From assembly GCA_903862425.1 (NCBI GenBank), contig CAIOYC010000030.1, positions 1 through 64,000 of the forward strand: a DNA stretch of 64,000 bases, read 5' to 3'. The translations under genes and the position numbers were made by a program. The DNA comes from an uncultured Caulobacterales bacterium. GTDB lineage: Bacteria > Pseudomonadota > Alphaproteobacteria > Caulobacterales > Caulobacteraceae. This document shows positions 1 through 64,000 of the stretch, one piece after another. Each line of letters opens with the position of its first letter. Within the stretch, counting starts at the first letter, position 1. The notes under the pieces were generated by a model that saw only the letters and a program-made list of their open reading frames with translations, did not search any database and had not been told where the DNA came from.

Positions 1-41
1 AAGGCTCGACCCGAAGGCGTCAGGCGCGCATTCTTGTGTAC

Positions 42-114
42 GTTCATCCGGGGAACTCCGGGCTTAGGGTTGGTGCTTCGCAACCCCAGCTTCTCAGCCC
101 TTCCCCGGGTGAAC
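42..114. repeat. Three-tier imperfect palindrome (long hairpin)
   Basis: The outer arms at 42-55 and 101-114 pair at 13 of 14 positions. A middle stem (60-64 with 96-100) and an inner stem (67-72 with 81-86) nest inside, closing on an 8-base loop. The whole folds as one rod of about 73 bases just downstream of the restriction-enzyme fragment. It could be a strong bidirectional terminator, a REP-like element or an IS end. No T-run follows on either side, so a plain rho-independent terminator is not certain. Confidence 0.55.
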
Positions 115-134
115 AACCTTCATAGCTTCGACAC

Positions 135-899
135 CTAAGCCCCGGCGGAATAGGGTTGTGGAGAAAACCCCCGCCATTCGGCTAGGGTTTCTCGGCGAAC
201 ATCGAACTCAACGAGCCGCTCATCGATACACACAACTGCCCGCGCGGCTACCTCAGCAAGCGCGATGTCTGTCCAGAACGCGACCTCTGCGATCAGCTCT
301 GCCCAGTTGTACCGGACTACAATCTGCGCACCGTGGCGCGTGGCGATGGCTTTGATAGACGAGAGGGAAAGTTCGGGTTGCCGAGCGGAAAGGGCGAACA
401 TGCCAATGCGTGTCGCACCCGCCGCAACGGCTTTATTCAGAAGATGGTGCAGATCCGGCTCCGAGACCTGCTTGTCTCGGACTTCAAACACTCGCGACCA
501 ACCTGTTCCGCTGGACTCCAAGACGCCGACGTCGCCAGGAAGGGTGCGGTCGGGATCATTAACGCGCGTAGCTCTGACGCGATCAGACCCGTAGGCCGCG
601 CTCAGCAATCCCGCGACGGCGGCCTGAGCACGTTTTCCACCCTCTGCCGATGCGGCCGTAAACTTGGTGATGCGGGCCGCCAACTCCTCGAGCGTGACGG
701 AGCCTGGCTCCGGCGCTAGGCCCGGTCTGCGGAACTGCTCGCGCCTAACCACGATGTAGGTGCGTAGGACCTCCCGCGCCTTGTCCAGACTCTCGATGCG
801 GTCGAGCGAGTCCAGAAGATCGACGACGTAGAATAGGGCAGGGCGAGCATTCCCCTTGGGTATTTGACGCCCTGCAATCGTCTGTTTGCTGGAGGTGAG
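135..899 (-). pseudogene. SacI-family restriction endonuclease, N-terminally truncated
   Basis: The reading frame is open from a TGA at 900-902 down to 135. It has no credible start upstream of a GTG at 752, yet protein-like sequence continues back to about 899, so the 5' part of the gene is missing. The translation resembles the SacI type II restriction endonuclease family: a GG-K-RAQ stretch, then RVNDP, then PGDVGV (a likely metal-binding Asp), then FEVRDK (a likely E-x-x-x-K site). No partner methyltransferase is present here. The break lies just beside the inverted-repeat element at 925-1072, which may have caused the loss. The family call rests on remembered motif order, so it is moderate; the truncation is directly visible. 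Confidence 0.55.
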
Positions 900-924
900 T
901 CAACGCCTGCTAAGAGCGGGTTGT

Positions 925-1072
925 GTTGAAAAAGTCCGCGAGCCGTTCATCAGCAAAAAAAATCGAGCAATTCCATTGCGCGCGCAGCTAGGGCCTTAGG
1001 ATATAATTGCCCATAAATACCCATTCGAGACCAATGCGACCCCAGCCTGTGGCCGCCAGGGACTTTTTCAAC
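925..1072. mobile_element. MITE-like element or IS remnant with terminal inverted repeats
   Basis: A 13-base arm at 925-937 (gttgaaaaagtcc) is repeated exactly inverted at 1060-1072, with about 120 bases between and no coding sequence. This end sequence resembles the termini of several proteobacterial IS families. The element could be a MITE or the two ends of an IS that lost its transposase. It sits between two truncated genes (SacI-like endonuclease and DUF885 tail), consistent with insertion-driven decay. Confidence 0.6.
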
Positions 1073-1134
1073 CATATCAGCGCTAATCTGCCTCTCCTTG
1101 AATCCGCCAGCCGTGACACGCCAAAAGGGGGGAT

Positions 1135-1395
1135 CTAAGACGCTGTCGTGGCGATATAGTCGTCCACGCGTCGCCCCAGCACTTCCAACGGCATGGCGCC
1201 GGCGAGCAGACCGGCGTCGTGGAAAGCCTTGATGTCGAACTTCGCACCGAGCGCCGTTTTGGCGCGCTGGCGTTGGCCGATCCAGTAGGTGTGGCCGATC
1301 TTGTAGCTGCAGGCCTGAGCAGGGATGGCGCAGTAGCGATTGACCTCGCGGGTGGTGAACCCGACCGCGTCGCCGGTAAGGTCTGTGCACAGGCT
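1135..1395 (-). pseudogene. C-terminal fragment of a DUF885 protein
   Basis: The last roughly 80 residues of this frame match the C-terminal part of DUF885 proteins (secreted, metallopeptidase-like proteins of about 600 aa). The run is T-R-E-V-N-R-Y-C, then a Gln-Ala-Cys-Ser-Tyr-Lys-Ile-Gly-His block, then Lys-Phe-Asp-Ile-Lys-Ala-Phe-His-Asp, and an ending like Leu-Glu-Val-Leu-Gly-Arg-Arg-Val-Asp. Everything upstream is missing and the sequence past about 1395 no longer fits. It is a dead remnant with no catalytic centre. Confidence 0.6.
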
Positions 1396-1397
1396 GA

Positions 1398-1556
1398 AGG
1401 ACGAGCTGGAGGCTGCTGACCCGGGTGGAGGCGCGGCCAGCGTCCACTGAACTGGTTCTGGATCTGCATCAGCTGGCCGGCAAGGACCATCCACAGCTCG
1501 TCCTCAGCGCCATCAAGCGCAGGCTTGCCGAGGGTGAGGAGGTGGACTTGGGGTAA
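1398..1556 (+). pseudogene. Short 3' fragment of an unknown gene
   Basis: A frame open after a TGA at 1395-1397 encodes about 52 residues ending in GEEVDLG and a TAA. The amphipathic, charged composition (LVLDLHQLAG, then LSAIKRRLAEG) looks like a real C-terminus rather than chance. There is no start codon or RBS, and I do not recognise the family. It abuts the DUF885 tail on the opposite strand, so the junction near 1395 is probably a recombination scar. Confidence 0.25.
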
Positions 1557-1671
1557 TGTTTAAATCGGCGAAAACGTACGCCGCGATCTCCACAGACGAA
1601 ACCGTCTTTCGGTTCGAATCCCGTCGCGTCTCTGAGAAAAAGCTATTTGGAATCAATGGGAAAAGTCTGGC

Positions 1672-2504
1672 GGTGCTGTCAGTCTAACCGCAACTTGTCT
1701 CCACCTATCGTACCGCGGGCAGGGGAGGGCAGACCCTAGGCCATGAGGGACTTCCACTCAGCCAGGGCGGCTGAGCGTTGGGCCTTAAAGTCTTCTCGCT
1801 GGGTGAGGTGGCGGCCTTTGTTGTAGTGGTTGTGGAAGGCGGCGTGGATTGAGCTGAACTTCTGCAGGCTCTTCATCTGCCTGAACCTCAGCATGGCCCG
1901 CTCTCGTCGTCGGAAGGGCTGGTGTGAGTTCTCACACCGATTGTTGGCCCAGCGTCCAATCTCTTGCTTATCGGCGTTGCCGATCTCCTTCATCGCGGCT
2001 CTGTAGGAACGCAGGCCGTCTGTGGTGATGGCCTTCGGCGAGCCATGGCGCTTGAGCGCCTTCTTGATGAACTTCAGCGCCGCCGCCTTGTCCCTCTCCT
2101 TGGTGACGAAGGATTCCAGCACTTCGCCCTCGTGATCCACCGCCCGCCACAGGTAGTGCATCTCGCCATTGATCTTTACGTAGACCTCGTCCAGGTGCCA
2201 CCGCCAATGGGTGTAGGCCTTCATCCGATCGACGCGCCGGCGGCGATTTCCAAGGCGAACATGGGGCCAAACCGGTTCCACCAGAACCGCACGGTCTCAT
2301 GGCAGATCTCGATCCCGCGCTCCGCGAGCAGGTCCTCGACGTTACGGAGCGACAGCGGGTACTTCACGTACATCATCACCACGAGACGGATGATCTCGGG
2401 AGACGAGTTGAACCGATAGAACGGGGTCTTGGGCTTGCGAGCTCGGGCCATGGCTGGGGTTTATGCCGGAGGCGCAGGCTCGGTGCATTTGGTTTGACAG
2501 AGCC
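1672..2504 (-). mobile_element. IS6-family insertion sequence, copy 1 (inactive)
   Basis: The left end GGTGCTGTCAG begins at 1672. The right end, read from the other strand as GGCTCTGTCAAAC, finishes at 2504. The element is about 0.83 kb and carries one transposase frame on the minus strand. It is the same IS as the copy at 33926-34759. No 8-bp target duplication is seen (agtctggc before, cgtgcggg after), suggesting later rearrangement or IS6-type replicative cointegration. Its right side cuts directly into a nikR gene. Confidence 0.85.
1736..2451 (-). pseudogene. IS6-family transposase, frameshifted
   Basis: The DDE transposase is split in two frames. The N-terminal part (start 2451, helix-turn-helix region) is joined at about 2243 to the part carrying the WHLDE, TTDGLRSY and CENSHQPFRRRE catalytic blocks. 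Compared with the intact 238-aa copy at 33990-34706, one G is missing in the GGCGGCGG run near 2243, which explains the frameshift. The intact relative argues against programmed frameshifting. Confidence 0.85.
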
Positions 2505-2658
2505 CGTGCGGGCTTTAGCGGATGCTGTCCGCGCGAAACGCGGCGTTCGATTTGCGGAGATCAACATAATCAGCGTCGAGCCCAATGACCACCATCACGA
2601 TGAGTGGCCCGAGCATACCCGTGGTCCGCACGGCCACCTGTCGCCGCATCCGGGCTGA
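2505..2658 (+). pseudogene. nikR: C-terminal remnant of nickel regulator NikR
   Basis: Immediately after the IS end, 50 residues read VRALADAVRAKRGVRFAEIN and continue into a His-rich tail ending in TGA. They align closely with residues about 107-159 of the intact NikR at 16389-16868, including the ALAD, RGVRF and ISxxPND blocks. The N-terminal ribbon-helix-helix and nickel site are gone, replaced by the IS. This shows that the region once carried a second nikR. Confidence 0.85.
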
Positions 2659-2702
2659 CCGATCCGCCGTAGATGCATTGCAGGCGGAGTTTGGACTGAC
2701 CC

Positions 2703-3494
2703 ATGGGCGCTGGGGCTCGTTTCAAATTTCCCGGGCTGAGCCGAAAGCGCCTGTGGACGGTCGGCCCTTTCGCTCTAGCCCTAGCCATTCACTTGGTTCT
2801 CCTGCTGCTCATCATCTCGTGGCGCGCGCCAGCGATGGCGATGGCCCCAGTCGCAGGGCAGGTGTCTTTGTTCCCTGCGCCCGGGAAGGCTTTTGCAACG
2901 AAAATCGCTCAGGCCGCACCGCTTTCAAAGCCCGAACCGGCTGAGAAAGCCACCAGCACGCCGAGCACCGTATCGACCGTTCTTGAAAGCGGCGCCGTTC
3001 TGAGTGTCAGGCCGGCCTTCGATCCGCCGAGCGACCTTGAGCCAATCCTTGTCAACGTCGTCACAGGTGGCGCGCCACCACAAGCCGAGCCTTTGGAGAG
3101 AGGTACCGCCCCAGCCATCGACACGCCTACAGCCACGACGCTCGGTGGGGGCAAGACGTGTCAACTTTTCGATCAGTTGCAGAATATTTTGCAGAGCAGC
3201 GATCAGGTTCGCCGCGCGTTGCCGCTCATTCCGCAGCGGGCCCGTTCGGTCGCCAATGCTGTCATGTTGTGGGATGGGCATTGGTTGCCGGCGCAGGCCA
3301 TGGGTGGCCCCAGCGCCTTTGATCCTATCCAGGCCATCGTCCTGCAGGCGATCCTGTCCGCGCCGCCTAGCTGTCGAGTAGAACTTGTCCGCGGCCCGCG
3401 TTTGATTGCGATTAGCAATGCAAACGATACAATCGTGCTCGCCTTCGGTTCCGGTGAATGGCGATGGAGCGACTTGCTAAGTACATCGAAATAG
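2703..3494 (+). CDS. Membrane-anchored protein of unknown function
   Basis: 263 aa. A basic N-terminus (about 1-18) is followed by one hydrophobic helix (about 22-42), a Pro/Ala/Thr-rich linker (about 50-145) and a compact C-terminal domain with two Cys and Trp-rich ends. This single-pass, periplasmic-domain layout resembles TonB-like or secretion-accessory proteins, but I see no TonB signature. It lies alone between a broken nikR and the DUF4331 gene, so context gives no firm role. I do not recognise the family. Confidence 0.6.
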   Translation: MGAGARFKFPGLSRKRLWTVGPFALALAIHLVLLLLIISWRAPAMAMAPVAGQVSLFPAPGKAFATKIAQAAPLSKPEPAEKATSTPSTVSTVLESGAVLSVRPAFDPPSDLEPILVNVVTGGAPPQAEPLERGTAPAIDTPTATTLGGGKTCQLFDQLQNILQSSDQVRRALPLIPQRARSVANAVMLWDGHWLPAQAMGGPSAFDPIQAIVLQAILSAPPSCRVELVRGPRLIAISNANDTIVLAFGSGEWRWSDLLSTSK

Positions 3495-3665
3495 AGTTGA
3501 ATCTGCAGTCTGAATGCCACAATACGCAACGACTCTAAGTATTTTGCTAGTTAATTTTTCTTGCTAAACGCATCCGTCCCTCCGAGCCGCTCGTTGCTGG
3601 CTTGTGAGGGTGCGGCTTCTGATCGCTGAGACGGCGATCAGCGCATACCGGGCAAGAGGGCTATA

Positions 3666-5267
3666 ATGAGGAAACAATACGCAAGGGGTGTGGCCGCCGT
3701 CGCACTGGCCGCCGCTGTTTTCGGCGCTGGTCCGTCGCTGGCGTCGAGCCATCGCGAAGCTCCAGGAATCACCAAGACCCCCAAGGTTGATGCAACCGAC
3801 CTTTATATGTTCCGTAGCTACGAGCCGGGTCGCGCTGGCTTTGTAACGTTTCTGGCCAACTACCAAGGGCTCCAAGGCCCTGGCGACGGCCCGAACTATT
3901 TCACTCTCGATCCCGATGCTGTCTATGAAATTCACATCGATAATGTGGGGGATGGCGCCGAGCACCTCACCTATCAGTTCAAGATGAGCAATACGCTGGC
4001 CAACGGTACTGGTATCGCGCTGACTGTGGGTGGAAAATCCCTTCCGATCGCATTGCGCGCCATTCCTCAGGTCGCGGGCGCAAACGCGAATGTCGGGGAA
4101 ACGGAAAGCTACACGCTGACCCTCGTGACCGGCGATCGCCGGACCGGCGCCCGCGCCGCCGTAACCAACGCTTCCGGCGGCGGAGCAACGTTCACGAAGC
4201 CTATTGATAACATCGGCAACAAGACCGTCCCCAACTACGCCGCCTACGCCAACCAATTCATCTACAACATCACAATTCCGGGCTGCTCAACACCGGGTCG
4301 CGTCTTCGTCGGCCAGCGTGCGGATGCTTTCGCCGTGAACCTCAGCGGTGCGTTCGACTCAGTCAATTTCGTGCCGATCGAAGGCGACAGCGCGCCGGGC
4401 GCCGGCGACGGCAAAGGGTTCCCTGGCGGCATCAAGCAAAACCGCGCTAACGACGAAATCGTCGGCAAAAAGAACGTGGATACCTTCGCATTGGAAGTCC
4501 CGATCGCCTGCCTCGTCGGCACGGGCAACGGAGTGATTGGGGCCTGGACCACCGCTAGCCTGCCTCAGGCACGCCTGCTTGATCCTTCGCCGTCCTATAC
4601 ATCGACGGCGCTACAGGGCGGCTCCTACGTTCAAGTCTCTCGTCTGGCCAATCCGCTGGTGAATGAGCTGGTGATCGGCCTGCCTGACAAGGACGCCTTC
4701 AATGCCTCCTTCCCGCCCAACAAGGACGCCACATTCCTGAACTACGTGACCAATCCCACCTTCCCGGCAATCTTGGATGCACTGTTCAAGGCTCCCGTCA
4801 ACGCTACGCTTGGCTCGAATTTCGCAACCCTGGCGCCGACCAACTTCCCCCGTAACGACCTTGTGGCTACCTTCCTTACCGGGTTCGCGACGCTCAACCA
4901 GCTGAAGACGGTGACGCCTTCGGAAATCATGCGCCTCAACACAGCGGTCAACCCGACTGCGCAGGCCAGCCAGAGCACGTTCGGCGTGGTGGGCAACGAT
5001 CTCGCGGGCTATCCAAACGGTCGCCGTCCGGGTGACGACGCCATCGACATCACCCTGCGCGTCGCCATGGGACGGCTATGCTATCCGATCCCCATCTCCG
5101 GCACGCAGACGGATCTGGGCCTGTGCAAGCCGGCCGATGCATCTACAGGCATGGTGGCCTACACTGACGGTGCGCCCATCAGCGCCATGGATGTGCAGAA
5201 CGCCTTCCCATATCTCAACACGCCGATCCCGGGTTCTCCGGGTCATGGCTCGCGCATTGCGAATTGA
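3666..5267 (+). CDS. DUF4331 domain exported protein
   Basis: 533 aa with a clear signal peptide (cleavage expected after the ALAAAVFGAGPSLA stretch, about residue 26). The mature protein starts SSHREAP, the usual opening of DUF4331, and has the DATDLYMF and DPDAVYEI blocks expected of that family. Its function is unknown; members are secreted and often sit beside small lipoproteins or TPR proteins, as here. The next gene starts 11 bases downstream, so the two are probably co-transcribed and share the terminator at 5551-5577. The start at 3666 gives the proper signal peptide, although the Shine-Dalgarno is weak. Confidence 0.85.
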   Translation: MRKQYARGVAAVALAAAVFGAGPSLASSHREAPGITKTPKVDATDLYMFRSYEPGRAGFVTFLANYQGLQGPGDGPNYFTLDPDAVYEIHIDNVGDGAEHLTYQFKMSNTLANGTGIALTVGGKSLPIALRAIPQVAGANANVGETESYTLTLVTGDRRTGARAAVTNASGGGATFTKPIDNIGNKTVPNYAAYANQFIYNITIPGCSTPGRVFVGQRADAFAVNLSGAFDSVNFVPIEGDSAPGAGDGKGFPGGIKQNRANDEIVGKKNVDTFALEVPIACLVGTGNGVIGAWTTASLPQARLLDPSPSYTSTALQGGSYVQVSRLANPLVNELVIGLPDKDAFNASFPPNKDATFLNYVTNPTFPAILDALFKAPVNATLGSNFATLAPTNFPRNDLVATFLTGFATLNQLKTVTPSEIMRLNTAVNPTAQASQSTFGVVGNDLAGYPNGRRPGDDAIDITLRVAMGRLCYPIPISGTQTDLGLCKPADASTGMVAYTDGAPISAMDVQNAFPYLNTPIPGSPGHGSRIAN

Positions 5268-5278
5268 GGCAGTCGATC

Positions 5279-5524
5279 ATGAAGTCTAGCACCCTGATCA
5301 AACTGGCTCTGTTGGGCGCGACAGCTGTCGCTCTCGCAGGCTGTGGCGGTGGCGGCGGTAGCGCCACCACCACGCCCGTCGTCACCGCGCAGAAGCTGGA
5401 GGACAATTTCGGAACCCAGTTCGGCGTCGATTACCGCCAGAGTCCAAACACCGCGCCGGTCAAGCCCGTAGCTGGCGATATCATTCCGCTATCTTTGGTT
5501 ACCCCGCCCGTACCGCTCCACTAG
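5279..5524 (+). CDS. Small lipoprotein downstream of DUF4331
   Basis: 81 aa. The N-terminus has a Lys residue, a hydrophobic stretch and a lipobox ALAGC, followed by a Gly-rich linker, so it should be a lipid-anchored envelope protein. The short mature part ends in a Pro-rich segment. The ATG at 5279 is preferred over one 15 bases upstream because it gives a normal lipoprotein signal. It probably works with, or anchors, the DUF4331 protein encoded just upstream; that is inference from spacing. Confidence 0.75.
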   Translation: MKSSTLIKLALLGATAVALAGCGGGGGSATTTPVVTAQKLEDNFGTQFGVDYRQSPNTAPVKPVAGDIIPLSLVTPPVPLH

Positions 5525-5550
5525 ACGCTAGATCGGTCCGATCAATCAGC

Positions 5551-5577
5551 GGCGGCGCTTCCAGGCGCCGCCGTTTT
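5551..5577. terminator. Bidirectional-position terminator between lipoprotein gene and virB11
   Basis: An 8-bp perfect GC stem (ggcggcgc with gcgccgcc) closes on a 6-base loop and is followed by a short T run on the plus strand. It lies between two convergent genes, so it ends the DUF4331-lipoprotein unit and may also stop transcription from the virB operon. Confidence 0.7.
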
Positions 5578-5590
5578 CGTGTGAATCATC

Positions 5591-6598
5591 TCAGCGTACT
5601 AGCGAGCGTGGTCGAAAGGCGATCTCGGAGATTGTGCGCCTGCCCTCCCGGCGTGAAAGCTGGATGGCGATATCGACGACGCCAGCGACGTAGTCGGCGA
5701 TCTCGCTGCGGCCTAGGTTCGCGCCGGCCTGCAGCACCATTAACGCGATCTGATCCACTGCCGCGCGGGGATTGTCGGCGTGGACGGTGGTGATCGACCC
5801 CGGATGCCCGGAATTGACCGCGCGCAGGAAGCTATAGGCTTCGGAGCCTCGCAACTCGCCGAGGATGATCCGGTCGGGGCGCATACGCAGTGATGCCTGA
5901 AGTAAATCCTCAACCCCGATGCGCGCCTCGCCCAAGCTTCCCCGCGCCGCGATCATGCCGACGGCGTTAGGGTGATCCAGGCGAATTTCGGCCGTGTCTT
6001 CGATCGTGATCAGCCGCTCGGTTAGCGGGATCTCGCGGACCAGCGCGTTCAGGAAAGTGGTCTTGCCGGTGGAGGTGCCGCCGGAGACGATGATGTTTTT
6101 CCGTGCCCGCACGGCGGTTCGAAGAAATTTCGGCATATCGCCCGCATGAAGCAGAGCCTCGAGTTCCGTGTCTTCCAGCGAACGATCCTCCAGGCCGACG
6201 CTGCGAACGCCGTCGAAGGCGCCGGCGGCGGCGTAGTCGTCGAGGCCAAGGTCCGCCACCACGTGCTTGCGGATGGCGATGGCCATCGCGCCGCGCGTGG
6301 CGGGCGGGGCCACGATCTGCACCCGCGCACCATCAGGCAAAGTGGCGGCGAGGAGGGGGTGCTCGCGGCTCACGCCCTGGTGCGCGGCCGCGGCGATCTG
6401 GGTCGCCAGCCGCCAGAGCGTGGTGTCGGTCAGCTCCGGTGCGGAGTGTCGCTGCGTCTCGCCGCCCACCGTCTCGACCCACACCTCTCCAGGCGTGTTG
6501 ATCATGATGTCTGTGACGTCGTCGCGGCCGAGCCAGGGCGCCAGCGGCCTCAGATAGGCCTCCAGATAGACGCCGCGCTCGCCGAGCGGTGCGCTCAC
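5591..6598 (-). CDS. virB11: Type IV secretion ATPase VirB11
   Basis: 335 aa hexameric secretion ATPase on the inner-membrane face of the T4SS. The N-terminal domain spans about 1-140. The Walker A is GGTSTGKT at 173-180, followed by an ITIEDTAEI Asp-box-like segment and the HPGSITTVHAD sequence typical of the VirB11/GspE group. It is the last gene of the virB operon, and its start overlaps the end of virB10 by 4 bases. Length and motifs are normal, so it should be functional. Confidence 0.95.
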   Translation of the reverse strand: MSAPLGERGVYLEAYLRPLAPWLGRDDVTDIMINTPGEVWVETVGGETQRHSAPELTDTTLWRLATQIAAAAHQGVSREHPLLAATLPDGARVQIVAPPATRGAMAIAIRKHVVADLGLDDYAAAGAFDGVRSVGLEDRSLEDTELEALLHAGDMPKFLRTAVRARKNIIVSGGTSTGKTTFLNALVREIPLTERLITIEDTAEIRLDHPNAVGMIAARGSLGEARIGVEDLLQASLRMRPDRIILGELRGSEAYSFLRAVNSGHPGSITTVHADNPRAAVDQIALMVLQAGANLGRSEIADYVAGVVDIAIQLSRREGRRTISEIAFRPRSLVR

Positions 6599-7788
6599 TT
6601 CGCCGCGCCGACGGGGGAGAAGTCGAGGTCGCGGGCCACGAAGATGCGGATTGCCGAACCCTGCGGCACCTTGATCGTCGGTGATATGGTCGTCGGCTGC
6701 AGCGCCGAGGCGCCGAGCGCGGCGGCATCGGTGTTGGAGCCGATCACCACTTGGGTGCTGGGCGCCCGCGCCAGGCTGTTGACCCCGGCATTGATCACCG
6801 ACAGCAGCACGGCCCCGCCGAACCGCTCGAAGAAGTGACGGTCCACCGAACCCTCAAGCCCGGCGCGCCCGAGCGGATCGGTGCCGGACGAGGCGATCTG
6901 GATCGAGGCGCCGTCTGGGCGGATGATCCGGGTCCAGATGACGAAGGCGCGCGATTGGCCTTGCGAAACGGCGCTCTTGTACTGGCCGATCACCCGGCTG
7001 CCGCGTGGCACCAGAACCGTCGATCCATCGAAGCCGCGCACGTCGCGGCTGACCACCGCGCGCGCATAGCCGGGCAGGTCCGAATTCAGCGCCGTCTCCA
7101 GAACGCCGGGGATCATGGCGCCCTGAGGAATGGTCTGCTGGGTGTTGCGCAGCAGGGTAGCCTGAGAGCGTTCCGGTTCGCTGGCGCTGACCCGTTCGGC
7201 AAACTGCTCATCGGCGTTCAGCCCACTCGGACCCGCGCCGCCGCCCGGACGTGAGGCAGCGGTTGTGCCCTTGGCAGCCGCCGTGCCTGGCGCGCCGGTC
7301 GCCGCTGCGCCTGCAGGGGCTGCATCCGCAAGATCGACGACCAGCGCAGGCGCTTTTCTGCCGAGCGCCGCCGCGTCGATGGACAGGGCGCCGACCGGGC
7401 GGCCCGTGGTCGCGGGCGGCGGGGTGACGGTGGCGATGCCGGGTGGGGGCGAGGGGAAAGCGCTCGCCGGGACGATCGGCGCCGATCCGTGGGCGGCGGC
7501 CTCGGTGGTCGCTATGTCGGACGGCGTGGGAGGCGGGGCGGTCACCGCTGTGGATGGCACCAGGGTCGCAGGCGAGCTTGTCGTATGGCTCCGGTGCGCG
7601 CTCAGGAAAGCGAAGGTCAGAAGACCCAGAAGCAGGGTCCCGCCGATGATCAGACCAATGCCGCCCGGCGCGCGGGCTTGGCTCACGGTGGGCCGCAGGT
7701 CGCCGCCGGAGTCGACCGGGGCGGCGATGTCGCTCGGTCGGGCGCGGGGATCGCGGGCGGCGGGATCGTCGGGCGGCAGGCTGCTCAT
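6595..7788 (-). CDS. virB10: Type IV secretion protein VirB10
   Basis: 397 aa. A short cytoplasmic N-terminus is followed by a transmembrane helix (about 43-65), a long Pro/Ala-rich periplasmic linker and a C-terminal VirB10/TrbI beta-barrel domain (about 205-390) with the PGVLETALNSDLPG and VPRGSRVIGQY blocks. VirB10 spans both membranes and, with VirB9, forms the outer-membrane core channel. Start and stop overlap virB9 and virB11 by 4 bases each, indicating translational coupling. Confidence 0.95.
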   Translation of the reverse strand: MSSLPPDDPAARDPRARPSDIAAPVDSGGDLRPTVSQARAPGGIGLIIGGTLLLGLLTFAFLSAHRSHTTSSPATLVPSTAVTAPPPTPSDIATTEAAAHGSAPIVPASAFPSPPPGIATVTPPPATTGRPVGALSIDAAALGRKAPALVVDLADAAPAGAAATGAPGTAAAKGTTAASRPGGGAGPSGLNADEQFAERVSASEPERSQATLLRNTQQTIPQGAMIPGVLETALNSDLPGYARAVVSRDVRGFDGSTVLVPRGSRVIGQYKSAVSQGQSRAFVIWTRIIRPDGASIQIASSGTDPLGRAGLEGSVDRHFFERFGGAVLLSVINAGVNSLARAPSTQVVIGSNTDAAALGASALQPTTISPTIKVPQGSAIRIFVARDLDFSPVGAAK

Positions 7789-8594
7789 GGCTGTTTGCCC
7801 TCCGCCCTGGCGGCTTCGCGGGCGGTCTTGGCGTCGTAGGGATGCGGGGCCTGGGCGCCCGGCGTAGGCTCGCGCCAGCCCTCGTTGATCACCGTCGTGA
7901 TCTCCTTGCCGTTGCGCAGGATGAAGCGGGCGGCGGTCTGTTCGACAACCTGATAGCCGTCTCGCACGGAGTAGTTGACGATGCTCTCGCTCCCGTCCGC
8001 CCCGATCATGAACAGCGCCGGGGTGGACACGTTTTCAGGCCATTGGAAGTAGGTGAAGTGGCCGTCGTCGAACACCAGCGAGGGCAGGGAGGCGCGCGAC
8101 CCTGTGTAGCTGTAGCGCGTATTACGCCGCTCGGGCGGAAGCGGCGGGGCGGGCTTGGCGATCGCCGGGGGCAGCGGCTCGGGCGGATAGGTGAAGCGCA
8201 CCACATAGGCCATGTCGGGCGCCCGCTCACCGCCTCGTGTCGAGGAGATAAGCTCGAAGGCGTAGCGGCGCGTGTCGGTGACCACGGTCATGTTGGTCGG
8301 CGCGGCGCGGTCCACCGGCTTCAGGAAGAGCAGGTTGGCCTTCTTGTTCGGCGTCACCTGCCAGGCGATGCCATCGCCGATGGAGACGTTCTCGATCCGC
8401 TCGTCGGGAGCGAACTCTATCATCATCTGGTAGCCGAAATAGCCCTTCAGGGTGACCACCTGATCGGGATTGTAGAAGACCGAGCGGATGCGCGGGTCGA
8501 GCCGGCCCGGTCTCGGTGACTCGGCCGCCCATGCGCCGTGGCTGATCGCCAGCAAAGCCGCCAACGCGAGCAGGGGGGCGCCAAATCGCCTCAC
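7785..8594 (-). CDS. virB9: Type IV secretion protein VirB9
   Basis: 269 aa with a signal peptide (about 1-23, ending GAWA). It has the VirB9/CagX two-domain pattern: an N-terminal domain that includes DPRIRSVFYNPDQVV and IAWQVTPNKKANLLFLKP, and a C-terminal domain with TRYSYTG and PALFMIG. VirB9 is the periplasmic/outer-membrane core component that binds VirB10 and usually the VirB7 lipoprotein. No virB7 is visible in the operon, so either VirB9 works alone or a diverged VirB7 is encoded elsewhere. Confidence 0.93.
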   Translation of the reverse strand: MRRFGAPLLALAALLAISHGAWAAESPRPGRLDPRIRSVFYNPDQVVTLKGYFGYQMMIEFAPDERIENVSIGDGIAWQVTPNKKANLLFLKPVDRAAPTNMTVVTDTRRYAFELISSTRGGERAPDMAYVVRFTYPPEPLPPAIAKPAPPLPPERRNTRYSYTGSRASLPSLVFDDGHFTYFQWPENVSTPALFMIGADGSESIVNYSVRDGYQVVEQTAARFILRNGKEITTVINEGWREPTPGAQAPHPYDAKTAREAARAEGKQP

Positions 8595-9325
8595 GGGGTG
8601 CGTCCCTGATCCAGGCGCACAGCGGAGCCGGCGACAGTATCGGCGTCGCGGCGATAGCTTAGCACTTGAAAGCCCAGCGGGTTGGTGAAGCGGTCCTCCA
8701 TGCGCATGGGGGCGCCGGTATAGCGGAAGCTCAGCACGGCGGTGTAGGCGCGCACCTCGCCGGTCGCCGCCCCGCCATCCTTGCGCGTGGTGTCGAAGCG
8801 GACAAGGGCGGTGGACGGGGTGAGCAGCGATACGCTCTTCACAGTGGTCTGGACGATGGTGGTGGGGGTGTTGACGACGAGCGGGCTGGCGGGATTGGTT
8901 TTCGCCATCTCGTGCGAGTACTGGCTGCGCGCATTGTCCGCCGACCAGAGCATGATCTTGCGGTAGTTTTCGCGCAGGTCCGCCGCATCGAAGGTCTCGC
9001 GCGCGTTCACGTACTGTACGAGAAAGGATTGGGTGACCGACGCATCCTCGGTCAGCGGACCCGGCTTCAGGCCCTGAACGGTCTGCACATAACCCGTCTG
9101 GCGGTCGACCAGGATCGTATAGGGCACAACGGTCTTCAGCGGCGTCAGGGCGGCCAGCGCAACTGCTTCGAACAGGGCGACCAGCACGGCGGCGCCGGCG
9201 ATGATCCAGGCCACGCGGCGGGAGGCGCGCAGCGACCCATGGATGTCGGCGGCCCAGGACGCCGCCTGGGCGTACTGGGCGTTGCGCTCGGTGGAGGCGG
9301 GCCTTGCGCCCGGCGTCTCGGTCAT
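8591..9325 (-). CDS. virB8: Type IV secretion protein VirB8
   Basis: 244 aa bitopic inner-membrane assembly factor. A cytoplasmic N-terminus is followed by one transmembrane helix (about 38-62) and a periplasmic VirB8 domain. The PYTILVDRQTGYVQTV segment after the helix and the RENYRKIMLWSAD region are typical. It nucleates the inner-membrane complex with VirB6 and VirB10. Genes on both sides overlap by 4 bases. Confidence 0.93.
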   Translation of the reverse strand: MTETPGARPASTERNAQYAQAASWAADIHGSLRASRRVAWIIAGAAVLVALFEAVALAALTPLKTVVPYTILVDRQTGYVQTVQGLKPGPLTEDASVTQSFLVQYVNARETFDAADLRENYRKIMLWSADNARSQYSHEMAKTNPASPLVVNTPTTIVQTTVKSVSLLTPSTALVRFDTTRKDGGAATGEVRAYTAVLSFRYTGAPMRMEDRFTNPLGFQVLSYRRDADTVAGSAVRLDQGRTP

Positions 9326-10509
9326 CGGGCGCTCCTGGCGCTGGGTGTGGGCGCTGTCGGGCGACCGGTGCGGGGACGGGCGGTGCGGCGTTGCTGCTGG
9401 CCGAGCCGCGCGGGCTCGATCATTTCACGCGCGCGATCGGGTCCGGCGGCGAGCGTGGTGCGCCGGTCGCTCGACCGGCTGTCGCTGAACATCTGGGTGG
9501 TGTCGCGCCGGTCCATGGCGACGGCGGCAGCGGCGACGCGGGCGGCGCGCGGCTGGTCGATGACGAGAGAATCGCCGCCGCGCGCCGCCGGGGTGGCCCG
9601 GGCTGGGTCCGTATCGCGCCTGAGGCTCGGCAGCCTGAACCCAGTGGCGATCATCCCACCCGCGATCAGCGCGCCGGCGGCGACGCCGGTGAAGACGAGG
9701 ATCAGCGTCATCACGCTGTAGACCGGCCCAAGGGTGTAGATGTGCTGCTTTTGCAGTTCCTCCATCTGCAGAAGCGACGGCTCCAGCATGGTTAGGGCGA
9801 CGCCAAGCAGAAGAGTGGTGGCCAGCGGCGCGATGGCGAAGGCGAGGCTGGCGCGAAACCACCCCTCGAACACGCCGCGCGTGCTGTCGAACAGCAGGAG
9901 CGCGATGAAAATCGGTCCTACCGCGAGGAGCAGGCCCAGCACGATCTTGGCCGCCAGGAGGACGCCCAGGGTGGAGAGCAGCAGAAGCGAAGCGGAAGAA
10001 GTCAGCAGGAAGGCCGCGAATCCGGCCCCGCCTAGCAGCGGCGAAACTGTCGCCGGTGCATGGGAGGCGTAACCAGCGCCGAAACCGGACAGATCGTCGA
10101 AGGCGGTCTGCAGGCCATCGAACACATCGCCGTGGAAGATCGAACTATCGGGCTGGACCGCGGTCAGCATGTGACCCGCCAGTTGCTGCGGCCCCTGGAA
10201 CAGGAAGCCATAAACCAGGGTCTGGTAGGTATCCCATTGGGTCGCCAGCGCCAGCACCGCACCGAGCTTGACGGCGTTGAGCGCGAAATCGGAGACGCGC
10301 AGCTGGCTTCGCCCAATCAGCAACCGATAGCCGATGAAGGCCACATAGAGGGTCAGCAGCGCGGTCAGCAGGCCCGCGAAAACACTGCCTGGCTGGAAGA
10401 TGGCCATGTAGCCGGAATGGACAAGCTCGCGCACATTGCAATCGACCACGCCGAGCAGGCCGCGCACCAGCGGATCTTCCGGACCGGGAACGGGGCAGGT
10501 TCCAGCCAT
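9322..10509 (-). CDS. virB6: Type IV secretion polytopic membrane protein VirB6/TrbL
   Basis: Several hydrophobic helices fill the middle (LLTALLTLYVAFIGYRLLIG, the LLLLSTLGVLL region, a VGPIFIALLLF segment and others), as in the VirB6/TrbL family that forms part of the inner-membrane channel. The last roughly 90 residues are polar and Arg/Ala-rich, likely cytoplasmic. The frame is open to 10542, but the ATG at 10507-10509 overlaps the virB4 stop as TGATG, so that start is chosen. The operon passes straight from virB4 to virB6 without virB5, the pilus-tip gene. Confidence 0.88.
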   Translation of the reverse strand: MAGTCPVPGPEDPLVRGLLGVVDCNVRELVHSGYMAIFQPGSVFAGLLTALLTLYVAFIGYRLLIGRSQLRVSDFALNAVKLGAVLALATQWDTYQTLVYGFLFQGPQQLAGHMLTAVQPDSSIFHGDVFDGLQTAFDDLSGFGAGYASHAPATVSPLLGGAGFAAFLLTSSASLLLLSTLGVLLAAKIVLGLLLAVGPIFIALLLFDSTRGVFEGWFRASLAFAIAPLATTLLLGVALTMLEPSLLQMEELQKQHIYTLGPVYSVMTLILVFTGVAAGALIAGGMIATGFRLPSLRRDTDPARATPAARGGDSLVIDQPRAARVAAAAVAMDRRDTTQMFSDSRSSDRRTTLAAGPDRAREMIEPARLGQQQRRTARPRTGRPTAPTPSARSAR

Positions 10510-12902
10510 CAGGGAGCGTTCCCCACCAAGCGAGGCAGCCAAGCCGCAGGATCGTCGCCAACCTCGGCGCGGATCTCGTCCAGGCGTCGCACGCTGGCCT
10601 CCCGGCCCGAGAGCACGGTCAGCAGGTCGGGCATGCCGGCCAGGTTCAGCCGCGCCACCACGCTGTCATTGCCGTGCTTGATGAGAAAACAGCGGGCGGA
10701 GTCGGGCAGGGTGCGCACAAGGTCGAACTCATGGGAGGTCAAGCCGAAGCCGCCGCAATAATCCGCTTCTTGAGCTTTCGGATTGACCATGAAGATCTGC
10801 GTTGCCGCCTGTTCGATGATGGCGCTGGAAATGCGGCTGGATAGGGCGTCCTGGGCGCTTTGAGTACAGAAGCCGACGATGCCGTTGCGCTTGCGGATGG
10901 TCTTTTCCCAGTCCTTGATCCGCCCGACGAATACGTCGTCATCCAGCGCCTTCCAGCCCTCGTCGATGACGATGATGGTGGGCGAACCATCCAGCCGCTG
11001 CTCCACCCGGTGGAACAGGTACATCATGGCGGGGGTACGCGCCGCCGGGTCCTCCAGGATCTGGGTCATGTCAAAGCCGACCGTGCGGCTGTCGAGATCC
11101 AAGGTGTCGGCGGCGTTGTCGAACAGCCAGCCATAGTCGCCCTTGCCGTGCCAGGGGGCCAGGCGGGCGGCGAGGTCGGTGGCCGAAGCCCTTCGCGAGC
11201 CTTGGAACAGCTCGGCGAAATAGCGCAGGCGGCGATATTCGGCGGGCTGGGAGAAGTTGGCGTCCACCGCCTCGGCGATACGGGCGATGTCGTCGGCATC
11301 GAGCGGCTCGCCGCGCACCGTGACCAGCTTGGCGACCCAGTCGGCGAGGAAACGCCGGTTGGCCGGATCGTCCGCCAGCAGCAACGGGTTGAGGCCGGTC
11401 GGCTGGCCCGGTCGCAGCACGTCGTAGCGGCCGCCGATGGCGCGCAAGAAGATTTCCGCCCCCCGGTCCTTGTCGAAATAGATGGTGCGCGGCCGCATCT
11501 TCTGCGCCTGCGCCAGGAGGAAGCCCAGCACCACGGTCTTGCCCGAGCCGGAGGGGCCGATGACGGTGAAGTTGCCGAGATCCCCGTGGTGGAAGTTGAA
11601 ATAGTAGGGCCCGGCCGAGGTTGTCTCCAGCACGGTGATCGCGGGCCCCCAGTGGTTGTCCTCCGCCTGTCCCACGGGAAAGTTGTGGTAGCTGGCCAGG
11701 CTGGCGAAGTTGCCGGACGAGATCAGCGCGCGCCGGGCGATGTCGCGGAAATTGCCGGGGAACTGGGCCCAGAAGGCCGGCTCCAGGTTCACGTCCTCGC
11801 GCACCGAAATGATGCCGAGCTCGGTGAAGGCGGACTGCACGTCCGCCGCCGCCTCGTTCAGTTCGCTGAGCGAGCCAGACTTCACCATCACCGTCATGTG
11901 GTGTTCGCCGAAGGCCGAGCGGCCGGCGGCTACGTCGTCCTTGGCGGTTGTGAGGTCGCGGCGCAGGCTGAGCGCCTCGTCGTCGGCCGCGCGCATGCGG
12001 CGCAGCGCCAGGTTCATCCGGTCGAGGGTCTGCTGGCGATCGACGAAGCCGAAGCTCTCGGTCAGCACCATCTCGACGGGCAGGCGCAACAGGTCGTCCA
12101 GCATGCCCGGCGCGGTCTGGCCCGGATAATCTTTCACCGAGACCATGGCCCCGAAGGTCCTTTCCAGCCGGCCGGCCGGGGCGAACTCCAACGCATCGGC
12201 GCCGAAGCTGACCCGCCGATAGGGCAGGTAGAGGCCAAGATCGGCGTCGGGCAGGCGCACGGGGCGCATCTCGCCGTTGTAGAGCAGCGACAGGAACTCC
12301 AGGGGCTCGGAACACTGGCCCTGCGGCCCCTTATAGGCGGTGAGCAGGCGCGCGCCGTAGGGCTGCAGGGCGGAGATCAGCCCATCGCGCGCGGCGTTCA
12401 GCGCCGTCTGCTCGCGCACCATGGCCGCCTCGGTCTCCTGCCGGTCGCCGGCCCCGCGCAGACCGCTGAACACTTCCTGCAGCAGCCCGACGCGGCCCTG
12501 CAAAGGCCTTCGGACCAGGGTGAGGAAGAGGTCGTTGGTATAGAGTCGGCGGCTGTCCAGACGCTGGCGCCAGGTTGCATCGAGCGAGGCGCTGAATGGA
12601 TCGTCGAACGCGCCGGTCATATTCGGCGATGTCTCGCGCCGAACCACATGGTGGTAAAGCGCGAAGCGGGAATTGGCCACGCCGCGCAGCAACGTCTCCC
12701 GCACGGATTTGCGGTAGTTGAGTTCGTCCGTGTCGGCGGTCTCAAACGGGAAGCCGCCAAGGTGGATGAACTGCATCAAACGCCCGTCGCGGGTCTCGAT
12801 AGTGGCGTCGTCCACGTGCCGCGCATAGGGCAGGCGCGAGCCCGCCGGCTTTTCCGTTTTCCGATCGGGCGCCGCCGCCGCTCTCGTCGCGAAGATGGCC
12901 AT
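10509..12902 (-). CDS. virB4: Type IV secretion ATPase VirB4
   Basis: 797 aa. It has an N-terminal CagE/TrbE/VirB domain and a C-terminal AAA+ ATPase with Walker A GPSGSGKT (about residues 448-455) and Walker B TIIVIDEGWKALDD (about 640-653). VirB4 powers pilus biogenesis and substrate transfer. Length is normal and no break is seen. It is the largest gene of the operon, between virB3 (1-base gap) and virB6 (TGATG overlap). Confidence 0.95.
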   Translation of the reverse strand: MAIFATRAAAAPDRKTEKPAGSRLPYARHVDDATIETRDGRLMQFIHLGGFPFETADTDELNYRKSVRETLLRGVANSRFALYHHVVRRETSPNMTGAFDDPFSASLDATWRQRLDSRRLYTNDLFLTLVRRPLQGRVGLLQEVFSGLRGAGDRQETEAAMVREQTALNAARDGLISALQPYGARLLTAYKGPQGQCSEPLEFLSLLYNGEMRPVRLPDADLGLYLPYRRVSFGADALEFAPAGRLERTFGAMVSVKDYPGQTAPGMLDDLLRLPVEMVLTESFGFVDRQQTLDRMNLALRRMRAADDEALSLRRDLTTAKDDVAAGRSAFGEHHMTVMVKSGSLSELNEAAADVQSAFTELGIISVREDVNLEPAFWAQFPGNFRDIARRALISSGNFASLASYHNFPVGQAEDNHWGPAITVLETTSAGPYYFNFHHGDLGNFTVIGPSGSGKTVVLGFLLAQAQKMRPRTIYFDKDRGAEIFLRAIGGRYDVLRPGQPTGLNPLLLADDPANRRFLADWVAKLVTVRGEPLDADDIARIAEAVDANFSQPAEYRRLRYFAELFQGSRRASATDLAARLAPWHGKGDYGWLFDNAADTLDLDSRTVGFDMTQILEDPAARTPAMMYLFHRVEQRLDGSPTIIVIDEGWKALDDDVFVGRIKDWEKTIRKRNGIVGFCTQSAQDALSSRISSAIIEQAATQIFMVNPKAQEADYCGGFGLTSHEFDLVRTLPDSARCFLIKHGNDSVVARLNLAGMPDLLTVLSGREASVRRLDEIRAEVGDDPAAWLPRLVGNAP

Positions 12903-12903
12903 C

Positions 12904-13188
12904 TCAGGCGGAGTAGGAGTTGCAGCGCCAGAAGGCGAAGTTGCGCACCCGCGGGCAGCGGCTCACACGCGTCATCCACAGGTCGAAGAAGCGCGGCTCC
13001 TTCAAGCAGCCGAGATAGCCGATCACGTGGAGCACCACCGCCGCAATCAGGGCCCAAAACGACTTGGTGATCAGGAACAGCTCGATGGTCACCACCGCGT
13101 TCAGCACGAAGTAGCTGTAGGTCACGCCGGCGAACATCTGCGGGCGGGTCAGAGCGCCGAAGACTGGGTCGCGCTCAAGCTGGGCCAC
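12904..13188 (-). CDS. virB3: Type IV secretion protein VirB3
   Basis: 94 aa. Starts with a short polar segment (RDPVFGALTRPQMFAGV, the conserved VirB3 opening) followed by two hydrophobic helices, then a Cys/Arg-rich tail. VirB3 is an inner-membrane partner of VirB4. It sits 3 bases from virB2 and 1 base from virB4, the standard order. Confidence 0.88.
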   Translation of the reverse strand: MAQLERDPVFGALTRPQMFAGVTYSYFVLNAVVTIELFLITKSFWALIAAVVLHVIGYLGCLKEPRFFDLWMTRVSRCPRVRNFAFWRCNSYSA

Positions 13189-13191
13189 GGA

Positions 13192-13527
13192 TCAGCCGCC
13201 CGCCGCGACGGAGCGGATGCCGGCGACGATGGCCGCCGCGCCGAAGACGATGAAGCAGCCGAGGATCACGGTGGCGCCGCGCTTCCAGTCGATTCGGCCG
13301 GTCAGCATCATCAGGCCGGTAGCACCGACGGCGATCACCGCCAGGGCGGTCGCGACATTGCCGAGCAGTGTGCCCTGCAGCCAGTTCACCGCCGATAGGA
13401 TCGGGCTGGACCCTGACGGATCGAGTTGAGTAGCCTGGGCGTGGGCGGCTGTCGCGACGAAGCTCGCGAGAAGCGCGCACAGAGCGGTGTTACGCCGAGC
13501 TTGTAGGGTTCGGGTCATCGAGGTCAC
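13192..13527 (-). CDS. virB2: Type IV secretion major pilin VirB2
   Basis: 111 aa. A basic N-terminus and signal-like hydrophobic segment ending AAHAQ is followed by two further hydrophobic helices around a short polar loop with DWKRG. This is the TrbC/VirB2 pilin pattern. After cleavage the mature pilin would be about 80 aa. It overlaps virB1 by 4 bases. Confidence 0.9.
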
Positions 13528-14213
13528 TTCTTTGGCTCGCTCTCTGCGCGCTGGCTCAGTCGATCCAGGATCGCCGCAACGTAGGCGCGTGTTTCCTTAT
13601 AAGGCGGAACGCCGCCGTAGCGATCCACCGCGCCAGGCCCGGCATTGTAGGCGGCAAGGGCACGAACGGTATCGCCATCATAGCGCTTCAACAGGCCGCT
13701 AAGATATGCCGCGCCGCCGGCGAAGTTCTGGCGGCTGTCATGAGGATCGACCCCGAGCGCACGGGCCGTGCCGGGCATGAGCTGCATCTCTCCAATGGCT
13801 CCCGCAGACGAAACGACGCCTGGCTGCAGGCGCGACTCCCGCCAGGCGACGGCCTCCACGAGGTCAGGACTGAGGTCCGCATTTGATGCAGCGTCCGATA
13901 CGGCGCCGACTGTGTTAGATGATTTTGCTGGGTGGTGCGCGGTGCGCTGTGTCAGAAGGATCGGAACAGCACCTGTCGAGAGCGTGATCTCGGGCCGATC
14001 ATGAACCGTCACCGCGCCGCCGTCGCCTATCTCCAGAACCTGAGCCTCCGCTGAAATCGGCCCCGCCAGCACAAGGGTGCAGATCAGGCTGGCCGCGAGA
14101 TGCAGCGTCGTGTTCAAACGGTGCAGATCGCTGTCGTTCAATTGCAACCCTCGAAAGGCAAAACGCCAATCCCGTATCAATCTACGTGCCGCCAGCTGCA
14201 GCGGATGCTTCAA
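13524..14213 (-). CDS. virB1: Lytic transglycosylase VirB1
   Basis: 229 aa. The C-terminal half is an SLT (soluble lytic transglycosylase) domain: [14 protein letters not shown] with the catalytic Glu, [14 protein letters not shown], and [17 protein letters not shown]. It cuts peptidoglycan to let the T4SS pass. The first about 35 residues are polar and a signal-like segment ([15 protein letters not shown]) begins later, so the true start may be internal, near the [10 protein letters not shown] segment. It is the first gene of the virB operon; the promoter should lie upstream of 14213. Confidence 0.9.
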
Positions 14214-14216
14214 AAT

Positions 14217-15047
14217 TCAAGGATGCGACTTGGCGCCGCCGTACCCGAAGGTCAGGCTGGAAAATGTCGTATCGAAATCAGCTCTCGCGTCGCCCTTGAT
14301 CGGCTTGGTCCAGATCACGTTTATAAGCCAGGTTCCCGTGCGAGGCACGGCGAACGAGGCTCGCCCTTCGGCATCCGACAAATGCATGGCGACGGGTCGG
14401 ATATCGAACTCCAAATTGGTTAGCTTCACCAGCGCGCCGGCTAGCGGTTTGCCCTCGTAGAGGATGCGTACCGGTAGCTCTTCTCTGGGCGCCAGTGCGT
14501 AGGGGTTTTTCTCCGGCACAATCTCCAGCGACAGACCCGTCGGCTTGGTTACCCAAGGCTGAGGAGACTTCGAATCACCGACCTGGATCAACGCCTTGGC
14601 CCGTCGGCTGTAGATTTCCCGCCCCGGCGTCTCGGTCATCTTCGTGCCCGCGCGCTGGTCGATTGCTGGGGTCAATCCCTCGACCTTGATGTAGTCATTG
14701 TAGCGGATGAAGGGCAGGACGCTCTCTGCATAGTTGGACTGGAAGGCCAGCACATAGGTTCCCGGCGTCTGAAAGCCGATGTCGCCATCCTTGTCCGCTG
14801 AAGGATGAAGGATCGCCTTTTGATCCACGACGCCGTTCGGTCCGTAGCTGCGCAGCAGGACCACCCGATCGACCGCGCCGGACCAGCGCGAACGGAAGGG
14901 TCCGTGTCCGACCAGAACTGTAAGCGGGGTCGATGCCTGCGGACCGAGATTGAACCGAAGCGGCTGGAGCCAGAAGTCATGTGCGAACGCCGGAGCGGCC
15001 CAGGCGAGGGCCGCAAAAATCACCCAGGAAGCTCGCACCAGGACCAC
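14217..15047 (-). CDS. DUF4198 periplasmic protein, nickel-uptake associated
   Basis: About 276 aa from a GTG at 15047, chosen because it gives a clean signal peptide ending APAFA before HDFWLQP, the usual mature start of DUF4198. The frame stays open further upstream, but that extension is Lys/Arg-rich and not family-like. DUF4198 proteins are exported beta-sandwich proteins often found with nickel or cobalt transport genes. Here the gene diverges from a HupE/UreJ permease and lies 1.3 kb from nikR, so nickel handling in the periplasm is a fair inference. It ends 3 bases past the virB1 start, so transcription could continue into the virB operon. Confidence 0.75.
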   Translation of the reverse strand: MVLVRASWVIFAALAWAAPAFAHDFWLQPLRFNLGPQASTPLTVLVGHGPFRSRWSGAVDRVVLLRSYGPNGVVDQKAILHPSADKDGDIGFQTPGTYVLAFQSNYAESVLPFIRYNDYIKVEGLTPAIDQRAGTKMTETPGREIYSRRAKALIQVGDSKSPQPWVTKPTGLSLEIVPEKNPYALAPREELPVRILYEGKPLAGALVKLTNLEFDIRPVAMHLSDAEGRASFAVPRTGTWLINVIWTKPIKGDARADFDTTFSSLTFGYGGAKSHP

Positions 15048-15170
15048 CGCTCGTATGAGATCAGCGCGACGCAGCGCCTGATTCAAGTTACGGAGGAGGG
15101 CACAGCCCAGACGCAGGGCGATGCAGGTAAGGGGGGCAACTTTGCTGCTCGCCCGCCGGGTTTTGGCTTG

Positions 15171-15764
15171 ATGGCGAAGCTTGGCCCGCTTCTCCTGGCC
15201 TTTGTCGCGCTGATTTTCGCCAGCCCCGCCGAAGCGCATATGGGCACGGGCCTGCCCGGTGGTTTCGTATCGGGCTTTCTTCACCCCCTGACCGGATGGG
15301 ATCACCTCTTGGCCATGGTCTCGGTCGGTCTTTGGGGGGCGTTCCTAGGCCGGCCGCTGATCGTCGCCCTGCCTGTGATCTTTCCGACGGTGATGGCGTT
15401 CGGAGCATTCCTCGGCATGGCCGGCGTGCCGTTTCCCCCAGTGGAGGTGGGCATCGGCTTGTCGGTGCTTCTTCTTGGAGCGGTGATCGCGGCGGCATGG
15501 CGTGCACCGGTCTGGGCCGCCTGCACCATCGTCGCCATATTCGCTCTGTTCCACGGCTACGCCCATGGAAAGGAACTGCCCTCGGCGGCTGATCCTATCG
15601 GCTATAGCGTCGGGTTCGTTCTTTCGACTGGAATGCTGCATGTGGCGGGTATCGGCATCGGCCTCCTGAATGACCGCCCGGGTGGTGTGCCCATCACGCG
15701 CGGCCTTGGCGGCCTGATCGCCATGGCCGGGGTCTATTTCCTGTTCACCGCCTTGTTCAAATGA
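15171..15764 (+). CDS. HupE/UreJ-family nickel permease
   Basis: About 197 aa with a signal-like N-terminus ending PAEAHMG, followed by about six hydrophobic helices. HPLTGWDHLLAMVSVGLWGA near residue 35 is the hallmark of HupE/UreJ, and FHGYAHGKE occurs later; both His-rich motifs are thought to bind nickel. The ATG at 15171 is chosen because it gives the signal sequence; upstream frame is not family-like. It overlaps the next gene by 4 bases and belongs to the nickel module. Confidence 0.88.
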   Translation: MAKLGPLLLAFVALIFASPAEAHMGTGLPGGFVSGFLHPLTGWDHLLAMVSVGLWGAFLGRPLIVALPVIFPTVMAFGAFLGMAGVPFPPVEVGIGLSVLLLGAVIAAAWRAPVWAACTIVAIFALFHGYAHGKELPSAADPIGYSVGFVLSTGMLHVAGIGIGLLNDRPGGVPITRGLGGLIAMAGVYFLFTALFK

Positions 15765-16243
15765 GGGGCGGCGCTCTCCCTCCCGCGCTCCTTTGCGCTG
15801 CACTCGGTTTCGCCCTGGCGTTCGCTCCGCGCCGGACTATGCTGCTGGCCCAGGCGGTCATGGTGATAGTTGCGCTCGCCGCGAGCTTCCTCATCCTGCC
15901 CATAGGCTGGCAGGATGGCGTGTTCCTCGGATGCTGGATTAGCGTCGCCGCCACGGCCCTCACAGTTCATCTGCCCAAAGGTCTCGGCCGTACGTTGGCG
16001 CTCTTCCTGGCGCTGAATGCAGGTATCTGGGTTGGAGCTGTGATCTCGACGGCTGGAGATCGCCTTGACCTTTTCAAATCCCTTCCCGTGGCGCTGGTAT
16101 GCTGGCCCGCGGCGTGGCTTGTCGCGCGAAACAAGGGCATCGTGATCAAGGTCGTGTCGAGCTGGCTCATCGCCGTCGCTCTCTTGGCGGCTGGTCTGAC
16201 TATAGTTCCTACACCGGGCTACAAGCCCGATCACATGGACTAG
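15761..16243 (+). CDS. Small polytopic membrane protein next to hupE
   Basis: 160 aa with about five hydrophobic helices and almost no soluble loops. It is coupled to hupE by an ATGA overlap, so it probably works with that permease, perhaps as a second subunit. I do not recognise a named family; residues such as a C-terminal HMD are compatible with metal handling but prove nothing. Confidence 0.65.
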   Translation: MRGGALPPALLCAALGFALAFAPRRTMLLAQAVMVIVALAASFLILPIGWQDGVFLGCWISVAATALTVHLPKGLGRTLALFLALNAGIWVGAVISTAGDRLDLFKSLPVALVCWPAAWLVARNKGIVIKVVSSWLIAVALLAAGLTIVPTPGYKPDHMD

Positions 16244-16388
16244 CCGGAAAATATCGGCATCGCTTCGCGCCGAACTCTTAGACAAGAGCGAGCCTCGCGG
16301 CCGTCGATATCCGCTTGTAAGGTCCGGTTTGTGAAATCGGGCGGGTGACTGTTCACCTCCCAGCGGACCTTGCATGGCCGCTTGCGCA

Positions 16389-16868
16389 CTAGCCGCGGCG
16401 AGGCGAGAAATGGGCCGAGTGACCGTGGCTGTGCCCATGCGGCGCTTCATGGTGATGTTCGTCGTTCGGCTTCGCGCTTATCAGGTTCAGATTTGCGAAC
16501 CGTACACCTCGCTCAGCTTGGATTTTGTCCGCAAGCGCCCGCACCGCCACCGTTTGGCCTTTCAGGATCGTGCTCTCCAGACAGGTGTCGTGATCAAGAT
16601 GAACATGCGTCGTCGCGACGAGTACATCGTGATGACTATGCTGAAGATCGATTAGCCGTTGAGCTAAATCTCTCGTGGCATGATCGTACACGTAGGACAG
16701 GCACGCCACACAGGCGCCGTCTGGCGCTTCTTCAAGACGGCGGTTCTCCACCGCATTTCTCACTAGGTCACGGACGGCCTCAGAGCGGCTGGTGTAGCCT
16801 TGGTCGGTGATGAGGCTGTCGAACTCCTCCCCAAGCCCTTCGTCGATCGATACCGTAACGCGCTGCAT
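16389..16868 (-). CDS. nikR: Nickel-responsive regulator NikR
   Basis: 159 aa. The N-terminal ribbon-helix-helix (about 1-45, VTVSIDEGLGEEFDSLI) binds DNA. The C-terminal ACT-like domain has the nickel site pattern: His near 77-80, His88-x-His90 and Cys96. It ends in a His-rich tail, which may buffer metal. It is transcribed away from the TonB-dependent receptor at 17010, and a near-consensus NikR operator sits in the shared intergenic region, so it probably controls both itself and the receptor. Confidence 0.92.
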   Translation of the reverse strand: MQRVTVSIDEGLGEEFDSLITDQGYTSRSEAVRDLVRNAVENRRLEEAPDGACVACLSYVYDHATRDLAQRLIDLQHSHHDVLVATTHVHLDHDTCLESTILKGQTVAVRALADKIQAERGVRFANLNLISAKPNDEHHHEAPHGHSHGHSAHFSPRRG

Positions 16869-16962
16869 TCGCCCACCTCGTCATCCGTCAGTCAACCTAG
16901 GTTGCGGCTCTCTTCCCGCCAAAAGTATTTGACCATGACGCATCTGAAATCCTCAGCCAGTC

Positions 16963-16990
16963 GTATGCATTAATGATGGAAACATCATAA
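16963..16990. promoter_or_regulatory. Probable NikR operator
   Basis: GTATGC, exactly 16 bases, then TCATAA. The published Escherichia coli NikR operator is GTATGA-N16-TCATAC, so each half matches at 5 of 6 positions with perfect spacing. It lies 20 bases before the receptor ATG at 17010 and about 95 bases from the nikR start, where nickel-bound NikR would block the receptor promoter. Confidence 0.75.
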
Positions 16991-17009
16991 CTACCGGTGG
17001 GGGCGCGTC

Positions 17010-19139
17010 ATGGGATTGAGCCGTTTGATCGTGAGGCAAGCCCTCGCTTCAACGGTCCTTATCGCCGCGGCAGCCGGTCTCTCATTGGCCGCCAAAGCCC
17101 AGACGGATCGATCCCCCGCCGGTGATGCGTCCCCCACCATCCCGCAGACCGTCATCGTCACCGCCAAGCGGAACGAGGCGATGGGCACGGCCATATCCGC
17201 CAGTGCAGGTGAGGTCGGCGGTGTCGAGCTTTCACAACGGCCGATCCTGCGCCAGGGCGAGGTGCTAGAAGCCGTGCCCGGCATGATCGTTACCGCCCAT
17301 ACCAGCGGCGGCAAGGCCAACCAATATTATCTGCGCGGCTTCAACCTCGATCACGGCACCGACTTCGCCAGTAGCGTCGATGGTGTGCCGGTGAACTTCG
17401 GCACCCACGCCCACGGCCAGGGTTATATGGACCTGAACTGGCTGATCCCCGAGTTGGTGTCCGGGATCGCCTTCCGCAAAGGCCCTTACTATGCCGATGC
17501 GGGCGACTTCTCCGCCGCAGGAAACGCCAGCATCTCCTATCTGTCAAAGCTACCCTCGGACTTCGTGACGGTGGAATTCGGGACCGACGACTATGAGCGG
17601 GCCCTGGTCGCCGGTTCGAGCCCGCTCGGGCCGGGCCAATTGCTCTATGCCGGGGAGTCCATGCACTATGACGGTCCCTCGACCGTCCCAGGCAACTATC
17701 GCCGGCCCACCGCCCTGCTCAAATACACCCTAGGCGACGAGCAGACCGGCGGTGGGGTCACATTGCAGGCCTATGACGCGCGGTGGATTCCGAGCGACCA
17801 GATCCCTGTCGCCGCCATCCCGCTCGTCGGTCGCTACGGCTCGCTCGATCCCACCTCCACCGGACACACCTCGCGGTACAGCATCGCCGGTGAATGGCAC
17901 TGGGGCAGCGGCAATATCAGCCACCAGGTCGAGGTTTACGCCATCAAGTACGGGCTGAACCTCTATTCCGACTTCAGCGAATTTGTCGATCAGGTCCACG
18001 GCGACCAGTTCCGGCAATACGACAACCGCAGCGTCATCGGCGGATCAGAGCGGACAACGATCACCGGAAACTATCTCGGCCTGAAGACCGAGGACACCTT
18101 CGGCGTTCAGACCCGCAACGATTTCGTCAATACGGAGCTCGACCACACGCGGGACCGCGTCCTGCTCGAGGTGGAGCGCGGCGACCAGTCCGTGATCAAT
18201 TCCGCAGCCCTCTACTGGAGCAATTCGATCCTCTGGGCGCCGTGGCTGCGCACGGAAGCGGGCCTGCGGCTGGAGGCCTATCACTTTCACCTGGACAGCA
18301 ACACGCCGGCCAATTCCGGCGAGACCAGCGTCCTGCGGCCCGATCCCAAGATCGGCATCACTCTGTCTCCGCGCTCGGATCTGGATTTCTACGCCCAGGC
18401 TGGGATCAGCTATCGCTCCAACGACACGCGCGGCATCTTCGACAATGTGGCGCCGTACCCGGGCGGCCCGGTGCCGCTGGAGCGCTCCAAGCCCCTCGTC
18501 CGCTCGGACGGCGCCGAGGTCGGGGCGCGCTTACGCATGATCCCAGGCCTCACCTCGACCATCGCCTTCTGGTACCTGGCCAGCAATTCCGAACTGTTCT
18601 TCGCTGGAGACACGGGCTCGGACAACGACAGCGACCGGGCGGGACACCGCTACGGTGTCGAGTTCAACAACATCTACAATCCGACGCGCTGGCTGACGCT
18701 AGACGCCGACTTCGCGCTGTCGCAGGCCTTTTTTACCGACCGCGATCCGGTGGTGGGCAACCAGATTCCGGAAGCGATCAAGACCTCTGCTTCAGTGGCG
18801 GCCATCCTGCACGACCTGTCGGCTCTACGCGGGTTCACCGGCAGCCTCAGGATGCGCTATTTCGGGCCTCGCGACCTGATTGAGGACGGCAGCCAGCATT
18901 CCGCGTCGGTCACCGTTTTCAACGCCCGCGTGACCTATGACCTGACGCCCCGCATCGTGCTGGGCCTGGAAGCGCTGAACGTGTTCAACACCAGATATAA
19001 CGACGCGGAATACTACGACAGCTACCGGCTCAAGGGCCAGCCCGCCAATCCCGACAGCGACGATGGCAGCTATGACGGCCACGTCATCCACGCCGGGGAG
19101 CCGCTGGAGGTCCGGTTCAGCGCGACGGTGAAATACTAA
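17010..19139 (+). CDS. TonB-dependent receptor, probable nickel uptake
   Basis: 709 aa outer-membrane receptor. A signal peptide (about 1-30, ending LAAKAQ) is followed by a TonB box-like VIVTAKR, a plug domain (about 50-165) with YYLRGFNLDHGTDF and a THAHGQGYMDLNWL loop rich in His, then a 22-strand-type barrel ending in a terminal aromatic (VKY). The His-containing plug segment is found in receptors linked to nickel or cobalt. The NikR operator just upstream and hupE nearby support nickel complex uptake; the substrate is inferred. Confidence 0.88.
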   Translation: MGLSRLIVRQALASTVLIAAAAGLSLAAKAQTDRSPAGDASPTIPQTVIVTAKRNEAMGTAISASAGEVGGVELSQRPILRQGEVLEAVPGMIVTAHTSGGKANQYYLRGFNLDHGTDFASSVDGVPVNFGTHAHGQGYMDLNWLIPELVSGIAFRKGPYYADAGDFSAAGNASISYLSKLPSDFVTVEFGTDDYERALVAGSSPLGPGQLLYAGESMHYDGPSTVPGNYRRPTALLKYTLGDEQTGGGVTLQAYDARWIPSDQIPVAAIPLVGRYGSLDPTSTGHTSRYSIAGEWHWGSGNISHQVEVYAIKYGLNLYSDFSEFVDQVHGDQFRQYDNRSVIGGSERTTITGNYLGLKTEDTFGVQTRNDFVNTELDHTRDRVLLEVERGDQSVINSAALYWSNSILWAPWLRTEAGLRLEAYHFHLDSNTPANSGETSVLRPDPKIGITLSPRSDLDFYAQAGISYRSNDTRGIFDNVAPYPGGPVPLERSKPLVRSDGAEVGARLRMIPGLTSTIAFWYLASNSELFFAGDTGSDNDSDRAGHRYGVEFNNIYNPTRWLTLDADFALSQAFFTDRDPVVGNQIPEAIKTSASVAAILHDLSALRGFTGSLRMRYFGPRDLIEDGSQHSASVTVFNARVTYDLTPRIVLGLEALNVFNTRYNDAEYYDSYRLKGQPANPDSDDGSYDGHVIHAGEPLEVRFSATVKY

Positions 19140-19387
19140 ATATGCGGGAAGTTTAGGCCATACCAAACGTTGCCTGACCGGAACGGTAGCTTATCACCCC
19201 TAAGCCGTCCGTCGTAAGGTCCGCTTCAGGGCCGCCCGGGGGGGGGCGAGCAACCGCAATCAGACAACAGATCGCATATTGACCGAGTTTAAGCGGTACA
19301 TATTAGGCGACGCGAACGGGCGCCTATCGCTGAAGCGACGAACCGAGCTTTCGCTAGGGCGTTGCCATCTCATCGATGGAGGTTTCT

Positions 19388-19960
19388 ATGCTCGAACACG
19401 TCCCTGCTGGACTGGGTCATGCGCTGCGTGGTGTCCGCGCCGGTTTTGAGAAAGTGGTCAGCGAGGCAGATTTCCCCGGCGTTGCCGATAGCATTAAGAT
19501 GACGAGCAACGCGTTCGAGGATGGCAGCTCAATCCCGGCGCGCTACACCGAGGATGGCGAAAAGATTTCGCCGCCGCTCCAGTGGGATAAGGTCCCCTCG
19601 GGCACGGCCGCCTTGGCGCTGATCGTCGAAGATCCTGACGCGCCAAGCCCTGAACCGCTCGTGCATTTACTCGCCTGGGACCTTCCGGCGACACTTATGG
19701 CCTTGCCGGAGGGGGAGTTCAAAAGCCCAGGACACGCCGGATTGGAGGAACAGCTAGGACGTAACAGCTTCTTGTCGGCAGGGTGGCTAGCGCCGGACCC
19801 GCCGACCGGTCACGGCCCACACCTGTACGTCTTCCAAATATACGCTTTGGACTGCAAGCTCGACTTTGATGGCCATCCGGGCCGCAACTCGGTTGTTAAA
19901 GCCATGAAAGGTCACGTGCTGGCCAAGGGAGTGCTGGTAGGGACCTATGAGCGAAGCTGA
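19388..19960 (+). CDS. PEBP/YbhB-family protein
   Basis: About 190 aa of the phosphatidylethanolamine-binding protein family (bacterial YbhB/YbcL type). Key blocks are ARYTEDGEKISPPLQW, LIVEDPDAPSPEPLVHLL with the conserved DPDAP and His, and GPHLYVFQIYALD. Function in bacteria is unclear; possible kinase-modulating or ligand-binding role. The ATG at 19388 is preferred since GGAGGT lies 4 bases upstream; an ATG 12 bases earlier would overlap this RBS. Confidence 0.88.
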   Translation: MLEHVPAGLGHALRGVRAGFEKVVSEADFPGVADSIKMTSNAFEDGSSIPARYTEDGEKISPPLQWDKVPSGTAALALIVEDPDAPSPEPLVHLLAWDLPATLMALPEGEFKSPGHAGLEEQLGRNSFLSAGWLAPDPPTGHGPHLYVFQIYALDCKLDFDGHPGRNSVVKAMKGHVLAKGVLVGTYERS

Positions 19961-20014
19961 AAAGTCGCCGACAAGCGGCTAAGATTACGTGTGTTTTGGG
20001 AATGGTCGCTTGTT

Positions 20015-20278
20015 CTAGCGTAGCTGGCTATCCTTGCTTCCACGACGGTTGAACAAGGCATGCTCCACTCGGTTATCCCGATCCGATTGGCAGCGAACGC
20101 AAGTCTTCACACCGGGTAGCGCCTGACGTCGGCGCTCGGGGATCTCATCGCCGCATTCCGTGCATTCGAGCAGGCTCTCGCCCGCAGGGATCCTGGCTCG
20201 CGCCGCTACGACGGCGTCGCTGATCGTGTCGTCGATCTGCTCGACAACGGCGCCTTCTTTGGCCCAGCCGCTCGCCAT
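20015..20278 (-). CDS. DksA/TraR-family C4 zinc-finger protein
   Basis: 87 aa from the ATG at 20278, which has a GGGGG stretch about 5 bases upstream. The C-terminal half has CTECGDEIPERRR followed by CVRC, the four-cysteine zinc finger of the short TraR/DksA family, which binds RNA polymerase in its secondary channel. The N-terminal helix is short, as in TraR. Such genes are common on phages, plasmids and islands. Confidence 0.85.
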   Translation of the reverse strand: MASGWAKEGAVVEQIDDTISDAVVAARARIPAGESLLECTECGDEIPERRRQALPGVKTCVRCQSDRDNRVEHALFNRRGSKDSQLR

Positions 20279-20421
20279 TTTTCCCCCGATCGTTGTCGTC
20301 ATCCGTAGATAGTTCGGCGCTGCGGAGCACCAGCGTTGCAGCGGCGCCCTGCCGGCTGCTCAGGCGATGGAACGATCCGACTCGGTCGGGATTCCAATTC
20401 CACACAACCTGGAGAACCATC

Positions 20422-20601
20422 ATGTCCGGACGCGAAGAGATCGCCCCTAACGGCGACAAGCGCTACATCCGCCGCGATGACGAAGGACGCATCAAGAGTT
20501 CGGTCGAAGAAGGCCGCTCCCTGTCAGCTGACCCGCGGCACAAGGCCAAGCACGACGCCAAGCCTGGGCAGGGCGATCGGGGCGACCACCACACCAAGTA
20601 G
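20422..20601 (+). CDS. Small highly charged protein of unknown function
   Basis: 59 aa, rich in Lys, Arg, Asp and His, with no hydrophobic stretch; likely soluble and possibly disordered. The ATG at 20422 follows GGAGA at a good distance, so translation is credible. It is divergent from the DksA/TraR gene and just upstream of the DUF1810 gene. No family recognised. Confidence 0.55.
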   Translation: MSGREEIAPNGDKRYIRRDDEGRIKSSVEEGRSLSADPRHKAKHDAKPGQGDRGDHHTK

Positions 20602-20614
20602 GCCAGGTCAGGCC

Positions 20615-21049
20615 GTGAGCAGCGACCCCTTCGATCTTGCTCGCTTCGAGACGGCTCAGGCGAACACATTTGAACAGGCTGTCGAGGAGCTACGCGCTGG
20701 CCGTAAGCGAACCCACTGGATGTGGTTTGTCTTCCCCCAGCTGAACGGGTTGGGGCATTCGTCCACGGCGCAGTTCTACGGTCTTTCGGGCCGGGATGAG
20801 GCGGCGGCCTATCTTCAGCACCCCGTCCTTGGCCCACGCCTCAAGCTGGCTGTTGAGGCCGTTCTAGCGAGCCCGGCCAAGACCCTGAACGCGCTATTCG
20901 GGTCGCCGGACGATCTGAAATTCAAATCCTCAATGACCTTGTTCGCCGCCATCGATTCGGACGGGCCTTATAGAGCGGCATTGGATCGTTGGTGCGCTGG
21001 TGAGAGGGATCGTCTGACGCTCCAGCTGCTGGAGGGGCGCATCGCTTAA
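20615..21049 (+). CDS. DUF1810 family protein
   Basis: 144 aa starting at GTG 20615. It has FDLARFETAQ at the start, then RKRTHWMWFVFPQLNGLG and the HPVLGPRL segment, all typical of DUF1810 (related to calpastatin-like YjhX annotations). The ending FAAID followed by ALDRWCAGERDRLTLQLL also fits. The family is soluble and may be an ADP-ribose-linked domain; its role is unknown. The GTG begins 14 bases after the preceding stop. Confidence 0.85.
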   Translation: MSSDPFDLARFETAQANTFEQAVEELRAGRKRTHWMWFVFPQLNGLGHSSTAQFYGLSGRDEAAAYLQHPVLGPRLKLAVEAVLASPAKTLNALFGSPDDLKFKSSMTLFAAIDSDGPYRAALDRWCAGERDRLTLQLLEGRIA

Positions 21050-21082
21050 GCCGCGCTGGCGTGGAAGGACACCTTCCTTGCA

Positions 21083-21868
21083 GTGAGGCGTTCGTCCCGG
21101 GTGAAGATCGCCGCCTTGAACATCAATAACGTCAATCGCCGCCTGCCAAATCTGCTGGCTTGGCTGGCGCGAGAGCAACCCGACATCGCCTGTCTTCAGG
21201 AGCTGAAGGCCGACGATCTGGACTTCCCGTTGGCGGCGTTTGAGGACGTTGGGTACGGCGCCGCTTGGCAACGCACCTGGAATGGGGTGGCGATCTTGGC
21301 GCGAGACACCGAGCCGGTGGTGACCCGCCGTTCCCTTCCAGGCGATGCGGCCGATGTTCAGTCACGCTATCTGGAAGCGGCGGTAAACGGCATCCTGATC
21401 GCCTCGATCTACCTGCCCAACGGCAATCCCAATCCGGGTCCCAAGTTCGACTACAAGTTGGACTGGATGGAGCGGCTCATCACTCACGCCGAGGGATTGA
21501 TCGCCGCCGGCATTCCGGTGGTTTTGGCCGGCGACTACAATGTCGTCCCGACAGAAGCTGACATCTACCAACCCAACAGCTGGGCGGGCGACGCGCTGGT
21601 GGACCCCGCGGCCCGGGCTACATTTCAGCGATTGCTGGATCAGGGTTGGGTGGATGGCCTGCGCTCCCAGCATCCCGTCGGACCACTTTGGACCTTCTGG
21701 TCTTATCTTCGCCATCGCTGGCCAAGCGACAAAGGCCTTCGGCTCGACCATTTGCTGCTATCGCCCGGTCTCTCCGGCAGCCTTACCGGCGCCGGTGTCG
21801 ATCGTTGGGTTCGCGGCGAAGACGGCGCCAGCGACCATGCTCCAAGCTGGATCACGCTCGCCCCATGA
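21083..21868 (+). CDS. xth: Exodeoxyribonuclease III
   Basis: 261 aa endonuclease/exonuclease/phosphatase-fold DNA repair enzyme that nicks abasic sites and degrades one strand from 3' ends. Visible signatures: IAALNINNVNRRLPNLL at the start, CLQELKADD with catalytic Glu, NGVAILAR, LAGDYNVVPTEADIY with catalytic Asp/Asn, and the terminal SDHAP. Another GTG at 21101 could be the true start. It overlaps the next small reading frame by 4 bases. Confidence 0.92.
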   Translation: MRRSSRVKIAALNINNVNRRLPNLLAWLAREQPDIACLQELKADDLDFPLAAFEDVGYGAAWQRTWNGVAILARDTEPVVTRRSLPGDAADVQSRYLEAAVNGILIASIYLPNGNPNPGPKFDYKLDWMERLITHAEGLIAAGIPVVLAGDYNVVPTEADIYQPNSWAGDALVDPAARATFQRLLDQGWVDGLRSQHPVGPLWTFWSYLRHRWPSDKGLRLDHLLLSPGLSGSLTGAGVDRWVRGEDGASDHAPSWITLAP

Positions 21869-21961
21869 CCGCCGATGGTCACCCCGTAACGCCGGACGGC
21901 CGATACGTTGTGGTGCGAGGTCGTCTTTGGCGCATGGCCAATCTACGCCAAATCTCGACCT
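21865..21961 (+). pseudogene. 5' fragment of a small conserved protein
   Basis: An ATG overlapping the exonuclease stop begins about 31 residues (TPDGRYVVVRGRLWRMAN) that match the start of a short conserved alphaproteobacterial protein as I recall it. It then breaks off and stops. The sequence beyond about 21950 belongs to another gene, so this marks a deletion or recombination junction. Confidence 0.5.
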
Positions 21962-22882
21962 GATCGCAGCGCCATGGTGCTCAGAGCGCTTGAAGAGAAG
22001 CTGCATACTCGCCGTAATGAGGTGATCGGCCTTCCTGCAAGGCTCAGCGTTGAGCACCTACTGCCGCAGAAGGGTTCTAAGGCGGACTATCCTTTTGCCT
22101 CGGCCATGCCGAGTCGGGACGGCGAGGGCGATGATCAGTGCCGTGAGCGTATGATCCACACCCTCGGAAACCTCACTTTGCTGACCGGTGAGCTGAATGC
22201 TTCAGCCAGCAATGGGCCGTTCCCAGACAAGGTGACGAAAATCGTTGAGGACAGCGACCTGCGCCTGAATGCCTGGTTACGAACTGCACCGCCGGCCTCA
22301 TGGACTGAGGTCGATATCCTAAAACGTGGCGAAGCCCTTTTTCGAACGGCGCTTGAAGTTTGGCCTAGGGCTGCGACCGAGCCGGAAAACCTGGCAGACG
22401 AGCAAATACCGGCCAAGGGTGTCTGGCGCTTCACCGAGGCGAGTGAGCTTCAACTGAAGCGACATTCGCTCATCCAAGCGCTAGCTTCGCGCGAGCAGGT
22501 TGCCTTGTCAGCGGACTCGGTCGCCCGCTATGGTGACCCAAGTGGAAACGTCCGCGTGGTGGTTGCCATCTCGAAACACCACGTCGATCGGGGACTGCCG
22601 TATTGGTATGGCTACATGCCCCAATGGCAGACCTACCTTGAAGGTGCAGCGCGCGGCTATTTGCTCCTGGGCTGTATGGACCGCAACGTGGGGTTTGCGA
22701 TCCCCCGAGATGTTCTCACCGAAAACCTCGGCGCGCTGAACAATTCACCGACCAAGGACGGATCGATCCGTCACTGGCATGTCCACTTGGTCGAACGGAG
22801 TGAAGGATTAGCGTTGGTGCTGCCGCGGATTGATCAAACCTTAGATCTAACGCCGTATCTACTGCGGTTCACGTCGCAGTGA
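21950..22882 (+). pseudogene. C-terminal part of a GmrSD/DUF262-DUF1524 restriction enzyme
   Basis: About 305 residues with no proper start. The frame carries the DUF1524 HNH-type nuclease pattern of GmrD-like type IV restriction proteins: RLSVEHLLPQ near the beginning and HTLGNLTLLTGELNASASN soon after. A C-terminal domain of about 170 residues follows. The N-terminal DUF262 ParB-like domain is missing, having been replaced by the fragment before 21950. Members cut modified phage DNA; this copy is probably inactive. Confidence 0.7.
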
Positions 22883-23085
22883 TCGTCCCCCTGCTGATTT
22901 AAAGGCACGCAACCACGGGCCCCTCGTCCGAGTGTCTAAGCCAACATATGAACGACATGCGTCCACCAGGGCAGAATTGGGCTCAAGGCGGTACTCCGCC
23001 CCTTTCCAAAAAGTCGACACTTGGCTTCGACGATTCCCTTACCTGGCGCAGCAAGCCTAGCTGGCATCTGGTCAGCACCGCGGAT

Positions 23086-23306
23086 GGTGCTGTCAGTCTA
23101 ACCGCAACTTGTCTCCACTTGACGGACCGCGGGCAGGGGAGAGCAGAGCCTAGGCCATGAGGGACTTCCACTCAGCCAGGGCGGCTGAGCGTTGGGCTTT
23201 GAAGTCTTCTCGCTGGGTGAGGTGGCGGTCCTTGTTGAAGTGGTTGTGGAAGGCGGCATGGACGGAGCTGAACTTCTGCAGGCTCTTCATCTGCCTGAAC
23301 CGCAGC
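23086..23306 (-). mobile_element. IS6-family remnant (3' end only)
   Basis: Starts with the same GGTGCTGTCAGTCTAACCGC end as the copies at 1672 and 33926, and contains the last about 50 codons of that transposase on the minus strand. It is cut off at 23306, exactly where a second, different IS6 element begins, so that insertion or the following deletion removed the rest. Confidence 0.85.
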
Positions 23307-24125
23307 GGTGCTGTCAGTCGTACGCTAAAATGTCTCCACTAGGCGGCTGAAAAAGTCGTTGTGAGGCATGGATTTATGCGGTCGATCTCGTTCAAGCGCC
23401 ACCGTTTTCCGGCCGAGGTGATCCGGCATGCGGTGTGGCTCTATTTCCGCTTCACCCTCAGCCTGCGCGACGTCGAGGAGATGATGGCGCAGCGTGGAGT
23501 CGACGTCAGCTACGAGACCATTCGGTGCTGGACGATCAAATTTGGGCCGCAGTTTGCCCGGGCGCTTAAGAGGCGCCGGCCGGCGCCTTCTCCCCGCTGG
23601 CATCTGGATGAGATGGTCTGCAACGTGCGGGGAAAACGCATGTACCTCTGGCGCGCCGTCGATGACGAGGGTGAGGTGTTAGACCTTGTAATGCAACGCC
23701 ATAGGGACACCGAAGCGGCGCTGAAGCTGCTGAAACGCCTGCTCCGCAACCAGCCCATTGCGCCTACCGCCATCGTCACGGACCGACTGAAATCATACGG
23801 CTCGGCGCTCGCCGAACTTGGCCTCTCCGGCATCCACCACGACGGAAAAAAGCGCGAGAACAACCGTGCGGAAAACTCCCACCTGCCCATCCGAAGACGG
23901 GAGCGGCAGCAGCTTGGGTTCAAGTCCCAGGCCTCCGCTCAGAGGTTTCTCACCGGCCATGCCGCTGTCTACAACACCTTCTACACCGCTAGGCATCTGA
24001 CTACCCGACCAACACTGCGGACCTTCCGCGCCGCGGCCTTCGAGGCCTGGTCACAGGCGACATACGCCTAGATTTCGGGGCGGGAAGGGCGGCCTATGAT
24101 CTTGGCGAGTTAAGCTGACAGGCCC
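23307..24125 (+). mobile_element. IS6-family insertion sequence, second type, apparently complete
   Basis: The left end GGTGCTGTCAGTCGTACG at 23307 and the inverted right end finishing at 24125 bound a 0.82-kb element with one intact transposase on the plus strand. Its ends differ from those of the other copies after the first 12 bases. No 8-bp direct repeat flanks it. It inserted into, or recombined with, the remnant at 23086-23306. Confidence 0.82.
23376..24071 (+). CDS. IS6-family transposase
   Basis: 231 aa from ATG 23376. A helix-turn-helix N-terminus (LRDVEEMMAQRGVDVSYETI) is followed by the DDE catalytic core: WHLDE, VTDRLKSY and the NRAENSHLPIRRRERQQ block. Full length for IS6/IS26 transposases and no internal break, so it is probably active. 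Clearly different from the other IS6 proteins here (LxRRRPAPSPR linker, AWSQATYA end). Confidence 0.93.
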   Translation: MRSISFKRHRFPAEVIRHAVWLYFRFTLSLRDVEEMMAQRGVDVSYETIRCWTIKFGPQFARALKRRRPAPSPRWHLDEMVCNVRGKRMYLWRAVDDEGEVLDLVMQRHRDTEAALKLLKRLLRNQPIAPTAIVTDRLKSYGSALAELGLSGIHHDGKKRENNRAENSHLPIRRRERQQLGFKSQASAQRFLTGHAAVYNTFYTARHLTTRPTLRTFRAAAFEAWSQATYA

Positions 24126-24474
24126 GGCTGAACTCCTCCGCTCGGAATCTAGCGGTGTGCCTGATGCCCAACAACTAAACACAGATGGTCGAGCTGCGAT
24201 CTAGAAAGCCTACCAGATCGAGCCCGATCTCCCCTTGAATGCCGCATACTTCGTTTTGAGCAGGCCTGACAAAACAAGTAGGTGTGATGCCGCCAAATCC
24301 TATCTTGCGCGGCCGATACCACCTCAACTCCAATTCTGACAGCCAGCGCTATCGGAACAGAGAAAGGCAGCGTTCTTCATGATTGCGATGGGGTGTATGG
24401 CGCCATAGGACTGATGAGGAATAGTGTGGGCTGGACACACACGCGAAGTGCGTTGACCCGTCGATCCAAGTGGG

Positions 24475-24820
24475 AGCACCTATAGTGGACCTCCTTTCTC
24501 GATCGAAGAAGCGCCAAAGCGCGGCGATACTGACGCCGCCGCCCTGGTCCGCGAGCCGAGCCTTGATCTCCAAAAGCGTAATGTCCGGAACCTCGGCTAG
24601 GGCGGCATGGATCAGCGCGCTGTGTGCCTCGGTCTTGTGCGAGAGCCGATCCCCGCTCTGCGCTCGGGGCAGAGCATCGCCGACGTCCCGCCGCCGCGCG
24701 AACCAACGGATTGCGCTTGACGGGGTTACCCCGAACCGTTCCGCCGCCTGGCGGCACGAACAGCCCATCGTCTACGGCCAGAACACGCGAGCGAAGATCC
24801 AAGGATAGCGGCTTGGGCAT
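24475..24820 (-). pseudogene. IS630-family transposase remnant (OrfA)
   Basis: Begins PKPLSLDLRSRVLAV, the usual start of IS630 OrfA, then shifts frame at about 24763 and continues SCRQAAERFGVTPSSAIRWF (helix-turn-helix), ending at RFFDRE near 24480. The DDE half (OrfB) is absent. One extra base near 24763 explains the frameshift. An inactive fragment. Confidence 0.75.
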
Positions 24821-24910
24821 GCAGGTCGGCCTCCCTCGCCAGCCTGCACTCTGAATCAGATCAGACTGCTCTTGGGAATCCCGTCCGATTCCACACGGGC
24901 GAAAACCGCT

Positions 24911-25240
24911 CTAATGCAACGGCGTAAACAAAAACAACGGTGTTTCCTCTTTAGGACCAAAGAAACCCCAGTCACGCAACATTTCTTCGGCATCTTCTTT
25001 GCCAATCGAACGTAGAAAATCTGGAGAAACTCTACTTAATGGTGTTCTAATTCCCTTGTAATCAATTTCGTATATAGGGGGATCGATAACGTCATCTAGA
25101 ACGCGCACGACAATGCCATTTATTGAGCCGAAACACTTGATGAATAATGCATCATCAACCTCCTGAGAAGACCGAGAAATTTCATATTTTACCCCTAAGT
25201 CGGTCAAAATTTTCTCAAACTTTGTGAACATTTCTTCCAT
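24911..25240 (-). CDS. Probable immunity protein of a polymorphic-toxin pair
   Basis: 109 aa, acidic, soluble, no signal peptide, strikingly more AT-rich than its neighbours. It starts 4 bases after the end of the toxin-like tail at 25245-25478 and on the same strand, the standard toxin-then-immunity arrangement of contact-dependent and Rhs/polymorphic toxins. I do not recognise the immunity family. The call rests on position, size, acidity and base composition. Confidence 0.5.
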   Translation of the reverse strand: MEEMFTKFEKILTDLGVKYEISRSSQEVDDALFIKCFGSINGIVVRVLDDVIDPPIYEIDYKGIRTPLSRVSPDFLRSIGKEDAEEMLRDWGFFGPKEETPLFLFTPLH

Positions 25241-25244
25241 GAAT

Positions 25245-25478
25245 TTACCTGATTTCTATTGTGCCTTTAATACCGGCGCTCGTCACATAGTTTATATGTG
25301 GAAAATCATGCGGATTTGGAAAAGTGTGTGGCGGATCTACACGCACAACTTTGCCCCCGCCAGATGTGATCAAATCTCTTGCTTCCCCTTCGGTAGCAAC
25401 CGTTCCATTTATGGTACGAATTGTCCCACCCTGGTTTACAGCTCGCACCTGGGATCGCCAAGCTGGATCGCCTCGCCA
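25245..25478 (-). pseudogene. C-terminal toxin-domain fragment, severed by an IS
   Basis: About 77 residues remain, with GTIRTINGTVATEGEARDLI, a PPHTFPNPHDFPHINY stretch and a KGTIEIR ending. The Pro/His-rich segment resembles nuclease-type polymorphic toxin tails (possibly the Ntox24 group, uncertain). The frame enters directly from the IS6 copy whose end is at 25479, so the delivery part of the toxin has been lost. It sits just before the small acidic immunity-like gene. Confidence 0.45.
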
Positions 25479-26303
25479 GGTGCTGTCAGTCCAACGGCAA
25501 CTTGTCTCCACTCGTCGGAGCACTGGCAGGGGAGGGCGGAGCTAGGCCATGAGGGATTTCCACTCAGCCAAGGCGGCTGAGCGTCGGGCCTTGTAGTCGC
25601 TTCGGCTGATGAGGTGGCGATCCTGATTGAAGTGGTTGTGAATCGAGGCGTGGACGGACGTGAATTTCTGCAGCGTCTTCATCCTCCGAAACCGCAGCAT
25701 GGCGCGCTCCCTTCGTCGGAAGGGGAGGTGAGAGTTCTCACATCGATTATTTAGTCGGCGGCCCGTCTGCTGCAGATCGACGGCGCCGATCTCTTTCAAC
25801 GCAGCGCCGTATGAGCGGAGGCGGTCGGTCACGATGGCTTTGGTTCGGCCATGCCGTTTCATCGCTTTCTTGATGAATTTCAACGCGGCAGCCTTGTCGC
25901 GCGTCTCAGTGACGAACGACTCGAGGATCTCGCCTTCATGGTCCACGGCTCGCCAGAGGTACTTCTGCTCGCCGTTGATGCGGACGAAGACCTCGTCTAG
26001 GTGCCAGCGCCAATGGGTGAACTGGCGCATCCGATCAACCCGCTTGCGCCGGATGTCCGCGGCGAACATGGGACCGAACCGGTTCCACCAGAGCCGCACC
26101 GTTTCGTGGCAAATGTCGATGCCGCGCTCGAACAGCAGGTCTTCCACGTTGCGCAGCGACAGCGGGTAGCGAACGTACATCATCACGACGAGGCGGATCA
26201 CTTCCGGTGATGAGTCGAAGTAGCGAAATGGGTCGGTCGAGCGGGCCATTAAGCCACGCTATCCGCCCGCGCCGGCCTCAGGCAAGTTTGGGCTGACAGC
26301 ACC
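25479..26303 (-). mobile_element. IS6-family insertion sequence, third type, apparently complete
   Basis: Ends GGTGCTGTCAGTCCAACG (25479) and, inverted, GGTGCTGTCAGCCCAAAC (ending 26303) bound a 0.82-kb element with one intact minus-strand transposase. The flanks (cctcgcca and ttggggac) are not repeats of each other. It separates a toxin tail from an integrase tail, two unrelated truncated genes, so the element marks a deletion or rearrangement. Confidence 0.87.
25542..26249 (-). CDS. IS6-family transposase
   Basis: 235 aa. Shares most residues with the 238-aa protein at 33990-34706 but is clearly a different IS (start ARSTDPFRYFDSS). All catalytic blocks are present: WHLDE, VTDRLRSY, CENSHLPFRRRERAMLRF. 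Full length, probably active. Confidence 0.93.
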   Translation of the reverse strand: MARSTDPFRYFDSSPEVIRLVVMMYVRYPLSLRNVEDLLFERGIDICHETVRLWWNRFGPMFAADIRRKRVDRMRQFTHWRWHLDEVFVRINGEQKYLWRAVDHEGEILESFVTETRDKAAALKFIKKAMKRHGRTKAIVTDRLRSYGAALKEIGAVDLQQTGRRLNNRCENSHLPFRRRERAMLRFRRMKTLQKFTSVHASIHNHFNQDRHLISRSDYKARRSAALAEWKSLMA

Positions 26304-26684
26304 TTGGGGACGGCTGCGAACGAGGTGCTTTCCTCGTTGGAAAGCGGCGGATCAAAAGATCCAGTATTCATCTACCGTGGAGAGAAGCTGAAGGCTGTCG
26401 GCGTTACTTGGTTCTGGGCTAAGGTTCGCAAAGACGCGGGTCTAGGGGATGTTCGCCTGCATGACTTGCGACACAACTTCGCCAGTCATGCAGTTATGAA
26501 CGGCGAACCACTGGCGGCTGTTTCAAAAATGCTTGGACATGGATCGGTTGCGGCGACCGCCCGATATGCTCATCTCGACGACGCGCGGCTTGTTTCGGCG
26601 GCCGAAGCCATTGGGGGAGTGATGGCCCGGCAACTTCGACTTCCGAACCACGCCGCACACCTGACAAAGGATCGGTGCACATAA
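26304..26684 (+). pseudogene. Tyrosine recombinase (integrase), C-terminal half
   Basis: The frame begins at the IS end and encodes about 126 residues with the second half of the tyrosine recombinase active site: His53-x-x-Arg56 (HDLRH), LGHG with His79, and Tyr88 in ARYAH. The first catalytic Arg and the N-terminal DNA-binding domains are missing. Not functional as it stands; it records an integrase that once served a nearby element. Confidence 0.8.
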
Positions 26685-27039
26685 TGCTCTAACTTAGGCA
26701 CAGCTTCAAATCGGTTCGTCGACGGTCGATACGCCGTCTGATGGCGAGGAAAGGTGAAATTAGGGACGAACTCTAGAGAGAGCAGACTACTACCATTCGA
26801 ATGAAGGCAAGTGCGATTTGTCTCTTAGCGGAAGTTGTCATCAATGCCCCGAAGGTGACGTCACCTCCGCTAACCGAACTGATAACTTGCGCCAAGAGCA
26901 GCACCTAACGCTCGTCCAGAAACCAAGCGGTGCTGGCAACCTTGGCAAGTTCGTAGCGATGGCGCAGCTATAGCGTGCCCGCTGTTCGAAAGAATATCTA
27001 GGGAACCCGCCCACACTTATTCAAGCACCCATCAACGTC
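26685..27039. other. Intergenic stretch without recognisable genes
   Basis: About 355 bases between the integrase tail and the terminator at 27040. No reading frame with start and RBS, no repeats of the IS ends and no RNA fold stand out. The composition shifts here toward the AT-richer peptide locus. Confidence 0.5.
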
Positions 27040-27073
27040 AAAAAAGGCGCCGAACGCTGAGCCCCCGGCGCCT
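27040..27073 (-). terminator. Rho-independent terminator of the minus-strand precursor operon
   Basis: Read on the minus strand, aggcgccg and cggcgcct form a perfect 8-bp stem with a loop of about 13 bases, followed directly by a run of six T. It lies 23 bases after the stop of the secreted cysteine-rich gene. Confidence 0.82.
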
Positions 27074-27095
27074 CAATAACGCTGTTCCCCGCTCG

Positions 27096-27455
27096 CTAGC
27101 CTGGGGTTGGTACGAAATTAGGGTCGGCTGCGCAGGTTTCCATTGCCTCCTGATCGCAGTTGTTCTCGCAGAAAGTCGTATTGTCCTGGGGATGCTGTGG
27201 ATTGTCGCATCTCGGGTGACAGACAACAGTCTGGTACCTAGCAACACAAACGCCAAAATTTCCAGACTGCGCAATCTGAATTCTTGATTGCCGACCTGAA
27301 GGTACTTTGGAGAAATTCAGCGGAGAAGCGGTAGTTGCATTGTGCAATGTGCCAACGTCACTAGACGGCAGGCTCACGGTAAGAGCAAGTGATAGCAGCG
27401 ATGCAGCGATCAATATCTGTCCCCTTTTAATTAACATGCGCAAGACATAGAGCAA
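27096..27455 (-). CDS. Small secreted cysteine-rich protein in the peptide locus
   Basis: 119 aa from a TTG at 27455 (GGAG 4 bases upstream), or 113 aa from ATG 27437. A hydrophobic signal segment (ILIAASLLSLALTVSL) is followed by a Ser/Thr/Asn-rich spacer and a C-terminal region with six cysteines, including CHPRC and CENNC. It lies 36 bases behind the first precursor gene and ahead of a strong terminator, so both form one transcript. There is no Gly-Gly leader, so it should leave by the Sec route. Possible roles are a chaperone, binding partner or immunity factor for the modified peptide. Family not recognised. Confidence 0.6.
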   Translation of the reverse strand: MLYVLRMLIKRGQILIAASLLSLALTVSLPSSDVGTLHNATTASPLNFSKVPSGRQSRIQIAQSGNFGVCVARYQTVVCHPRCDNPQHPQDNTTFCENNCDQEAMETCAADPNFVPTPG

Positions 27456-27491
27456 AATGCTCCAATATGTGGATTTATAAAAAACCGCCGG

Positions 27492-27740
27492 CTACGGAAT
27501 GCCGCCGCTGTCCAAATCGCAATGGCCGTTGGAGCAGCCAGTATTGGACGTGTGAGTGCAGTCACCATTATTGTGACATAGATCTAGATTTAAACCGGTG
27601 CACACATCTTCGTTTGTTCCCGCACCGCCGCTTAAAATAAGCGTGTGCTGCTCAATCAGAGCGAGGGCCTGGTCGTCAATTATTACCGCTCCACCCGCAT
27701 CCAGCCTTAAGCCACCGTTTACGATCGATGGAAGTTCCAT
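27492..27740 (-). CDS. Cysteine-rich RiPP precursor peptide 1
   Basis: 82 aa. Start at ATG 27740 with GGAGG 7 bases upstream; the frame is open 60 bases further but without a better RBS. Leader residues 1-39 contain G-L-R-L-D-A-G-G-A-V-I-I-D-D-Q-A-L and end in Gly38-Gly39, a double-glycine cut site. The core (40-82) holds Cys47, 55, 61, 69 and 74, spaced C-x7-C-x5-C-x7-C-x4-C, with many Asn, Gly, Thr and Ser. The leader shares its pattern with precursor 2 at 29187 and both lie beside a radical SAM enzyme and a C39-type exporter. Crosslink type cannot be read from sequence. Confidence 0.75.
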   Translation of the reverse strand: MELPSIVNGGLRLDAGGAVIIDDQALALIEQHTLILSGGAGTNEDVCTGLNLDLCHNNGDCTHTSNTGCSNGHCDLDSGGIP

Positions 27741-27911
27741 TCCATGTCCTCCAGTTTGAACAAAAGACGCGCAAGAGTTGCAGCTATGGTTGCAGCTCAA
27801 AGTCAGTGTCGAATCTACTCAGAGGCGCCGCCCACTCCCCTGCACGACAACCGTAACGTTGATTAATACCCGTCGAACTTGTCAAGAGGCAGTTGCATTT
27901 CCATCTGGCCG

Positions 27912-27972
27912 CGAATTGTGGCTTGACAGGGGCGGGGCCGCCATGATCGCATCCACAGGTCGCCACAATTCG
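27912..27972. promoter_or_regulatory. Inverted repeat in the divergent promoter of the peptide locus
   Basis: CGAATTGTGGC at 27912-27922 is repeated exactly inverted (GCCACAATTCG) at 27962-27972, with 39 bases between. It sits midway between precursor 1 (minus strand, start 27740) and the radical SAM gene (plus strand, start 28021). A TTGACA hexamer overlaps the left side (27923-27928) but a good -10 is not evident. It may be a regulator site shared by both operons; no regulator gene is seen in the locus. Confidence 0.45.
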
Positions 27973-28020
27973 ACACGACCGCAGCGCGCATTTCATGAAT
28001 GCCTTTGGTGAGAAGCATAA

Positions 28021-29154
28021 ATGCCTGATGGATCTATGTTCGAGGATCTCGGTAACGGGGTAACAAAACGTCAGTTGGCGACGGCTTTATCGCCTCGTAT
28101 TCAAGAACTGATTATTCTCCCCACCGAGAAGTGCAATCTTCGCTGCACCTATTGCTACGAAGATTTCGCCATAGGTCGTATGAAGGAATCGACTCAACTA
28201 GGCTTGGAAAGGCTGATGGCCCGAAGAGTTCCTGACCTAACAAAACTTGCGATCAGCTGGTTCGGAGGGGAACCACTTACCGCTCAAGCTGTAGTCCTTC
28301 GACTCTCAAAATATGCCCACGAGCTGTGTCTCGAGCACGGAACAGATTTTTCCGGCGGCTTGACAACTAACGCTTATCTCTTGGACTTCGATCTGTTCGA
28401 AGAACTCGTCAGTTACAGGCAGAATTTCTACCAGATTACACTGGACGGCTGGGGATCAGTCCACGACGAGGTCAGGAATTTCGCAAACAGGAAGGGCACC
28501 TTTGATAGGATTTGGTCCAACCTTTTGGCCATGAAAAACAGCACGGCGCATTTCGAGATAATTCTTCGAATTCATGTGCGTCGGGAAAATATTGATAGCC
28601 TGCCTATTTTGATGGTCGAATTAGCCCGTGCGTTCGGCTCGGACAAGCGTTTCCGTTTGGATTTCGAACATCTAAGAGATCTCGGCGGTTCGGGAGGGCA
28701 GACAGTAAAAAATGGCGTCAAGATCGCTGAACTTTATGAGATCGAAGCCCACCTGCGCAAAGTCTTTAAAGAAGCTGCAGGTGGTGCAGTTGAGAGTGAT
28801 CTCGGCGAGGAAAAAAATCTCGCAAATCTTGTCGCAAAAGTAGCTGGAGAATCCGCTGGCGGTCGGAGAGCAGAGGAAATAGCGTTGAACGAGCCATACG
28901 TCTGCTATGCTGCTAAAGCGAATTCTCTACTCATTCGAGCGAATGGCCGGATTGGAAAGTGCACAGTCGCGTTTTCCGACGAAAGAAACGATATCGGGCA
29001 GGTCAATACCGATGGCACGATTTCCATTGATAATGAGAAGCTTCAGCCTTGGATCCGCGGGCTCGGCACGCTCGATCTTAATTCGCTGGCCTGTCCCCTT
29101 CAGAAAATGAGTTTCATGCCAAGTACGCACGTTGCCACCGAAGCCGTCGTTTAA
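28021..29154 (+). CDS. Radical SAM/short-SPASM peptide maturase
   Basis: 377 aa. The CxxxCxxC motif (Cys38, Cys42, Cys45 in EKCNLRCTYCYE) binds the [4Fe-4S]-SAM cluster, and SWFGGEPLT is the usual second motif. The C-terminal part has Cys295-x13-Gly-x4-Cys314, the first SPASM element, but only one further cysteine (Cys358) before the protein ends, so the auxiliary-cluster domain is short. Enzymes of this type crosslink or otherwise modify ribosomal peptides. Precursor genes lie on both sides (29187 and, divergent, 27740). The ATG at 28021 has a modest RBS (ggtgag). Confidence 0.88.
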   Translation: MPDGSMFEDLGNGVTKRQLATALSPRIQELIILPTEKCNLRCTYCYEDFAIGRMKESTQLGLERLMARRVPDLTKLAISWFGGEPLTAQAVVLRLSKYAHELCLEHGTDFSGGLTTNAYLLDFDLFEELVSYRQNFYQITLDGWGSVHDEVRNFANRKGTFDRIWSNLLAMKNSTAHFEIILRIHVRRENIDSLPILMVELARAFGSDKRFRLDFEHLRDLGGSGGQTVKNGVKIAELYEIEAHLRKVFKEAAGGAVESDLGEEKNLANLVAKVAGESAGGRRAEEIALNEPYVCYAAKANSLLIRANGRIGKCTVAFSDERNDIGQVNTDGTISIDNEKLQPWIRGLGTLDLNSLACPLQKMSFMPSTHVATEAVV

Positions 29155-29186
29155 CTCAACCAACCTTTCACGAAGCGGAGAAGGCT

Positions 29187-29438
29187 ATGTCCATTTTGTC
29201 CACCATTAACGTAACTGGTGTTCTGCTCGCTGACGACGGACGGGTCATCCTTCACGATGCCCAATTGGACAGTCTACAGGATGAGCTTGACGCATTCATC
29301 GCTGCCGGCGGAGATCCCCCGGATGGCGAAGCGGTCAACGCTGAGTGCAACAATCACATTAACTGCGATGGATCGTTCAACGGCGGATGCACAAACTGGG
29401 GCATCTGCAACACATCCCATGATATTGGATGTGACTAG
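29187..29438 (+). CDS. Cysteine-rich RiPP precursor peptide 2
   Basis: 83 aa from ATG 29187, preceded by GGAGAAGG at ideal distance. The leader (1-42) has V-L-L-A-D-D-G-R-V-I-L-H-D-A-Q-L and ends in Gly41-Gly42. The core (43-83) holds Cys54, 60, 68, 74 and 82, spaced C-x5-C-x7-C-x5-C-x7-C, a strict alternation. CNNHINC and CTNWGIC recall CHNNGDC and CSNGHC of precursor 1. It lies 32 bases after the radical SAM gene and 57 bases before the exporter, in one transcript. Confidence 0.8.
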   Translation: MSILSTINVTGVLLADDGRVILHDAQLDSLQDELDAFIAAGGDPPDGEAVNAECNNHINCDGSFNGGCTNWGICNTSHDIGCD

Positions 29439-29495
29439 GTCGCATCCTTTCAGATTGACGCCAAAACATCAAAAATTGCCACCTCGACCTGAAGT

Positions 29496-31613
29496 ATGAT
29501 TAGGGATTCACGCCCAGTTGTAGAGCTTCAGGTTAGGATCGCCGATTGCGGTTATGTGTGCATTTCGGCGATCCTGGCACTGTTCGGGACGAAAAGCGCG
29601 GTCGCTAGCCTAAAGACCATTGGTGGGAGTACCACCCGGGGGCTCACGCTTAAGCAGGTTCGAGACGTGTTGCGCGCAACGGGCGCCGACGCCGAGGCAA
29701 TTCAATTCGCACCAAAGGCTCTAGCAACATTTCCCGTGCCCGGGATTTTACTGCTGAATCATGGCCATTACATCGTCTTGGCTGGGCGTTATGGCGCAAA
29801 GTTTGAAGCCTTTTATCCTGAAAGGGGCTGGTTGCGCGTTCCCGTACATGAACTGATCCCGCAGACTGATGGGTTGGGAGTTGTGGTAACCAAATTCGTC
29901 CCAAACGCTGCCCTACCAGTAAAGACGACCAGATCAGCTTTCCGGATGTTCTACGGCCCTGCGCTCCGCATGCTTGTGGTGCAGCCGATAATTTATTGGA
30001 CAGTTGCGCTCGGCATATTCGCACAGTGCGGAACACTTACTCTACCGCTTCTTGCGATGAGATCGGCCGATTACTTTAAAACAGGTGACGGCCATGGAAT
30101 GATTGGATTTATCGGCGTAGGCTTTATCTTACTTTCCCTCACCAACGCGCTCACGACTGGTGCGCTGACTGTCGTCAATCAACTTGCAGCGCGCGCCTTG
30201 TCAAAGACGGCCGCTAAAACCATTTTTGATCGCCTCGCTGCTAAACGTCCTCAATGGTTCGATGAAGTTCCCGCAGATGGAATTCGCAATCAGATCACTT
30301 CCCTCGACGGACTAACCCGATTCACGAGCCAGCTTGTCCTGCTGCTCGGCGGAGCGATCGTTACCTTGGCCGCCGGTGTTTTTGTTCTTTGCCGGATTTC
30401 AATATGGCTCGCGGCTCCGGGATTTCTGCTCCTATTACTCTCGACACTGATCAATCTGGCGCTGCGCAATTCGGATGCACATGCAACCGCGCGCGCCGTC
30501 GATGCCGCACAGCGTCGCCAAGCCTTCACGCTTGATACGCTTTCACAAATTCCTGCCCTCAAAAGAAGCGGGAGTCTACGCCACGGCCGAAAAGAATACC
30601 TCAGGCTGGTCGAGCTAGCGGCGTCGACGGAAAGCGCTCTGACTATTCGACAATCAATTCGGGGATTGCTTTCCTCTGTGTCTAAATCGGCCGACAGCCT
30701 AATTTTTCTTTCCCTTGCAGCCTTCCTTATGGGCCGAGGAAACTACTCACTCGGTGGCTTTGTCGCCCTGGGCGCCTACAAGGATCTGTTATCCCAGACA
30801 CTTTCGACAATCATTCAGCAATTATGGCAGGTCCGCGGGCTTTCCGTCCATCTGCATCAAGCAGAAGAAATTATCGCGCAAGCCCCGGCAGTTTACAGGG
30901 TGCCCGATAAAATAGGGCGTGGCAGCCTGACGATGCGAAATGTATACTATCGCTACGGGTCATTCGGTGACGATGTACTAAAAAACGTCCAATTGAGCGT
31001 GCAGCCGGGCAACTTTACCGCCCTGTCAGGCCCCTCCGGAGCTGGGAAATCGACATTAGCTCGCTTGATATGTGGCCAAATTTTACCAGACGCTGGGGTT
31101 GTTGAGATTGACGGTCGCCCGGCATCCGCGGACCAGCGAGGCGTTGGGGCAGTCCTCCAGACTGATCGGCTAATTTCAGGTTCAATCCGCGAAAACGTGG
31201 CACTCTACAGGAAAAACATTTCCGACGAGTCGATCTACAGGGCACTCCGGATCGCCGAAATGGATGAATTCGTCCAATCCCTTCCGATGCGACTGCACTC
31301 AAAGGTAAGTGATGCTGGATCTGGATTGTCAGGAGGGCAGCGCCAGCGCCTGCTGCTTGCTAGGGCAATGCTCAACGCGCCTAGACTCGTCGTTCTGGAT
31401 GAAGGGACCTCAGCACTCGACGTTGAAACCGAAGCTAGGATAATCCGCAACATCCGAGCCACTGGAGCCTCACTTGTTATGGTGGCCCACCGGCCAGAGG
31501 TGTGGCAGGCAGCTACAAGCGTTTACGTTCTAGACAACGGGCTGCTCAGGGCTAGCCTGCCCGCGAATGAAAATGGTGGCGTATCTCTAGGCTTTCTGGC
31601 CTCGCAGAGTTGA
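29496..31613 (+). CDS. Peptidase-containing ABC transporter (C39-type) for the peptides
   Basis: 705 aa. N-terminal C39 peptidase-like domain (about 1-135): Gln12, catalytic Cys18 in ADCGYVC and His91 in HGHY, but the position of the usual catalytic Asp (D-P) is Tyr107-Pro108. A six-helix transmembrane domain (about 150-450) follows. The nucleotide-binding domain has Walker A GPSGAGKS (512-519), signature LSGGQRQR (about 610), Walker B LVVLDE and the His switch VAHRPE. Such proteins cut leaders after Gly-Gly and export the core across the inner membrane, which fits the two precursors. No HlyD-type membrane fusion gene is seen. The start has a weak RBS. Confidence 0.88.
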   Translation: MIRDSRPVVELQVRIADCGYVCISAILALFGTKSAVASLKTIGGSTTRGLTLKQVRDVLRATGADAEAIQFAPKALATFPVPGILLLNHGHYIVLAGRYGAKFEAFYPERGWLRVPVHELIPQTDGLGVVVTKFVPNAALPVKTTRSAFRMFYGPALRMLVVQPIIYWTVALGIFAQCGTLTLPLLAMRSADYFKTGDGHGMIGFIGVGFILLSLTNALTTGALTVVNQLAARALSKTAAKTIFDRLAAKRPQWFDEVPADGIRNQITSLDGLTRFTSQLVLLLGGAIVTLAAGVFVLCRISIWLAAPGFLLLLLSTLINLALRNSDAHATARAVDAAQRRQAFTLDTLSQIPALKRSGSLRHGRKEYLRLVELAASTESALTIRQSIRGLLSSVSKSADSLIFLSLAAFLMGRGNYSLGGFVALGAYKDLLSQTLSTIIQQLWQVRGLSVHLHQAEEIIAQAPAVYRVPDKIGRGSLTMRNVYYRYGSFGDDVLKNVQLSVQPGNFTALSGPSGAGKSTLARLICGQILPDAGVVEIDGRPASADQRGVGAVLQTDRLISGSIRENVALYRKNISDESIYRALRIAEMDEFVQSLPMRLHSKVSDAGSGLSGGQRQRLLLARAMLNAPRLVVLDEGTSALDVETEARIIRNIRATGASLVMVAHRPEVWQAATSVYVLDNGLLRASLPANENGGVSLGFLASQS

Positions 31614-31629
31614 GTGGGAGTTGCGAGGT

Positions 31630-33885
31630 ATGACAAAAAGCATCCCATCACGAGCCTCAGCTCTAATGCTGGGCGGCCTCTTGGCCTTTTCACTTGAGGC
31701 GCGGGCTCAACAACCTTCCGAAGCGTCGCCGGACAAAATTTCGCCGGGCGCTGGATCCAGCAAAGCCTCTGTGTCCAAAAAACAATCCGAAAACCAAAAG
31801 GCGGCTCAAAAGCCCAAAGCTGAAGTAAGTTCTAACGCTATCACAGTGGTGGCAAAAGCGCCCGGCTATAAAAGTTCCATCGATCGCCGCAGTTATAGCA
31901 TTACGAAAGATCTCACACGAGGTGAAGGGTCATTGGCAGACGTGCTTCGTAATATTCCGTCCGTGGACGTGGACCCGCAAGGCAGTTTGAGCCTCCGCGG
32001 CAGCACAAGCGTCACTGTTTTAGTCGACGGACAGCCATCACCCCTGTTTCAGGGGGCAATTCGGGCAGATACACTCCAACAGCTGCCTGCCGATCAGTTT
32101 GAACGTGTCGAAGTGATGACTAATCCTTCTGCCGCTTTCAGACCCGATGGCACTGGCGGCATCATCAATCTAATCTCGAAAAAAGTGTCATCGAGACAAG
32201 GCGCAAACGGAACAATCAAATTCAGTGTCGGCACCAATGGTCGCTACTCTGGGTCGCTCTCCGGCACCGATGTGATGGGAGATGTAAGCGTGAGCGGCAC
32301 CGTCACGCTGCGGCGTACAGCCACCCCGTTTGGAAATGATGTCTCGGGGATCATCAGCGACCCCGTAACGGGTCATACGGCTTCGGTCAAAAGTGACCGC
32401 ACGGGATCCCTCCGTTCAGATTCCGCCTCAAGCCAGATGTCCGCGAATTACAAATTTAACAAATACAATTCGGCAACTGCGTCACTCACATTCGCACAGC
32501 TTGATCTTCGCAATAAAAGTGACGGCAGCTACACCAGCGGCTCCGAAGATCCCTCGCTGATCCATCAATATTCAACCGAATATTTTTCAAGAAGCATTAC
32601 GCAGGGCGCTGTGGCGGCAATAAGTGCAGTTAGCCGCTCCGATAACCCGGATGATGAGCTTTCTGCGAGACTGAACATATCAGCACTAAAGCGGCGAACG
32701 GATTCCAGTGAGTCAGACATTTTCAGTGTCCCTGCAGCCACCGATCTCTTTCAAGCGCTAAACTTCAAGAACATGACCATCTCGGAGGCATTGAAGGTCG
32801 AATTGAAGCGCTCCGCTGTAAATGGGGCAAAGTTAGTAACCGGACTCGAGATCAATGCGGACCAAGATAGCTATGACCACTCAGGAAATATCGGGACGGC
32901 AGTTGACGACGCCTTACCTCTCAGCGGCTTAGCAAATCACTTTCGCGTATCACAGACCGTGGGTGCCGCATATCTAACGATTGATAGAAGTTTCGGTAAA
33001 TTCGAGATCATGCCCGGCATCCGGGTGGAAGAAACATTGGTCAAAACAAGTCGAACAAGCTCTGAGCAGGCAACACAGAACGACTATTTTGAGTTCTATC
33101 CGACTTTCCATGTTGGTTATGATTATTCAGATCACGAGAAAATAACGGGAAGCTACAGCCGGCGCGTACAGCGCCCTGATCCCGAGTCGCTCAATAATTA
33201 TCGCGTATACCAAGGCCCCCTATCCTACAGTCAGGGGAACATTTACCTCAAGCCATCAATAACGGATTCCGTTGAACTCGGGTATGAATGGCGGCACGAT
33301 AAAGACTATCGCCAGTTTAGTCTTTTCTATCGTGATAATAGAAATGCTTTTGCGGAAATAATGGAGAGTCTCGGCGGCGGGGCCGTGCTGAAAACCGCAT
33401 CAAATATCGGCCGATCCAAAAATACCGGCGTGGAAATAGTCGACAGCATGTCGATTTCGCCCGCTCTGACGCTGAATGGATCGGTGGACGCCATTTTCAA
33501 CGAATTGGAGGGCTTTGATGGTGCAGGCGCGCATAGGAGCGGTTACACCGTCAAGGCAAAGCTCAATTTAAATTGGAACCCGACAAAACTCGATTTCCTG
33601 CAATTGTCGGGAAACTGGTTTGGGCGCCAGGTGACCATCCAAGGTGCGCAGGCTCCGATGTCGATAATTAACGTTGGTTATCGCCATCAGTTCAACAACT
33701 CGATATCAACAGTAGTCACTCTGCAAGACCCATTTGGAACATTTCGCCCACGAAGCTACGTCAACAGCTCTGGCGTTCAAGAGGCGTCAAAAGGGCGCGC
33801 TGCAATACGTGCAGTAATTATTGGAATATCCTATTCATTTGGCGCTTCTGGCAAACGTTCGGAGGGCTTTGATTTTGGCAGCTAA
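31630..33885 (+). CDS. TonB-dependent receptor of the peptide locus
   Basis: 751 aa from ATG 31630 (GGGAG upstream; a TTG 9 bases earlier is possible). A signal peptide ends ARAQ, a Lys/Ser/Ala-rich linker follows (about 30-70), then a plug domain with AITVVAKAPGYKSS, LADVLRNIPSVDVD and LRGSTSVTVLVDGQPSP, then a large beta-barrel with VMTNPSAAFRPDGTGGIINL. This is the outer-membrane receptor type with plug and OMP_b-brl_3-like barrel. It follows the exporter by 16 bases, so it is part of the same operon. It may import the finished peptide or a peptide-metal complex, or give self-protection. Confidence 0.85.
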   Translation: MTKSIPSRASALMLGGLLAFSLEARAQQPSEASPDKISPGAGSSKASVSKKQSENQKAAQKPKAEVSSNAITVVAKAPGYKSSIDRRSYSITKDLTRGEGSLADVLRNIPSVDVDPQGSLSLRGSTSVTVLVDGQPSPLFQGAIRADTLQQLPADQFERVEVMTNPSAAFRPDGTGGIINLISKKVSSRQGANGTIKFSVGTNGRYSGSLSGTDVMGDVSVSGTVTLRRTATPFGNDVSGIISDPVTGHTASVKSDRTGSLRSDSASSQMSANYKFNKYNSATASLTFAQLDLRNKSDGSYTSGSEDPSLIHQYSTEYFSRSITQGAVAAISAVSRSDNPDDELSARLNISALKRRTDSSESDIFSVPAATDLFQALNFKNMTISEALKVELKRSAVNGAKLVTGLEINADQDSYDHSGNIGTAVDDALPLSGLANHFRVSQTVGAAYLTIDRSFGKFEIMPGIRVEETLVKTSRTSSEQATQNDYFEFYPTFHVGYDYSDHEKITGSYSRRVQRPDPESLNNYRVYQGPLSYSQGNIYLKPSITDSVELGYEWRHDKDYRQFSLFYRDNRNAFAEIMESLGGGAVLKTASNIGRSKNTGVEIVDSMSISPALTLNGSVDAIFNELEGFDGAGAHRSGYTVKAKLNLNWNPTKLDFLQLSGNWFGRQVTIQGAQAPMSIINVGYRHQFNNSISTVVTLQDPFGTFRPRSYVNSSGVQEASKGRAAIRAVIIGISYSFGASGKRSEGFDFGS

Positions 33886-33925
33886 AAAATTGGCTTAGCC
33901 GGCGGGCATCTTCATGGTGGGGTAC

Positions 33926-34759
33926 GGTGCTGTCAGTCTAACCGCAACTTGTCTCCACCTGGCGGACCGCGGGCAGGGGAGGCGGCAGCCTAGGCCATAA
34001 GGGACTTCCACTCAGCCAGGGCGGCTGAGCGTTGAGCCTTGAAGTCTTCTCGCTGGGTGAGGTGGCGGTCCTTGTTGAAGTGGTTGTGGAAAGCGGCATG
34101 GACGGAGCTGAATTTCTGTAAGCTCTTCATCTGCCTGAACCTCAACATGGCCCGTTCTCGTCGTCGGAAGGGCTGGTGTGAGTTCTCACAGCGATTGTTG
34201 GCCCAGCGGCCAATCTCCTGTTTATCAGCGTTGCCGATCTCCTTCATGGCTGCCCGATAGGAGCGCAAGCCGTCCGTGGTGATGGCTTTGGGGGAGCCGT
34301 GGCGCTTCAGCGCCTTCTTGATGAACTTCAGGGCCGCCGCCTTGTCCCTCTCCTTGGTGACAAAGGATTCCAGCACCTCGCCCTCGTGATCGACGGCGCG
34401 CCACAGGTAGTGCGTCTCGCCGTTGATCTTCACGTAGACCTCGTCGAGGTGCCATCGCCAGTGGGTGTATCCCTTCATGCGATCGACCCGCCGGCGGCGG
34501 ATCTCAGAGGCGAACATTGGGCCAAAGCGGTTCCACCAGAACCGCACCGTCTCGTGGCAGATCTCGATCCCGCGCTCGGCCAGCAAGTCCTCGACGTTCC
34601 GCAGCGAGAGCGGATACTTCACGTACATCATCACCACGAGCCGGATGATCTCGGGCGACGAGTTGAACCGATAGAACGGGGTCTTGGGCTTGCGGGCACG
34701 GGCCATGGTTGGGGCTTATGCCCTAGCTGTCGGCTCGGTGCACTTGGTCTGACAGAGCC
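33926..34759 (-). mobile_element. IS6-family insertion sequence, intact copy
   Basis: Same IS as copy 1 at 1672-2504: left end GGTGCTGTCAGTCTAACC at 33926 and right end GGCTCTGTCAGACC, read inverted, finishing at 34759. It carries an intact transposase. The flanks (tggggtac and agttgaac) show no target duplication. With the IS at 25479-26303 it brackets the peptide locus, but the two are different IS types. Confidence 0.9.
33990..34706 (-). CDS. IS6-family transposase (intact)
   Basis: 238 aa. Helix-turn-helix in LRNVEDLLAERGIEICHETV; catalytic blocks WHLDE, TTDGLRSY and CENSHQPFRRRERAMLRF with the DDE residues. Complete and probably active; it is the reference that shows the copy at 1736-2451 to be frameshifted. 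Confidence 0.95.
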   Translation of the reverse strand: MARARKPKTPFYRFNSSPEIIRLVVMMYVKYPLSLRNVEDLLAERGIEICHETVRFWWNRFGPMFASEIRRRRVDRMKGYTHWRWHLDEVYVKINGETHYLWRAVDHEGEVLESFVTKERDKAAALKFIKKALKRHGSPKAITTDGLRSYRAAMKEIGNADKQEIGRWANNRCENSHQPFRRRERAMLRFRQMKSLQKFSSVHAAFHNHFNKDRHLTQREDFKAQRSAALAEWKSLMA

Positions 34760-34858
34760 AGTTGAACCAATAGAACGGGGTCCAGGGTTTGCGGGCACGG
34801 GCCATAGGCCAAGCTTATGCCCTAGCTGCCGGCCGGGTGCACTTGGTCTGACAGAGCC
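34760..34858 (-). mobile_element. Second IS6 right-end fragment, tandem to the intact copy
   Basis: Ninety-nine bases repeat, with a few changes, the 5' end of the transposase gene and the right terminus already present at 34665-34759, finishing with another GGTCTGACAGAGCC. It is either the leftover of a second copy or a partial tandem duplication. Confidence 0.85.
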
Positions 34859-34975
34859 CTCTGCGCGAATCCATGGCTATTATCTCTCGACCCAGGGCAG
34901 ACTCGCGCCGATTCAGGACGGTTGACTAATGCCGGCCAGCCCTGTCCGCTCATGAACAAAAACAGGGGGCGGAAA

Positions 34976-36331
34976 ATGGGCTTGCTGCATGTCTTCGCCA
35001 CGGCGGCGGACAAGCCGGTGATGCAGGACCCGGACAGAATTGACGCGCTTTACCGGTCCGCTCGGATTCAGGTGATAGTGGGCGTCACCGGCGGCTATGC
35101 GCTGTCCTACACCTGCCGGCTGGCTATGTCGGTTGTTAAGAAGCCACTGATTGATCAAGGCATTTTCACGCCAGCGCAACTGGGTCTGATCGGATCAGTG
35201 CTCTTCTACAGCTACGCCTTTTCCAAATTGACCAACGGGTTTTTGGGCGATCACGCCAACATCAAGCGGTTCGGCGCGTTTGGTCTTTTAGCTTCGGCGC
35301 TGATCTGCATGGGTATGGGCCTCTCCACGAGCGTTGGCCTGTCTATGCTGCTGTGGGGTTTGAACGGCTGGTTCCAGGGGTTTGGAGCGCCGACAGCGGT
35401 GGTGGGGCTCGCCAACTGGTTCTCTAACCACGAGCGCGGCCGCTACTACGGCATCTGGAATACTTCCCATGCGCTCGGCGAAGGTCTCACCTTCATCGGG
35501 ATCGGCGCACTCGTTACCGCCTTTGGCTGGCGCGCCGGATTCATCGGACCCGGCGTAATCTGCATTGGCGGAGCGGTGGGTATGTACCTGCTTCTCAAGG
35601 ATCGTCCGCGCACCTATGGCCTGCCGGCGGTGGTGGATTGGCGCCTTGGTCGAAACGCGACCAATGACGTGGCCGACGCGCAGGCGCACGTTCGGCCCGG
35701 TGTTTTCCTGATGCAAATAGCGATCTTGAAGCAACCGGCGCTTTGGATGCTCGCGATCTCGAGCGCCGCCATGTATGTGACGCGTTACGGCATCAACAGT
35801 TGGGGCCTCCTCTGGCTGCAGGAGACGCGCGGGATGACCGCGCTGCAAGCAGGAACGATGCTGGGCATCGACACTGCGGCTGGGGTTTTGGGCTGCATTG
35901 CCTTTGGTTTCATCTCGGACAAGCTGTTCGGTGCCCGCCGCCCGCCCGTGAACCTCGCTTACGGTTTGATGGAGTTGGCGGGCCTTGGCCTCATCTTTTG
36001 GGGCCCAAACAATTGGTGGGTGTTGGGCTGCGGCTTCGCCTTATTCGGGTTCGGCATCAACGGGCTGATCACTTCGCTCGGCGGCCTCTTCGCCATCGAT
36101 ATCTGTCCCAAACGCGTGGCGGGGGCGGCGCTCGGGTTCGTGGGTGTGTTCAGCTATTTGGGCGCCGCCGTGCAGGACAACGTGTCGGGGTTGCTGATCC
36201 AAAAGCGCATGACTGTGGTGGGCGGCGTCCACCACTACGATTTCCACGCGGCGGTGATGTTTTGGGTCGGCGCTTCGGTGGTGTCGCTATTCTTCGCCAC
36301 CCTGCTGTGGCGATCGCGCATGCGAGACTAA
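34976..36331 (+). CDS. MFS transporter of the organophosphate:phosphate antiporter type
   Basis: About 451 aa with 12 hydrophobic helices. SYTCRLAMSVVKKPLI, the GQxGLIGSVLFYSYAFSK-like helix pair, LNGWFQGFGAPTAVVGLANW and SNHERGRYYGIWNTSHALGE resemble GlpT/UhpT/UhpC proteins that exchange sugar phosphates or glycerol-3-phosphate for phosphate. The ATG at 34976 follows a GGGGGCGG stretch; an ATG 24 bases earlier is possible. Converges with the next MFS gene, 3 bases apart. Confidence 0.87.
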   Translation: MGLLHVFATAADKPVMQDPDRIDALYRSARIQVIVGVTGGYALSYTCRLAMSVVKKPLIDQGIFTPAQLGLIGSVLFYSYAFSKLTNGFLGDHANIKRFGAFGLLASALICMGMGLSTSVGLSMLLWGLNGWFQGFGAPTAVVGLANWFSNHERGRYYGIWNTSHALGEGLTFIGIGALVTAFGWRAGFIGPGVICIGGAVGMYLLLKDRPRTYGLPAVVDWRLGRNATNDVADAQAHVRPGVFLMQIAILKQPALWMLAISSAAMYVTRYGINSWGLLWLQETRGMTALQAGTMLGIDTAAGVLGCIAFGFISDKLFGARRPPVNLAYGLMELAGLGLIFWGPNNWWVLGCGFALFGFGINGLITSLGGLFAIDICPKRVAGAALGFVGVFSYLGAAVQDNVSGLLIQKRMTVVGGVHHYDFHAAVMFWVGASVVSLFFATLLWRSRMRD

Positions 36332-36334
36332 TTG

Positions 36335-37555
36335 CTAAGTCGTCCGCGTCGTTTCGGGATCTGTCTGGGCCCTCGTTCGTAGGAACGGCCCAAGGGCCAA
36401 GACCAGCGGAACGATCAGCGCCGCGGTGAGGGCCGCCGCAAGGGCGCCGATGGTCTGACCGCTGTGGTCAGCAACGATACCGTAGAGGATCGGCGCCACA
36501 CCGCCTGAGCCGATCACACTGGTGTAGAAGATCGCAAACGCCCGTCCGGTATCGCCCTTGGGCGCCAACTCGGGAACGGTGCCGTAGAGCACCGAGGAGG
36601 TTCCGTTGAGGACAACGCCAAGAAGCGGCAGCACGATCAACATCGGCGTCAGCGGTGTGAACAGAGTGAAGACGATCAGAACCCCAGTGGCAATCTCTGT
36701 CGCGACGACACTGCCTACCACACCCAAGTACTGGCCTAGCCAGCTGCATGCCGCCTTGCCAAGAGCGCCGCCGATAAAAAGCAACGCAAGACCCAAACCG
36801 ACCATGGCGGAGGACCCGCCATGGCCATGGATAAGGAAGGGTAAGAAAAGCAGGTAGCCCATCCGGGTTGCCGTATCCAAAGCCCCGATCACGGCCAGCA
36901 AGCCAAAGCCGCCAAGTCGCCGCGTGGGCGCCGCCGCCGCCTTTGGACCGGGCGCGGAGCTGGATGCACTTGGCGCGAGCCACCACACCGCGACCACTAC
37001 CCCAACGCCAAGCAGCGCCATCATGCCAAGGATCGGGCGCCACGCGATGACGGGTATGAGCAGAGCAGCGACAGCCGGCAAAGCCGCTTTTCCAAGATCA
37101 CCAGAGAAATTGTAGACGCCCAATGGAGCGCGCGAAGCGGCCCCGTAGGTCTGCGTGACCAACTGCGAACCGCGCGGATGTTGAATGCTCGATCCTATCC
37201 CGGCGACCACTAGCCCGACGCAAAGCCCGGCCAGGCCCAACGGTAGTGCCATAATAACAAATCCAGCCGCTGCGATCAGGATGGACGACACGAGTGCGGC
37301 GCGCGGGCTGAGCCGATGGAGCGCGTTATCGGCCGGCACCTGCAGCCCGCCCATAACGCCGTAGTAGAGGGCGCGGATAGCCGCGAGGCCGGAATAGGTC
37401 AGATGAAACTGGGCCTGCCAGACGGGCATAAAAGCATACAGCCCGTCGGTGTAACCATCGTGCAGAGCGTGGGCGAGGCAGGCTGAGAGCAAGCTGCGCG
37501 CCTTGGAAGGCGCCGCGGCAACTGAACATCCCACAGCCAACTCCGCCTCTGTCAT
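36335..37555 (-). CDS. MFS transporter, fosmidomycin-resistance-like
   Basis: 406 aa, 12 hydrophobic helices. The first helix contains HALHDGYTDGLYAFMPVW, similar to the motif of Fsr-type (fosmidomycin efflux) and related MFS proteins. The second half contains GALDTATRMGYLLFLPFLIHGHG. Divergent from the LysR regulator at 37652, which probably controls it. Together with the OPA-type transporter, this may form a small-molecule phosphate/phosphonate export-uptake unit; substrate unknown. Confidence 0.82.
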   Translation of the reverse strand: MTEAELAVGCSVAAAPSKARSLLSACLAHALHDGYTDGLYAFMPVWQAQFHLTYSGLAAIRALYYGVMGGLQVPADNALHRLSPRAALVSSILIAAAGFVIMALPLGLAGLCVGLVVAGIGSSIQHPRGSQLVTQTYGAASRAPLGVYNFSGDLGKAALPAVAALLIPVIAWRPILGMMALLGVGVVVAVWWLAPSASSSAPGPKAAAAPTRRLGGFGLLAVIGALDTATRMGYLLFLPFLIHGHGGSSAMVGLGLALLFIGGALGKAACSWLGQYLGVVGSVVATEIATGVLIVFTLFTPLTPMLIVLPLLGVVLNGTSSVLYGTVPELAPKGDTGRAFAIFYTSVIGSGGVAPILYGIVADHSGQTIGALAAALTAALIVPLVLALGPFLRTRAQTDPETTRTT

Positions 37556-37651
37556 GGTCGCTTGCCTCTTCCACAGAAATGTAGACCGGTGTGTTCCTGA
37601 GGTTTAGTCCCTATTTAATCACCAGAAACGTCAGCTTTACTCACGGTTACC

Positions 37652-38557
37652 ATGCGCCGATTTCCCCCCTTGAATGCTCTGCGGGTGTTCGAAGTGGCGG
37701 CGCGCTCGAACAGCTATGCAGACGCCGCTGACGAGCTTGGACTGACCCACGGTGCGGTGAGCCGCCAGATCGCCGCGCTCGAAGGTTGGTTGGGCCAACG
37801 GCTGTTCATCAAGTCCGGTCGCCGCATGGTAGCCACGCCGGTCGCGGCCGTGTTCGCTACCGAGGTCACTCTTGCCTTCGAGCGTCTCACCTCTGCGGCT
37901 GAGGCGTGCGGGCAGCCGAGCGTGCGGCGGATCCTGCGTGTTAGCGCCCCGACCAGCTTCGCCATGCGCTGGCTGATCCCGCGGCTGGACCGTTTCCACC
38001 AGGCGCACACCGATCTCGAGGTTGCGGTGTCGACAGTATCTTCGGTGCATGAGGAGCTACGCGGCGGCTTCGATCTGGCGATCCGCCTTGGCGACGCTCG
38101 AGATGGCTCTTGGCCCCAGCACCGAGCCATTCCAGTGCTCACCAACACGGATACGCTCATCATGAGCCCGGCCCTTTTCGAGCGCTGTCCAATCCGGACC
38201 CCAGCCGACGTTGAGGCTGTTGTTTGGCTCTCAAGCGAGACTCGGCCTGGCGACTGGGCTGATTGGCTCGATACAGCGGGTCTTTCCCACCTCGCAGGCG
38301 GACCACGCAGGATATTCGACCACTTCTTCGTGACCCGCCAGGCTGTCGAAGACGGGCTCGGGATCGGCATTGGCCCGTTGCCAATGCTGGAGGTCGATAT
38401 CGCGGCAGGCCGCTTGATGACCCCGCTGCCGGACATCTGTGTAAAGCGAGCAGGCTATGTCGCGCTCGTTCCCCATCGTTCAGATGACAATTCCGCTCTT
38501 ACAGCCTTCGTGCATTGGTTGGAAGCCGAGGGCAGCGGCACCCCGTTGGAGGGTTGA
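37652..38557 (+). CDS. LysR-family transcriptional regulator (GcvA-like)
   Basis: 301 aa. Winged helix at about 1-65 (FPPLNALRVFEVAARSNSYADAADELGLTHGAVSRQI), then a LysR substrate-binding domain (RILRVSAPTSFAMRWLIPRL). The GcvA subgroup shows the same PPLNALR start. It is divergent from the MFS gene at 36335-37555 with a 96-base gap, the usual layout for a LysR and its target. Confidence 0.92.
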   Translation: MRRFPPLNALRVFEVAARSNSYADAADELGLTHGAVSRQIAALEGWLGQRLFIKSGRRMVATPVAAVFATEVTLAFERLTSAAEACGQPSVRRILRVSAPTSFAMRWLIPRLDRFHQAHTDLEVAVSTVSSVHEELRGGFDLAIRLGDARDGSWPQHRAIPVLTNTDTLIMSPALFERCPIRTPADVEAVVWLSSETRPGDWADWLDTAGLSHLAGGPRRIFDHFFVTRQAVEDGLGIGIGPLPMLEVDIAAGRLMTPLPDICVKRAGYVALVPHRSDDNSALTAFVHWLEAEGSGTPLEG

Positions 38558-38588
38558 AATTCGTCCGAAGTCGGACGATTATTGCGTC

Positions 38589-39275
38589 TTGATTAGTGAC
38601 CTCGACATTGCCCTTCGGCTGCTCGTCGCCGCCGTGCTCGGCGCCTTGATCGGCTTCGAGCGCGAGCGATTGATGTGGGCGGCGGGCATCCGCACCCACA
38701 TGCTAGTAGCAGTGGGTTCGTGCCTGCTGATGATCGTCTCCGCCTATGGGTTCCAGCGCATTCTAACTCAGCCGCATGTGGTCCTAGACCCGTCGCGGAT
38801 CGCTGCGCAGGTCGTGACCGGCATTGGGTTTCTGGGCGCCGGCTCGATCATCCTGCGGGGCCAAGCGGTGCGCGGGCTGACCACGGCGGCAAGCGTCTGG
38901 GCGGTAGCGGCAATAGGCTTGGCGGCTGGCGGACAACTCTATTTCGCGGCCTGTGCAGCGACCATCATCATTCTCGTCATCCTGGCGGGGATCAAACCGG
39001 TTGAAGAAGCCTATCGGAGGCGCGTCCAGACAGGGACGATCGAGATCAATGCGGAGCGAGACACCGTCACTTTGGACAACCTCAAGGGCCTGTCACGATT
39101 GCGCGTAGGCCAGCTCCGCCGGGTCGTGATCCGTGACCAAAAAGACGGAAGCCAATGCATCATCATCCAGCTCACACGCGTCTCAAGCCAGGAGATCGAA
39201 ATCGCCTTGAGGCGTTTACGTGCGGCGCCGGGCATTACATCCGTCGACCTCACAAAGAAGCGCCGCGCCGCATGA
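38589..39275 (+). CDS. MgtC/SapB family membrane protein
   Basis: About 228 aa from TTG 38589; there is no ATG before the first helix, so the start is uncertain. Hydrophobic helices LLVAAVLGALIGFERER and GIRTHMLVAVGSCLLM match the MgtC signature, followed by GIGFLGAGSIIL and GLTTAASVWAVAAIGLAAG. A C-terminal cytoplasmic ACT-like domain ends the protein. MgtC proteins are linked to Mg2+ limitation and acid or phosphate stress. Confidence 0.87.
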   Translation: MISDLDIALRLLVAAVLGALIGFERERLMWAAGIRTHMLVAVGSCLLMIVSAYGFQRILTQPHVVLDPSRIAAQVVTGIGFLGAGSIILRGQAVRGLTTAASVWAVAAIGLAAGGQLYFAACAATIIILVILAGIKPVEEAYRRRVQTGTIEINAERDTVTLDNLKGLSRLRVGQLRRVVIRDQKDGSQCIIIQLTRVSSQEIEIALRRLRAAPGITSVDLTKKRRAA

Positions 39276-39431
39276 TCAAGGGGCTGCCGAGACTGAACCT
39301 GAACTGTCGCGCGCGTGTGGAGGCGCTTCGCGTGGTGGGAGCAGCATTCGAACGGTCACTCCGTTCGCGAGGATGAATACTTAAGCGAGGATCGCGGACG
39401 GGGAGGGGAAGGTGACTTTTGCCCCCATCAA

Positions 39432-40361
39432 CTAGAACTGCGCTGTCAGCTCAGCTTCGTTGATCCCGCGGATCATCTTTATCGGGACCGGCTTCCCGAC
39501 CTCGACTGAGGCGACGGCTGCTTGCAGATCGGGCCCCGCGCTGACCGGCTGGCCGGCAAACTCAACAATAACATCCCCTACATGCAGGCCTGCCTTATCA
39601 GCGACTGACGCCGGCACCACGGCAATGATCAGAAGAGCCTGGAGGCCGGGGTGTCGAAGCACCGTCGCAAGCGCAGGAGGAAGTGGGACGAAGCTGGCGC
39701 CGAACTTTGCCTTGTCGGAGCCAGATGGCAGTGAGGCTAAGCCATTGTCGGCCCTATATTTTTCTAGGCTGGCGAGCTGCATCTCGATTTGCTCACCCGT
39801 CACGTCGATAAGGATTGAATCGCCACTCTTAGCGAACAACTTGAGTTTAAAGCCGGTCTTCACTTTCAGTCGCAACAGCGGTTCGGGCAACTCGATAGCG
39901 ACGTTCTCGGTCAACGAACAACCGGCTACCCCGCAAAGTCCATCGACCGACGAGTTGAGCTTCGTGACCTCGTACGCAGTTGCAGAGTCATCGGTCGCCG
40001 CTTCGTACCATCTCCAACCGCCAAGATAATTGAGGGTGACTACCAGCCTTGTGAAAGTGAAACCCGTCCTCCTATCGATCGTCGTTCCTAGGGAGGAAAA
40101 GCGAGTCGTTCCGCCAAAGGGAATTTTGGTGATCTGCGGGCCGGCCAAGAAGACTGTTGGACGGTATTTGTCGTCGATAATCTGAACGGGCGGCTTGGCG
40201 CCTGCGGTGGCTGACAAAGGTGTAGCTGCCAAAATCGCCAGCCCTGCAGCGAGGCATGATGGAGTGCGCCAAGTGCCGAAGCTGACCCGCCTCAGCTGGT
40301 TTGCGGCGGCCTTCGCGTGCGGCGAAGCCGCAATGCCCCTGTCCAAAATCGCCATAGCCAT
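39432..40361 (-). CDS. Exported PDZ-domain protein
   Basis: About 309 aa from ATG 40361 (GGGGA RBS). A polar stretch precedes a signal-like segment (CLAAGLAILAATPLSATA). The middle is beta-rich with no recognised domain. The last about 90 residues form a PDZ domain: VPASVADKAGLHVGDVIVEFAGQPV followed by LQAAVASVEVGKPVPIKMIRG. The PDZ likely binds peptides in the periplasm. No protease domain is visible. Confidence 0.75.
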   Translation of the reverse strand: MAMAILDRGIAASPHAKAAANQLRRVSFGTWRTPSCLAAGLAILAATPLSATAGAKPPVQIIDDKYRPTVFLAGPQITKIPFGGTTRFSSLGTTIDRRTGFTFTRLVVTLNYLGGWRWYEAATDDSATAYEVTKLNSSVDGLCGVAGCSLTENVAIELPEPLLRLKVKTGFKLKLFAKSGDSILIDVTGEQIEMQLASLEKYRADNGLASLPSGSDKAKFGASFVPLPPALATVLRHPGLQALLIIAVVPASVADKAGLHVGDVIVEFAGQPVSAGPDLQAAVASVEVGKPVPIKMIRGINEAELTAQF

Positions 40362-40793
40362 GCTCCCCGGTCGCCTGGTGATCGGGGAGTTGGAAAGCCT
40401 CACCTAGGAGAAGCCGCGTCAGACTTTAGGCTCCAACCTTGCGGCCAGATCCCTGGACATACTCTGACGCCTCCCCGACCGCATGGATCGAGGAGTGCTG
40501 GTGACGGCTGCACACGAGCCGCCTAGGTGAGGGGTTTCCACGCCCCAGGACAGCCTGAGGGCCGTCCCACTGGCGACTCTGGCTCAACTCGGCTGTGAAG
40601 TCGAGCGATGGTAAGGCCTTGCTCTAACATATTCTTTTTGTGCGTATTTCCGCTGGACTGCTGCGCGGCGCGGAGCGTCAGTGGTCCCACGCGCTGACCG
40701 GCCAAGCCTGTCAGCCCTACCCTTGGCCCGCACTGCGGGCTCGCCTCGGTAGCGGGCTCAACATCGAGCACCGCCCAACCGATGGAGGGCGCG
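40362..40793. other. Intergenic region ahead of the recombinase trio
   Basis: About 430 bases, GC-rich. No credible gene, tRNA or IS end is seen. The tail just before 40794 has a GGAGGG that serves as the RBS of the DUF3489 gene. A candidate place for the attachment site or promoter of the island, but no repeat partner was found in this window. Confidence 0.4.
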
Positions 40794-41375
40794 ATGCGCA
40801 CACTCACCCAAACCGAACTTGATCTTCTGACCCTAACCACGCCTGACAGCGGCGCTATTCCCGAACCCGAACAGGCCAAGGCTGGCAAAGCCCTGATCCG
40901 GCTCGGCCTCGTCATGGCCCTGCCGCAGCCGGAGGGGCCCAGCCGACTCCTGATCACCAGTCAGGGACGCGCCGTTTTGTCGGAGGCCGGTATTGATCTG
41001 CCGACAGGGGCTCCGGCGGGCGGGGTTGAGGAGACGAACGAAGCGGCGAAGGCCGAGATCCTGGACCCAGTGCGCGAAGTCGGCGCGCCAGACGAGCGTA
41101 ACGAGGCAGGGGAGGGCGTCGAAGGCGAAGCGCCGCCGCCTGTTTTGACTATCGCCAAGGGCAAGCTCGGGGCGATGGTCGCCCTGCTGCAGCGCTCCGA
41201 GGGCGCCAAGCTAGAGGAGATGATGCAAGCCACTGGCTGGCAGAAGCACTCGGTGCGCGGCGCCATGTCTGGCTCGCTGAAGAAGAAGCTCGGCCTCGTG
41301 ATCCACTCGACCAAGACCGACGGAGTGCGGGTCTACCGCATCGAGGCGGATGAGGTCGTCGAGGCCGACGCCTGA
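40794..41375 (+). CDS. DUF3489 domain protein
   Basis: 193 aa from ATG 40794 (GGAGGG RBS). An N-terminal winged-helix-like part is followed by a Glu/Ala/Pro-rich linker and a C-terminal DUF3489 domain: LTIAKGKLGAMVALLQRSEG, then MMQATGWQKHSVRGAMSGSL and KKKLGLVIHSTKTDGVRVYR. DUF3489 is a DNA-binding-like domain that often accompanies DUF2924 and a large serine recombinase, exactly as here (1-base overlap with the next gene). Confidence 0.88.
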   Translation: MRTLTQTELDLLTLTTPDSGAIPEPEQAKAGKALIRLGLVMALPQPEGPSRLLITSQGRAVLSEAGIDLPTGAPAGGVEETNEAAKAEILDPVREVGAPDERNEAGEGVEGEAPPPVLTIAKGKLGAMVALLQRSEGAKLEEMMQATGWQKHSVRGAMSGSLKKKLGLVIHSTKTDGVRVYRIEADEVVEADA

Positions 41376-41797
41376 TGGCGGAGCATTCGGTCACTCTTGA
41401 GGTCCGAGCCTTGGAGGGGCTCGACCTTGAGGCGCTGCGGGAGGCGTGGCGGCGGCGCTATGGCGCGCCGCCCAAGCTGCGCTCCCCTGAGCTTCTCGGC
41501 TTGATCTTGGCCTGGCGCATCCAGGCCGACGCCTTTGGCGGTCTCTCCCCTGAAACCCTCAAACTCCTACGGTCCAAGCCATCCAGGAAGGTGGAGGCCA
41601 AAGGCCCACGTTTGACGGTCGGCGTGCTCCTGGCCCGTGAGTGGAAGGGCGTGCGTCACGAAGTCGAAGTGATCGAAGGCGCCTTTCGCTATCAGGGGCG
41701 CGACTATCCAAGCCTCTCCAGGATCGCCACCGAGATCGCTGGCTCACGGTGGAACGGGCCTAGGTTCTTTGGCCTGCGCGCCAAGGGCGGTGAATGA
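41375..41797 (+). CDS. DUF2924 family protein
   Basis: 140 aa. LEALREAWRRRYGAPPKLRS followed by LLGLILAWRIQADAFGGL, LTVGVLLAREWKG and HEVEVIEGAFRYQGRDYPSLS match DUF2924. It overlaps both neighbours and is the middle member of the conserved trio with DUF3489 and the recombinase; presumably an accessory factor for recombination. Confidence 0.9.
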   Translation: MAEHSVTLEVRALEGLDLEALREAWRRRYGAPPKLRSPELLGLILAWRIQADAFGGLSPETLKLLRSKPSRKVEAKGPRLTVGVLLAREWKGVRHEVEVIEGAFRYQGRDYPSLSRIATEIAGSRWNGPRFFGLRAKGGE

Positions 41798-43449
41798 CCA
41801 CCCGCTCGCCTCGCCTGCGCTGCGCTCTCTATACCCGCAAGAGCTCCGAGGAAGGCCTGGAGCAGGCCTTCAACAGCCTGCATGCGCAACGGGAAGCTTG
41901 TGAGTCCTATGTCAGATCGCAGGTCAGTGAAGGCTGGTCGCCCCTGAAGACCCTGTACGACGATGGCGGGTTCTCAGGCGGCAATATGGACCGGCCGGCT
42001 CTTCGCCGCCTGCTGGCGGACATCGATGCGGGCCTGGTCGATGTGGTGGTGGTCTATAAGGTTGACCGGCTGACCCGCTCGCTCGGAGACTTCGGACGGA
42101 TCATCGAGCGCTTCGACGCCAAGGGCGTCTCCTTCGTCTCGGTCACCCAGGCGTTCAACACCACCACCTCGATGGGCCGGCTGACGCTCAACGTCTTGCT
42201 CTCATTTGCCCAGTTCGAGCGCGAGGTCACCGGGGAGCGGATCCGGGACAAGATCACCGCCTCAAAGAAGAAGGGCATGTGGATGGCGGGGACCGTGCCC
42301 TTTGGTTACGACGCTCCCACTGATCTGCAGACCCGCGCCCTGGTCGTCAACGAGGTCGAGGCTGATCAGGTCCGGCATATGTTCAGCCGCTACCTGGAGA
42401 TCGGCTCCGTCCATCAGCTGGTGCTTGAGCTCAGGCAGGCTGGCGCGCTCACCAAGCTGACGGTCTCCAAGAAGGGCAAGTCGCGCGGTGGGGTGCTGTT
42501 CAGCCGTGGACCGGTTTACCACCTGCTGCGTAACCGGGTTTATGTCGGCGACATCGTTCACAAGGACGAGGTCTATCCGGGTAACCACCCGTCCATTGTC
42601 GATCGCTCAGCCTTCGACGCTGTTCAGAGCCTGCTCGATAGCCATGTGACCCAGCGCAAGGAGCGGCCCACGCGCTCGGTGTTCGCTTTAACCGGACGGA
42701 TTTTCGACGCCGCGGGAGCACCGATGAGCCCGAACTCCAATCGCGGCAGGGGAGGGCAGCTCTATCGCTACTACGTCTCGGCGCCTCTGCAGCAGGGGTT
42801 GAAGCCGAAGAACGACTACATCCGCCGTGTTCCGGCTGAAGCGCTTGAGGCCCTGCTCCAGGCCAGCATCGTACCGCTCCTCAGCACACACCTGATCGCG
42901 GGTTTGCATCTTCGTACCGTCATCCGGAGGGTTGAAATCCACGCGCAGTCCGTGGTCCTCACTCTCAAAAGCAGTGAGCTCGACGGAGCCAATAGAAGCG
43001 CTGAGCGCCAGCTAGACGCGCTACTGCAACGGCTGGGTCCGGGGGCGGACATGTTCCTTGGCGTGGAGCCGGAGACGGTGCGGCTTACGCTCGACGTGCG
43101 GGTCAAGTTCCGGGGTGGACGCACCTGGCTGGTCAGGCCCAAGGGCGGCGCTACGGAAAGCCGGCGAAAGGTCGATCCAATCCTTCTGGACGGGCTACGT
43201 TCAAGCCACGCCGTCCTCAGGGAGAACGGCCTATCACCTCATGCGGGTGACAAGCTCACTGCCAGCAGGGCTTTGGCGAGTACCTACCTGCGCCGGTTGG
43301 CCAAGCTGGGACTGCTGGCGCCGGACCTTCAGCAGATGGTGATCGAGGGCCGCCAGCCTGAGGGTTTGCGGTTGGACCACCTGATCATCGGGCCCATGCC
43401 GCTGGCTTGGGCGGATCAGCGGCGGTGGTTTGAGCAGATCGGTGGGTGA
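41794..43449 (+). CDS. Large serine recombinase
   Basis: 551 aa. The N-terminal resolvase domain (about 8-155) begins ALYTRKSSEEG with the probable nucleophile Ser17. It continues with the KVDRLTRSL active-site Arg region and QFEREVTGERIRDKI. The recombinase domain follows (GTVPFGY, VYVGDIVHKDEVYPG), then a zinc-ribbon-like and coiled C-terminal part. It catalyses unidirectional site-specific integration and excision. Position after DUF3489/DUF2924 marks this as the edge of an integrated island. Confidence 0.93.
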   Translation: MTTRSPRLRCALYTRKSSEEGLEQAFNSLHAQREACESYVRSQVSEGWSPLKTLYDDGGFSGGNMDRPALRRLLADIDAGLVDVVVVYKVDRLTRSLGDFGRIIERFDAKGVSFVSVTQAFNTTTSMGRLTLNVLLSFAQFEREVTGERIRDKITASKKKGMWMAGTVPFGYDAPTDLQTRALVVNEVEADQVRHMFSRYLEIGSVHQLVLELRQAGALTKLTVSKKGKSRGGVLFSRGPVYHLLRNRVYVGDIVHKDEVYPGNHPSIVDRSAFDAVQSLLDSHVTQRKERPTRSVFALTGRIFDAAGAPMSPNSNRGRGGQLYRYYVSAPLQQGLKPKNDYIRRVPAEALEALLQASIVPLLSTHLIAGLHLRTVIRRVEIHAQSVVLTLKSSELDGANRSAERQLDALLQRLGPGADMFLGVEPETVRLTLDVRVKFRGGRTWLVRPKGGATESRRKVDPILLDGLRSSHAVLRENGLSPHAGDKLTASRALASTYLRRLAKLGLLAPDLQQMVIEGRQPEGLRLDHLIIGPMPLAWADQRRWFEQIGG

Positions 43450-43467
43450 AAGGTTAGCGGCGAGTGT

Positions 43468-43512
43468 GCGCCATTAGCGGCCGTCGGCGCCCTTCCAGGA
43501 AGGCGACATTCG
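43468..43512 (+). repeat. 45-bp direct repeat, left copy
   Basis: Matches 44617-44661 at 34 of 45 positions, counted by eye. The best block is tccaggaaggcgacattcg against tccagaaaggcgacgtttg. Together the two copies flank the DUF2971 gene. Confidence 0.6.
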
Positions 43513-43602
43513 CAAGAGGAGCGCGAGGTAAGTTCGCTGTCCTTCAGCGCGTCATTGGCATTGCCCCCTCAGATTGAAGTTGGCAGTCTCGCCCGGGGGC
43601 GC

Positions 43603-44547
43603 ATGATGCCAAATAAGCTCTACAAATATCGCGCTTTCGGCGTTCGAGCGCTGCGTAGCTTGACCTCGGCCGAGGTCCATTATTCTCGGCCGAGGACGTT
43701 CAACGACCCGCTGGACTGTGACCCGACTTTCGACGTGGACGTAGGTCGAACGACGCTGGAGAAGCTCCTGTATCGGATGCTCTTGCGCCGGCTGGAGAAG
43801 AAACAGGCTGCCGACCGAGTGGTTTACCTTCGCTATATGTCGACGGAGTACGGGGACTTCGAGACAGACAAAGATGTCGAGGCCTACCTCGTTCGGATGC
43901 TCGCGCGCGACATCAAGGATGAGCTCGACGACGAATTCTCTCAGCACGGCGTCCTATCGTTGTCCGCCACTTGGTCCTCTGCGTTGATGTGGAGCCACTA
44001 CGCCGACGAGCATCACGGGATTTGCGTGGAGTACGATACCACTGACCAGGAGCATCCAAACCTTGGGCCCGTCAGTTATCGCGCGCCACGGGCCGTTAAA
44101 GCGAGCGATCTTGCGCGGTGGAAAGGCTCCGACGACGCTGCGGCCAAAGATCGTGTTCTCCAGACCTATTTCTACGCGAAGTCATCGGAGTGGAAATACG
44201 AGAAGGAATGGCGCGACGTCCGTGACGACAATGGCGTCAAGGAGCTGCCGTTTCGGATCACCGCCATTCACTTCGGGCTGCGCTGCGACCACGCGGTGAT
44301 CAGCAGCATGGTGCGGCTCTTGAACGACCAGCCTCAGATCAAGCTCTACACCATTCGCCCCAAGGAAGAGACGTTCAAGCTCCGGCGATCGCGGCTTGGT
44401 GCCGAAGACATCGCCGAGATCAACGCGACTGCGATAAGCGAGCCAGGCTGGCTGATGTTTAAGGACGTGTTCTGGGAGGAGGAACTCGAGAACCTGCCAG
44501 AGACCGGCGGCGAGGCGTTGCCTGAAGTGCCCGACCCGGACTCATGA
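43603..44547 (+). CDS. DUF2971 family protein
   Basis: About 314 aa from ATG 43603 (GGGGG upstream; the open frame starts 48 bases earlier). KLYKYRAFGVRALRSL, then SRPRTFNDPLDCDP and SSALMWSHYADEHHGICVEYD are the DUF2971 hallmarks. The family is soluble and its function unknown, but its members occur often in defence islands and beside ATPases. Here it stands between direct repeats and ahead of a STAND ATPase. Confidence 0.85.
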   Translation: MMPNKLYKYRAFGVRALRSLTSAEVHYSRPRTFNDPLDCDPTFDVDVGRTTLEKLLYRMLLRRLEKKQAADRVVYLRYMSTEYGDFETDKDVEAYLVRMLARDIKDELDDEFSQHGVLSLSATWSSALMWSHYADEHHGICVEYDTTDQEHPNLGPVSYRAPRAVKASDLARWKGSDDAAAKDRVLQTYFYAKSSEWKYEKEWRDVRDDNGVKELPFRITAIHFGLRCDHAVISSMVRLLNDQPQIKLYTIRPKEETFKLRRSRLGAEDIAEINATAISEPGWLMFKDVFWEEELENLPETGGEALPEVPDPDS

Positions 44548-44616
44548 TCGTAAGGGTGGTTGCCGCTTGCCCCGGTGCGAAAAACTGCCGGTTGCGCCTG
44601 CCTGATTGGCTCGGCA

Positions 44617-44661
44617 GCGCCAATATCGGACGTTAGCACCCCTCCAGAAAGGCGACGTTTG
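44617..44661 (+). repeat. 45-bp direct repeat, right copy
   Basis: Partner of 43468-43512, about 1.15 kb apart. The repeat sits after the DUF2971 stop (44547) and before the end of the STAND gene (44685). Confidence 0.6.
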
Positions 44662-44684
44662 GATACAATAGCGCCGCCAGAACC

Positions 44685-47600
44685 TCATTGCACTTGAGTG
44701 GCCGCAGTGCCCCTCAGCAACAGGGTGAGGTCGCGGCTCGGAGCCTTGAGACCGAACAAGGTTTCTGCGTATTTTTTGCTGCGCTTCTCCGCCGCCTTCC
44801 CCATCTGCTCAAACACCCCTTCGAGATATGGGTGGGTCTCGGCGGGTATGGCGCCAATCCAATCGCGATCTAGGAGCGCTCGGATATCGGCCACACCGAT
44901 CGCGAGCTGACTATAACGCCAGAACGCGACCGGATCGTTCGTCTGGCTCATCCGGTCAAGCCAATGCTGGCTCCAGCGCGCGCGGATATAACGCCCGTTG
45001 GCGTGCTCGGCGACCTGCGCCAAGAACCCGGCCGAAGGTCGCCTGTCGAAAACCTGGTCGCTTTGCGGGTTGGGGCTGCGCATCCCCGCTACGGTGATCG
45101 CGCGTGCCCGATGACCCGGCTCGGCTCGGGCCAGACGATCCGACACATAGGCGTCGAGCCAAAGGGCCCCGTCCTCGGTTTCAGCGGCGACGACGATCTT
45201 TTGAATGGCGTCGTCGTCCAGCGCACCATCCAAGACCTCCGCCCAGAAGGGCTCGAGCACTGGGTCCCGGACCTGGAACAGCGAAATCAGATCCAGGGGC
45301 AACTTCTCAAAGCCGAAGGTCACTGTGGTGATCGAGCGTACGTCCCAGACCTTGCGGAAGATCGAGGCCACTAGCGTGCCGTGCGAGCGCGCCACCGAGC
45401 CGGCTAGGACGAGAGCGAGGTTGCGCACCTGGCTCAGCGCCCAACGGTCCTCGCTCGCCAGGATCCGGTTCAGCATGGCGGCGACGAGATCGGGCTCGGT
45501 TTGGCCGAGCAACCGCAGGCCCTCGCGCGGTGGCGACGAGCCGAGCTGGGACGCGCCCTCGCTTGAAAGCGCTTTCATGAATACCTTCACCTTGGCGCCC
45601 AGCGCTCTTTGGCGTTCGGCGAACTGCGCCGAGCCCCGTTCGGCGTCGCTCCATTGCTCCAACTGCGCCTGCAGGTCTCCCTGACCGTCCTCGATCTCAT
45701 CGAAGGAGAAGGTGGCATCGAGACCGCCCTTTAACGCGCCATAGGTCATCTCCACGCCTTCGGGGGGAACCGCCGAGATAGGCTGGAGTAGGCGCTCGAC
45801 CACTGCGCGTGTCTGGATGGCGAGGTGTTCGAGGGCGGGACCGCCGAGCCTCACCGCCACCCAGCCGGCGAAGTGAGGCGGAACCTTTTCGATGAGATCG
45901 GTCCGGTTCAGAGCCACCACAGCCTGGGCCATGAGCCGGCCCATCGAGAACCCTTCCTCGCTGAGGTCGAGTTGGAGGTTACGGCGTTCAAACCGGTCGA
46001 GGACCTCCGCATAGAGGCCGTTGTCCTGAGCGTTGGCTGCGATCTCGGCAGCCATATGCCGCTGCACGGGCTCCCCACCGCTCAGAATATCGAGAAGGCG
46101 CTGGCGCGCCCGTTCGGTCAGTTCCTGGTCGCAGCCCGAGGCGTAGAACAGAGTGCGGGTGAGTCGGTCCGGGTCCTGGGATGCAATGGCGGACTCTAGA
46201 TGCGCCTCGAACGCCTCCGCCGGCATCTGCTGCAGGCCTCGGCGGAGTTTGAGATAGAGCGGCACGCGCGGGCTCAGCCCCAAGATCAGATCGAGCTGCT
46301 CCTCCCCCGTCGCGCCAATGATGAGGCTTTCAGCCATCTCCCCGGCGACCCACTCGGCGTCCGACTCGCTCACGCGCCCGGGGTCCTCCGTCAGGCGGTG
46401 CAGGCCCTGAAGGACCGCCTGGCGGCTGAGCGGATCGAACAGCGGCGATAAATCCGGCAAATGCCAGCCGAGTTGGCGAAGCGGTAGTCCGGTACGCTCA
46501 GATGCTCCCGCGACGACGGCGCGGAATTTTGCGACGAGCAGCTCCGGATCGAACCGCACGAGACCATGGCTGGCATATTCCAGGTCATGGTCCTCCATGG
46601 TTGAGCTCATATGCAGCCAAACCGTCTCGGGCTTGATCCGCTCGAGCGCCGTTCGCGCATTGTCCAGGTTGGTCGGCTCCGGTGCCTCGGGATCGTAGGG
46701 GTCGACATCGCAGAAGGTCTCCACCCGTCGCCAGCCAGCGTGAAATTCGATTGGATTGACGAGGTCTGCCCACTCGGCCGAGGCCTCGTCCCCCAATAGT
46801 CGCAGCGCTGCGGCGACGCCCGAGCGAATGCAGGGCGACGAACGCTGGTTGACGCCCGAGGTCGCTGCCTCGATCGCGGTCCTGACCTCGGCCCAGTCGA
46901 TCGTGTTGAGCCGAAGCGACCATTCCAGCTCCGCGCGCGCGTCGGGGTAGTCGCCTGCCAGACCCTGGGCCAGGCCCCAGCTTAGGAAAGCCTCGGCGAT
47001 CTCGGCCTGGGGCCGCGCGGCGAAAAGCTCGGCGATGGACTGGGCGAGGTTCATCGGCGGCGGATTGCCGATTTCCACGGTGAAGCGGCGGACGAGCTCG
47101 GTCTCCGCTCGCGTGAGACCCTTCAGATTGTCGTCGATCCACGCTTCGCGCGTGGTCTGACGTTCGGCGTCGCGCTCATCACGCCAGAGGATCTTGGCTT
47201 GGCGCGACCAGAGCCCCAGCCACCGGGACGCCCGGCGGACAAGTGCCTCGCGCACCGGCTTGCGGTCTCGTCCCTCAGCAAGGAGCGAAGTCAGCGACTG
47301 CTGGCGGACCTCGCGACCGAGGTGGTCGCGGCTTAGTTCCGCGACCTCCAGGAAGGCGTCGGGCCGCGCCGGAAGATAGGCCGTGAGGGTCTGGAAGGCG
47401 GCGTCGTCGACATTGTGAAGGCGTAGCCAGTAGACGATCAGGGCCCGACGGCCCTCGGATGGGAAGCCGCCGTCCAGACAGGCCAGACCGATGGCGGCGG
47501 CGATGACGGCGGCCAATCGATCGAAACTCTGGATCGGCGAAAGCGCCTCGTCCAGCACGTCGGTCGGCCGCCGGCCATTCTGCAGTCCTTGACGGACCTC

Positions 47601-49604
47601 ATCATTTATCAGGAGGGCCAGGGCGTACGGGAGGACTTCCTCGCGGAAGACGTAGCCGCCCGGCCGTTCGCCGTCCTGCGTCATGAACCGCCCCTCTTCG
47701 ATCTCGGTCAGGTCGTTGACGATCTCAGCCGGGCCCAACCGTTTGGAGAGGCCCGTCCGATCGGCCCACTCGTCCCGTTCGAACGTGGCCTTGGGCGCGG
47801 TCAGCCAGGCGCGGGCGTGCAGGCGCAAGAGCTTGTCGAAATCCTCCACCGAATGACGGATGCCGGAAGCGCGTTCAGCTAGCCGCGCCCGCCAATATTC
47901 CAGAAGCAGCCGCTCGACGGTCAGATCCTTGGCCGACAAGAGCTGCGGCAAGAGCTTCAGGGCCACGCTGCCGACGCGCGGGTTGGCGATGAAGCCGCGC
48001 ACCGGGGCGGGAAGCTCTGCGATCGTTCGGCCGACTCGCGCCAGCATGGTCGCCAGTTCGGTGTCGGAATAGTTGGCGATCGTCACCTCGCGGATCGTCA
48101 CCATCTGGGAGATCCGCGGCTGAACTTCCCGGCGCCAGAAGCCCGGGCGCGCGGTAACCACCAGAATGCCGCCCAGCGCCTGCAGCTCAGGGGCAAAGGC
48201 CAAGATCAGGTCCGACCATGGGGCCAGCGCCCGCTCGTTCAGTCCATCCAATACCAGAACGAAGCGCAGCTGCGCTTTCGAATCTCCCGTCTTCCACCGT
48301 GCGATGCGGCGTCGCCAAGCCGCGATCGCGGTCGGGTCCTCGCTCCGCCCCTCCTGGGCTGCAAACAACGTCGCCAGGGCGGTGGTTGGGTCCTTGGCGT
48401 CAAGCCCTGCTCCAAGGCCGCTTGGGACCAGGCAGAGGATCGGCGGCTCGGTATGAAGCGCCCACCACTGCGCCATCAGCCAGGTCTTGCCAACACCCTC
48501 TTCGCCGAGGAGGACCACAATGGCCGTGTCGGCCGGGTCCGGCGTGATGGCGGTCTCGAGTTGGTCGATCAGCGTGCCCCGCGGCATGGCTGGGGCGTCG
48601 GGCGCCGACACGTCGATCCACTGTCCAAAGGCCAGCTGGCTTTGCCGCCGGTCTTTGAAGCGCGTCCGCAGCCAGACGTCCGCGTTGCGGCGAAGCGCGT
48701 CCAGGCCAACGGTTGAGGCCTGGAACTGTTGGCGAATATGTTCGAGTTGGGTCTGAAAGCTCGGATCGGCGCTGATCACCGAGAGTGCTACATGCAGGCG
48801 GCGTAAATCGGCTTGGCTGTATTCCGCGAACCATTGGAATGTTGGCTCTAGGGTGGCGGCCAGGAGCACCGCCAGCGGCGGGAGCGGCCGCTCCGCCCAA
48901 TCCAGCGCTAGGACCGTAACGCCCTCGCGCTCAAGGAGCGCGGTGACGTCTCCAAGGGTGGGATCGCCGATCGGGGCGGTACAGCAGAGCGCCCAGACAT
49001 CGACCTTGCCAGTCAGATAGAAACCCGCCACTGCGGCTTTGCCGGCGAGCTCGGCCAAGGACGGCGGCTCGTTCGCGTAGAGCTTGCTCTCGAACGCGAT
49101 CGCAAAATGGTTGGAAACGGTACTTACCCCGTCGCGACCGAACTGGAGACCAGACTTCGAGACGCGGACGACCAGGCCGGTGACGGCCGCCAGCGCTTGC
49201 GCGGTCAGCCCCTCGAATCCGCGCACGCCCGATGGTCCCAGCGCGATAATGGCGTTCTTCAGGGTCGTAAGTGCGCTTCCGGTGTCGCCGGCTTTCAATG
49301 CGACCGCGTCGCCAAGATCGCGCATGGCGCGGTCGTGACCGGGCGAGGGGATGTGGTCACCGGTTTCCCAACGCGCCACGCTGACCCGCGAGACGCCAAG
49401 CGCCTTCGCCAAGGCCTCTTGCGAAAGGCCCAGAGCCTGACGGAGCTCGACGATGGCCGAGCCTGATAACCGCTCATCCACGACAACGCGGCTCGAACGT
49501 TCGGGTGAGGCCTTGTATCGTTTGTTGGCAGAAGTTGGCGCGAGCGAAGCCAATCCGTCTGCAACAGGGGCATAATTCGGCAAAATCTCTGATGAATCGG
49601 ACAT
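44685..49604 (-). CDS. HTH + PD-(D/E)XK nuclease + STAND ATPase defence-type protein
   Basis: 1639 aa. XRE-type helix-turn-helix at about 51-88 (LGLSQEALAKALGVSRVSVA). Next is an Mrr/Cap4-like nuclease: Glu131 in GFEGL, Asp158 in FGRDGV and Glu172-x-Lys174 in FESKLY. Then a NACHT/STAND ATPase with Walker A GEEGVGKT (367-374) and Walker B VLVLDG (Asp453). The remaining about 1000 residues are helical repeats, the expected target sensor. The architecture matches antiviral STAND (Avs-like) proteins, where phage proteins trigger the nuclease; the HTH in front is unusual. A palindrome 17 bases upstream may be its own operator. Exact Avs type undetermined. Confidence 0.78.
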   Translation of the reverse strand: MSDSSEILPNYAPVADGLASLAPTSANKRYKASPERSSRVVVDERLSGSAIVELRQALGLSQEALAKALGVSRVSVARWETGDHIPSPGHDRAMRDLGDAVALKAGDTGSALTTLKNAIIALGPSGVRGFEGLTAQALAAVTGLVVRVSKSGLQFGRDGVSTVSNHFAIAFESKLYANEPPSLAELAGKAAVAGFYLTGKVDVWALCCTAPIGDPTLGDVTALLEREGVTVLALDWAERPLPPLAVLLAATLEPTFQWFAEYSQADLRRLHVALSVISADPSFQTQLEHIRQQFQASTVGLDALRRNADVWLRTRFKDRRQSQLAFGQWIDVSAPDAPAMPRGTLIDQLETAITPDPADTAIVVLLGEEGVGKTWLMAQWWALHTEPPILCLVPSGLGAGLDAKDPTTALATLFAAQEGRSEDPTAIAAWRRRIARWKTGDSKAQLRFVLVLDGLNERALAPWSDLILAFAPELQALGGILVVTARPGFWRREVQPRISQMVTIREVTIANYSDTELATMLARVGRTIAELPAPVRGFIANPRVGSVALKLLPQLLSAKDLTVERLLLEYWRARLAERASGIRHSVEDFDKLLRLHARAWLTAPKATFERDEWADRTGLSKRLGPAEIVNDLTEIEEGRFMTQDGERPGGYVFREEVLPYALALLINDEVRQGLQNGRRPTDVLDEALSPIQSFDRLAAVIAAAIGLACLDGGFPSEGRRALIVYWLRLHNVDDAAFQTLTAYLPARPDAFLEVAELSRDHLGREVRQQSLTSLLAEGRDRKPVREALVRRASRWLGLWSRQAKILWRDERDAERQTTREAWIDDNLKGLTRAETELVRRFTVEIGNPPPMNLAQSIAELFAARPQAEIAEAFLSWGLAQGLAGDYPDARAELEWSLRLNTIDWAEVRTAIEAATSGVNQRSSPCIRSGVAAALRLLGDEASAEWADLVNPIEFHAGWRRVETFCDVDPYDPEAPEPTNLDNARTALERIKPETVWLHMSSTMEDHDLEYASHGLVRFDPELLVAKFRAVVAGASERTGLPLRQLGWHLPDLSPLFDPLSRQAVLQGLHRLTEDPGRVSESDAEWVAGEMAESLIIGATGEEQLDLILGLSPRVPLYLKLRRGLQQMPAEAFEAHLESAIASQDPDRLTRTLFYASGCDQELTERARQRLLDILSGGEPVQRHMAAEIAANAQDNGLYAEVLDRFERRNLQLDLSEEGFSMGRLMAQAVVALNRTDLIEKVPPHFAGWVAVRLGGPALEHLAIQTRAVVERLLQPISAVPPEGVEMTYGALKGGLDATFSFDEIEDGQGDLQAQLEQWSDAERGSAQFAERQRALGAKVKVFMKALSSEGASQLGSSPPREGLRLLGQTEPDLVAAMLNRILASEDRWALSQVRNLALVLAGSVARSHGTLVASIFRKVWDVRSITTVTFGFEKLPLDLISLFQVRDPVLEPFWAEVLDGALDDDAIQKIVVAAETEDGALWLDAYVSDRLARAEPGHRARAITVAGMRSPNPQSDQVFDRRPSAGFLAQVAEHANGRYIRARWSQHWLDRMSQTNDPVAFWRYSQLAIGVADIRALLDRDWIGAIPAETHPYLEGVFEQMGKAAEKRSKKYAETLFGLKAPSRDLTLLLRGTAATQVQ

Positions 49605-49620
49605 AGGTACACCTGGCGAC

Positions 49621-49634
49621 GTATCGAACGATAC
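49621..49634. promoter_or_regulatory. Palindromic operator candidate for the HTH-STAND gene
   Basis: GTATCGAACGATAC has 6-bp perfect arms around AA and lies 17 bases before the ATG of the HTH-STAND gene. A related TTGTATCGTTTG stretch occurs inside the gene near 49513. It fits autoregulation by the XRE domain. Confidence 0.5.
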
Positions 49635-49787
49635 AATTGTTTTCGTGCCTGTCCAGAAATGGTTCAGGCGTGGGCCGGGTTACACGGCACCGGTGCGGAT
49701 TGGTTCTTGGTGAAAACGCCTCTATGCGTGGAAGGCGCAATCATTGAGGGTGTGGAATGGCCATGCCGGCAGAGCCGAGAAGGATGA

Positions 49788-51443
49788 ATGGACAGCGGCC
49801 CGGGACTGTTTGCTGATTCCTTTGACTGGGCTGTCGTGCGTCTCGCCACCTACTTTCCAGAGGCGGCGCAGCGGGCGTGCCTGCTGTTCGGCGCGGTCGA
49901 GCTTTTGTCCAGGGACCGGCCCCGGCCGCGCTCCGGGCCGATCGAGAAGCTCAAGATCGGGCCTGGCAAGCGCGCCAGCGTCTTCGTCCGGAAAACGGTG
50001 ATGCAGGCCGAGGCGGCGATTGAGTGGTACCGCCAGCCCGGACATCCCGACTTTCTGGCACCGGCGCCCGCTCCGCCCGACGACGAATCCGCCGCTCTTG
50101 AGACGACGCCCTTGGCGGCGAGCGCTTTCGAGGACGATCCGGTCTGGCCCGCGCTGGGCTTGCCGCTGGATGCGGACCTCTTCTCCGGAGCCGGCGGCCC
50201 AGGCGATCCTGCGCCCTTTCGGGGATCGGGAAACTCAAGAATCCATCGACGGTTCGGCGACGACACCGGCTTCGACGTCGTCCTGGGCGATCCCGCCGCG
50301 CTGCAATTCCTGAAGCGGCGGCTGCATGTCGATCTTGGAGACTATACCGAATACCTCGGTGGGCTGGCTCTGGTCGTTCCAGACCCCGTCCTTCGCCATA
50401 TCCAGCATCGCCTGGTGAAGGAGAGCGAGGCGGGTGAGGGCGAGCGAGTTGTCTTCAGACTGAGCCCGCAGGCCGGCCAGACCCTCGAAGGGCTGCAGAT
50501 CACCATGCTCGAACGACGCTCGAACCTGCTCTCACGATTCGAGACCATCGACGTGCCCCTAGATGGTGTGGTGGTGCTCGAGAGCTCCGTTCCGTTCGAC
50601 CAGACGGGATACGTCGTGTCTCATCCTCGCCATGGCGTTCTCGCCTACCAGCAACCCCTGCCTTTCATCCGCGCCGTGCGGGCTTCGATCGCGGTTGCGG
50701 GTCGCCGCGTCGAGGTACAGACGAGCCGCACAGCAGCCCGCAGGAGCCCGCTCGACACCTATCTGGTCACTGAATACGCCAATGAGGTTCCGGTCTCGGT
50801 TGGGGAAGAGCGCCGTGACGCTGGAGTGAGGATTGCGCAAGCCGCCCTCCGTCGGCAGCGGCGAGCCGCGGCGCAGCAATCGCGTCAAACCTGGTTCGAG
50901 GAAGGAGACCGGAAAGGCGCACTCGAGTTCCTGCGCCGGCAGATGGCGCGGGCAAGAACCTCGGTGCTCGTCGCCGATCCCTATTTCGGAGGCCTTCAGA
51001 CCTACCAGGTCCTGCACGCCACACCCAGAACTGGGGTTGAATTCACCATCCTCACCTCGCGCCTGGCGTTCGAAGGTCCAGCCGAGCCGCTGGCTGATGG
51101 GAACGATGCGACAGCACCCTTCCCGCCGGAGGCGGAGCACCTAGACCTATTCGAGCGGTCGCTGTCGAGTCTGCGGGAGCGGGGCATAACCCATGTCTCG
51201 GCCCTGGTTCTGGGCGGCAAGAGCCCGAGGCTCCACGACCGTTTCCTGGTCATCGACGAGGAGGTGCTGTTTCTCGGCAACTCGCTGAACATGTTGGGCG
51301 AGCGGGCCTCTCTGATCATGGCTGTGGCGGACAGCGGACCCATTCTCTCGCGGCTCGTGCAGATGGCGCGCTCGGCAGAGCGCTTCGAAGACTATCGCGC
51401 CCGTCGCCTCCAACGGCTGCTCATTTCGCCGCGCGAGCCCTAA
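49788..51443 (+). CDS. VPA1262-like protein with phospholipase-D-type motif
   Basis: 551 aa. The N-terminal part (about 1-330) resembles the VPA1262 N-terminal domain as I recall it. The C-terminal part is PLD-like: TSVLVADPYFGG, then RLHDRFLVIDEEVLFLGNSL. The active motif is His483-x-Arg485-x4-Asp490, an HKD-type motif with Arg in place of Lys. The start at 49788 has GAGAAGG ahead. First of three adjacent genes read in the same direction, divergent from the STAND gene; a joint defence or nucleic-acid-processing role is inferred. Confidence 0.65.
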   Translation: MDSGPGLFADSFDWAVVRLATYFPEAAQRACLLFGAVELLSRDRPRPRSGPIEKLKIGPGKRASVFVRKTVMQAEAAIEWYRQPGHPDFLAPAPAPPDDESAALETTPLAASAFEDDPVWPALGLPLDADLFSGAGGPGDPAPFRGSGNSRIHRRFGDDTGFDVVLGDPAALQFLKRRLHVDLGDYTEYLGGLALVVPDPVLRHIQHRLVKESEAGEGERVVFRLSPQAGQTLEGLQITMLERRSNLLSRFETIDVPLDGVVVLESSVPFDQTGYVVSHPRHGVLAYQQPLPFIRAVRASIAVAGRRVEVQTSRTAARRSPLDTYLVTEYANEVPVSVGEERRDAGVRIAQAALRRQRRAAAQQSRQTWFEEGDRKGALEFLRRQMARARTSVLVADPYFGGLQTYQVLHATPRTGVEFTILTSRLAFEGPAEPLADGNDATAPFPPEAEHLDLFERSLSSLRERGITHVSALVLGGKSPRLHDRFLVIDEEVLFLGNSLNMLGERASLIMAVADSGPILSRLVQMARSAERFEDYRARRLQRLLISPREP

Positions 51444-51446
51444 GCG

Positions 51447-52118
51447 ATGCCGAGCTTCCCCGCCCCCGAGGTGGATGCCGCCACGCCGGCTGCGCGTCCG
51501 CTCCCCGCACCTCGCATCTATTGGCCCAGCGTGACGGGCTTTTCGGAGGACGGTGGCGCCGACGCCGATCGGTTCCCGAGTCTACAGGCTACGAAGGCGC
51601 GCTATGGAATGCGTCCACCCGATAGCCTTCGCGTCTTCGTCGAGGCGGTCGCTGCCGCTGAGGATCAGGTGCTCGTCCTGGACGACTATCTGTTCAATCC
51701 GCCCGCCGATCAGTCTCAACAGCGGCGCTATGACCAGATCCTGGCTTGGTTGCCCGATCATCTGGCCGCCAACGAGGTCCGCCTCCTCACCAGCGATGTC
51801 GGCGAGCGGGCGGACCAGGACGATATCCGGCGACTGCTGGGCGAGCGCGCGGGCCGGATTAACCGTTCATCGCCGCTCCGCCGCGGTCAGGTGTCGATCG
51901 AAGTCCGGTTCACGCTTGGACAAACCTTCCCTTATGTCCACGACCGCTTCGCCATTATCGACCGCGAACTCTGGCACTTTGGCGCGACCGTCGGCGGCTT
52001 GCATGGACGGGTGAACGCCGCCAGCCGCGGTTGGGATGCAGTGGCCCATGATGCGGTACGCTTCTTCAATGACGCCTGGGCGGGAGATGGCGACCAGAAA
52101 CGAGGCCGACATGCTTGA
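51447..52118 (+). CDS. PLD-like companion protein
   Basis: 223 aa, starting 3 bases after the previous stop. It has a VHDRFAIIDRELWHFGATVG stretch, with His165-x-Arg167-x4-Asp172, the same Arg variant of an HKD motif as in the upstream protein, and LVLDDYLFNPP as a preceding strand. PLD enzymes need two such motifs, so the two proteins may form a mixed pair. It overlaps the next gene by 8 bases. Confidence 0.6.
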   Translation: MPSFPAPEVDAATPAARPLPAPRIYWPSVTGFSEDGGADADRFPSLQATKARYGMRPPDSLRVFVEAVAAAEDQVLVLDDYLFNPPADQSQQRRYDQILAWLPDHLAANEVRLLTSDVGERADQDDIRRLLGERAGRINRSSPLRRGQVSIEVRFTLGQTFPYVHDRFAIIDRELWHFGATVGGLHGRVNAASRGWDAVAHDAVRFFNDAWAGDGDQKRGRHA

Positions 52119-54111
52119 ATGGCCCGACGAGCGCCGCGCCCGCCTTGCGCGCCCGCAGGGACCGCGGACGGTCCTCGCCGACTTCGATCCTGAACTGCGC
52201 GGAGAGATACGCTTCACGCCGGGCTACGACCGCCTGGTCGGGACGGTGATGCATGCCTATCAGACCGCCGTTCCGCCCCAGGAGGCGCTCGCCGAACTCG
52301 CCTCAGTGGTTGAGGCGGCGTTTGGCGACCACGACGAAGCCGTCCGCCAGATCGCTCTAGCCGAGGCCTGCGCCGCTGTGCTCCGTGGCGCGCCGTCGCG
52401 CGCCGTATGGGAATATCTCTCGGGCCTCGAATACCATTCCTCGCTCCTTGAGATGTGGCTCCCGCAGGTGGTGATCGCCGCTGCCCTCGACGACCAGGAG
52501 TTCCGAGCCGCCTTCCTGTTGCTCGCTGCGGACATCGTGAAGGCCGCGGTCGATAATCCTGGACGGCGCGCCTTTCAGCGGGAGAAGGACATCGCCGCCG
52601 CTTTCCGCCAAGATTGGGAGGAGCGCCCACTCCTTTCCAGGCTCTGGGTTCCCCAACATCTTGACCGCGCCCTCTTCTCCATCGGCCGCGACGACGACGG
52701 CGTGCTGTTGATCGTCGCCGAGATCGATCTGACCGCTTTCCTCGCGTTGCTCGCGCTGTATGACCACCCCACGCCCGTCGCGCTCGCCCTGAGCTTTTCG
52801 CCGGTGATGCGGACCTATGACGGCTGGCATTGCGCTGTAGCGGCAGCCCCCAAGGCCTTCGAAGCGTCGGGCGACTGGACCGGATCGCTGGTCTTCCCGC
52901 TGCTCCTGACCTTAGCGAGGGAAGAGCTCACCGGCGTCCGGCGTGGCACCGGTGAGCCCGTCACCGCGGAGCTGAAGACGCTGGCCATCGACATAGCCGC
53001 GGCCGTAGCGAGCCGGTCCGACGCTCCTGGGGCCGTGCTGCGCTGGGGCGCCTGGCTCGTTCGCGGACTCATCCTGGCTAACCCGCGCACCGACGTGATC
53101 GACGCCTCGATCCCAGGCTTCGCCGACAGCATCTTGATCGACGCCCTGCTCGAGGCGCCGATCCCCATCGACCCGGCCTCCGATGCCGCCGAGCCGCTGG
53201 AACCGTGGGAGCCCTGGTGTCAGCTCGGCTATCGCGGCTTCGTGTCGGCCGAACGAGCGTTGCCCTTTACATCGGCGACGCCATGGCTGGCCGAGTGGCG
53301 TTTGACGCCCGAGGACTGGTCATCCCGCCGCGGGCTCGACCTTAAAGCGCACGCCGCCCCGTTTATCCAGGCGAAGACGGCGGCGGACGACTACGGCGGG
53401 CGCGTTCTGGCGCTTTGCTTGAAGGCGCAAGGCCCTGCGGATGAGATATTCCTCGACCTTTGGAACAACGCCGAAACGCTTCGCGACATCTTGGAATACG
53501 GCGATCCCGATGAGGCCGCCGACGGAGGCTGGCAGGGCCGCTCCGAAGCGGGGCGCCTTCTTCGGCTTCAATTCAGCGTCGGGCTCGCGATGCTGGACCA
53601 AGTGGTCTGGCCGCAGCGGACCATTCCCAAAGACCGGGTTGGGGTCGCCGCGCGTCTCGTCGCATTGCTTGACGACGCCTTGCGCGAGATGTCGGCCATC
53701 GATCCCCATGATCGTAAATTCTGGTCGGAAGCGGCACGCCACCTGGCGGTCCGACGCGCGCGCTGGCTGTCCGTAGACAGCGGCGCGGAAGTCTTACCCC
53801 TGCCTGACACCGTTCGGCCAACGCTTGCGGATTTCATCTCTCGGCTCAAGGGGGACACTGATGGGTTGCTCGATCTCGCCTATGTACTGCAACGAAATGG
53901 CACCGTGTCTGAGAGGATAGCGGCGGCCTTTGATCAGGCCGAGGTAGACCTTGGGAAGGAGCTACGGTTAGTTGATCGGCTGCGCACCCTTTCGCCAAGG
54001 TTGACCTCGATAAGCGAGGAGCAACTGAAGGCGGTCAAAGCAATGGTCCCGACCAAGCCCTCGGCTCGTCGGCCCAGCAAGCTCGGAGGTCGGCGCGGGC
54101 CTCGAGCGTAG
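52111..54111 (+). CDS. Third gene of the VPA1262-like cluster, unknown
   Basis: 666 aa from ATG 52111, which overlaps the preceding stop (the frame remains open 75 bases upstream). Rich in Ala, Leu, Asp and Arg; largely helical, no membrane segment, no P-loop seen. The tight overlap says it works with the two PLD-like proteins. It ends in a basic KPSARRPSKLGGRRGPRA tail that could bind nucleic acid. Not recognised. Confidence 0.6.
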   Translation: MLEWPDERRARLARPQGPRTVLADFDPELRGEIRFTPGYDRLVGTVMHAYQTAVPPQEALAELASVVEAAFGDHDEAVRQIALAEACAAVLRGAPSRAVWEYLSGLEYHSSLLEMWLPQVVIAAALDDQEFRAAFLLLAADIVKAAVDNPGRRAFQREKDIAAAFRQDWEERPLLSRLWVPQHLDRALFSIGRDDDGVLLIVAEIDLTAFLALLALYDHPTPVALALSFSPVMRTYDGWHCAVAAAPKAFEASGDWTGSLVFPLLLTLAREELTGVRRGTGEPVTAELKTLAIDIAAAVASRSDAPGAVLRWGAWLVRGLILANPRTDVIDASIPGFADSILIDALLEAPIPIDPASDAAEPLEPWEPWCQLGYRGFVSAERALPFTSATPWLAEWRLTPEDWSSRRGLDLKAHAAPFIQAKTAADDYGGRVLALCLKAQGPADEIFLDLWNNAETLRDILEYGDPDEAADGGWQGRSEAGRLLRLQFSVGLAMLDQVVWPQRTIPKDRVGVAARLVALLDDALREMSAIDPHDRKFWSEAARHLAVRRARWLSVDSGAEVLPLPDTVRPTLADFISRLKGDTDGLLDLAYVLQRNGTVSERIAAAFDQAEVDLGKELRLVDRLRTLSPRLTSISEEQLKAVKAMVPTKPSARRPSKLGGRRGPRA

Positions 54112-54301
54112 AACCCATGGAGGGAGATCGGGTGAACTTAGGTCAAAAGCATTTAAACGGCAACGGCGCCTGACTCTAAGATCCGAAAGGTAGCGATCGA
54201 GGTCCGGGTCTTATCGAGAATAGACCAACGCGACCGCCTTCGTCCCAGCCGCTCCTTCATATGCTGAGTGCAGATCGACAACGGAACTAGTGTTCTCTTG
54301 A

Positions 54302-57300
54302 TTGAACACCTTAAATCGACGAGAACATAGGCGGAACATTGGTTTGCAGGCCCGCCGCAACGGAACCGTAATCTTGACCTCAGCAAGCCCAACATCAACA
54401 GGACCAGCGGGCCCGGAATTTGAGGGCGAAGTCGCTGCGCACTACCTCCTGACTATGCTTGTCGGTGGTGAACCGCGCGGACTGCCGGGAACACTTATCG
54501 ACAAGATTGCACTTCAACGGTCGGGTGAAGGCTTTCCGCTCGATGATGTTGTTGTTCACGCCCACAATACAACCGGGGTGAAGGCAATTCTGGAGGTGCA
54601 GGTCAAAAGGAGCGCTACATTCGCTCCCCAAGACCAAGTGTTTGCAGATGTAGTTCAACAGATCGTGGAAGCGGCTGGCGAACCCGGCTTCTGGGATACG
54701 CGGCACGAGCTGGCGGTCGCGATTGGCGTCACGTCGCGGCAGATCAGCGGCCCTTACCAAGACACACTGTCATGGGCGCGTGCGATGGGCGACGCGGCTA
54801 GCTTCTTTGCGAGCTTGAACCGTCCGGGCACCGCAAACACTGCGATGCGGACGTTCGTGGATACGGTTCGGGCGCGTGTCAGTGACGCCAGCGGGGCAGA
54901 CGACCACGAAACGATTTGGCGACTTCTACAGCGTTTCCAAATCCTAGTGTTTGACTACACGGCACTGCACTCCGCATCGGAAACGCTTGCCAAGGAGCGG
55001 GCCGCACGCGCTCTCCACCCTGACGACGCCGGAAGCGCGGGCGCGCTTTGGTCGACGCTTGTTAGGCTCGCCATCAGTCGCGCGGCCGACGGAGGTGAAT
55101 TCAACAAAGCATCGCTGGAGGAAGCCCTTCGTCAGGAAGGCTTTCGCCTGGCGGGTGATCGCCGCCACTCTGTGGCACGTGCGATCATCGCTGAGGACGC
55201 GGAACATGCGCTGTCGGACATCGGAGACCGAATTGCGGGCGTAGTGCTCCCCCGAGCGCGGCTCGTGGCGGAAGTCGACAACGCTTGGGACACAGGGCGC
55301 TACATCGAAATTCGGGGGGACGCGGGCGTCGGCAAATCCGGAATTTTGAAACGCATCGCCAAGCAGATGTCCGCAGAGGCGCGGATCGTTGTGCTCGCGC
55401 CGGGCCGCGTCAAGGCGGGCGGCTGGCCCAGCATGGGCGCCGCAATTGGCTTCGAGGGGACTGCGCGCGAGTTTCTCGTTGATCTGGCGCTCGATGGTGG
55501 GTCTACGGTCTTCATCGACAATCTCGACAGCTTCGACGCCGGAGAGCGATTGACCGTCAGCGATCTCATTCGCGAGGCGTCTGGTGTTCCGGGGGTTCGC
55601 ATCGTGGCGACAGCCAGGACCGGTTTCGGGATGCAGGAGCCAAGTTGGCTTCCTCCTGACGCCATCACGGCCTTGGGTGCCGCACTGATTGTCGGCATCA
55701 AAGAACTGGGTGACGACGAAATTGAAGAGCTCAAAGTCGCAATCCCCGCCGTCGCGGGATTGCTCGCGCCCGGCCATCCGGCTCGTGTCGTGGTCCGCAA
55801 TTTGTTCCGACTAGGACGATTGGCGCAATCAACACCGGGGGGCGATGTCCCCCGGACCGAGGTCGAAATGGCGCTCGACTGGTGGCGCTCGGCCGGTGGT
55901 CGCCGCGATGATCAAGGGCATCGCGAGCGGGCACGGGTTCTTCGGGCACTGGCGGAGCAGGCGCTAGGAGGTCCGTCCTACCTTGACGCCAGTGAACAGC
56001 CGGCCGCCGCGCTTGACGCTCTGATCGCAAACCAATCGCTCAAGGACCTGGACGATGATCGGGTCGCCTTCCGGCATGATGTGCTGCGCGAGTGGGGCAT
56101 TGCCAATTTGCTGGCGACCGATCCGACCTTGGCCGACAGGCTGCATCTCGATCAACCCGCATCGGCGTCCAATGCGCGGGGTGTCGAACTTCTCGCCCGC
56201 ATAGGTCTGGAAGGCACAGGTGGGCCGGATAGTTGGCGGGAAATCCTCGATCGGATGAGTCAGCCCGGTGTTCACATCACCTGGCGACGAGCGGTGTTGA
56301 TGTCCCTCGTTCGGTCAGAGCTTGAGAGCACGCTGCTTGCGCGCGTTTGGCCATTGTTGGTCGCCGATGACGCAGCTTTGTTGCGGGAGCTGTTGCGAAC
56401 CGTTGTGGCGGTCGATGTCCAGCCGGCCAGTGAAATGATCGCCGCACTCGGACTTGGCGATGAGATTTCGTTGCCGAACAGCTTCGTGCCGGTGGGGCCG
56501 TCGTGGCGCAGACTTCTCGTGCTCCTTCTTGCCTATCAGGCTCACATACCGCCGTCGGCGTTCCGCGAGGTCACGGCCCTGTTTCAGGCTTGGTCGTTTG
56601 GAACCTTCGGCGTCGATCCGATAACGCCAAAGCTGATGGAATGGACCTATGCCCGCCTGGCGGAGATCGAGAGCGCCTTTGGCGGCGAATTTACTGCTCG
56701 GTACAGCCTGTATGACGGCAAGATTCCGGGCGAAGAGCTGCAAAGCTTGCGAGACGATCTCCGAACTATCTTTCTGCTCTTCTGCCGCCATGTGCCGAAG
56801 CTCGCGTCGGACTATCTAAAACTCGTCACGGGTTTGGATCGGGACCGCGACATCGTCTCGAGCATCTTGAAGTTCCGTGGGAGCTTGGCGCAGGCGGCGC
56901 CAGCAGAGCTGGCAGAGCTAACAGCGACAGCGCTAATCGGGAAAGAACCGAGGCAGCGATCCAATCGCCGCGATGCTCTCCGAGATAGGCCGTTCGAGTA
57001 TGTCGAACACGACTTCATGCCGGCATCGCCGTCCCAAGGCCCCTTCTACGAGCTCCTTGTCGCGTCGCCGGGTGACGGCCTCGCGCTGGTGCACCGGATC
57101 GCAAAACACGCGGTCGAGTTTCAGGCGAACGGCCAATCGCCGGATGATGATCTGATTACGGTCGAGCTTTCGGCAGGGCCGCGGGACTTTCCTTGGACCG
57201 CGACCTACTCGTGGCCGCGCGATGCGCGTTCCTTTGCGCTCACCTCAGCTTTGATGGCGCTCGAAGCGTGGGGCCACGAGAGAATTGAGGCGGGCGACGA

Positions 57301-59497
57301 TATTGCCGATGTGGTCGAGCATGTCCTCGGCCCTCCGGACTCATGCTGCGCCTTTCTGCTCATCGCCGTGGACCTCATTATCTCGCATTGGCCGAAGTCT
57401 CGCGCCGCAGCAGTCCCGCTCGTGGGTTGCCCGGAACTGCTCTGCATCGATCGGGAACGGCAGGCCCTTGAGGCTATGGCCGACATCGACCTTTTTGGCC
57501 TCAAGGCGCTTCAGAAAGAGCCTGTCGGTGGCGCAACGCTCGCGAGTTTGAAGAAGCGTACGTCGCGACGTGCACCGCTGGAACGGCTTCTCGCCGGATA
57601 CGTGTTCGGCGAGAGCCCCGAGCGCGAAAACCTCATTGCCCTTCTTGAAGTGAAGGCGGCAGCGCTCGGGGCCATCGAGGGAACAGATTCCTTTGCGGTC
57701 CCTCGCTTTATGGCTCGTCATGCACTGAATGAGCTCGATCCCGCGAATTGGCCTGAAGGTGAATTTCAGCAGGACGATGGCACCACCGTCTCAGGCCGCT
57801 ACTACAACCCGCCCCAGGCGGAGGCAGAGCATCTTCTCGCGCTCAACCGATCCAACACGGGGGTCGCCGAATTCAACACGCGGACTCGGCTCGCCCTTGC
57901 ACTCAGCGAACCGTCGAAGTCGTCCTCGGAATTTGCAGCCAGCGCGGCGGACCTCATGGAGGCGATCACCCCGGAGGATATCGCGGCGGACGACCTTCGC
58001 CGCCATGACGTTGCGACGGCCGCGATGGTCGTGATGCGCGACGGCACGGCCGATGTTCGATCTGCGAAAATGGCTTGGGCGCTCGATGTTTTCGAGAAGG
58101 CCAAAAGTGACGACGACGACGTTGCTCGCATGCGCAACGGGCTGCGCTTCAATTCGCCCGCGATAGCTTTCGTGGGGCTTGCGGAGATCTTCAAGGTTAG
58201 CCGAGATCCGGAAATTGTGCGCCTGATGCTCGGTCATGCCGCGTCGAAGAATCCAGCGGTGGCGCATGGCGTCATTTCCGTCGCGCGCGAGCTTGCGGAG
58301 ATTGATGAGCGGATGGTACGCTCAATCCTTCGGTGCGGAATGGCTGCCTGCGTCCGCCCCCAGCGGCAATGGGACCGGCCCGAAGCGGAAACCGAGGCCC
58401 ATGAGGCCGCCTTCCTCGAAAGGCTCAATGACGTCGTGGAACAAGAGGCGACGTGGCTTGCGGAGAACGGACGTGAGCCTCAATGGCCGGAGTTTGTCGC
58501 GGAAATTCCATCGGCACGTCGCAGGCGTCGCATCGGCCAGGCTGAACCCATTGCGGATAGCCAGCGCCCTGAGCGTTCGTTGTACTATTCTGACCATCAC
58601 GCCGGCGCGCTGTGGCTGAACGCTGCCGCGCAGATTCTTGTGCCGGAACGACGCGGGTGGCTTCGTGAGATGATCCGAAGCTATGCCGACTGGACGGCGA
58701 AGCGAAACGGCTGCGACCTCGACCACGACACGGACTTGTCGAGTCCGCCGTCGGAGTGGAACGGAGCCTACTTCAATCTTCTTGCACGGTGTCTCGATGG
58801 CCTTTCGGAAATAGAGATTGATGACCTCGCGCTGAAGCCGATTGTTGGACTGCCGGATTCGGCATTTTTCGATGTCACCATGGTGTTTATGGCAAGCGTC
58901 GATGTCGCCTACCTCGATCACCATGAACTCAAAGATCGAGCCTCTGCTATCCGACAGAAGCTGGCCGCACGCATGATGGAGTCCCAGCGCTGGATAGGTC
59001 TGAGTTACAACCCTGGCTCAACAGGCATTGAAATGCGTCTTGGTCCCGCAATTGGGGCATTGTTTCTGAACAGCGCTCACGGGTTCGGATCGCCCACCGT
59101 CTGCTATGTCCCTGCGGGATTGATGCCAGAGACCGATGTATTTCTCGACACTCTGAAGTGGCTCGCGCTCGATCGTCAAAATCTCTTCATTGCGATCGTC
59201 ACCATGAATTTTCTGGAGGTGGCTCCGAGGTTCGAGCAACTGGATTTCGCGCTGAGCGCCTTTGGAGCCTGGCTGGCCGCTTTTGCAAAGAATGCCAAAA
59301 TATGGGTCGATCACGGAATCGGCCGGCGCGTTAGTGCTTGGCTGTCGGCGGTCTTAACGGCAGCGGATCGACCGATTGTGCAACGCGACGACCGAACGAC
59401 AATCGACCTGATCCTAGCGGAGTTGGTGAGGATCGGTGTGCCAGAGGCGAGGCAGCTTGAATCGACCTTGGCTTCGCTGAAGCCTCATTCAATCTAG
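54302..59497 (+). CDS. Giant nuclease-ATPase defence-type protein
   Basis: 1731 aa. The N-terminal domain looks like a Cap4-type dsDNA endonuclease: FEGE (Glu41) on the first helix, PLDD (Asp81/82), then Gln100-x-Lys102 in LEVQVKR. A P-loop ATPase follows, with Walker A GDAGVGKS (339-346) and Walker B TVFIDNLDS (Asp405). The remaining about 1200 residues are helical-repeat-like and probably sense a target. The order matches Avs/STAND-type antiviral proteins, though the NTPase subtype is not certain. The start is uncertain (TTG at 54302; another TTG near 54374 would give 24 residues less). Confidence 0.7.
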   Translation: MNTLNRREHRRNIGLQARRNGTVILTSASPTSTGPAGPEFEGEVAAHYLLTMLVGGEPRGLPGTLIDKIALQRSGEGFPLDDVVVHAHNTTGVKAILEVQVKRSATFAPQDQVFADVVQQIVEAAGEPGFWDTRHELAVAIGVTSRQISGPYQDTLSWARAMGDAASFFASLNRPGTANTAMRTFVDTVRARVSDASGADDHETIWRLLQRFQILVFDYTALHSASETLAKERAARALHPDDAGSAGALWSTLVRLAISRAADGGEFNKASLEEALRQEGFRLAGDRRHSVARAIIAEDAEHALSDIGDRIAGVVLPRARLVAEVDNAWDTGRYIEIRGDAGVGKSGILKRIAKQMSAEARIVVLAPGRVKAGGWPSMGAAIGFEGTAREFLVDLALDGGSTVFIDNLDSFDAGERLTVSDLIREASGVPGVRIVATARTGFGMQEPSWLPPDAITALGAALIVGIKELGDDEIEELKVAIPAVAGLLAPGHPARVVVRNLFRLGRLAQSTPGGDVPRTEVEMALDWWRSAGGRRDDQGHRERARVLRALAEQALGGPSYLDASEQPAAALDALIANQSLKDLDDDRVAFRHDVLREWGIANLLATDPTLADRLHLDQPASASNARGVELLARIGLEGTGGPDSWREILDRMSQPGVHITWRRAVLMSLVRSELESTLLARVWPLLVADDAALLRELLRTVVAVDVQPASEMIAALGLGDEISLPNSFVPVGPSWRRLLVLLLAYQAHIPPSAFREVTALFQAWSFGTFGVDPITPKLMEWTYARLAEIESAFGGEFTARYSLYDGKIPGEELQSLRDDLRTIFLLFCRHVPKLASDYLKLVTGLDRDRDIVSSILKFRGSLAQAAPAELAELTATALIGKEPRQRSNRRDALRDRPFEYVEHDFMPASPSQGPFYELLVASPGDGLALVHRIAKHAVEFQANGQSPDDDLITVELSAGPRDFPWTATYSWPRDARSFALTSALMALEAWGHERIEAGDDIADVVEHVLGPPDSCCAFLLIAVDLIISHWPKSRAAAVPLVGCPELLCIDRERQALEAMADIDLFGLKALQKEPVGGATLASLKKRTSRRAPLERLLAGYVFGESPERENLIALLEVKAAALGAIEGTDSFAVPRFMARHALNELDPANWPEGEFQQDDGTTVSGRYYNPPQAEAEHLLALNRSNTGVAEFNTRTRLALALSEPSKSSSEFAASAADLMEAITPEDIAADDLRRHDVATAAMVVMRDGTADVRSAKMAWALDVFEKAKSDDDDVARMRNGLRFNSPAIAFVGLAEIFKVSRDPEIVRLMLGHAASKNPAVAHGVISVARELAEIDERMVRSILRCGMAACVRPQRQWDRPEAETEAHEAAFLERLNDVVEQEATWLAENGREPQWPEFVAEIPSARRRRRIGQAEPIADSQRPERSLYYSDHHAGALWLNAAAQILVPERRGWLREMIRSYADWTAKRNGCDLDHDTDLSSPPSEWNGAYFNLLARCLDGLSEIEIDDLALKPIVGLPDSAFFDVTMVFMASVDVAYLDHHELKDRASAIRQKLAARMMESQRWIGLSYNPGSTGIEMRLGPAIGALFLNSAHGFGSPTVCYVPAGLMPETDVFLDTLKWLALDRQNLFIAIVTMNFLEVAPRFEQLDFALSAFGAWLAAFAKNAKIWVDHGIGRRVSAWLSAVLTAADRPIVQRDDRTTIDLILAELVRIGVPEARQLESTLASLKPHSI

Positions 59498-59739
59498 CCA
59501 GCGGCGCAGCCGGGGAGAGGTCGAACCAAAATGGATGTCGCGTGGGAGGGGAACGTTGCGCACGCCGTCCAGAACCCCAAACCAGATGGGGGCCATCACT
59601 ATAGAGACCCCCACCCGGAAGCAGACGTTATGAACGACAGCTAAGAGCCCAACCACGACATCCTGTAGCCGCTGACTAGAGCGCGACACCGCCTACCCAA
59701 GTCGTGTAATGACCGTTCGAACCAATGTCCGGTGCCTGT

Positions 59740-61185
59740 TCAAGTCGCTGGGGGCGAGGATGGTGTTTTGTCTGTGCCCCGCCCTCGCTGCCAGGCTAGT
59801 TCGCCCAGCGCAGTGTGGACCCAGCTTGAGGGTTCGAGGCCGCGATAGCCGATCAAATTGAGGAACAAGCGTTCGAAAATGGCGCGCGCCCTCAGCGTTT
59901 CGGCATGGACGAGATTGATGTCTTCAATCAGCCTTCCATGGACGATATCGTTCCTCGCCTTGATCAGGCCTGTGAGACCGGCGAGGAGCGCTGCGTTCTG
60001 CTTGGTCCAGCGCCGCAGCTGCGCCCTAGCCATGCGCTCGACCCGCTCCTGAAGCGTCATCCCGACACGGTCGGACACGCTGCGTTGGACACGCGCGTCC
60101 AGCGCTCGATCTAAGCCCTGCGCCCTGACTGCTTCTCGCAGGGCCTTCGAAATTCGACGCCACTGTGAGGGCGTGGCGAGATAACGATCCAGGCCCTCCG
60201 CAGCCTCAAAGGCGCTCACGAGACGCTCCAAGGCCTCGACACAGTTGGTCAGACGGGTCTCGGTCGTAGAGGCGATGAAGGAGCCGACATAACCATAACT
60301 CGCCGCATGCAGTAGCTCCCGCTGCGGTCGATAGCGCCCAAGGGTTTCGAGCCCCTTAGTAAAGAAGCGGTCGATTGGCCCTGTAAGGGTGTCGTCATAG
60401 CCCTCCTGCTTAGGCCGCGCTTCTAAGGCGACCGGGAGCCAGCGCCGGTCGTAGACACCTTGCGTTCGGCGAAGCTCGGAAACGACCGATACGTATTGGC
60501 GGAAGACGAAACTGATCAGAATGCGGAAGCTGAACCAGTGATGGTTGACGTCCTCCAGAAAGGCCTTCTCATCGGCCATTCCCATCGGTCGCAATTCGAC
60601 CGCCGGGATCTCGATCAGCTCCGCTTCCTGCGACACCCTGGGGTCATTTCGAATCCAGCTGTGTTGGACCAGCCGGAAGCTAACGCCGGCACCCTTGACC
60701 GCATGCCAATCGCCGAACGCGTCGAAGCCCTCACGCCCCAGCCGTCGCCTTGAATGGGCTGGCCATCCCAGTGGCCGTTGAAGGAAACTGAATTCGACGC
60801 TTGGCGTCTCCACCTTCCACCCGTGGTTACGCTGGCGGACCTCGTAAAGCTCAAGCTCGGCGAAAGCTTCAACGCCTCCATCGGTGATCCAGGCCCCAGC
60901 ACCCGCGCCCATGCTTCGAAATGCAGCCAAGCCCTCGGTCGTGTCGTGCGGCGGTACGTCCGGCCCATTGCGGGGTGGTTCGAAGACCGCCCATCGCACT
61001 GTTTGAATGTTGTGGACCCGGAGAACGCGGCGCCAATCCTCGCGTGTGCCGATCAGAACCATGCGATTCCAGTTCATATAGCCGGAATCGCGATGCAGCT
61101 CGGCTGAACATTGCTGGGCTTCACCATCGTCAGTCGTCAGGATCACGCTGACAGACGTGGCCGCATCCCGGTCCCGTCCCTGCAT
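59740..61185 (-). CDS. HEPN-domain protein, ApeA-like
   Basis: 481 aa. The N-terminal about 230 residues are beta-rich; the C-terminal half is helical and contains ARNDIVHGR, with Arg411-x4-His416, the catalytic pattern of HEPN ribonucleases, typical of abortive-infection proteins. The layout (beta-rich N-terminus plus HEPN) recalls ApeA. It begins at 61185 on the TGATG overlap with the FRG gene, so the two are translationally coupled. Confidence 0.65.
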   Translation of the reverse strand: MQGRDRDAATSVSVILTTDDGEAQQCSAELHRDSGYMNWNRMVLIGTREDWRRVLRVHNIQTVRWAVFEPPRNGPDVPPHDTTEGLAAFRSMGAGAGAWITDGGVEAFAELELYEVRQRNHGWKVETPSVEFSFLQRPLGWPAHSRRRLGREGFDAFGDWHAVKGAGVSFRLVQHSWIRNDPRVSQEAELIEIPAVELRPMGMADEKAFLEDVNHHWFSFRILISFVFRQYVSVVSELRRTQGVYDRRWLPVALEARPKQEGYDDTLTGPIDRFFTKGLETLGRYRPQRELLHAASYGYVGSFIASTTETRLTNCVEALERLVSAFEAAEGLDRYLATPSQWRRISKALREAVRAQGLDRALDARVQRSVSDRVGMTLQERVERMARAQLRRWTKQNAALLAGLTGLIKARNDIVHGRLIEDINLVHAETLRARAIFERLFLNLIGYRGLEPSSWVHTALGELAWQRGRGTDKTPSSPPAT

Positions 61186-62053
61186 CAGGCTGACCTCAGT
61201 CCATCAGTGATCTCGGCAGTTAGGGATTCGAGCCAATCCTTGCCACGCGGATAGAGAGCCGCATCCGACACGCGTGGGAAAATCTGATCATCCCAGAACC
61301 CCTTCGGATCAAAACGGAATTTCCCGATCACCCGGCGTCCCAGATCTAACTCGTGAGGCCTGTAGAGGGCGCTCTGCTCGGCGCTCGCCATGTCAGGATA
61401 CTCGCCTAACAGATAGCCTTCCTGGATGTGAGGTCGGATCGCGGCAGGGGGGCAGACGCTGGCGAGGCGGACGATCTGCAAGCCGCTCTCAGTGTTCGCC
61501 GTGATCGCCCCGCTTAGGTTGGGCACGCCTAGCACATAGAGAAAGGCCTCGCTTCCTTCCGCGAGGCTGGCGAAAGAGGCTGCGATCCGAAGCGAGTGGG
61601 TGACGTCGAGCAGGGGCGTTGGGCAAACTTCATAGTGCTGCAGGATAGACCAGCGCAGGAGCGGCTCGCGGGAGAGACGCTGTCGTCCCAACCGTCGTCC
61701 TCGCTCAAACGCATCGCTCAGGAGGCGCTCAGCCGCAGCCAACTTCTGAAAGCGCAGCTTTAGGTCGCTGGGTGTCGGCCGGAAACGGCCCGGGTTGGGC
61801 GGAACAGGGTTGGTTTGAGCGACGTGAAACCCTTCTCGCTGCGATAGTCCTTGGCTTGGCCCCGAAAGAAGAGAACCTGCGACCGGTTGCGGTATTGGAG
61901 TTCGGCAACCCGCGCCGCCAGGTCCATGTAATCCTTAACCCTGAAACCCGGGTCCTGCCGGACCCGTCCATTGGTCACGACCTCAGCGGTGGATTTGCCG
62001 TCGACGAAGGCCCAGAGCTTCGAATTGCCCACCTGTTCCATCGCGCCCTCCAC
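61185..62053 (-). pseudogene. FRG-domain protein, interrupted by a frameshift
   Basis: The first frame (62053 to about 61797) has the FRG opening: VLFFRGQAKDY followed by SLKPTLFRP. The continuation, RFRPTPSDLKLRFQKL and LLRWSILQHYEVCPTPLLDV, is in another frame down to 61185. One missing C (plus-strand G run near 61797-61799) restores FRP-NPGRFRP. FRG proteins are common in phage-defence islands and near toxins. It may be a real mutation or a sequencing slip; the coupled HEPN gene would still be made only if translation re-initiates. Confidence 0.8.
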
Positions 62054-62236
62054 GTACCAGCGTGACCGCTCGTTTGGGCCGCCGCAAGGGTTTAGAAGCT
62101 TCGGAGCCTGTCTGGATCAGTTCGATCCTGGTGCAGGTGTCGGTTGGCGTCTCGAAGCTCGCGCGCCAAGCCCAGCCGAGCGTCTTGAATCTGGAGCGAT
62201 CTCAAAGGCAGCTATGAGCGCGGAGCTGCCGCCACT

Positions 62237-63724
62237 TCAACCCTCGTACTCTTCCTGCTTTTTCTTCTCCAAGTACTCGTTCGCCAAATCGAGCCAGCCC
62301 TGCGATGCGCTCCGGGTGTAGATGTGGTCGAGCGCTTGAGACGTGGAGTCGACCTGGTCGTCGTGCTTGCCGTTCGGAAAGACTGAAAGCTCGTGCAGCA
62401 GATCGTCTAGCCACGGCGCCTCCCTGGGAAGGAACACAAAGCCATTTTCGATAGCTGCCGTCTGGTTCTCCATCCGCGTCTGCTTGTCGTTGCGCGGTTT
62501 GATGGGGCGTACTCGACCGAAGTTCTCACTCTTCAGCTGCTGAACGAGCGAAGTGCCGGAGTTCACCTCCTCAATCAGTACGATCGACGCGTTGTGCTGA
62601 AAGGCAAGGTCGACGACAGCGCGCTTGAGATCTGGAAACAGCAGCCTTTTTCGGAAGACGTGAAGCAGATAGGCGTTCTTGCCCTTGACCCCCCAGGTCG
62701 TGCAGACGCTCCAATCGCTTTTGCCGTTAGTCGTGCTTGCGGTGTCCCACGACTGGATCTTCCGGTCGAAGACGGGCGCATTTGAGAGGTCAAAACGCGC
62801 GAACCAGGCGGTGTTGACGACACCGCCGCCGGCCGGCGCGGGGCGCTGTTGGTACTGGGTCGCCCAGCCCGACTCTCCCATGGATTGGCGGATTGCTGCG
62901 AGCGCCTGCAACGGCACTCGTCGTGGATGTAACGCCTCGCCTTCCTTCCGACTATATAGGCGTGGTCCAAATACATCTTCGTAGCGGACCGCCTCATCTT
63001 CCTCAGCGATCGCGGGAAAATTCAAAACCTCCCAGTCACCGCCAAGGCCGAGCACGTGGCTCACGAAATCGTCTTCGTGCAAACGCTGCATGACGATGAC
63101 GATACGAGTGCTTTCCGGGTTGTTGCCGCGGCTAGCGAAGGTGTTTTCGAAAGCAGAATTGGTCGCCCGGCGGATGGTATCGGACAGTGCTTCTCCTGGC
63201 TTTTGGGGATCGTCGAAGACCAGAAGATCTCCGCCCACGCCGGTGGCGGTGCCATCCAAAGATGTCGCCCGCCTAACGCCACCTTGCTTCGTGCGTAGCA
63301 GGTGCAGGGGCTGTTTGGCGCCGACAAGCACATCCCCGAAGATCTGGCGATAGGCATCGCTCAGCATAATGCTTGCCGACTGGCGGGCCAGGTCCTTGGA
63401 AAGTTCCTGGGCGTACGAGACGGCCATGATGTCCTGGTGTGGGTAGTGGCCAAGAACGAATGCGGGCAGCGCTGCGCTTACCAGAAAGGACTTCAGGTGG
63501 CGTGGGGGCAGGGTGATGATCAAACGCTTGCGCTGCCCATGCGCCACATCCTGCAGCCGAGCACAAATCAGGCTGAGATAGTGCGCCCAGACAAGGTCGG
63601 TGCCGGGGTTCACGACGTCGAACATCAACTGCACGAAAGTCGCGAAATCACTCAGCGCGAGCGCATTGAACTCCTCCTCACTAAGTTCGCCGAGCCGGCG
63701 TAGACGCTGGCTATTCATCGTCAT
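62237..63724 (-). CDS. terL: Phage terminase large subunit
   Basis: About 495 aa. N-terminal packaging ATPase with PPRHLKS (Walker A variant) and LLVFDDPQ (Walker B), AVSYAQELSKDLAR and the TRIVIVMQRLHEDD coupling region. C-terminal RNase H-like nuclease with SWDTAST, LIEEVNSG and DDQVDSTSQALDH carrying the acidic residues. It cuts and pumps phage DNA into capsids. The ATG at 63724 or 63718 overlaps the DUF5681 stop; the longer frame upstream overlaps that gene and is not used. Confidence 0.92.
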   Translation of the reverse strand: MTMNSQRLRRLGELSEEEFNALALSDFATFVQLMFDVVNPGTDLVWAHYLSLICARLQDVAHGQRKRLIITLPPRHLKSFLVSAALPAFVLGHYPHQDIMAVSYAQELSKDLARQSASIMLSDAYRQIFGDVLVGAKQPLHLLRTKQGGVRRATSLDGTATGVGGDLLVFDDPQKPGEALSDTIRRATNSAFENTFASRGNNPESTRIVIVMQRLHEDDFVSHVLGLGGDWEVLNFPAIAEEDEAVRYEDVFGPRLYSRKEGEALHPRRVPLQALAAIRQSMGESGWATQYQQRPAPAGGGVVNTAWFARFDLSNAPVFDRKIQSWDTASTTNGKSDWSVCTTWGVKGKNAYLLHVFRKRLLFPDLKRAVVDLAFQHNASIVLIEEVNSGTSLVQQLKSENFGRVRPIKPRNDKQTRMENQTAAIENGFVFLPREAPWLDDLLHELSVFPNGKHDDQVDSTSQALDHIYTRSASQGWLDLANEYLEKKKQEEYEG

Positions 63725-64000
63725 CCTCAATCCTGGCCTTGAGGATCGCCAATGCCTTGGCGCTACGAGCCCGGCGCTCCGCTGGTGTAAGATCAGCCTG
63801 CGACTGGCCTCCGCGCTCATGCGACTCTGAGGCGTGAAGTAGCTCCATCATCAGCTTGGTGGCTTTGAGGTCACCGCCGGCGGCTTTGGTCGACTGCTGC
63901 AAGAACGCAGCTTCCATTTTCGATATAGATCGGCGCTTTCCGCCCGTGTTGACGACAACCTTCTCCTCCAGCGCCTTTCGGATGAGAGTGGAGATGTTCT
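63711..64000 (-). CDS. DUF5681 protein, partial (runs off the window)
   Basis: At least 96 residues to the window edge. It contains TLIRKALEEKVVVNTGGKRR followed by KMEAAFLQQSTKAAGGDLKA, the DUF5681 pattern, which is found next to phage terminases. Its stop overlaps the terminase start. It may be the small terminase-like or regulatory partner of TerL. Confidence 0.75.
   Translation of the reverse strand, partial: NISTLIRKALEEKVVVNTGGKRRSISKMEAAFLQQSTKAAGGDLKATKLMMELLHASESHERGGQSQADLTPAERRARSAKALAILKARIEDDDE

Follow-up and report, generated by a model that had tools for sequence, protein, structure and literature searches.

The window analysed here, a 64,000-nucleotide stretch of a contig from an uncultured Caulobacterales bacterium, contains a RiPP cassette of five genes, encoding two precursor peptides, a radical SAM enzyme, a C39 ABC exporter and a TonB-dependent receptor. 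A sixth gene lies beside it, and IS6-family elements stand on either side:

25479-26303, minus strand: IS6-family element, with its transposase at 25542-26249 and terminal inverted repeats
27096-27437, minus strand: secreted-looking six-Cys protein, 113 aa, downstream of precursor 1
27492-27740, minus strand: precursor peptide 1 (P0001), 82 aa
28021-29154, plus strand: radical SAM maturase (P0003), 377 aa; Pfam Radical_SAM
29187-29438, plus strand: precursor peptide 2 (P0002), 83 aa
29496-31613, plus strand: C39 peptidase-ABC exporter, 705 aa; Pfam Peptidase_C39 and ABC
31630-33885, plus strand: TonB-dependent outer-membrane receptor of PF14905 type (P0005), 751 aa; Pfam Plug and OMP_b-brl_3
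33926-34758, minus strand: second, related IS6-family element at the opposite flank of the cassette, with its transposase at 33990-34706

All six features described in the initial annotation are present where it had placed them, and all frames are intact by ORF reading. Its description of a segment of about 6.9 kb in AT-richer DNA is borne out by the G+C content, which is 0.520 for 27040-33885 and 0.625 for the rest of the window. Ribosome-binding-like sites precede both precursors, and only 16 bases separate the exporter gene from the receptor gene.

The proposal that these genes form a radical SAM RiPP system, its leaders ending in Gly-Gly and its exporter of C39 type, is likewise upheld by the Pfam domains, the conservation of the precursors and the linkage of the genes, with a CX3CX2C enzyme standing beside short leader-core precursors. 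In precursor 1 the Gly-Gly pair is at residues 38-39, ahead of a predicted core (27495-27623) whose five cysteines all have an asparagine at -3 or -4; in precursor 2 it is at residues 41-42, and four of the five cysteines of the predicted core (29313-29435) are so placed, the exception being the last. The short leader consensus is about IxLdxxGxVxLxDxxL, followed by Gly-Gly. Searches of Pfam and NCBIfam gave no family for the two window precursors, and for 44 chosen precursors only weak families, each matched by one or two members. For precursor 2 AlphaFold gives a poor model (pLDDT 55.4, with residues 49-83 below 50) that carries no information on the fold of the core.

Relatives of the enzyme were collected in a genome scan that gave at least 592 stretches and at least 511 relatives at E 1e-3 or better, not all of which need be family members; the best 80 of these were kept, the weakest at 7e-58. 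Two pairs of loci are identical places (L018 and L030, L019 and L029), and L026 and L027 share the same precursors. Precursor-like ORFs cluster near the enzyme gene, with 70 of 2252 ORFs within 1 kb and 8 of 7990 far from it, in a set of 94 loci that includes a few duplicates and has L018, L027 and L028 among its members. Such an ORF lies within 1 kb of the enzyme in 56 of the 94 loci; in the other 38 the precursor model finds none at that distance. Homologues of the enzyme thus do neighbour such precursors, and the precursor frames are conserved; the initial annotation had named the opposite of either as grounds for giving up its reading. It had also suggested looking for co-occurrence, and all four gene types of the cassette are encoded together at three further loci in this bacterial family.

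The sixth gene fared differently. The initial annotation had counted the six-Cys protein as a component of one system, and this part of the claim is not supported: tblastn at 1e-8 gives no match in the 92 loci compared, and among 149 genomes of the family only two are matched, its own and one other, weakly and with stops. The protein is an orphan and probably not a core part of the cassette. A YaiA match to P0006, at E 0.043, was under the cut-off and was dropped.

The radical SAM motif of P0003 is formed by C38, C42 and C45, and the sequence points to C295, C314 and C358 as the cysteines of an auxiliary cluster. C295 and C314 are invariant in both of our alignments, A4 and A5, and C358 is invariant in A4 and kept in at least 90% of A5. 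Alignment A4 and the tree comprise 63 enzymes: P0003, 52 from the 80 scan loci and ten chosen others; four enzymes were left out of A4 and A5, three for in-frame stops (L031, L036 and L082) and one for an over-long fused frame (L066). At L031 the exporter frame is broken as well, and at L036 it runs off the contig. The 'short SPASM end' noted initially needs correcting: Cx13Gx4C and a final Cys-Pro are kept, but the CX2CX5 part, belonging to the second auxiliary cluster (AuxII), is absent. Most relatives of P0003 similarly lack the cysteines of this cluster; the full motif, CX2CX5CX3C, occurs in four of the 80 scan relatives (L103, L104, L106 and L108), a count in which L034, L036, L077 and L084 are cut or broken at that place, and in the Deinococcus member L015. 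For these five full-SPASM members the model finds no precursor ORF within 1 kb. At its N-terminus P0003 has no RRE-sized extension, and no leader-binding domain was detected in it.

Among solved structures the best sequence match to P0003 is CteB (E 1.2e-28). The AlphaFold model of P0003 (pLDDT 90.7) also has CteB as its top VIA-align match, with Z 22.7 over 297 residues at 3.5 Å, although tied with anSME and ChlB. P0003 falls below the cut-off of each NCBIfam model listed for it: TIGR04463 (128 bits, cut-off 525), Clo7bot (110.2, 600), CefB (NF038107; 99.7, 600), PapB (NF047865; 92.8, 340), the geopeptide maturases (89.7, 400) and SCIFF/CteB (TIGR03974; 61.7, 425). Six further members are below the cut-offs of every model listed for them, so that none of the seven passes.

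The chief new finding on the precursors is the spacing of asparagine and cysteine in their cores. Over 73 cores, from which, as from the core counts that follow, L018, L027 and L028 were omitted, the most enriched residue and offset is asparagine at -3 of cysteine, found for 128 of 270 cysteines (42.6 expected). Kinship inflates such scores, and the core boundaries were drawn by a crude rule that leaves upstream or leader residues in a few cores. The enrichment persists when the close group is left out (54 cores: 72 of 155, with 21.4 expected and at most 35 in 500 shuffles) and when L090 and all of the multi-Cys clade are left out (44 cores: 46 of 107, with 12.4 expected and no shuffle above 23). 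When ORFs were picked by a model of the leader columns only, the count was 76 of 152 (23.4 expected, shuffles up to 35), and NxxC was present in 29 of 34 cores, against at most 24 in shuffles; it is missing from four of the 16 leader-only cores outside the close group (L042, L077, L080 and L105).

In the multi-Cys loci the pairing is nearly one to one. Alignment of 18 chosen precursors from these loci and L090 leaves only four asparagine and four cysteine columns invariant. This set being a choice, the count was extended to every hit in the 14 multi-Cys loci (27 ORFs; L031, L036 and L038 placed there by likeness and not by the tree), where 139 of 152 cysteines have an asparagine at -3 or -4, compared with at most 62 in 500 shuffles, and 13 do not. 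Outside the multi-Cys clade and L090 the proportion is only 58 of 106. Another cause, such as a regular turn or solenoid, could also enrich asparagine.

What, then, is the product of the cassette? We think it somewhat probable that it is a ranthipeptide-like RiPP whose core carries a ladder of Asn-Cys cross-links, the bond type, the cleavage site and the role of the receptor being what we infer. The leader would guide a small radical SAM enzyme in which no leader-binding domain was detected and the cysteines suffice for one auxiliary cluster only. Since this putative CteB-like cluster has three cysteine ligands (C295, C314 and C358), it could bind a cysteine of the substrate. The 5'-deoxyadenosyl radical would then attack the asparagine three or four residues before that cysteine, giving an S-C(beta) thioether, and four or five such bonds may form along the core. 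We propose Asn-Cys thioethers because NxxcA has a beta-thioether joining Cys23 to Asn20, at the same -3 spacing (PMC8326336, PMC13361665). Trimming of the leader after Gly-Gly and export of the core would fall to the C39 ABC protein, a role taken from its family that fits well with a C39 domain in the exporter and double-Gly leaders in the precursors. Gly-Gly leaders track C39 proteins across loci (20 of 23 C39 loci and 13 of 33 others; Fisher p 3.5e-4, with leaders called by a rough text rule that errs at times in either direction). Finally, in this bacterial family, the adjacent TonB-dependent receptor may bind or import the product.

This last step is where the proposal meets its strongest competitor. 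A receptor adjoins the cassette in all four loci of the family, and of the ten PF14905 receptors that reach 100 bits in their genomes five do so, whereas 0.03 would be expected (binomial p ~4e-11, for loci that share ancestry and are not independent draws). The RiPP, however, may need no outer-membrane receptor, and the gene could be a bystander, placed there by accident or for another purpose. The bacteria of the family hold many TonB-dependent receptors, and relatives of P0005 at E 1e-50 are found in 236 of 388 family genomes, marking it as one of a common receptor family. Between the four loci the receptors show little likeness (only 25-33% in long alignments, with one pair at 38% over just 169 residues). 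A RiPP-specific receptor family was sought without success: both P0005 and the downstream receptor of L020 have closer relatives outside the four loci. Five receptor queries found none in the six other close relatives, among which the contigs of L036 and L039 end within 8 kb of the enzyme. A bystander is thus a real prospect, if not one that we favour. Recapture of the product by the receptor is possible: receptors adjoin the cassette far more often than chance allows, yet they are of a common family and were not found in those six relatives.

The Asn-Cys ladder that we prefer must also be weighed against other linkages of the same cysteines. They might be joined to an alpha-carbon, as in a sactipeptide, or by a thioether to a nearby Thr, Ser or Gly, with asparagine serving only for recognition. 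CteB joins cysteine to threonine (PMC8326336), the model of P0003 is equally close to anSME, ChlB and CteB, and weaker enrichments are seen for asparagine at +2 and +5, threonine at -5 and +3, and glycine at -6. None of these is as strong as that of asparagine at -3, however, and asparagine and cysteine alone are invariant in the aligned precursors. Moreover, the sactisynthase model RumMC gives P0003 51.1 bits, lower than those of PapB (92.8), QhpD (62.4) and SCIFF (61.7). We consider such linkages unlikely.

Slightly less likely again is that the enzyme alters asparagine itself, by epimerisation or another C-H oxidation, with the cysteines remaining thiols or forming periplasmic disulfides; the peptide might then bind a metal, the receptor retrieving the complex. 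The odd number of core cysteines in each window precursor, five, and the presence of a receptor beside the cassette at the four family loci are compatible with this. Metal binding, however, leaves the near one-to-one pairing of asparagine and cysteine unexplained, and an auxiliary cluster open to a substrate cysteine is the layout of the thioether synthases CteB and SkfB (PMC8326336).

The cassette is probably mobile. Pfam and NCBIfam place an integrase fragment at its flanks together with the two IS6 elements, which share orientation. The elements are related yet clearly non-identical, and a composite transposon is not claimed; no matching flanking repeats were seen in the short flanks inspected. 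The outer end of the 33926-34758 element is uncertain, its end motif being repeated at 34857. Megablast of 26700-33990 against plasmids gave no match, in a search from which records near its own genome may have been excluded, and tblastn with the enzyme matched 91 plasmid records, every one below 60% identity. That the frames survive by chance on a decayed, IS-flanked remnant would suit these flanks but is scarcely credible, given the intact frames and the ribosome-binding-like sites, and a chance arrangement is refuted by the conservation of the gene set at three other loci.

Similar enzyme-peptide pairs occur across many bacterial phyla, which suggests a widespread and apparently undescribed group of cross-linked peptides. 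More speculatively, these may form a large, unnamed 'Asn-Cys ladder' class, represented in Proteobacteria, Cyanobacteria, Actinomycetes, Bacilli, Bacteroidota, Myxococcota, Planctomycetes and an archaeal MAG, and made by a minimal radical SAM enzyme with neither fused leader-binding domain nor second auxiliary cluster. Almost all cysteines of the multi-Cys clade would each be bridged to an asparagine of their own at i-3 or i-4, so that the peptide would form a stapled rod, and Caulobacter relatives would take the product back through the adjoining receptor. If so, the beta-thioether chemistry reported for the streptococcal NxxC peptide would be a common bacterial modification by radical SAM enzymes, and a single auxiliary cluster, in an enzyme of about 330-400 residues, would suffice to install it several times. 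The system would then be a test case for what AuxII and a fused leader-binding domain contribute, and a possible peptide-stapling tool. It would also offer, for many unannotated small genes, a checkable prediction: the loss of one H2 per Asn-Cys pair.

How does the cassette compare with known systems? The initial annotation knew of no described family with this exact set of genes, and we met no description of the Asn-Cys family in the open-licence literature searched; it may well have been listed before as a cluster without a name. The set is less singular in its parts, since the Itf cluster of Bacteroides thetaiotaomicron likewise combines a radical SAM enzyme with a C39 ABC protein and a TonB-dependent transporter (PMC11002830). 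Itf includes a YcaO-like protein too and joins Ile to Trp by a C-C link in a precursor that carries an Ile-Thr-Phe motif; in contrast, none of the six locus proteins has a YcaO domain, and P0001 and P0002 lack that motif. Every one of the 63 members scanned matches TIGR04463 (rSAM_vs_C_rich), at 1e-10 or better, and no other model scores higher for P0003 or the six further members, although its alignment to P0003 covers only residues 30-222. CteB (5WGG, 5WHY) is the nearest solved structure by sequence and ties for that place by model, and its thioether chemistry and that of PapB (freyrasin) may be shared; unlike either enzyme, P0003 has no RRE-sized N-terminal part and no AuxII cysteines. In the peptide there is a close likeness to the streptococcal NxxC RaS-RiPPs (NxxcA/NxxcB), which also combine an asparagine three residues before cysteine with a radical SAM maturase. 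NxxcB, compared here by description only, is reported as a SPASM-domain enzyme (PMC9012708), whereas P0003 has cysteines for one auxiliary cluster, and the cassette differs from the NxxC subfamily in its Gly-Gly leader and C39 export. Where NxxcA has one bond, the cassette cores carry four to five candidate pairs, at both -3 and -4 spacings.

Six intact genes, recognised from their reading frames and Pfam matches, lie within 27.1-33.9 kb of the window, which is the first 64 kb of its contig in a genome of 3.69 Mb. The six-gene locus reported in the initial annotation is thus present in its place, with all frames intact. We conclude that the precursors, enzyme, exporter and receptor constitute a radical SAM RiPP cassette.

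Features of the window (strand where assigned)
10509-12902, VirB4/TrbE-like conjugation ATPase gene
25479-26303, IS6-family element, left of the cassette
27.1-33.9 kb, two small ORFs (precursors), radical SAM enzyme, C39 ABC exporter, TonB-dependent receptor and six-Cys secreted-looking protein, including the next four lines
27492-27740 (-), precursor 1, 82 aa
28021-29154 (+), radical SAM enzyme P0003, 377 aa
29187-29438 (+), precursor 2, 83 aa
31630-33885 (+), TonB-dependent receptor P0005
33926-34758, IS6-family element, right of the cassette

The G+C content of the cassette stretch is 52.0%, compared with 62.5% over the remaining window. The two flanking IS6 elements are kin to each other, with differing sequences; IS6-type end copies are found at 1672, 23086, 23307, 25479 and 33926, a further transposase of the same DDE type at 23361-24071, and a phage-type integrase fragment (26304-26684) abutting the left element. 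The VirB4/TrbE-like gene suggests conjugative DNA, either a plasmid or an integrative element. No plasmid record matching the cassette DNA came up in a Megablast search. A second TonB-dependent receptor on the contig (17010-19139), about 8 kb from the cassette, has a Plug domain and a barrel match under the cut-off.

The enzyme P0003 has a CX3CX2C motif, followed by Cx13Gx4C (C295, C314) and a final Cys-Pro (C358). These motifs are conserved over 63 aligned members (P0003, enzymes from 52 of 80 scan loci and ten chosen others), and C358 reaches at least 90% in a second alignment. In SPASM enzymes, a CX2CX5CX3-4C part holds the second auxiliary cluster. This part is present in just four of the best 80 relatives (L103, L104, L106 and L108, all actinomycetes), plus the Deinococcus locus L015; the L034, L036, L077 and L084 sequences, truncated or disrupted in this region, are uninformative there. 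Three full-SPASM members form one group (100/100) in a tree that is rooted at the midpoint and gives no age order for full-SPASM and short forms. These three have some 100 extra N-terminal residues, their radical SAM domain starting at 108-134, compared with 33 in P0003, and the TIGR04463 alignment starts at model position 1 (L103) or 10 (L104). Because Pfam showed no PqqD-like domain even in these three, it is from length that we infer the RRE to be absent from the short forms.

By sequence, the best solved relative of P0003 is CteB. The AlphaFold model of P0003 (pLDDT 90.7) matches CteB (Z 22.7 over 297 residues, 3.5 Å), anSME (22.6) and ChlB (22.0) in what amounts to a tie, and SuiB (19.6) and SkfB (19.1) less well. 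Comparison of the radical SAM protein with known families, a check suggested in the initial annotation, gave no match at an NCBIfam cut-off for P0003 or for six other individually scored members. The best match among the 63 members, within the first 25 families listed out of 52 matched, was TIGR04463 (E 1.6e-66), at a best score of about 225 bits, as estimated from the individually scored members, against a cut-off of 525.

The enzyme alignment, searched against some 85,000 species genomes, gave at least 511 relatives (E 1e-3 or better), the best 80 of which, all at 7e-58 or better, were taken forward. Within the Caulobacteraceae, P0003 matches at E 1e-20 or better occur in 5 of 390 genomes, including the window's own. 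Three of the other matches are 57-60% identical to P0003, and at each of their loci (L018, L019 and L020) the enzyme gene is adjoined by two precursors, by a C39 exporter and by a PF14905 receptor, four of the gene types for whose co-occurrence in Alphaproteobacteria the initial annotation suggested a search. The four family enzymes form a single supported group (100/90), nested in a 12-row group (98/95) whose precursors have many core cysteines, the multi-Cys clade. A close group of ten loci has enzymes 53-60% identical (the window, L020, L029, L030, L031-L034, L036 and L039; L029 and L030 are the same places as L019 and L018). Nine of the ten have precursor ORFs and nine a C39 domain, L034 being the exception in each case (the exporter frame is broken in L031 and cut in L036), and four, all of the window's family, have a PF14905 receptor.

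Several arrangements vary on this theme. In L032 (Massilia sp. CF038, 10169-13943), one enzyme and exporter are surrounded by five different precursors. A protein of about 340 residues with a signal-anchor-like start, for which Pfam gave no family in the L031 and L033 copies, lies behind the precursor in betaproteobacterial L031, L033 and L036; in L033 (8154-13029) it is duplicated in tandem with enzyme and precursor. The same enzyme family occurs on IMG/VR contigs classed as viral (L024-L028), three of which (L025, L026 and L027) also have NxxC precursors, and phages or proviruses may be carriers of such cassettes.

A precursor profile, started from 12 precursors, iterated and applied to the small ORFs of 94 loci, gave 78 matches (E 0.05). 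Seventy are no more than 1 kb from the enzyme gene (2252 ORFs) and eight farther away (7990 ORFs), five of these being extra precursor copies in L032 and L033. By this profile 56 of the 94 loci have a precursor within 1 kb and 38 have none. The leaders are short and conserve a pattern of about IxLdxxGxVxLxDxxL, frequently with a Gly-Gly end.

What the cores share is the placing of asparagine before cysteine. Each residue and distance from Cys was scored with Cys fixed and other core residues shuffled; in 73 cores the top enrichment was Asn at -3 (128/270, 42.6 expected) and the second Asn at -4 (92/266, 39.8 expected), scores that are generous, as the shuffles ignore kinship. Asn at -3 is found for 56/115 Cys in 19 close-group cores (20.2 expected), for 72/155 in the 54 others (21.4 expected; the maximum over 500 shuffles was 35) and for 46/107 in 44 cores outside the multi-Cys clade and locus L090 (12.4 expected; shuffles at most 23), the cores outside that clade spanning many phyla. 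The original profile had seen the cores, and it was therefore rebuilt from leader columns alone. The 34 ORFs then found, to which the close group contributes 18, have Asn at -3 in 76/152 (23.4 expected; shuffles at most 35) and NxxC in 29 cores (shuffled mean 16.8, maximum 24). The 14 multi-Cys loci give 27 precursor matches with 152 Cys in all, and 139 of these Cys follow an Asn by three or four residues (shuffles: mean 48.6, maximum 62). The same is true of 93 of 101 Cys in 18 chosen precursors (maximum 40 over 1000 shuffles), and the pairing is less strict beyond the multi-Cys loci (58/106). N51, C54, N56, C60, N65, C68, N70 and C74 (precursor 2 numbering) are the invariant columns in the 18. 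They make four Asn-Cys pairs, spaced 3, 4, 3 and 4 in precursor 2, with other rows differing by a residue or carrying inserts.

The exporter has a C39 peptidase domain (Pfam), so that cleavage after Gly-Gly and export of the product would follow from its family. A Gly-Gly end is found at 20 of the 23 loci that have a C39 domain, compared with 13 of the 33 that lack one (Fisher p 3.5e-4). A MacA-MacB-TolC-like set adjoins the enzyme in L032 and L034 (Pfam check on L032), as do HlyD and MacB in L039, neighbours that are consistent with onward export from the periplasm. In relatives from Pseudoalteromonas, Shewanella and Ferrimonas (L056, L060, L064, L068, L075 and L086), the genes downstream of the enzyme include a C39-type exporter and a MacB-type ABC ATPase (200 bits or more).

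Is the receptor, which in the window-family loci stands in place of the MacA-MacB-TolC-like set, dedicated to the product of the cassette? Its position varies. In the window it comes straight after the exporter gene, L018 and L019 have it upstream in divergent orientation, and L020 has one on either side. Relatives of P0005 at E 1e-50 occur in 236 of 388 family genomes, the best (40% identical) in a genome without the cassette, and the downstream L020 receptor is nearer to relatives elsewhere (36-38% identical) than to the L018 and L019 receptors, all of which favours a receptor not dedicated to this product. Against this, five of the ten PF14905 receptors of at least 100 bits in the four family genomes are located 5 kb or less from the enzyme, where 0.03 would be expected. 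The initial reading of a system that makes, secretes and recaptures a peptide stands in part, as regards the radical SAM RiPP cassette, with binding or uptake of the product by the adjoining receptor a fair guess.

Finally, a review (PMC8326336) describes in both CteB and SkfB an auxiliary cluster that the substrate Cys can reach, the SkfB cluster having three Cys ligands, and it is for this reason that Asn-Cys chemistry is proposed for the cassette: by analogy, a substrate Cys would be held at a putatively open auxiliary cluster. In NxxcA from Streptococcus orisratti, according to PMC8326336 and PMC13361665, Cys23 is linked to the C-beta of Asn20, the same -3 spacing as in the cassette cores. 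What appears to be new is an enzyme family with cysteines for one auxiliary cluster, together with close Asn-Cys pairing in its putative substrates across many phyla, the bond itself being predicted. The cassette is a candidate member of the NxxC subfamily or of the ranthipeptides proper.
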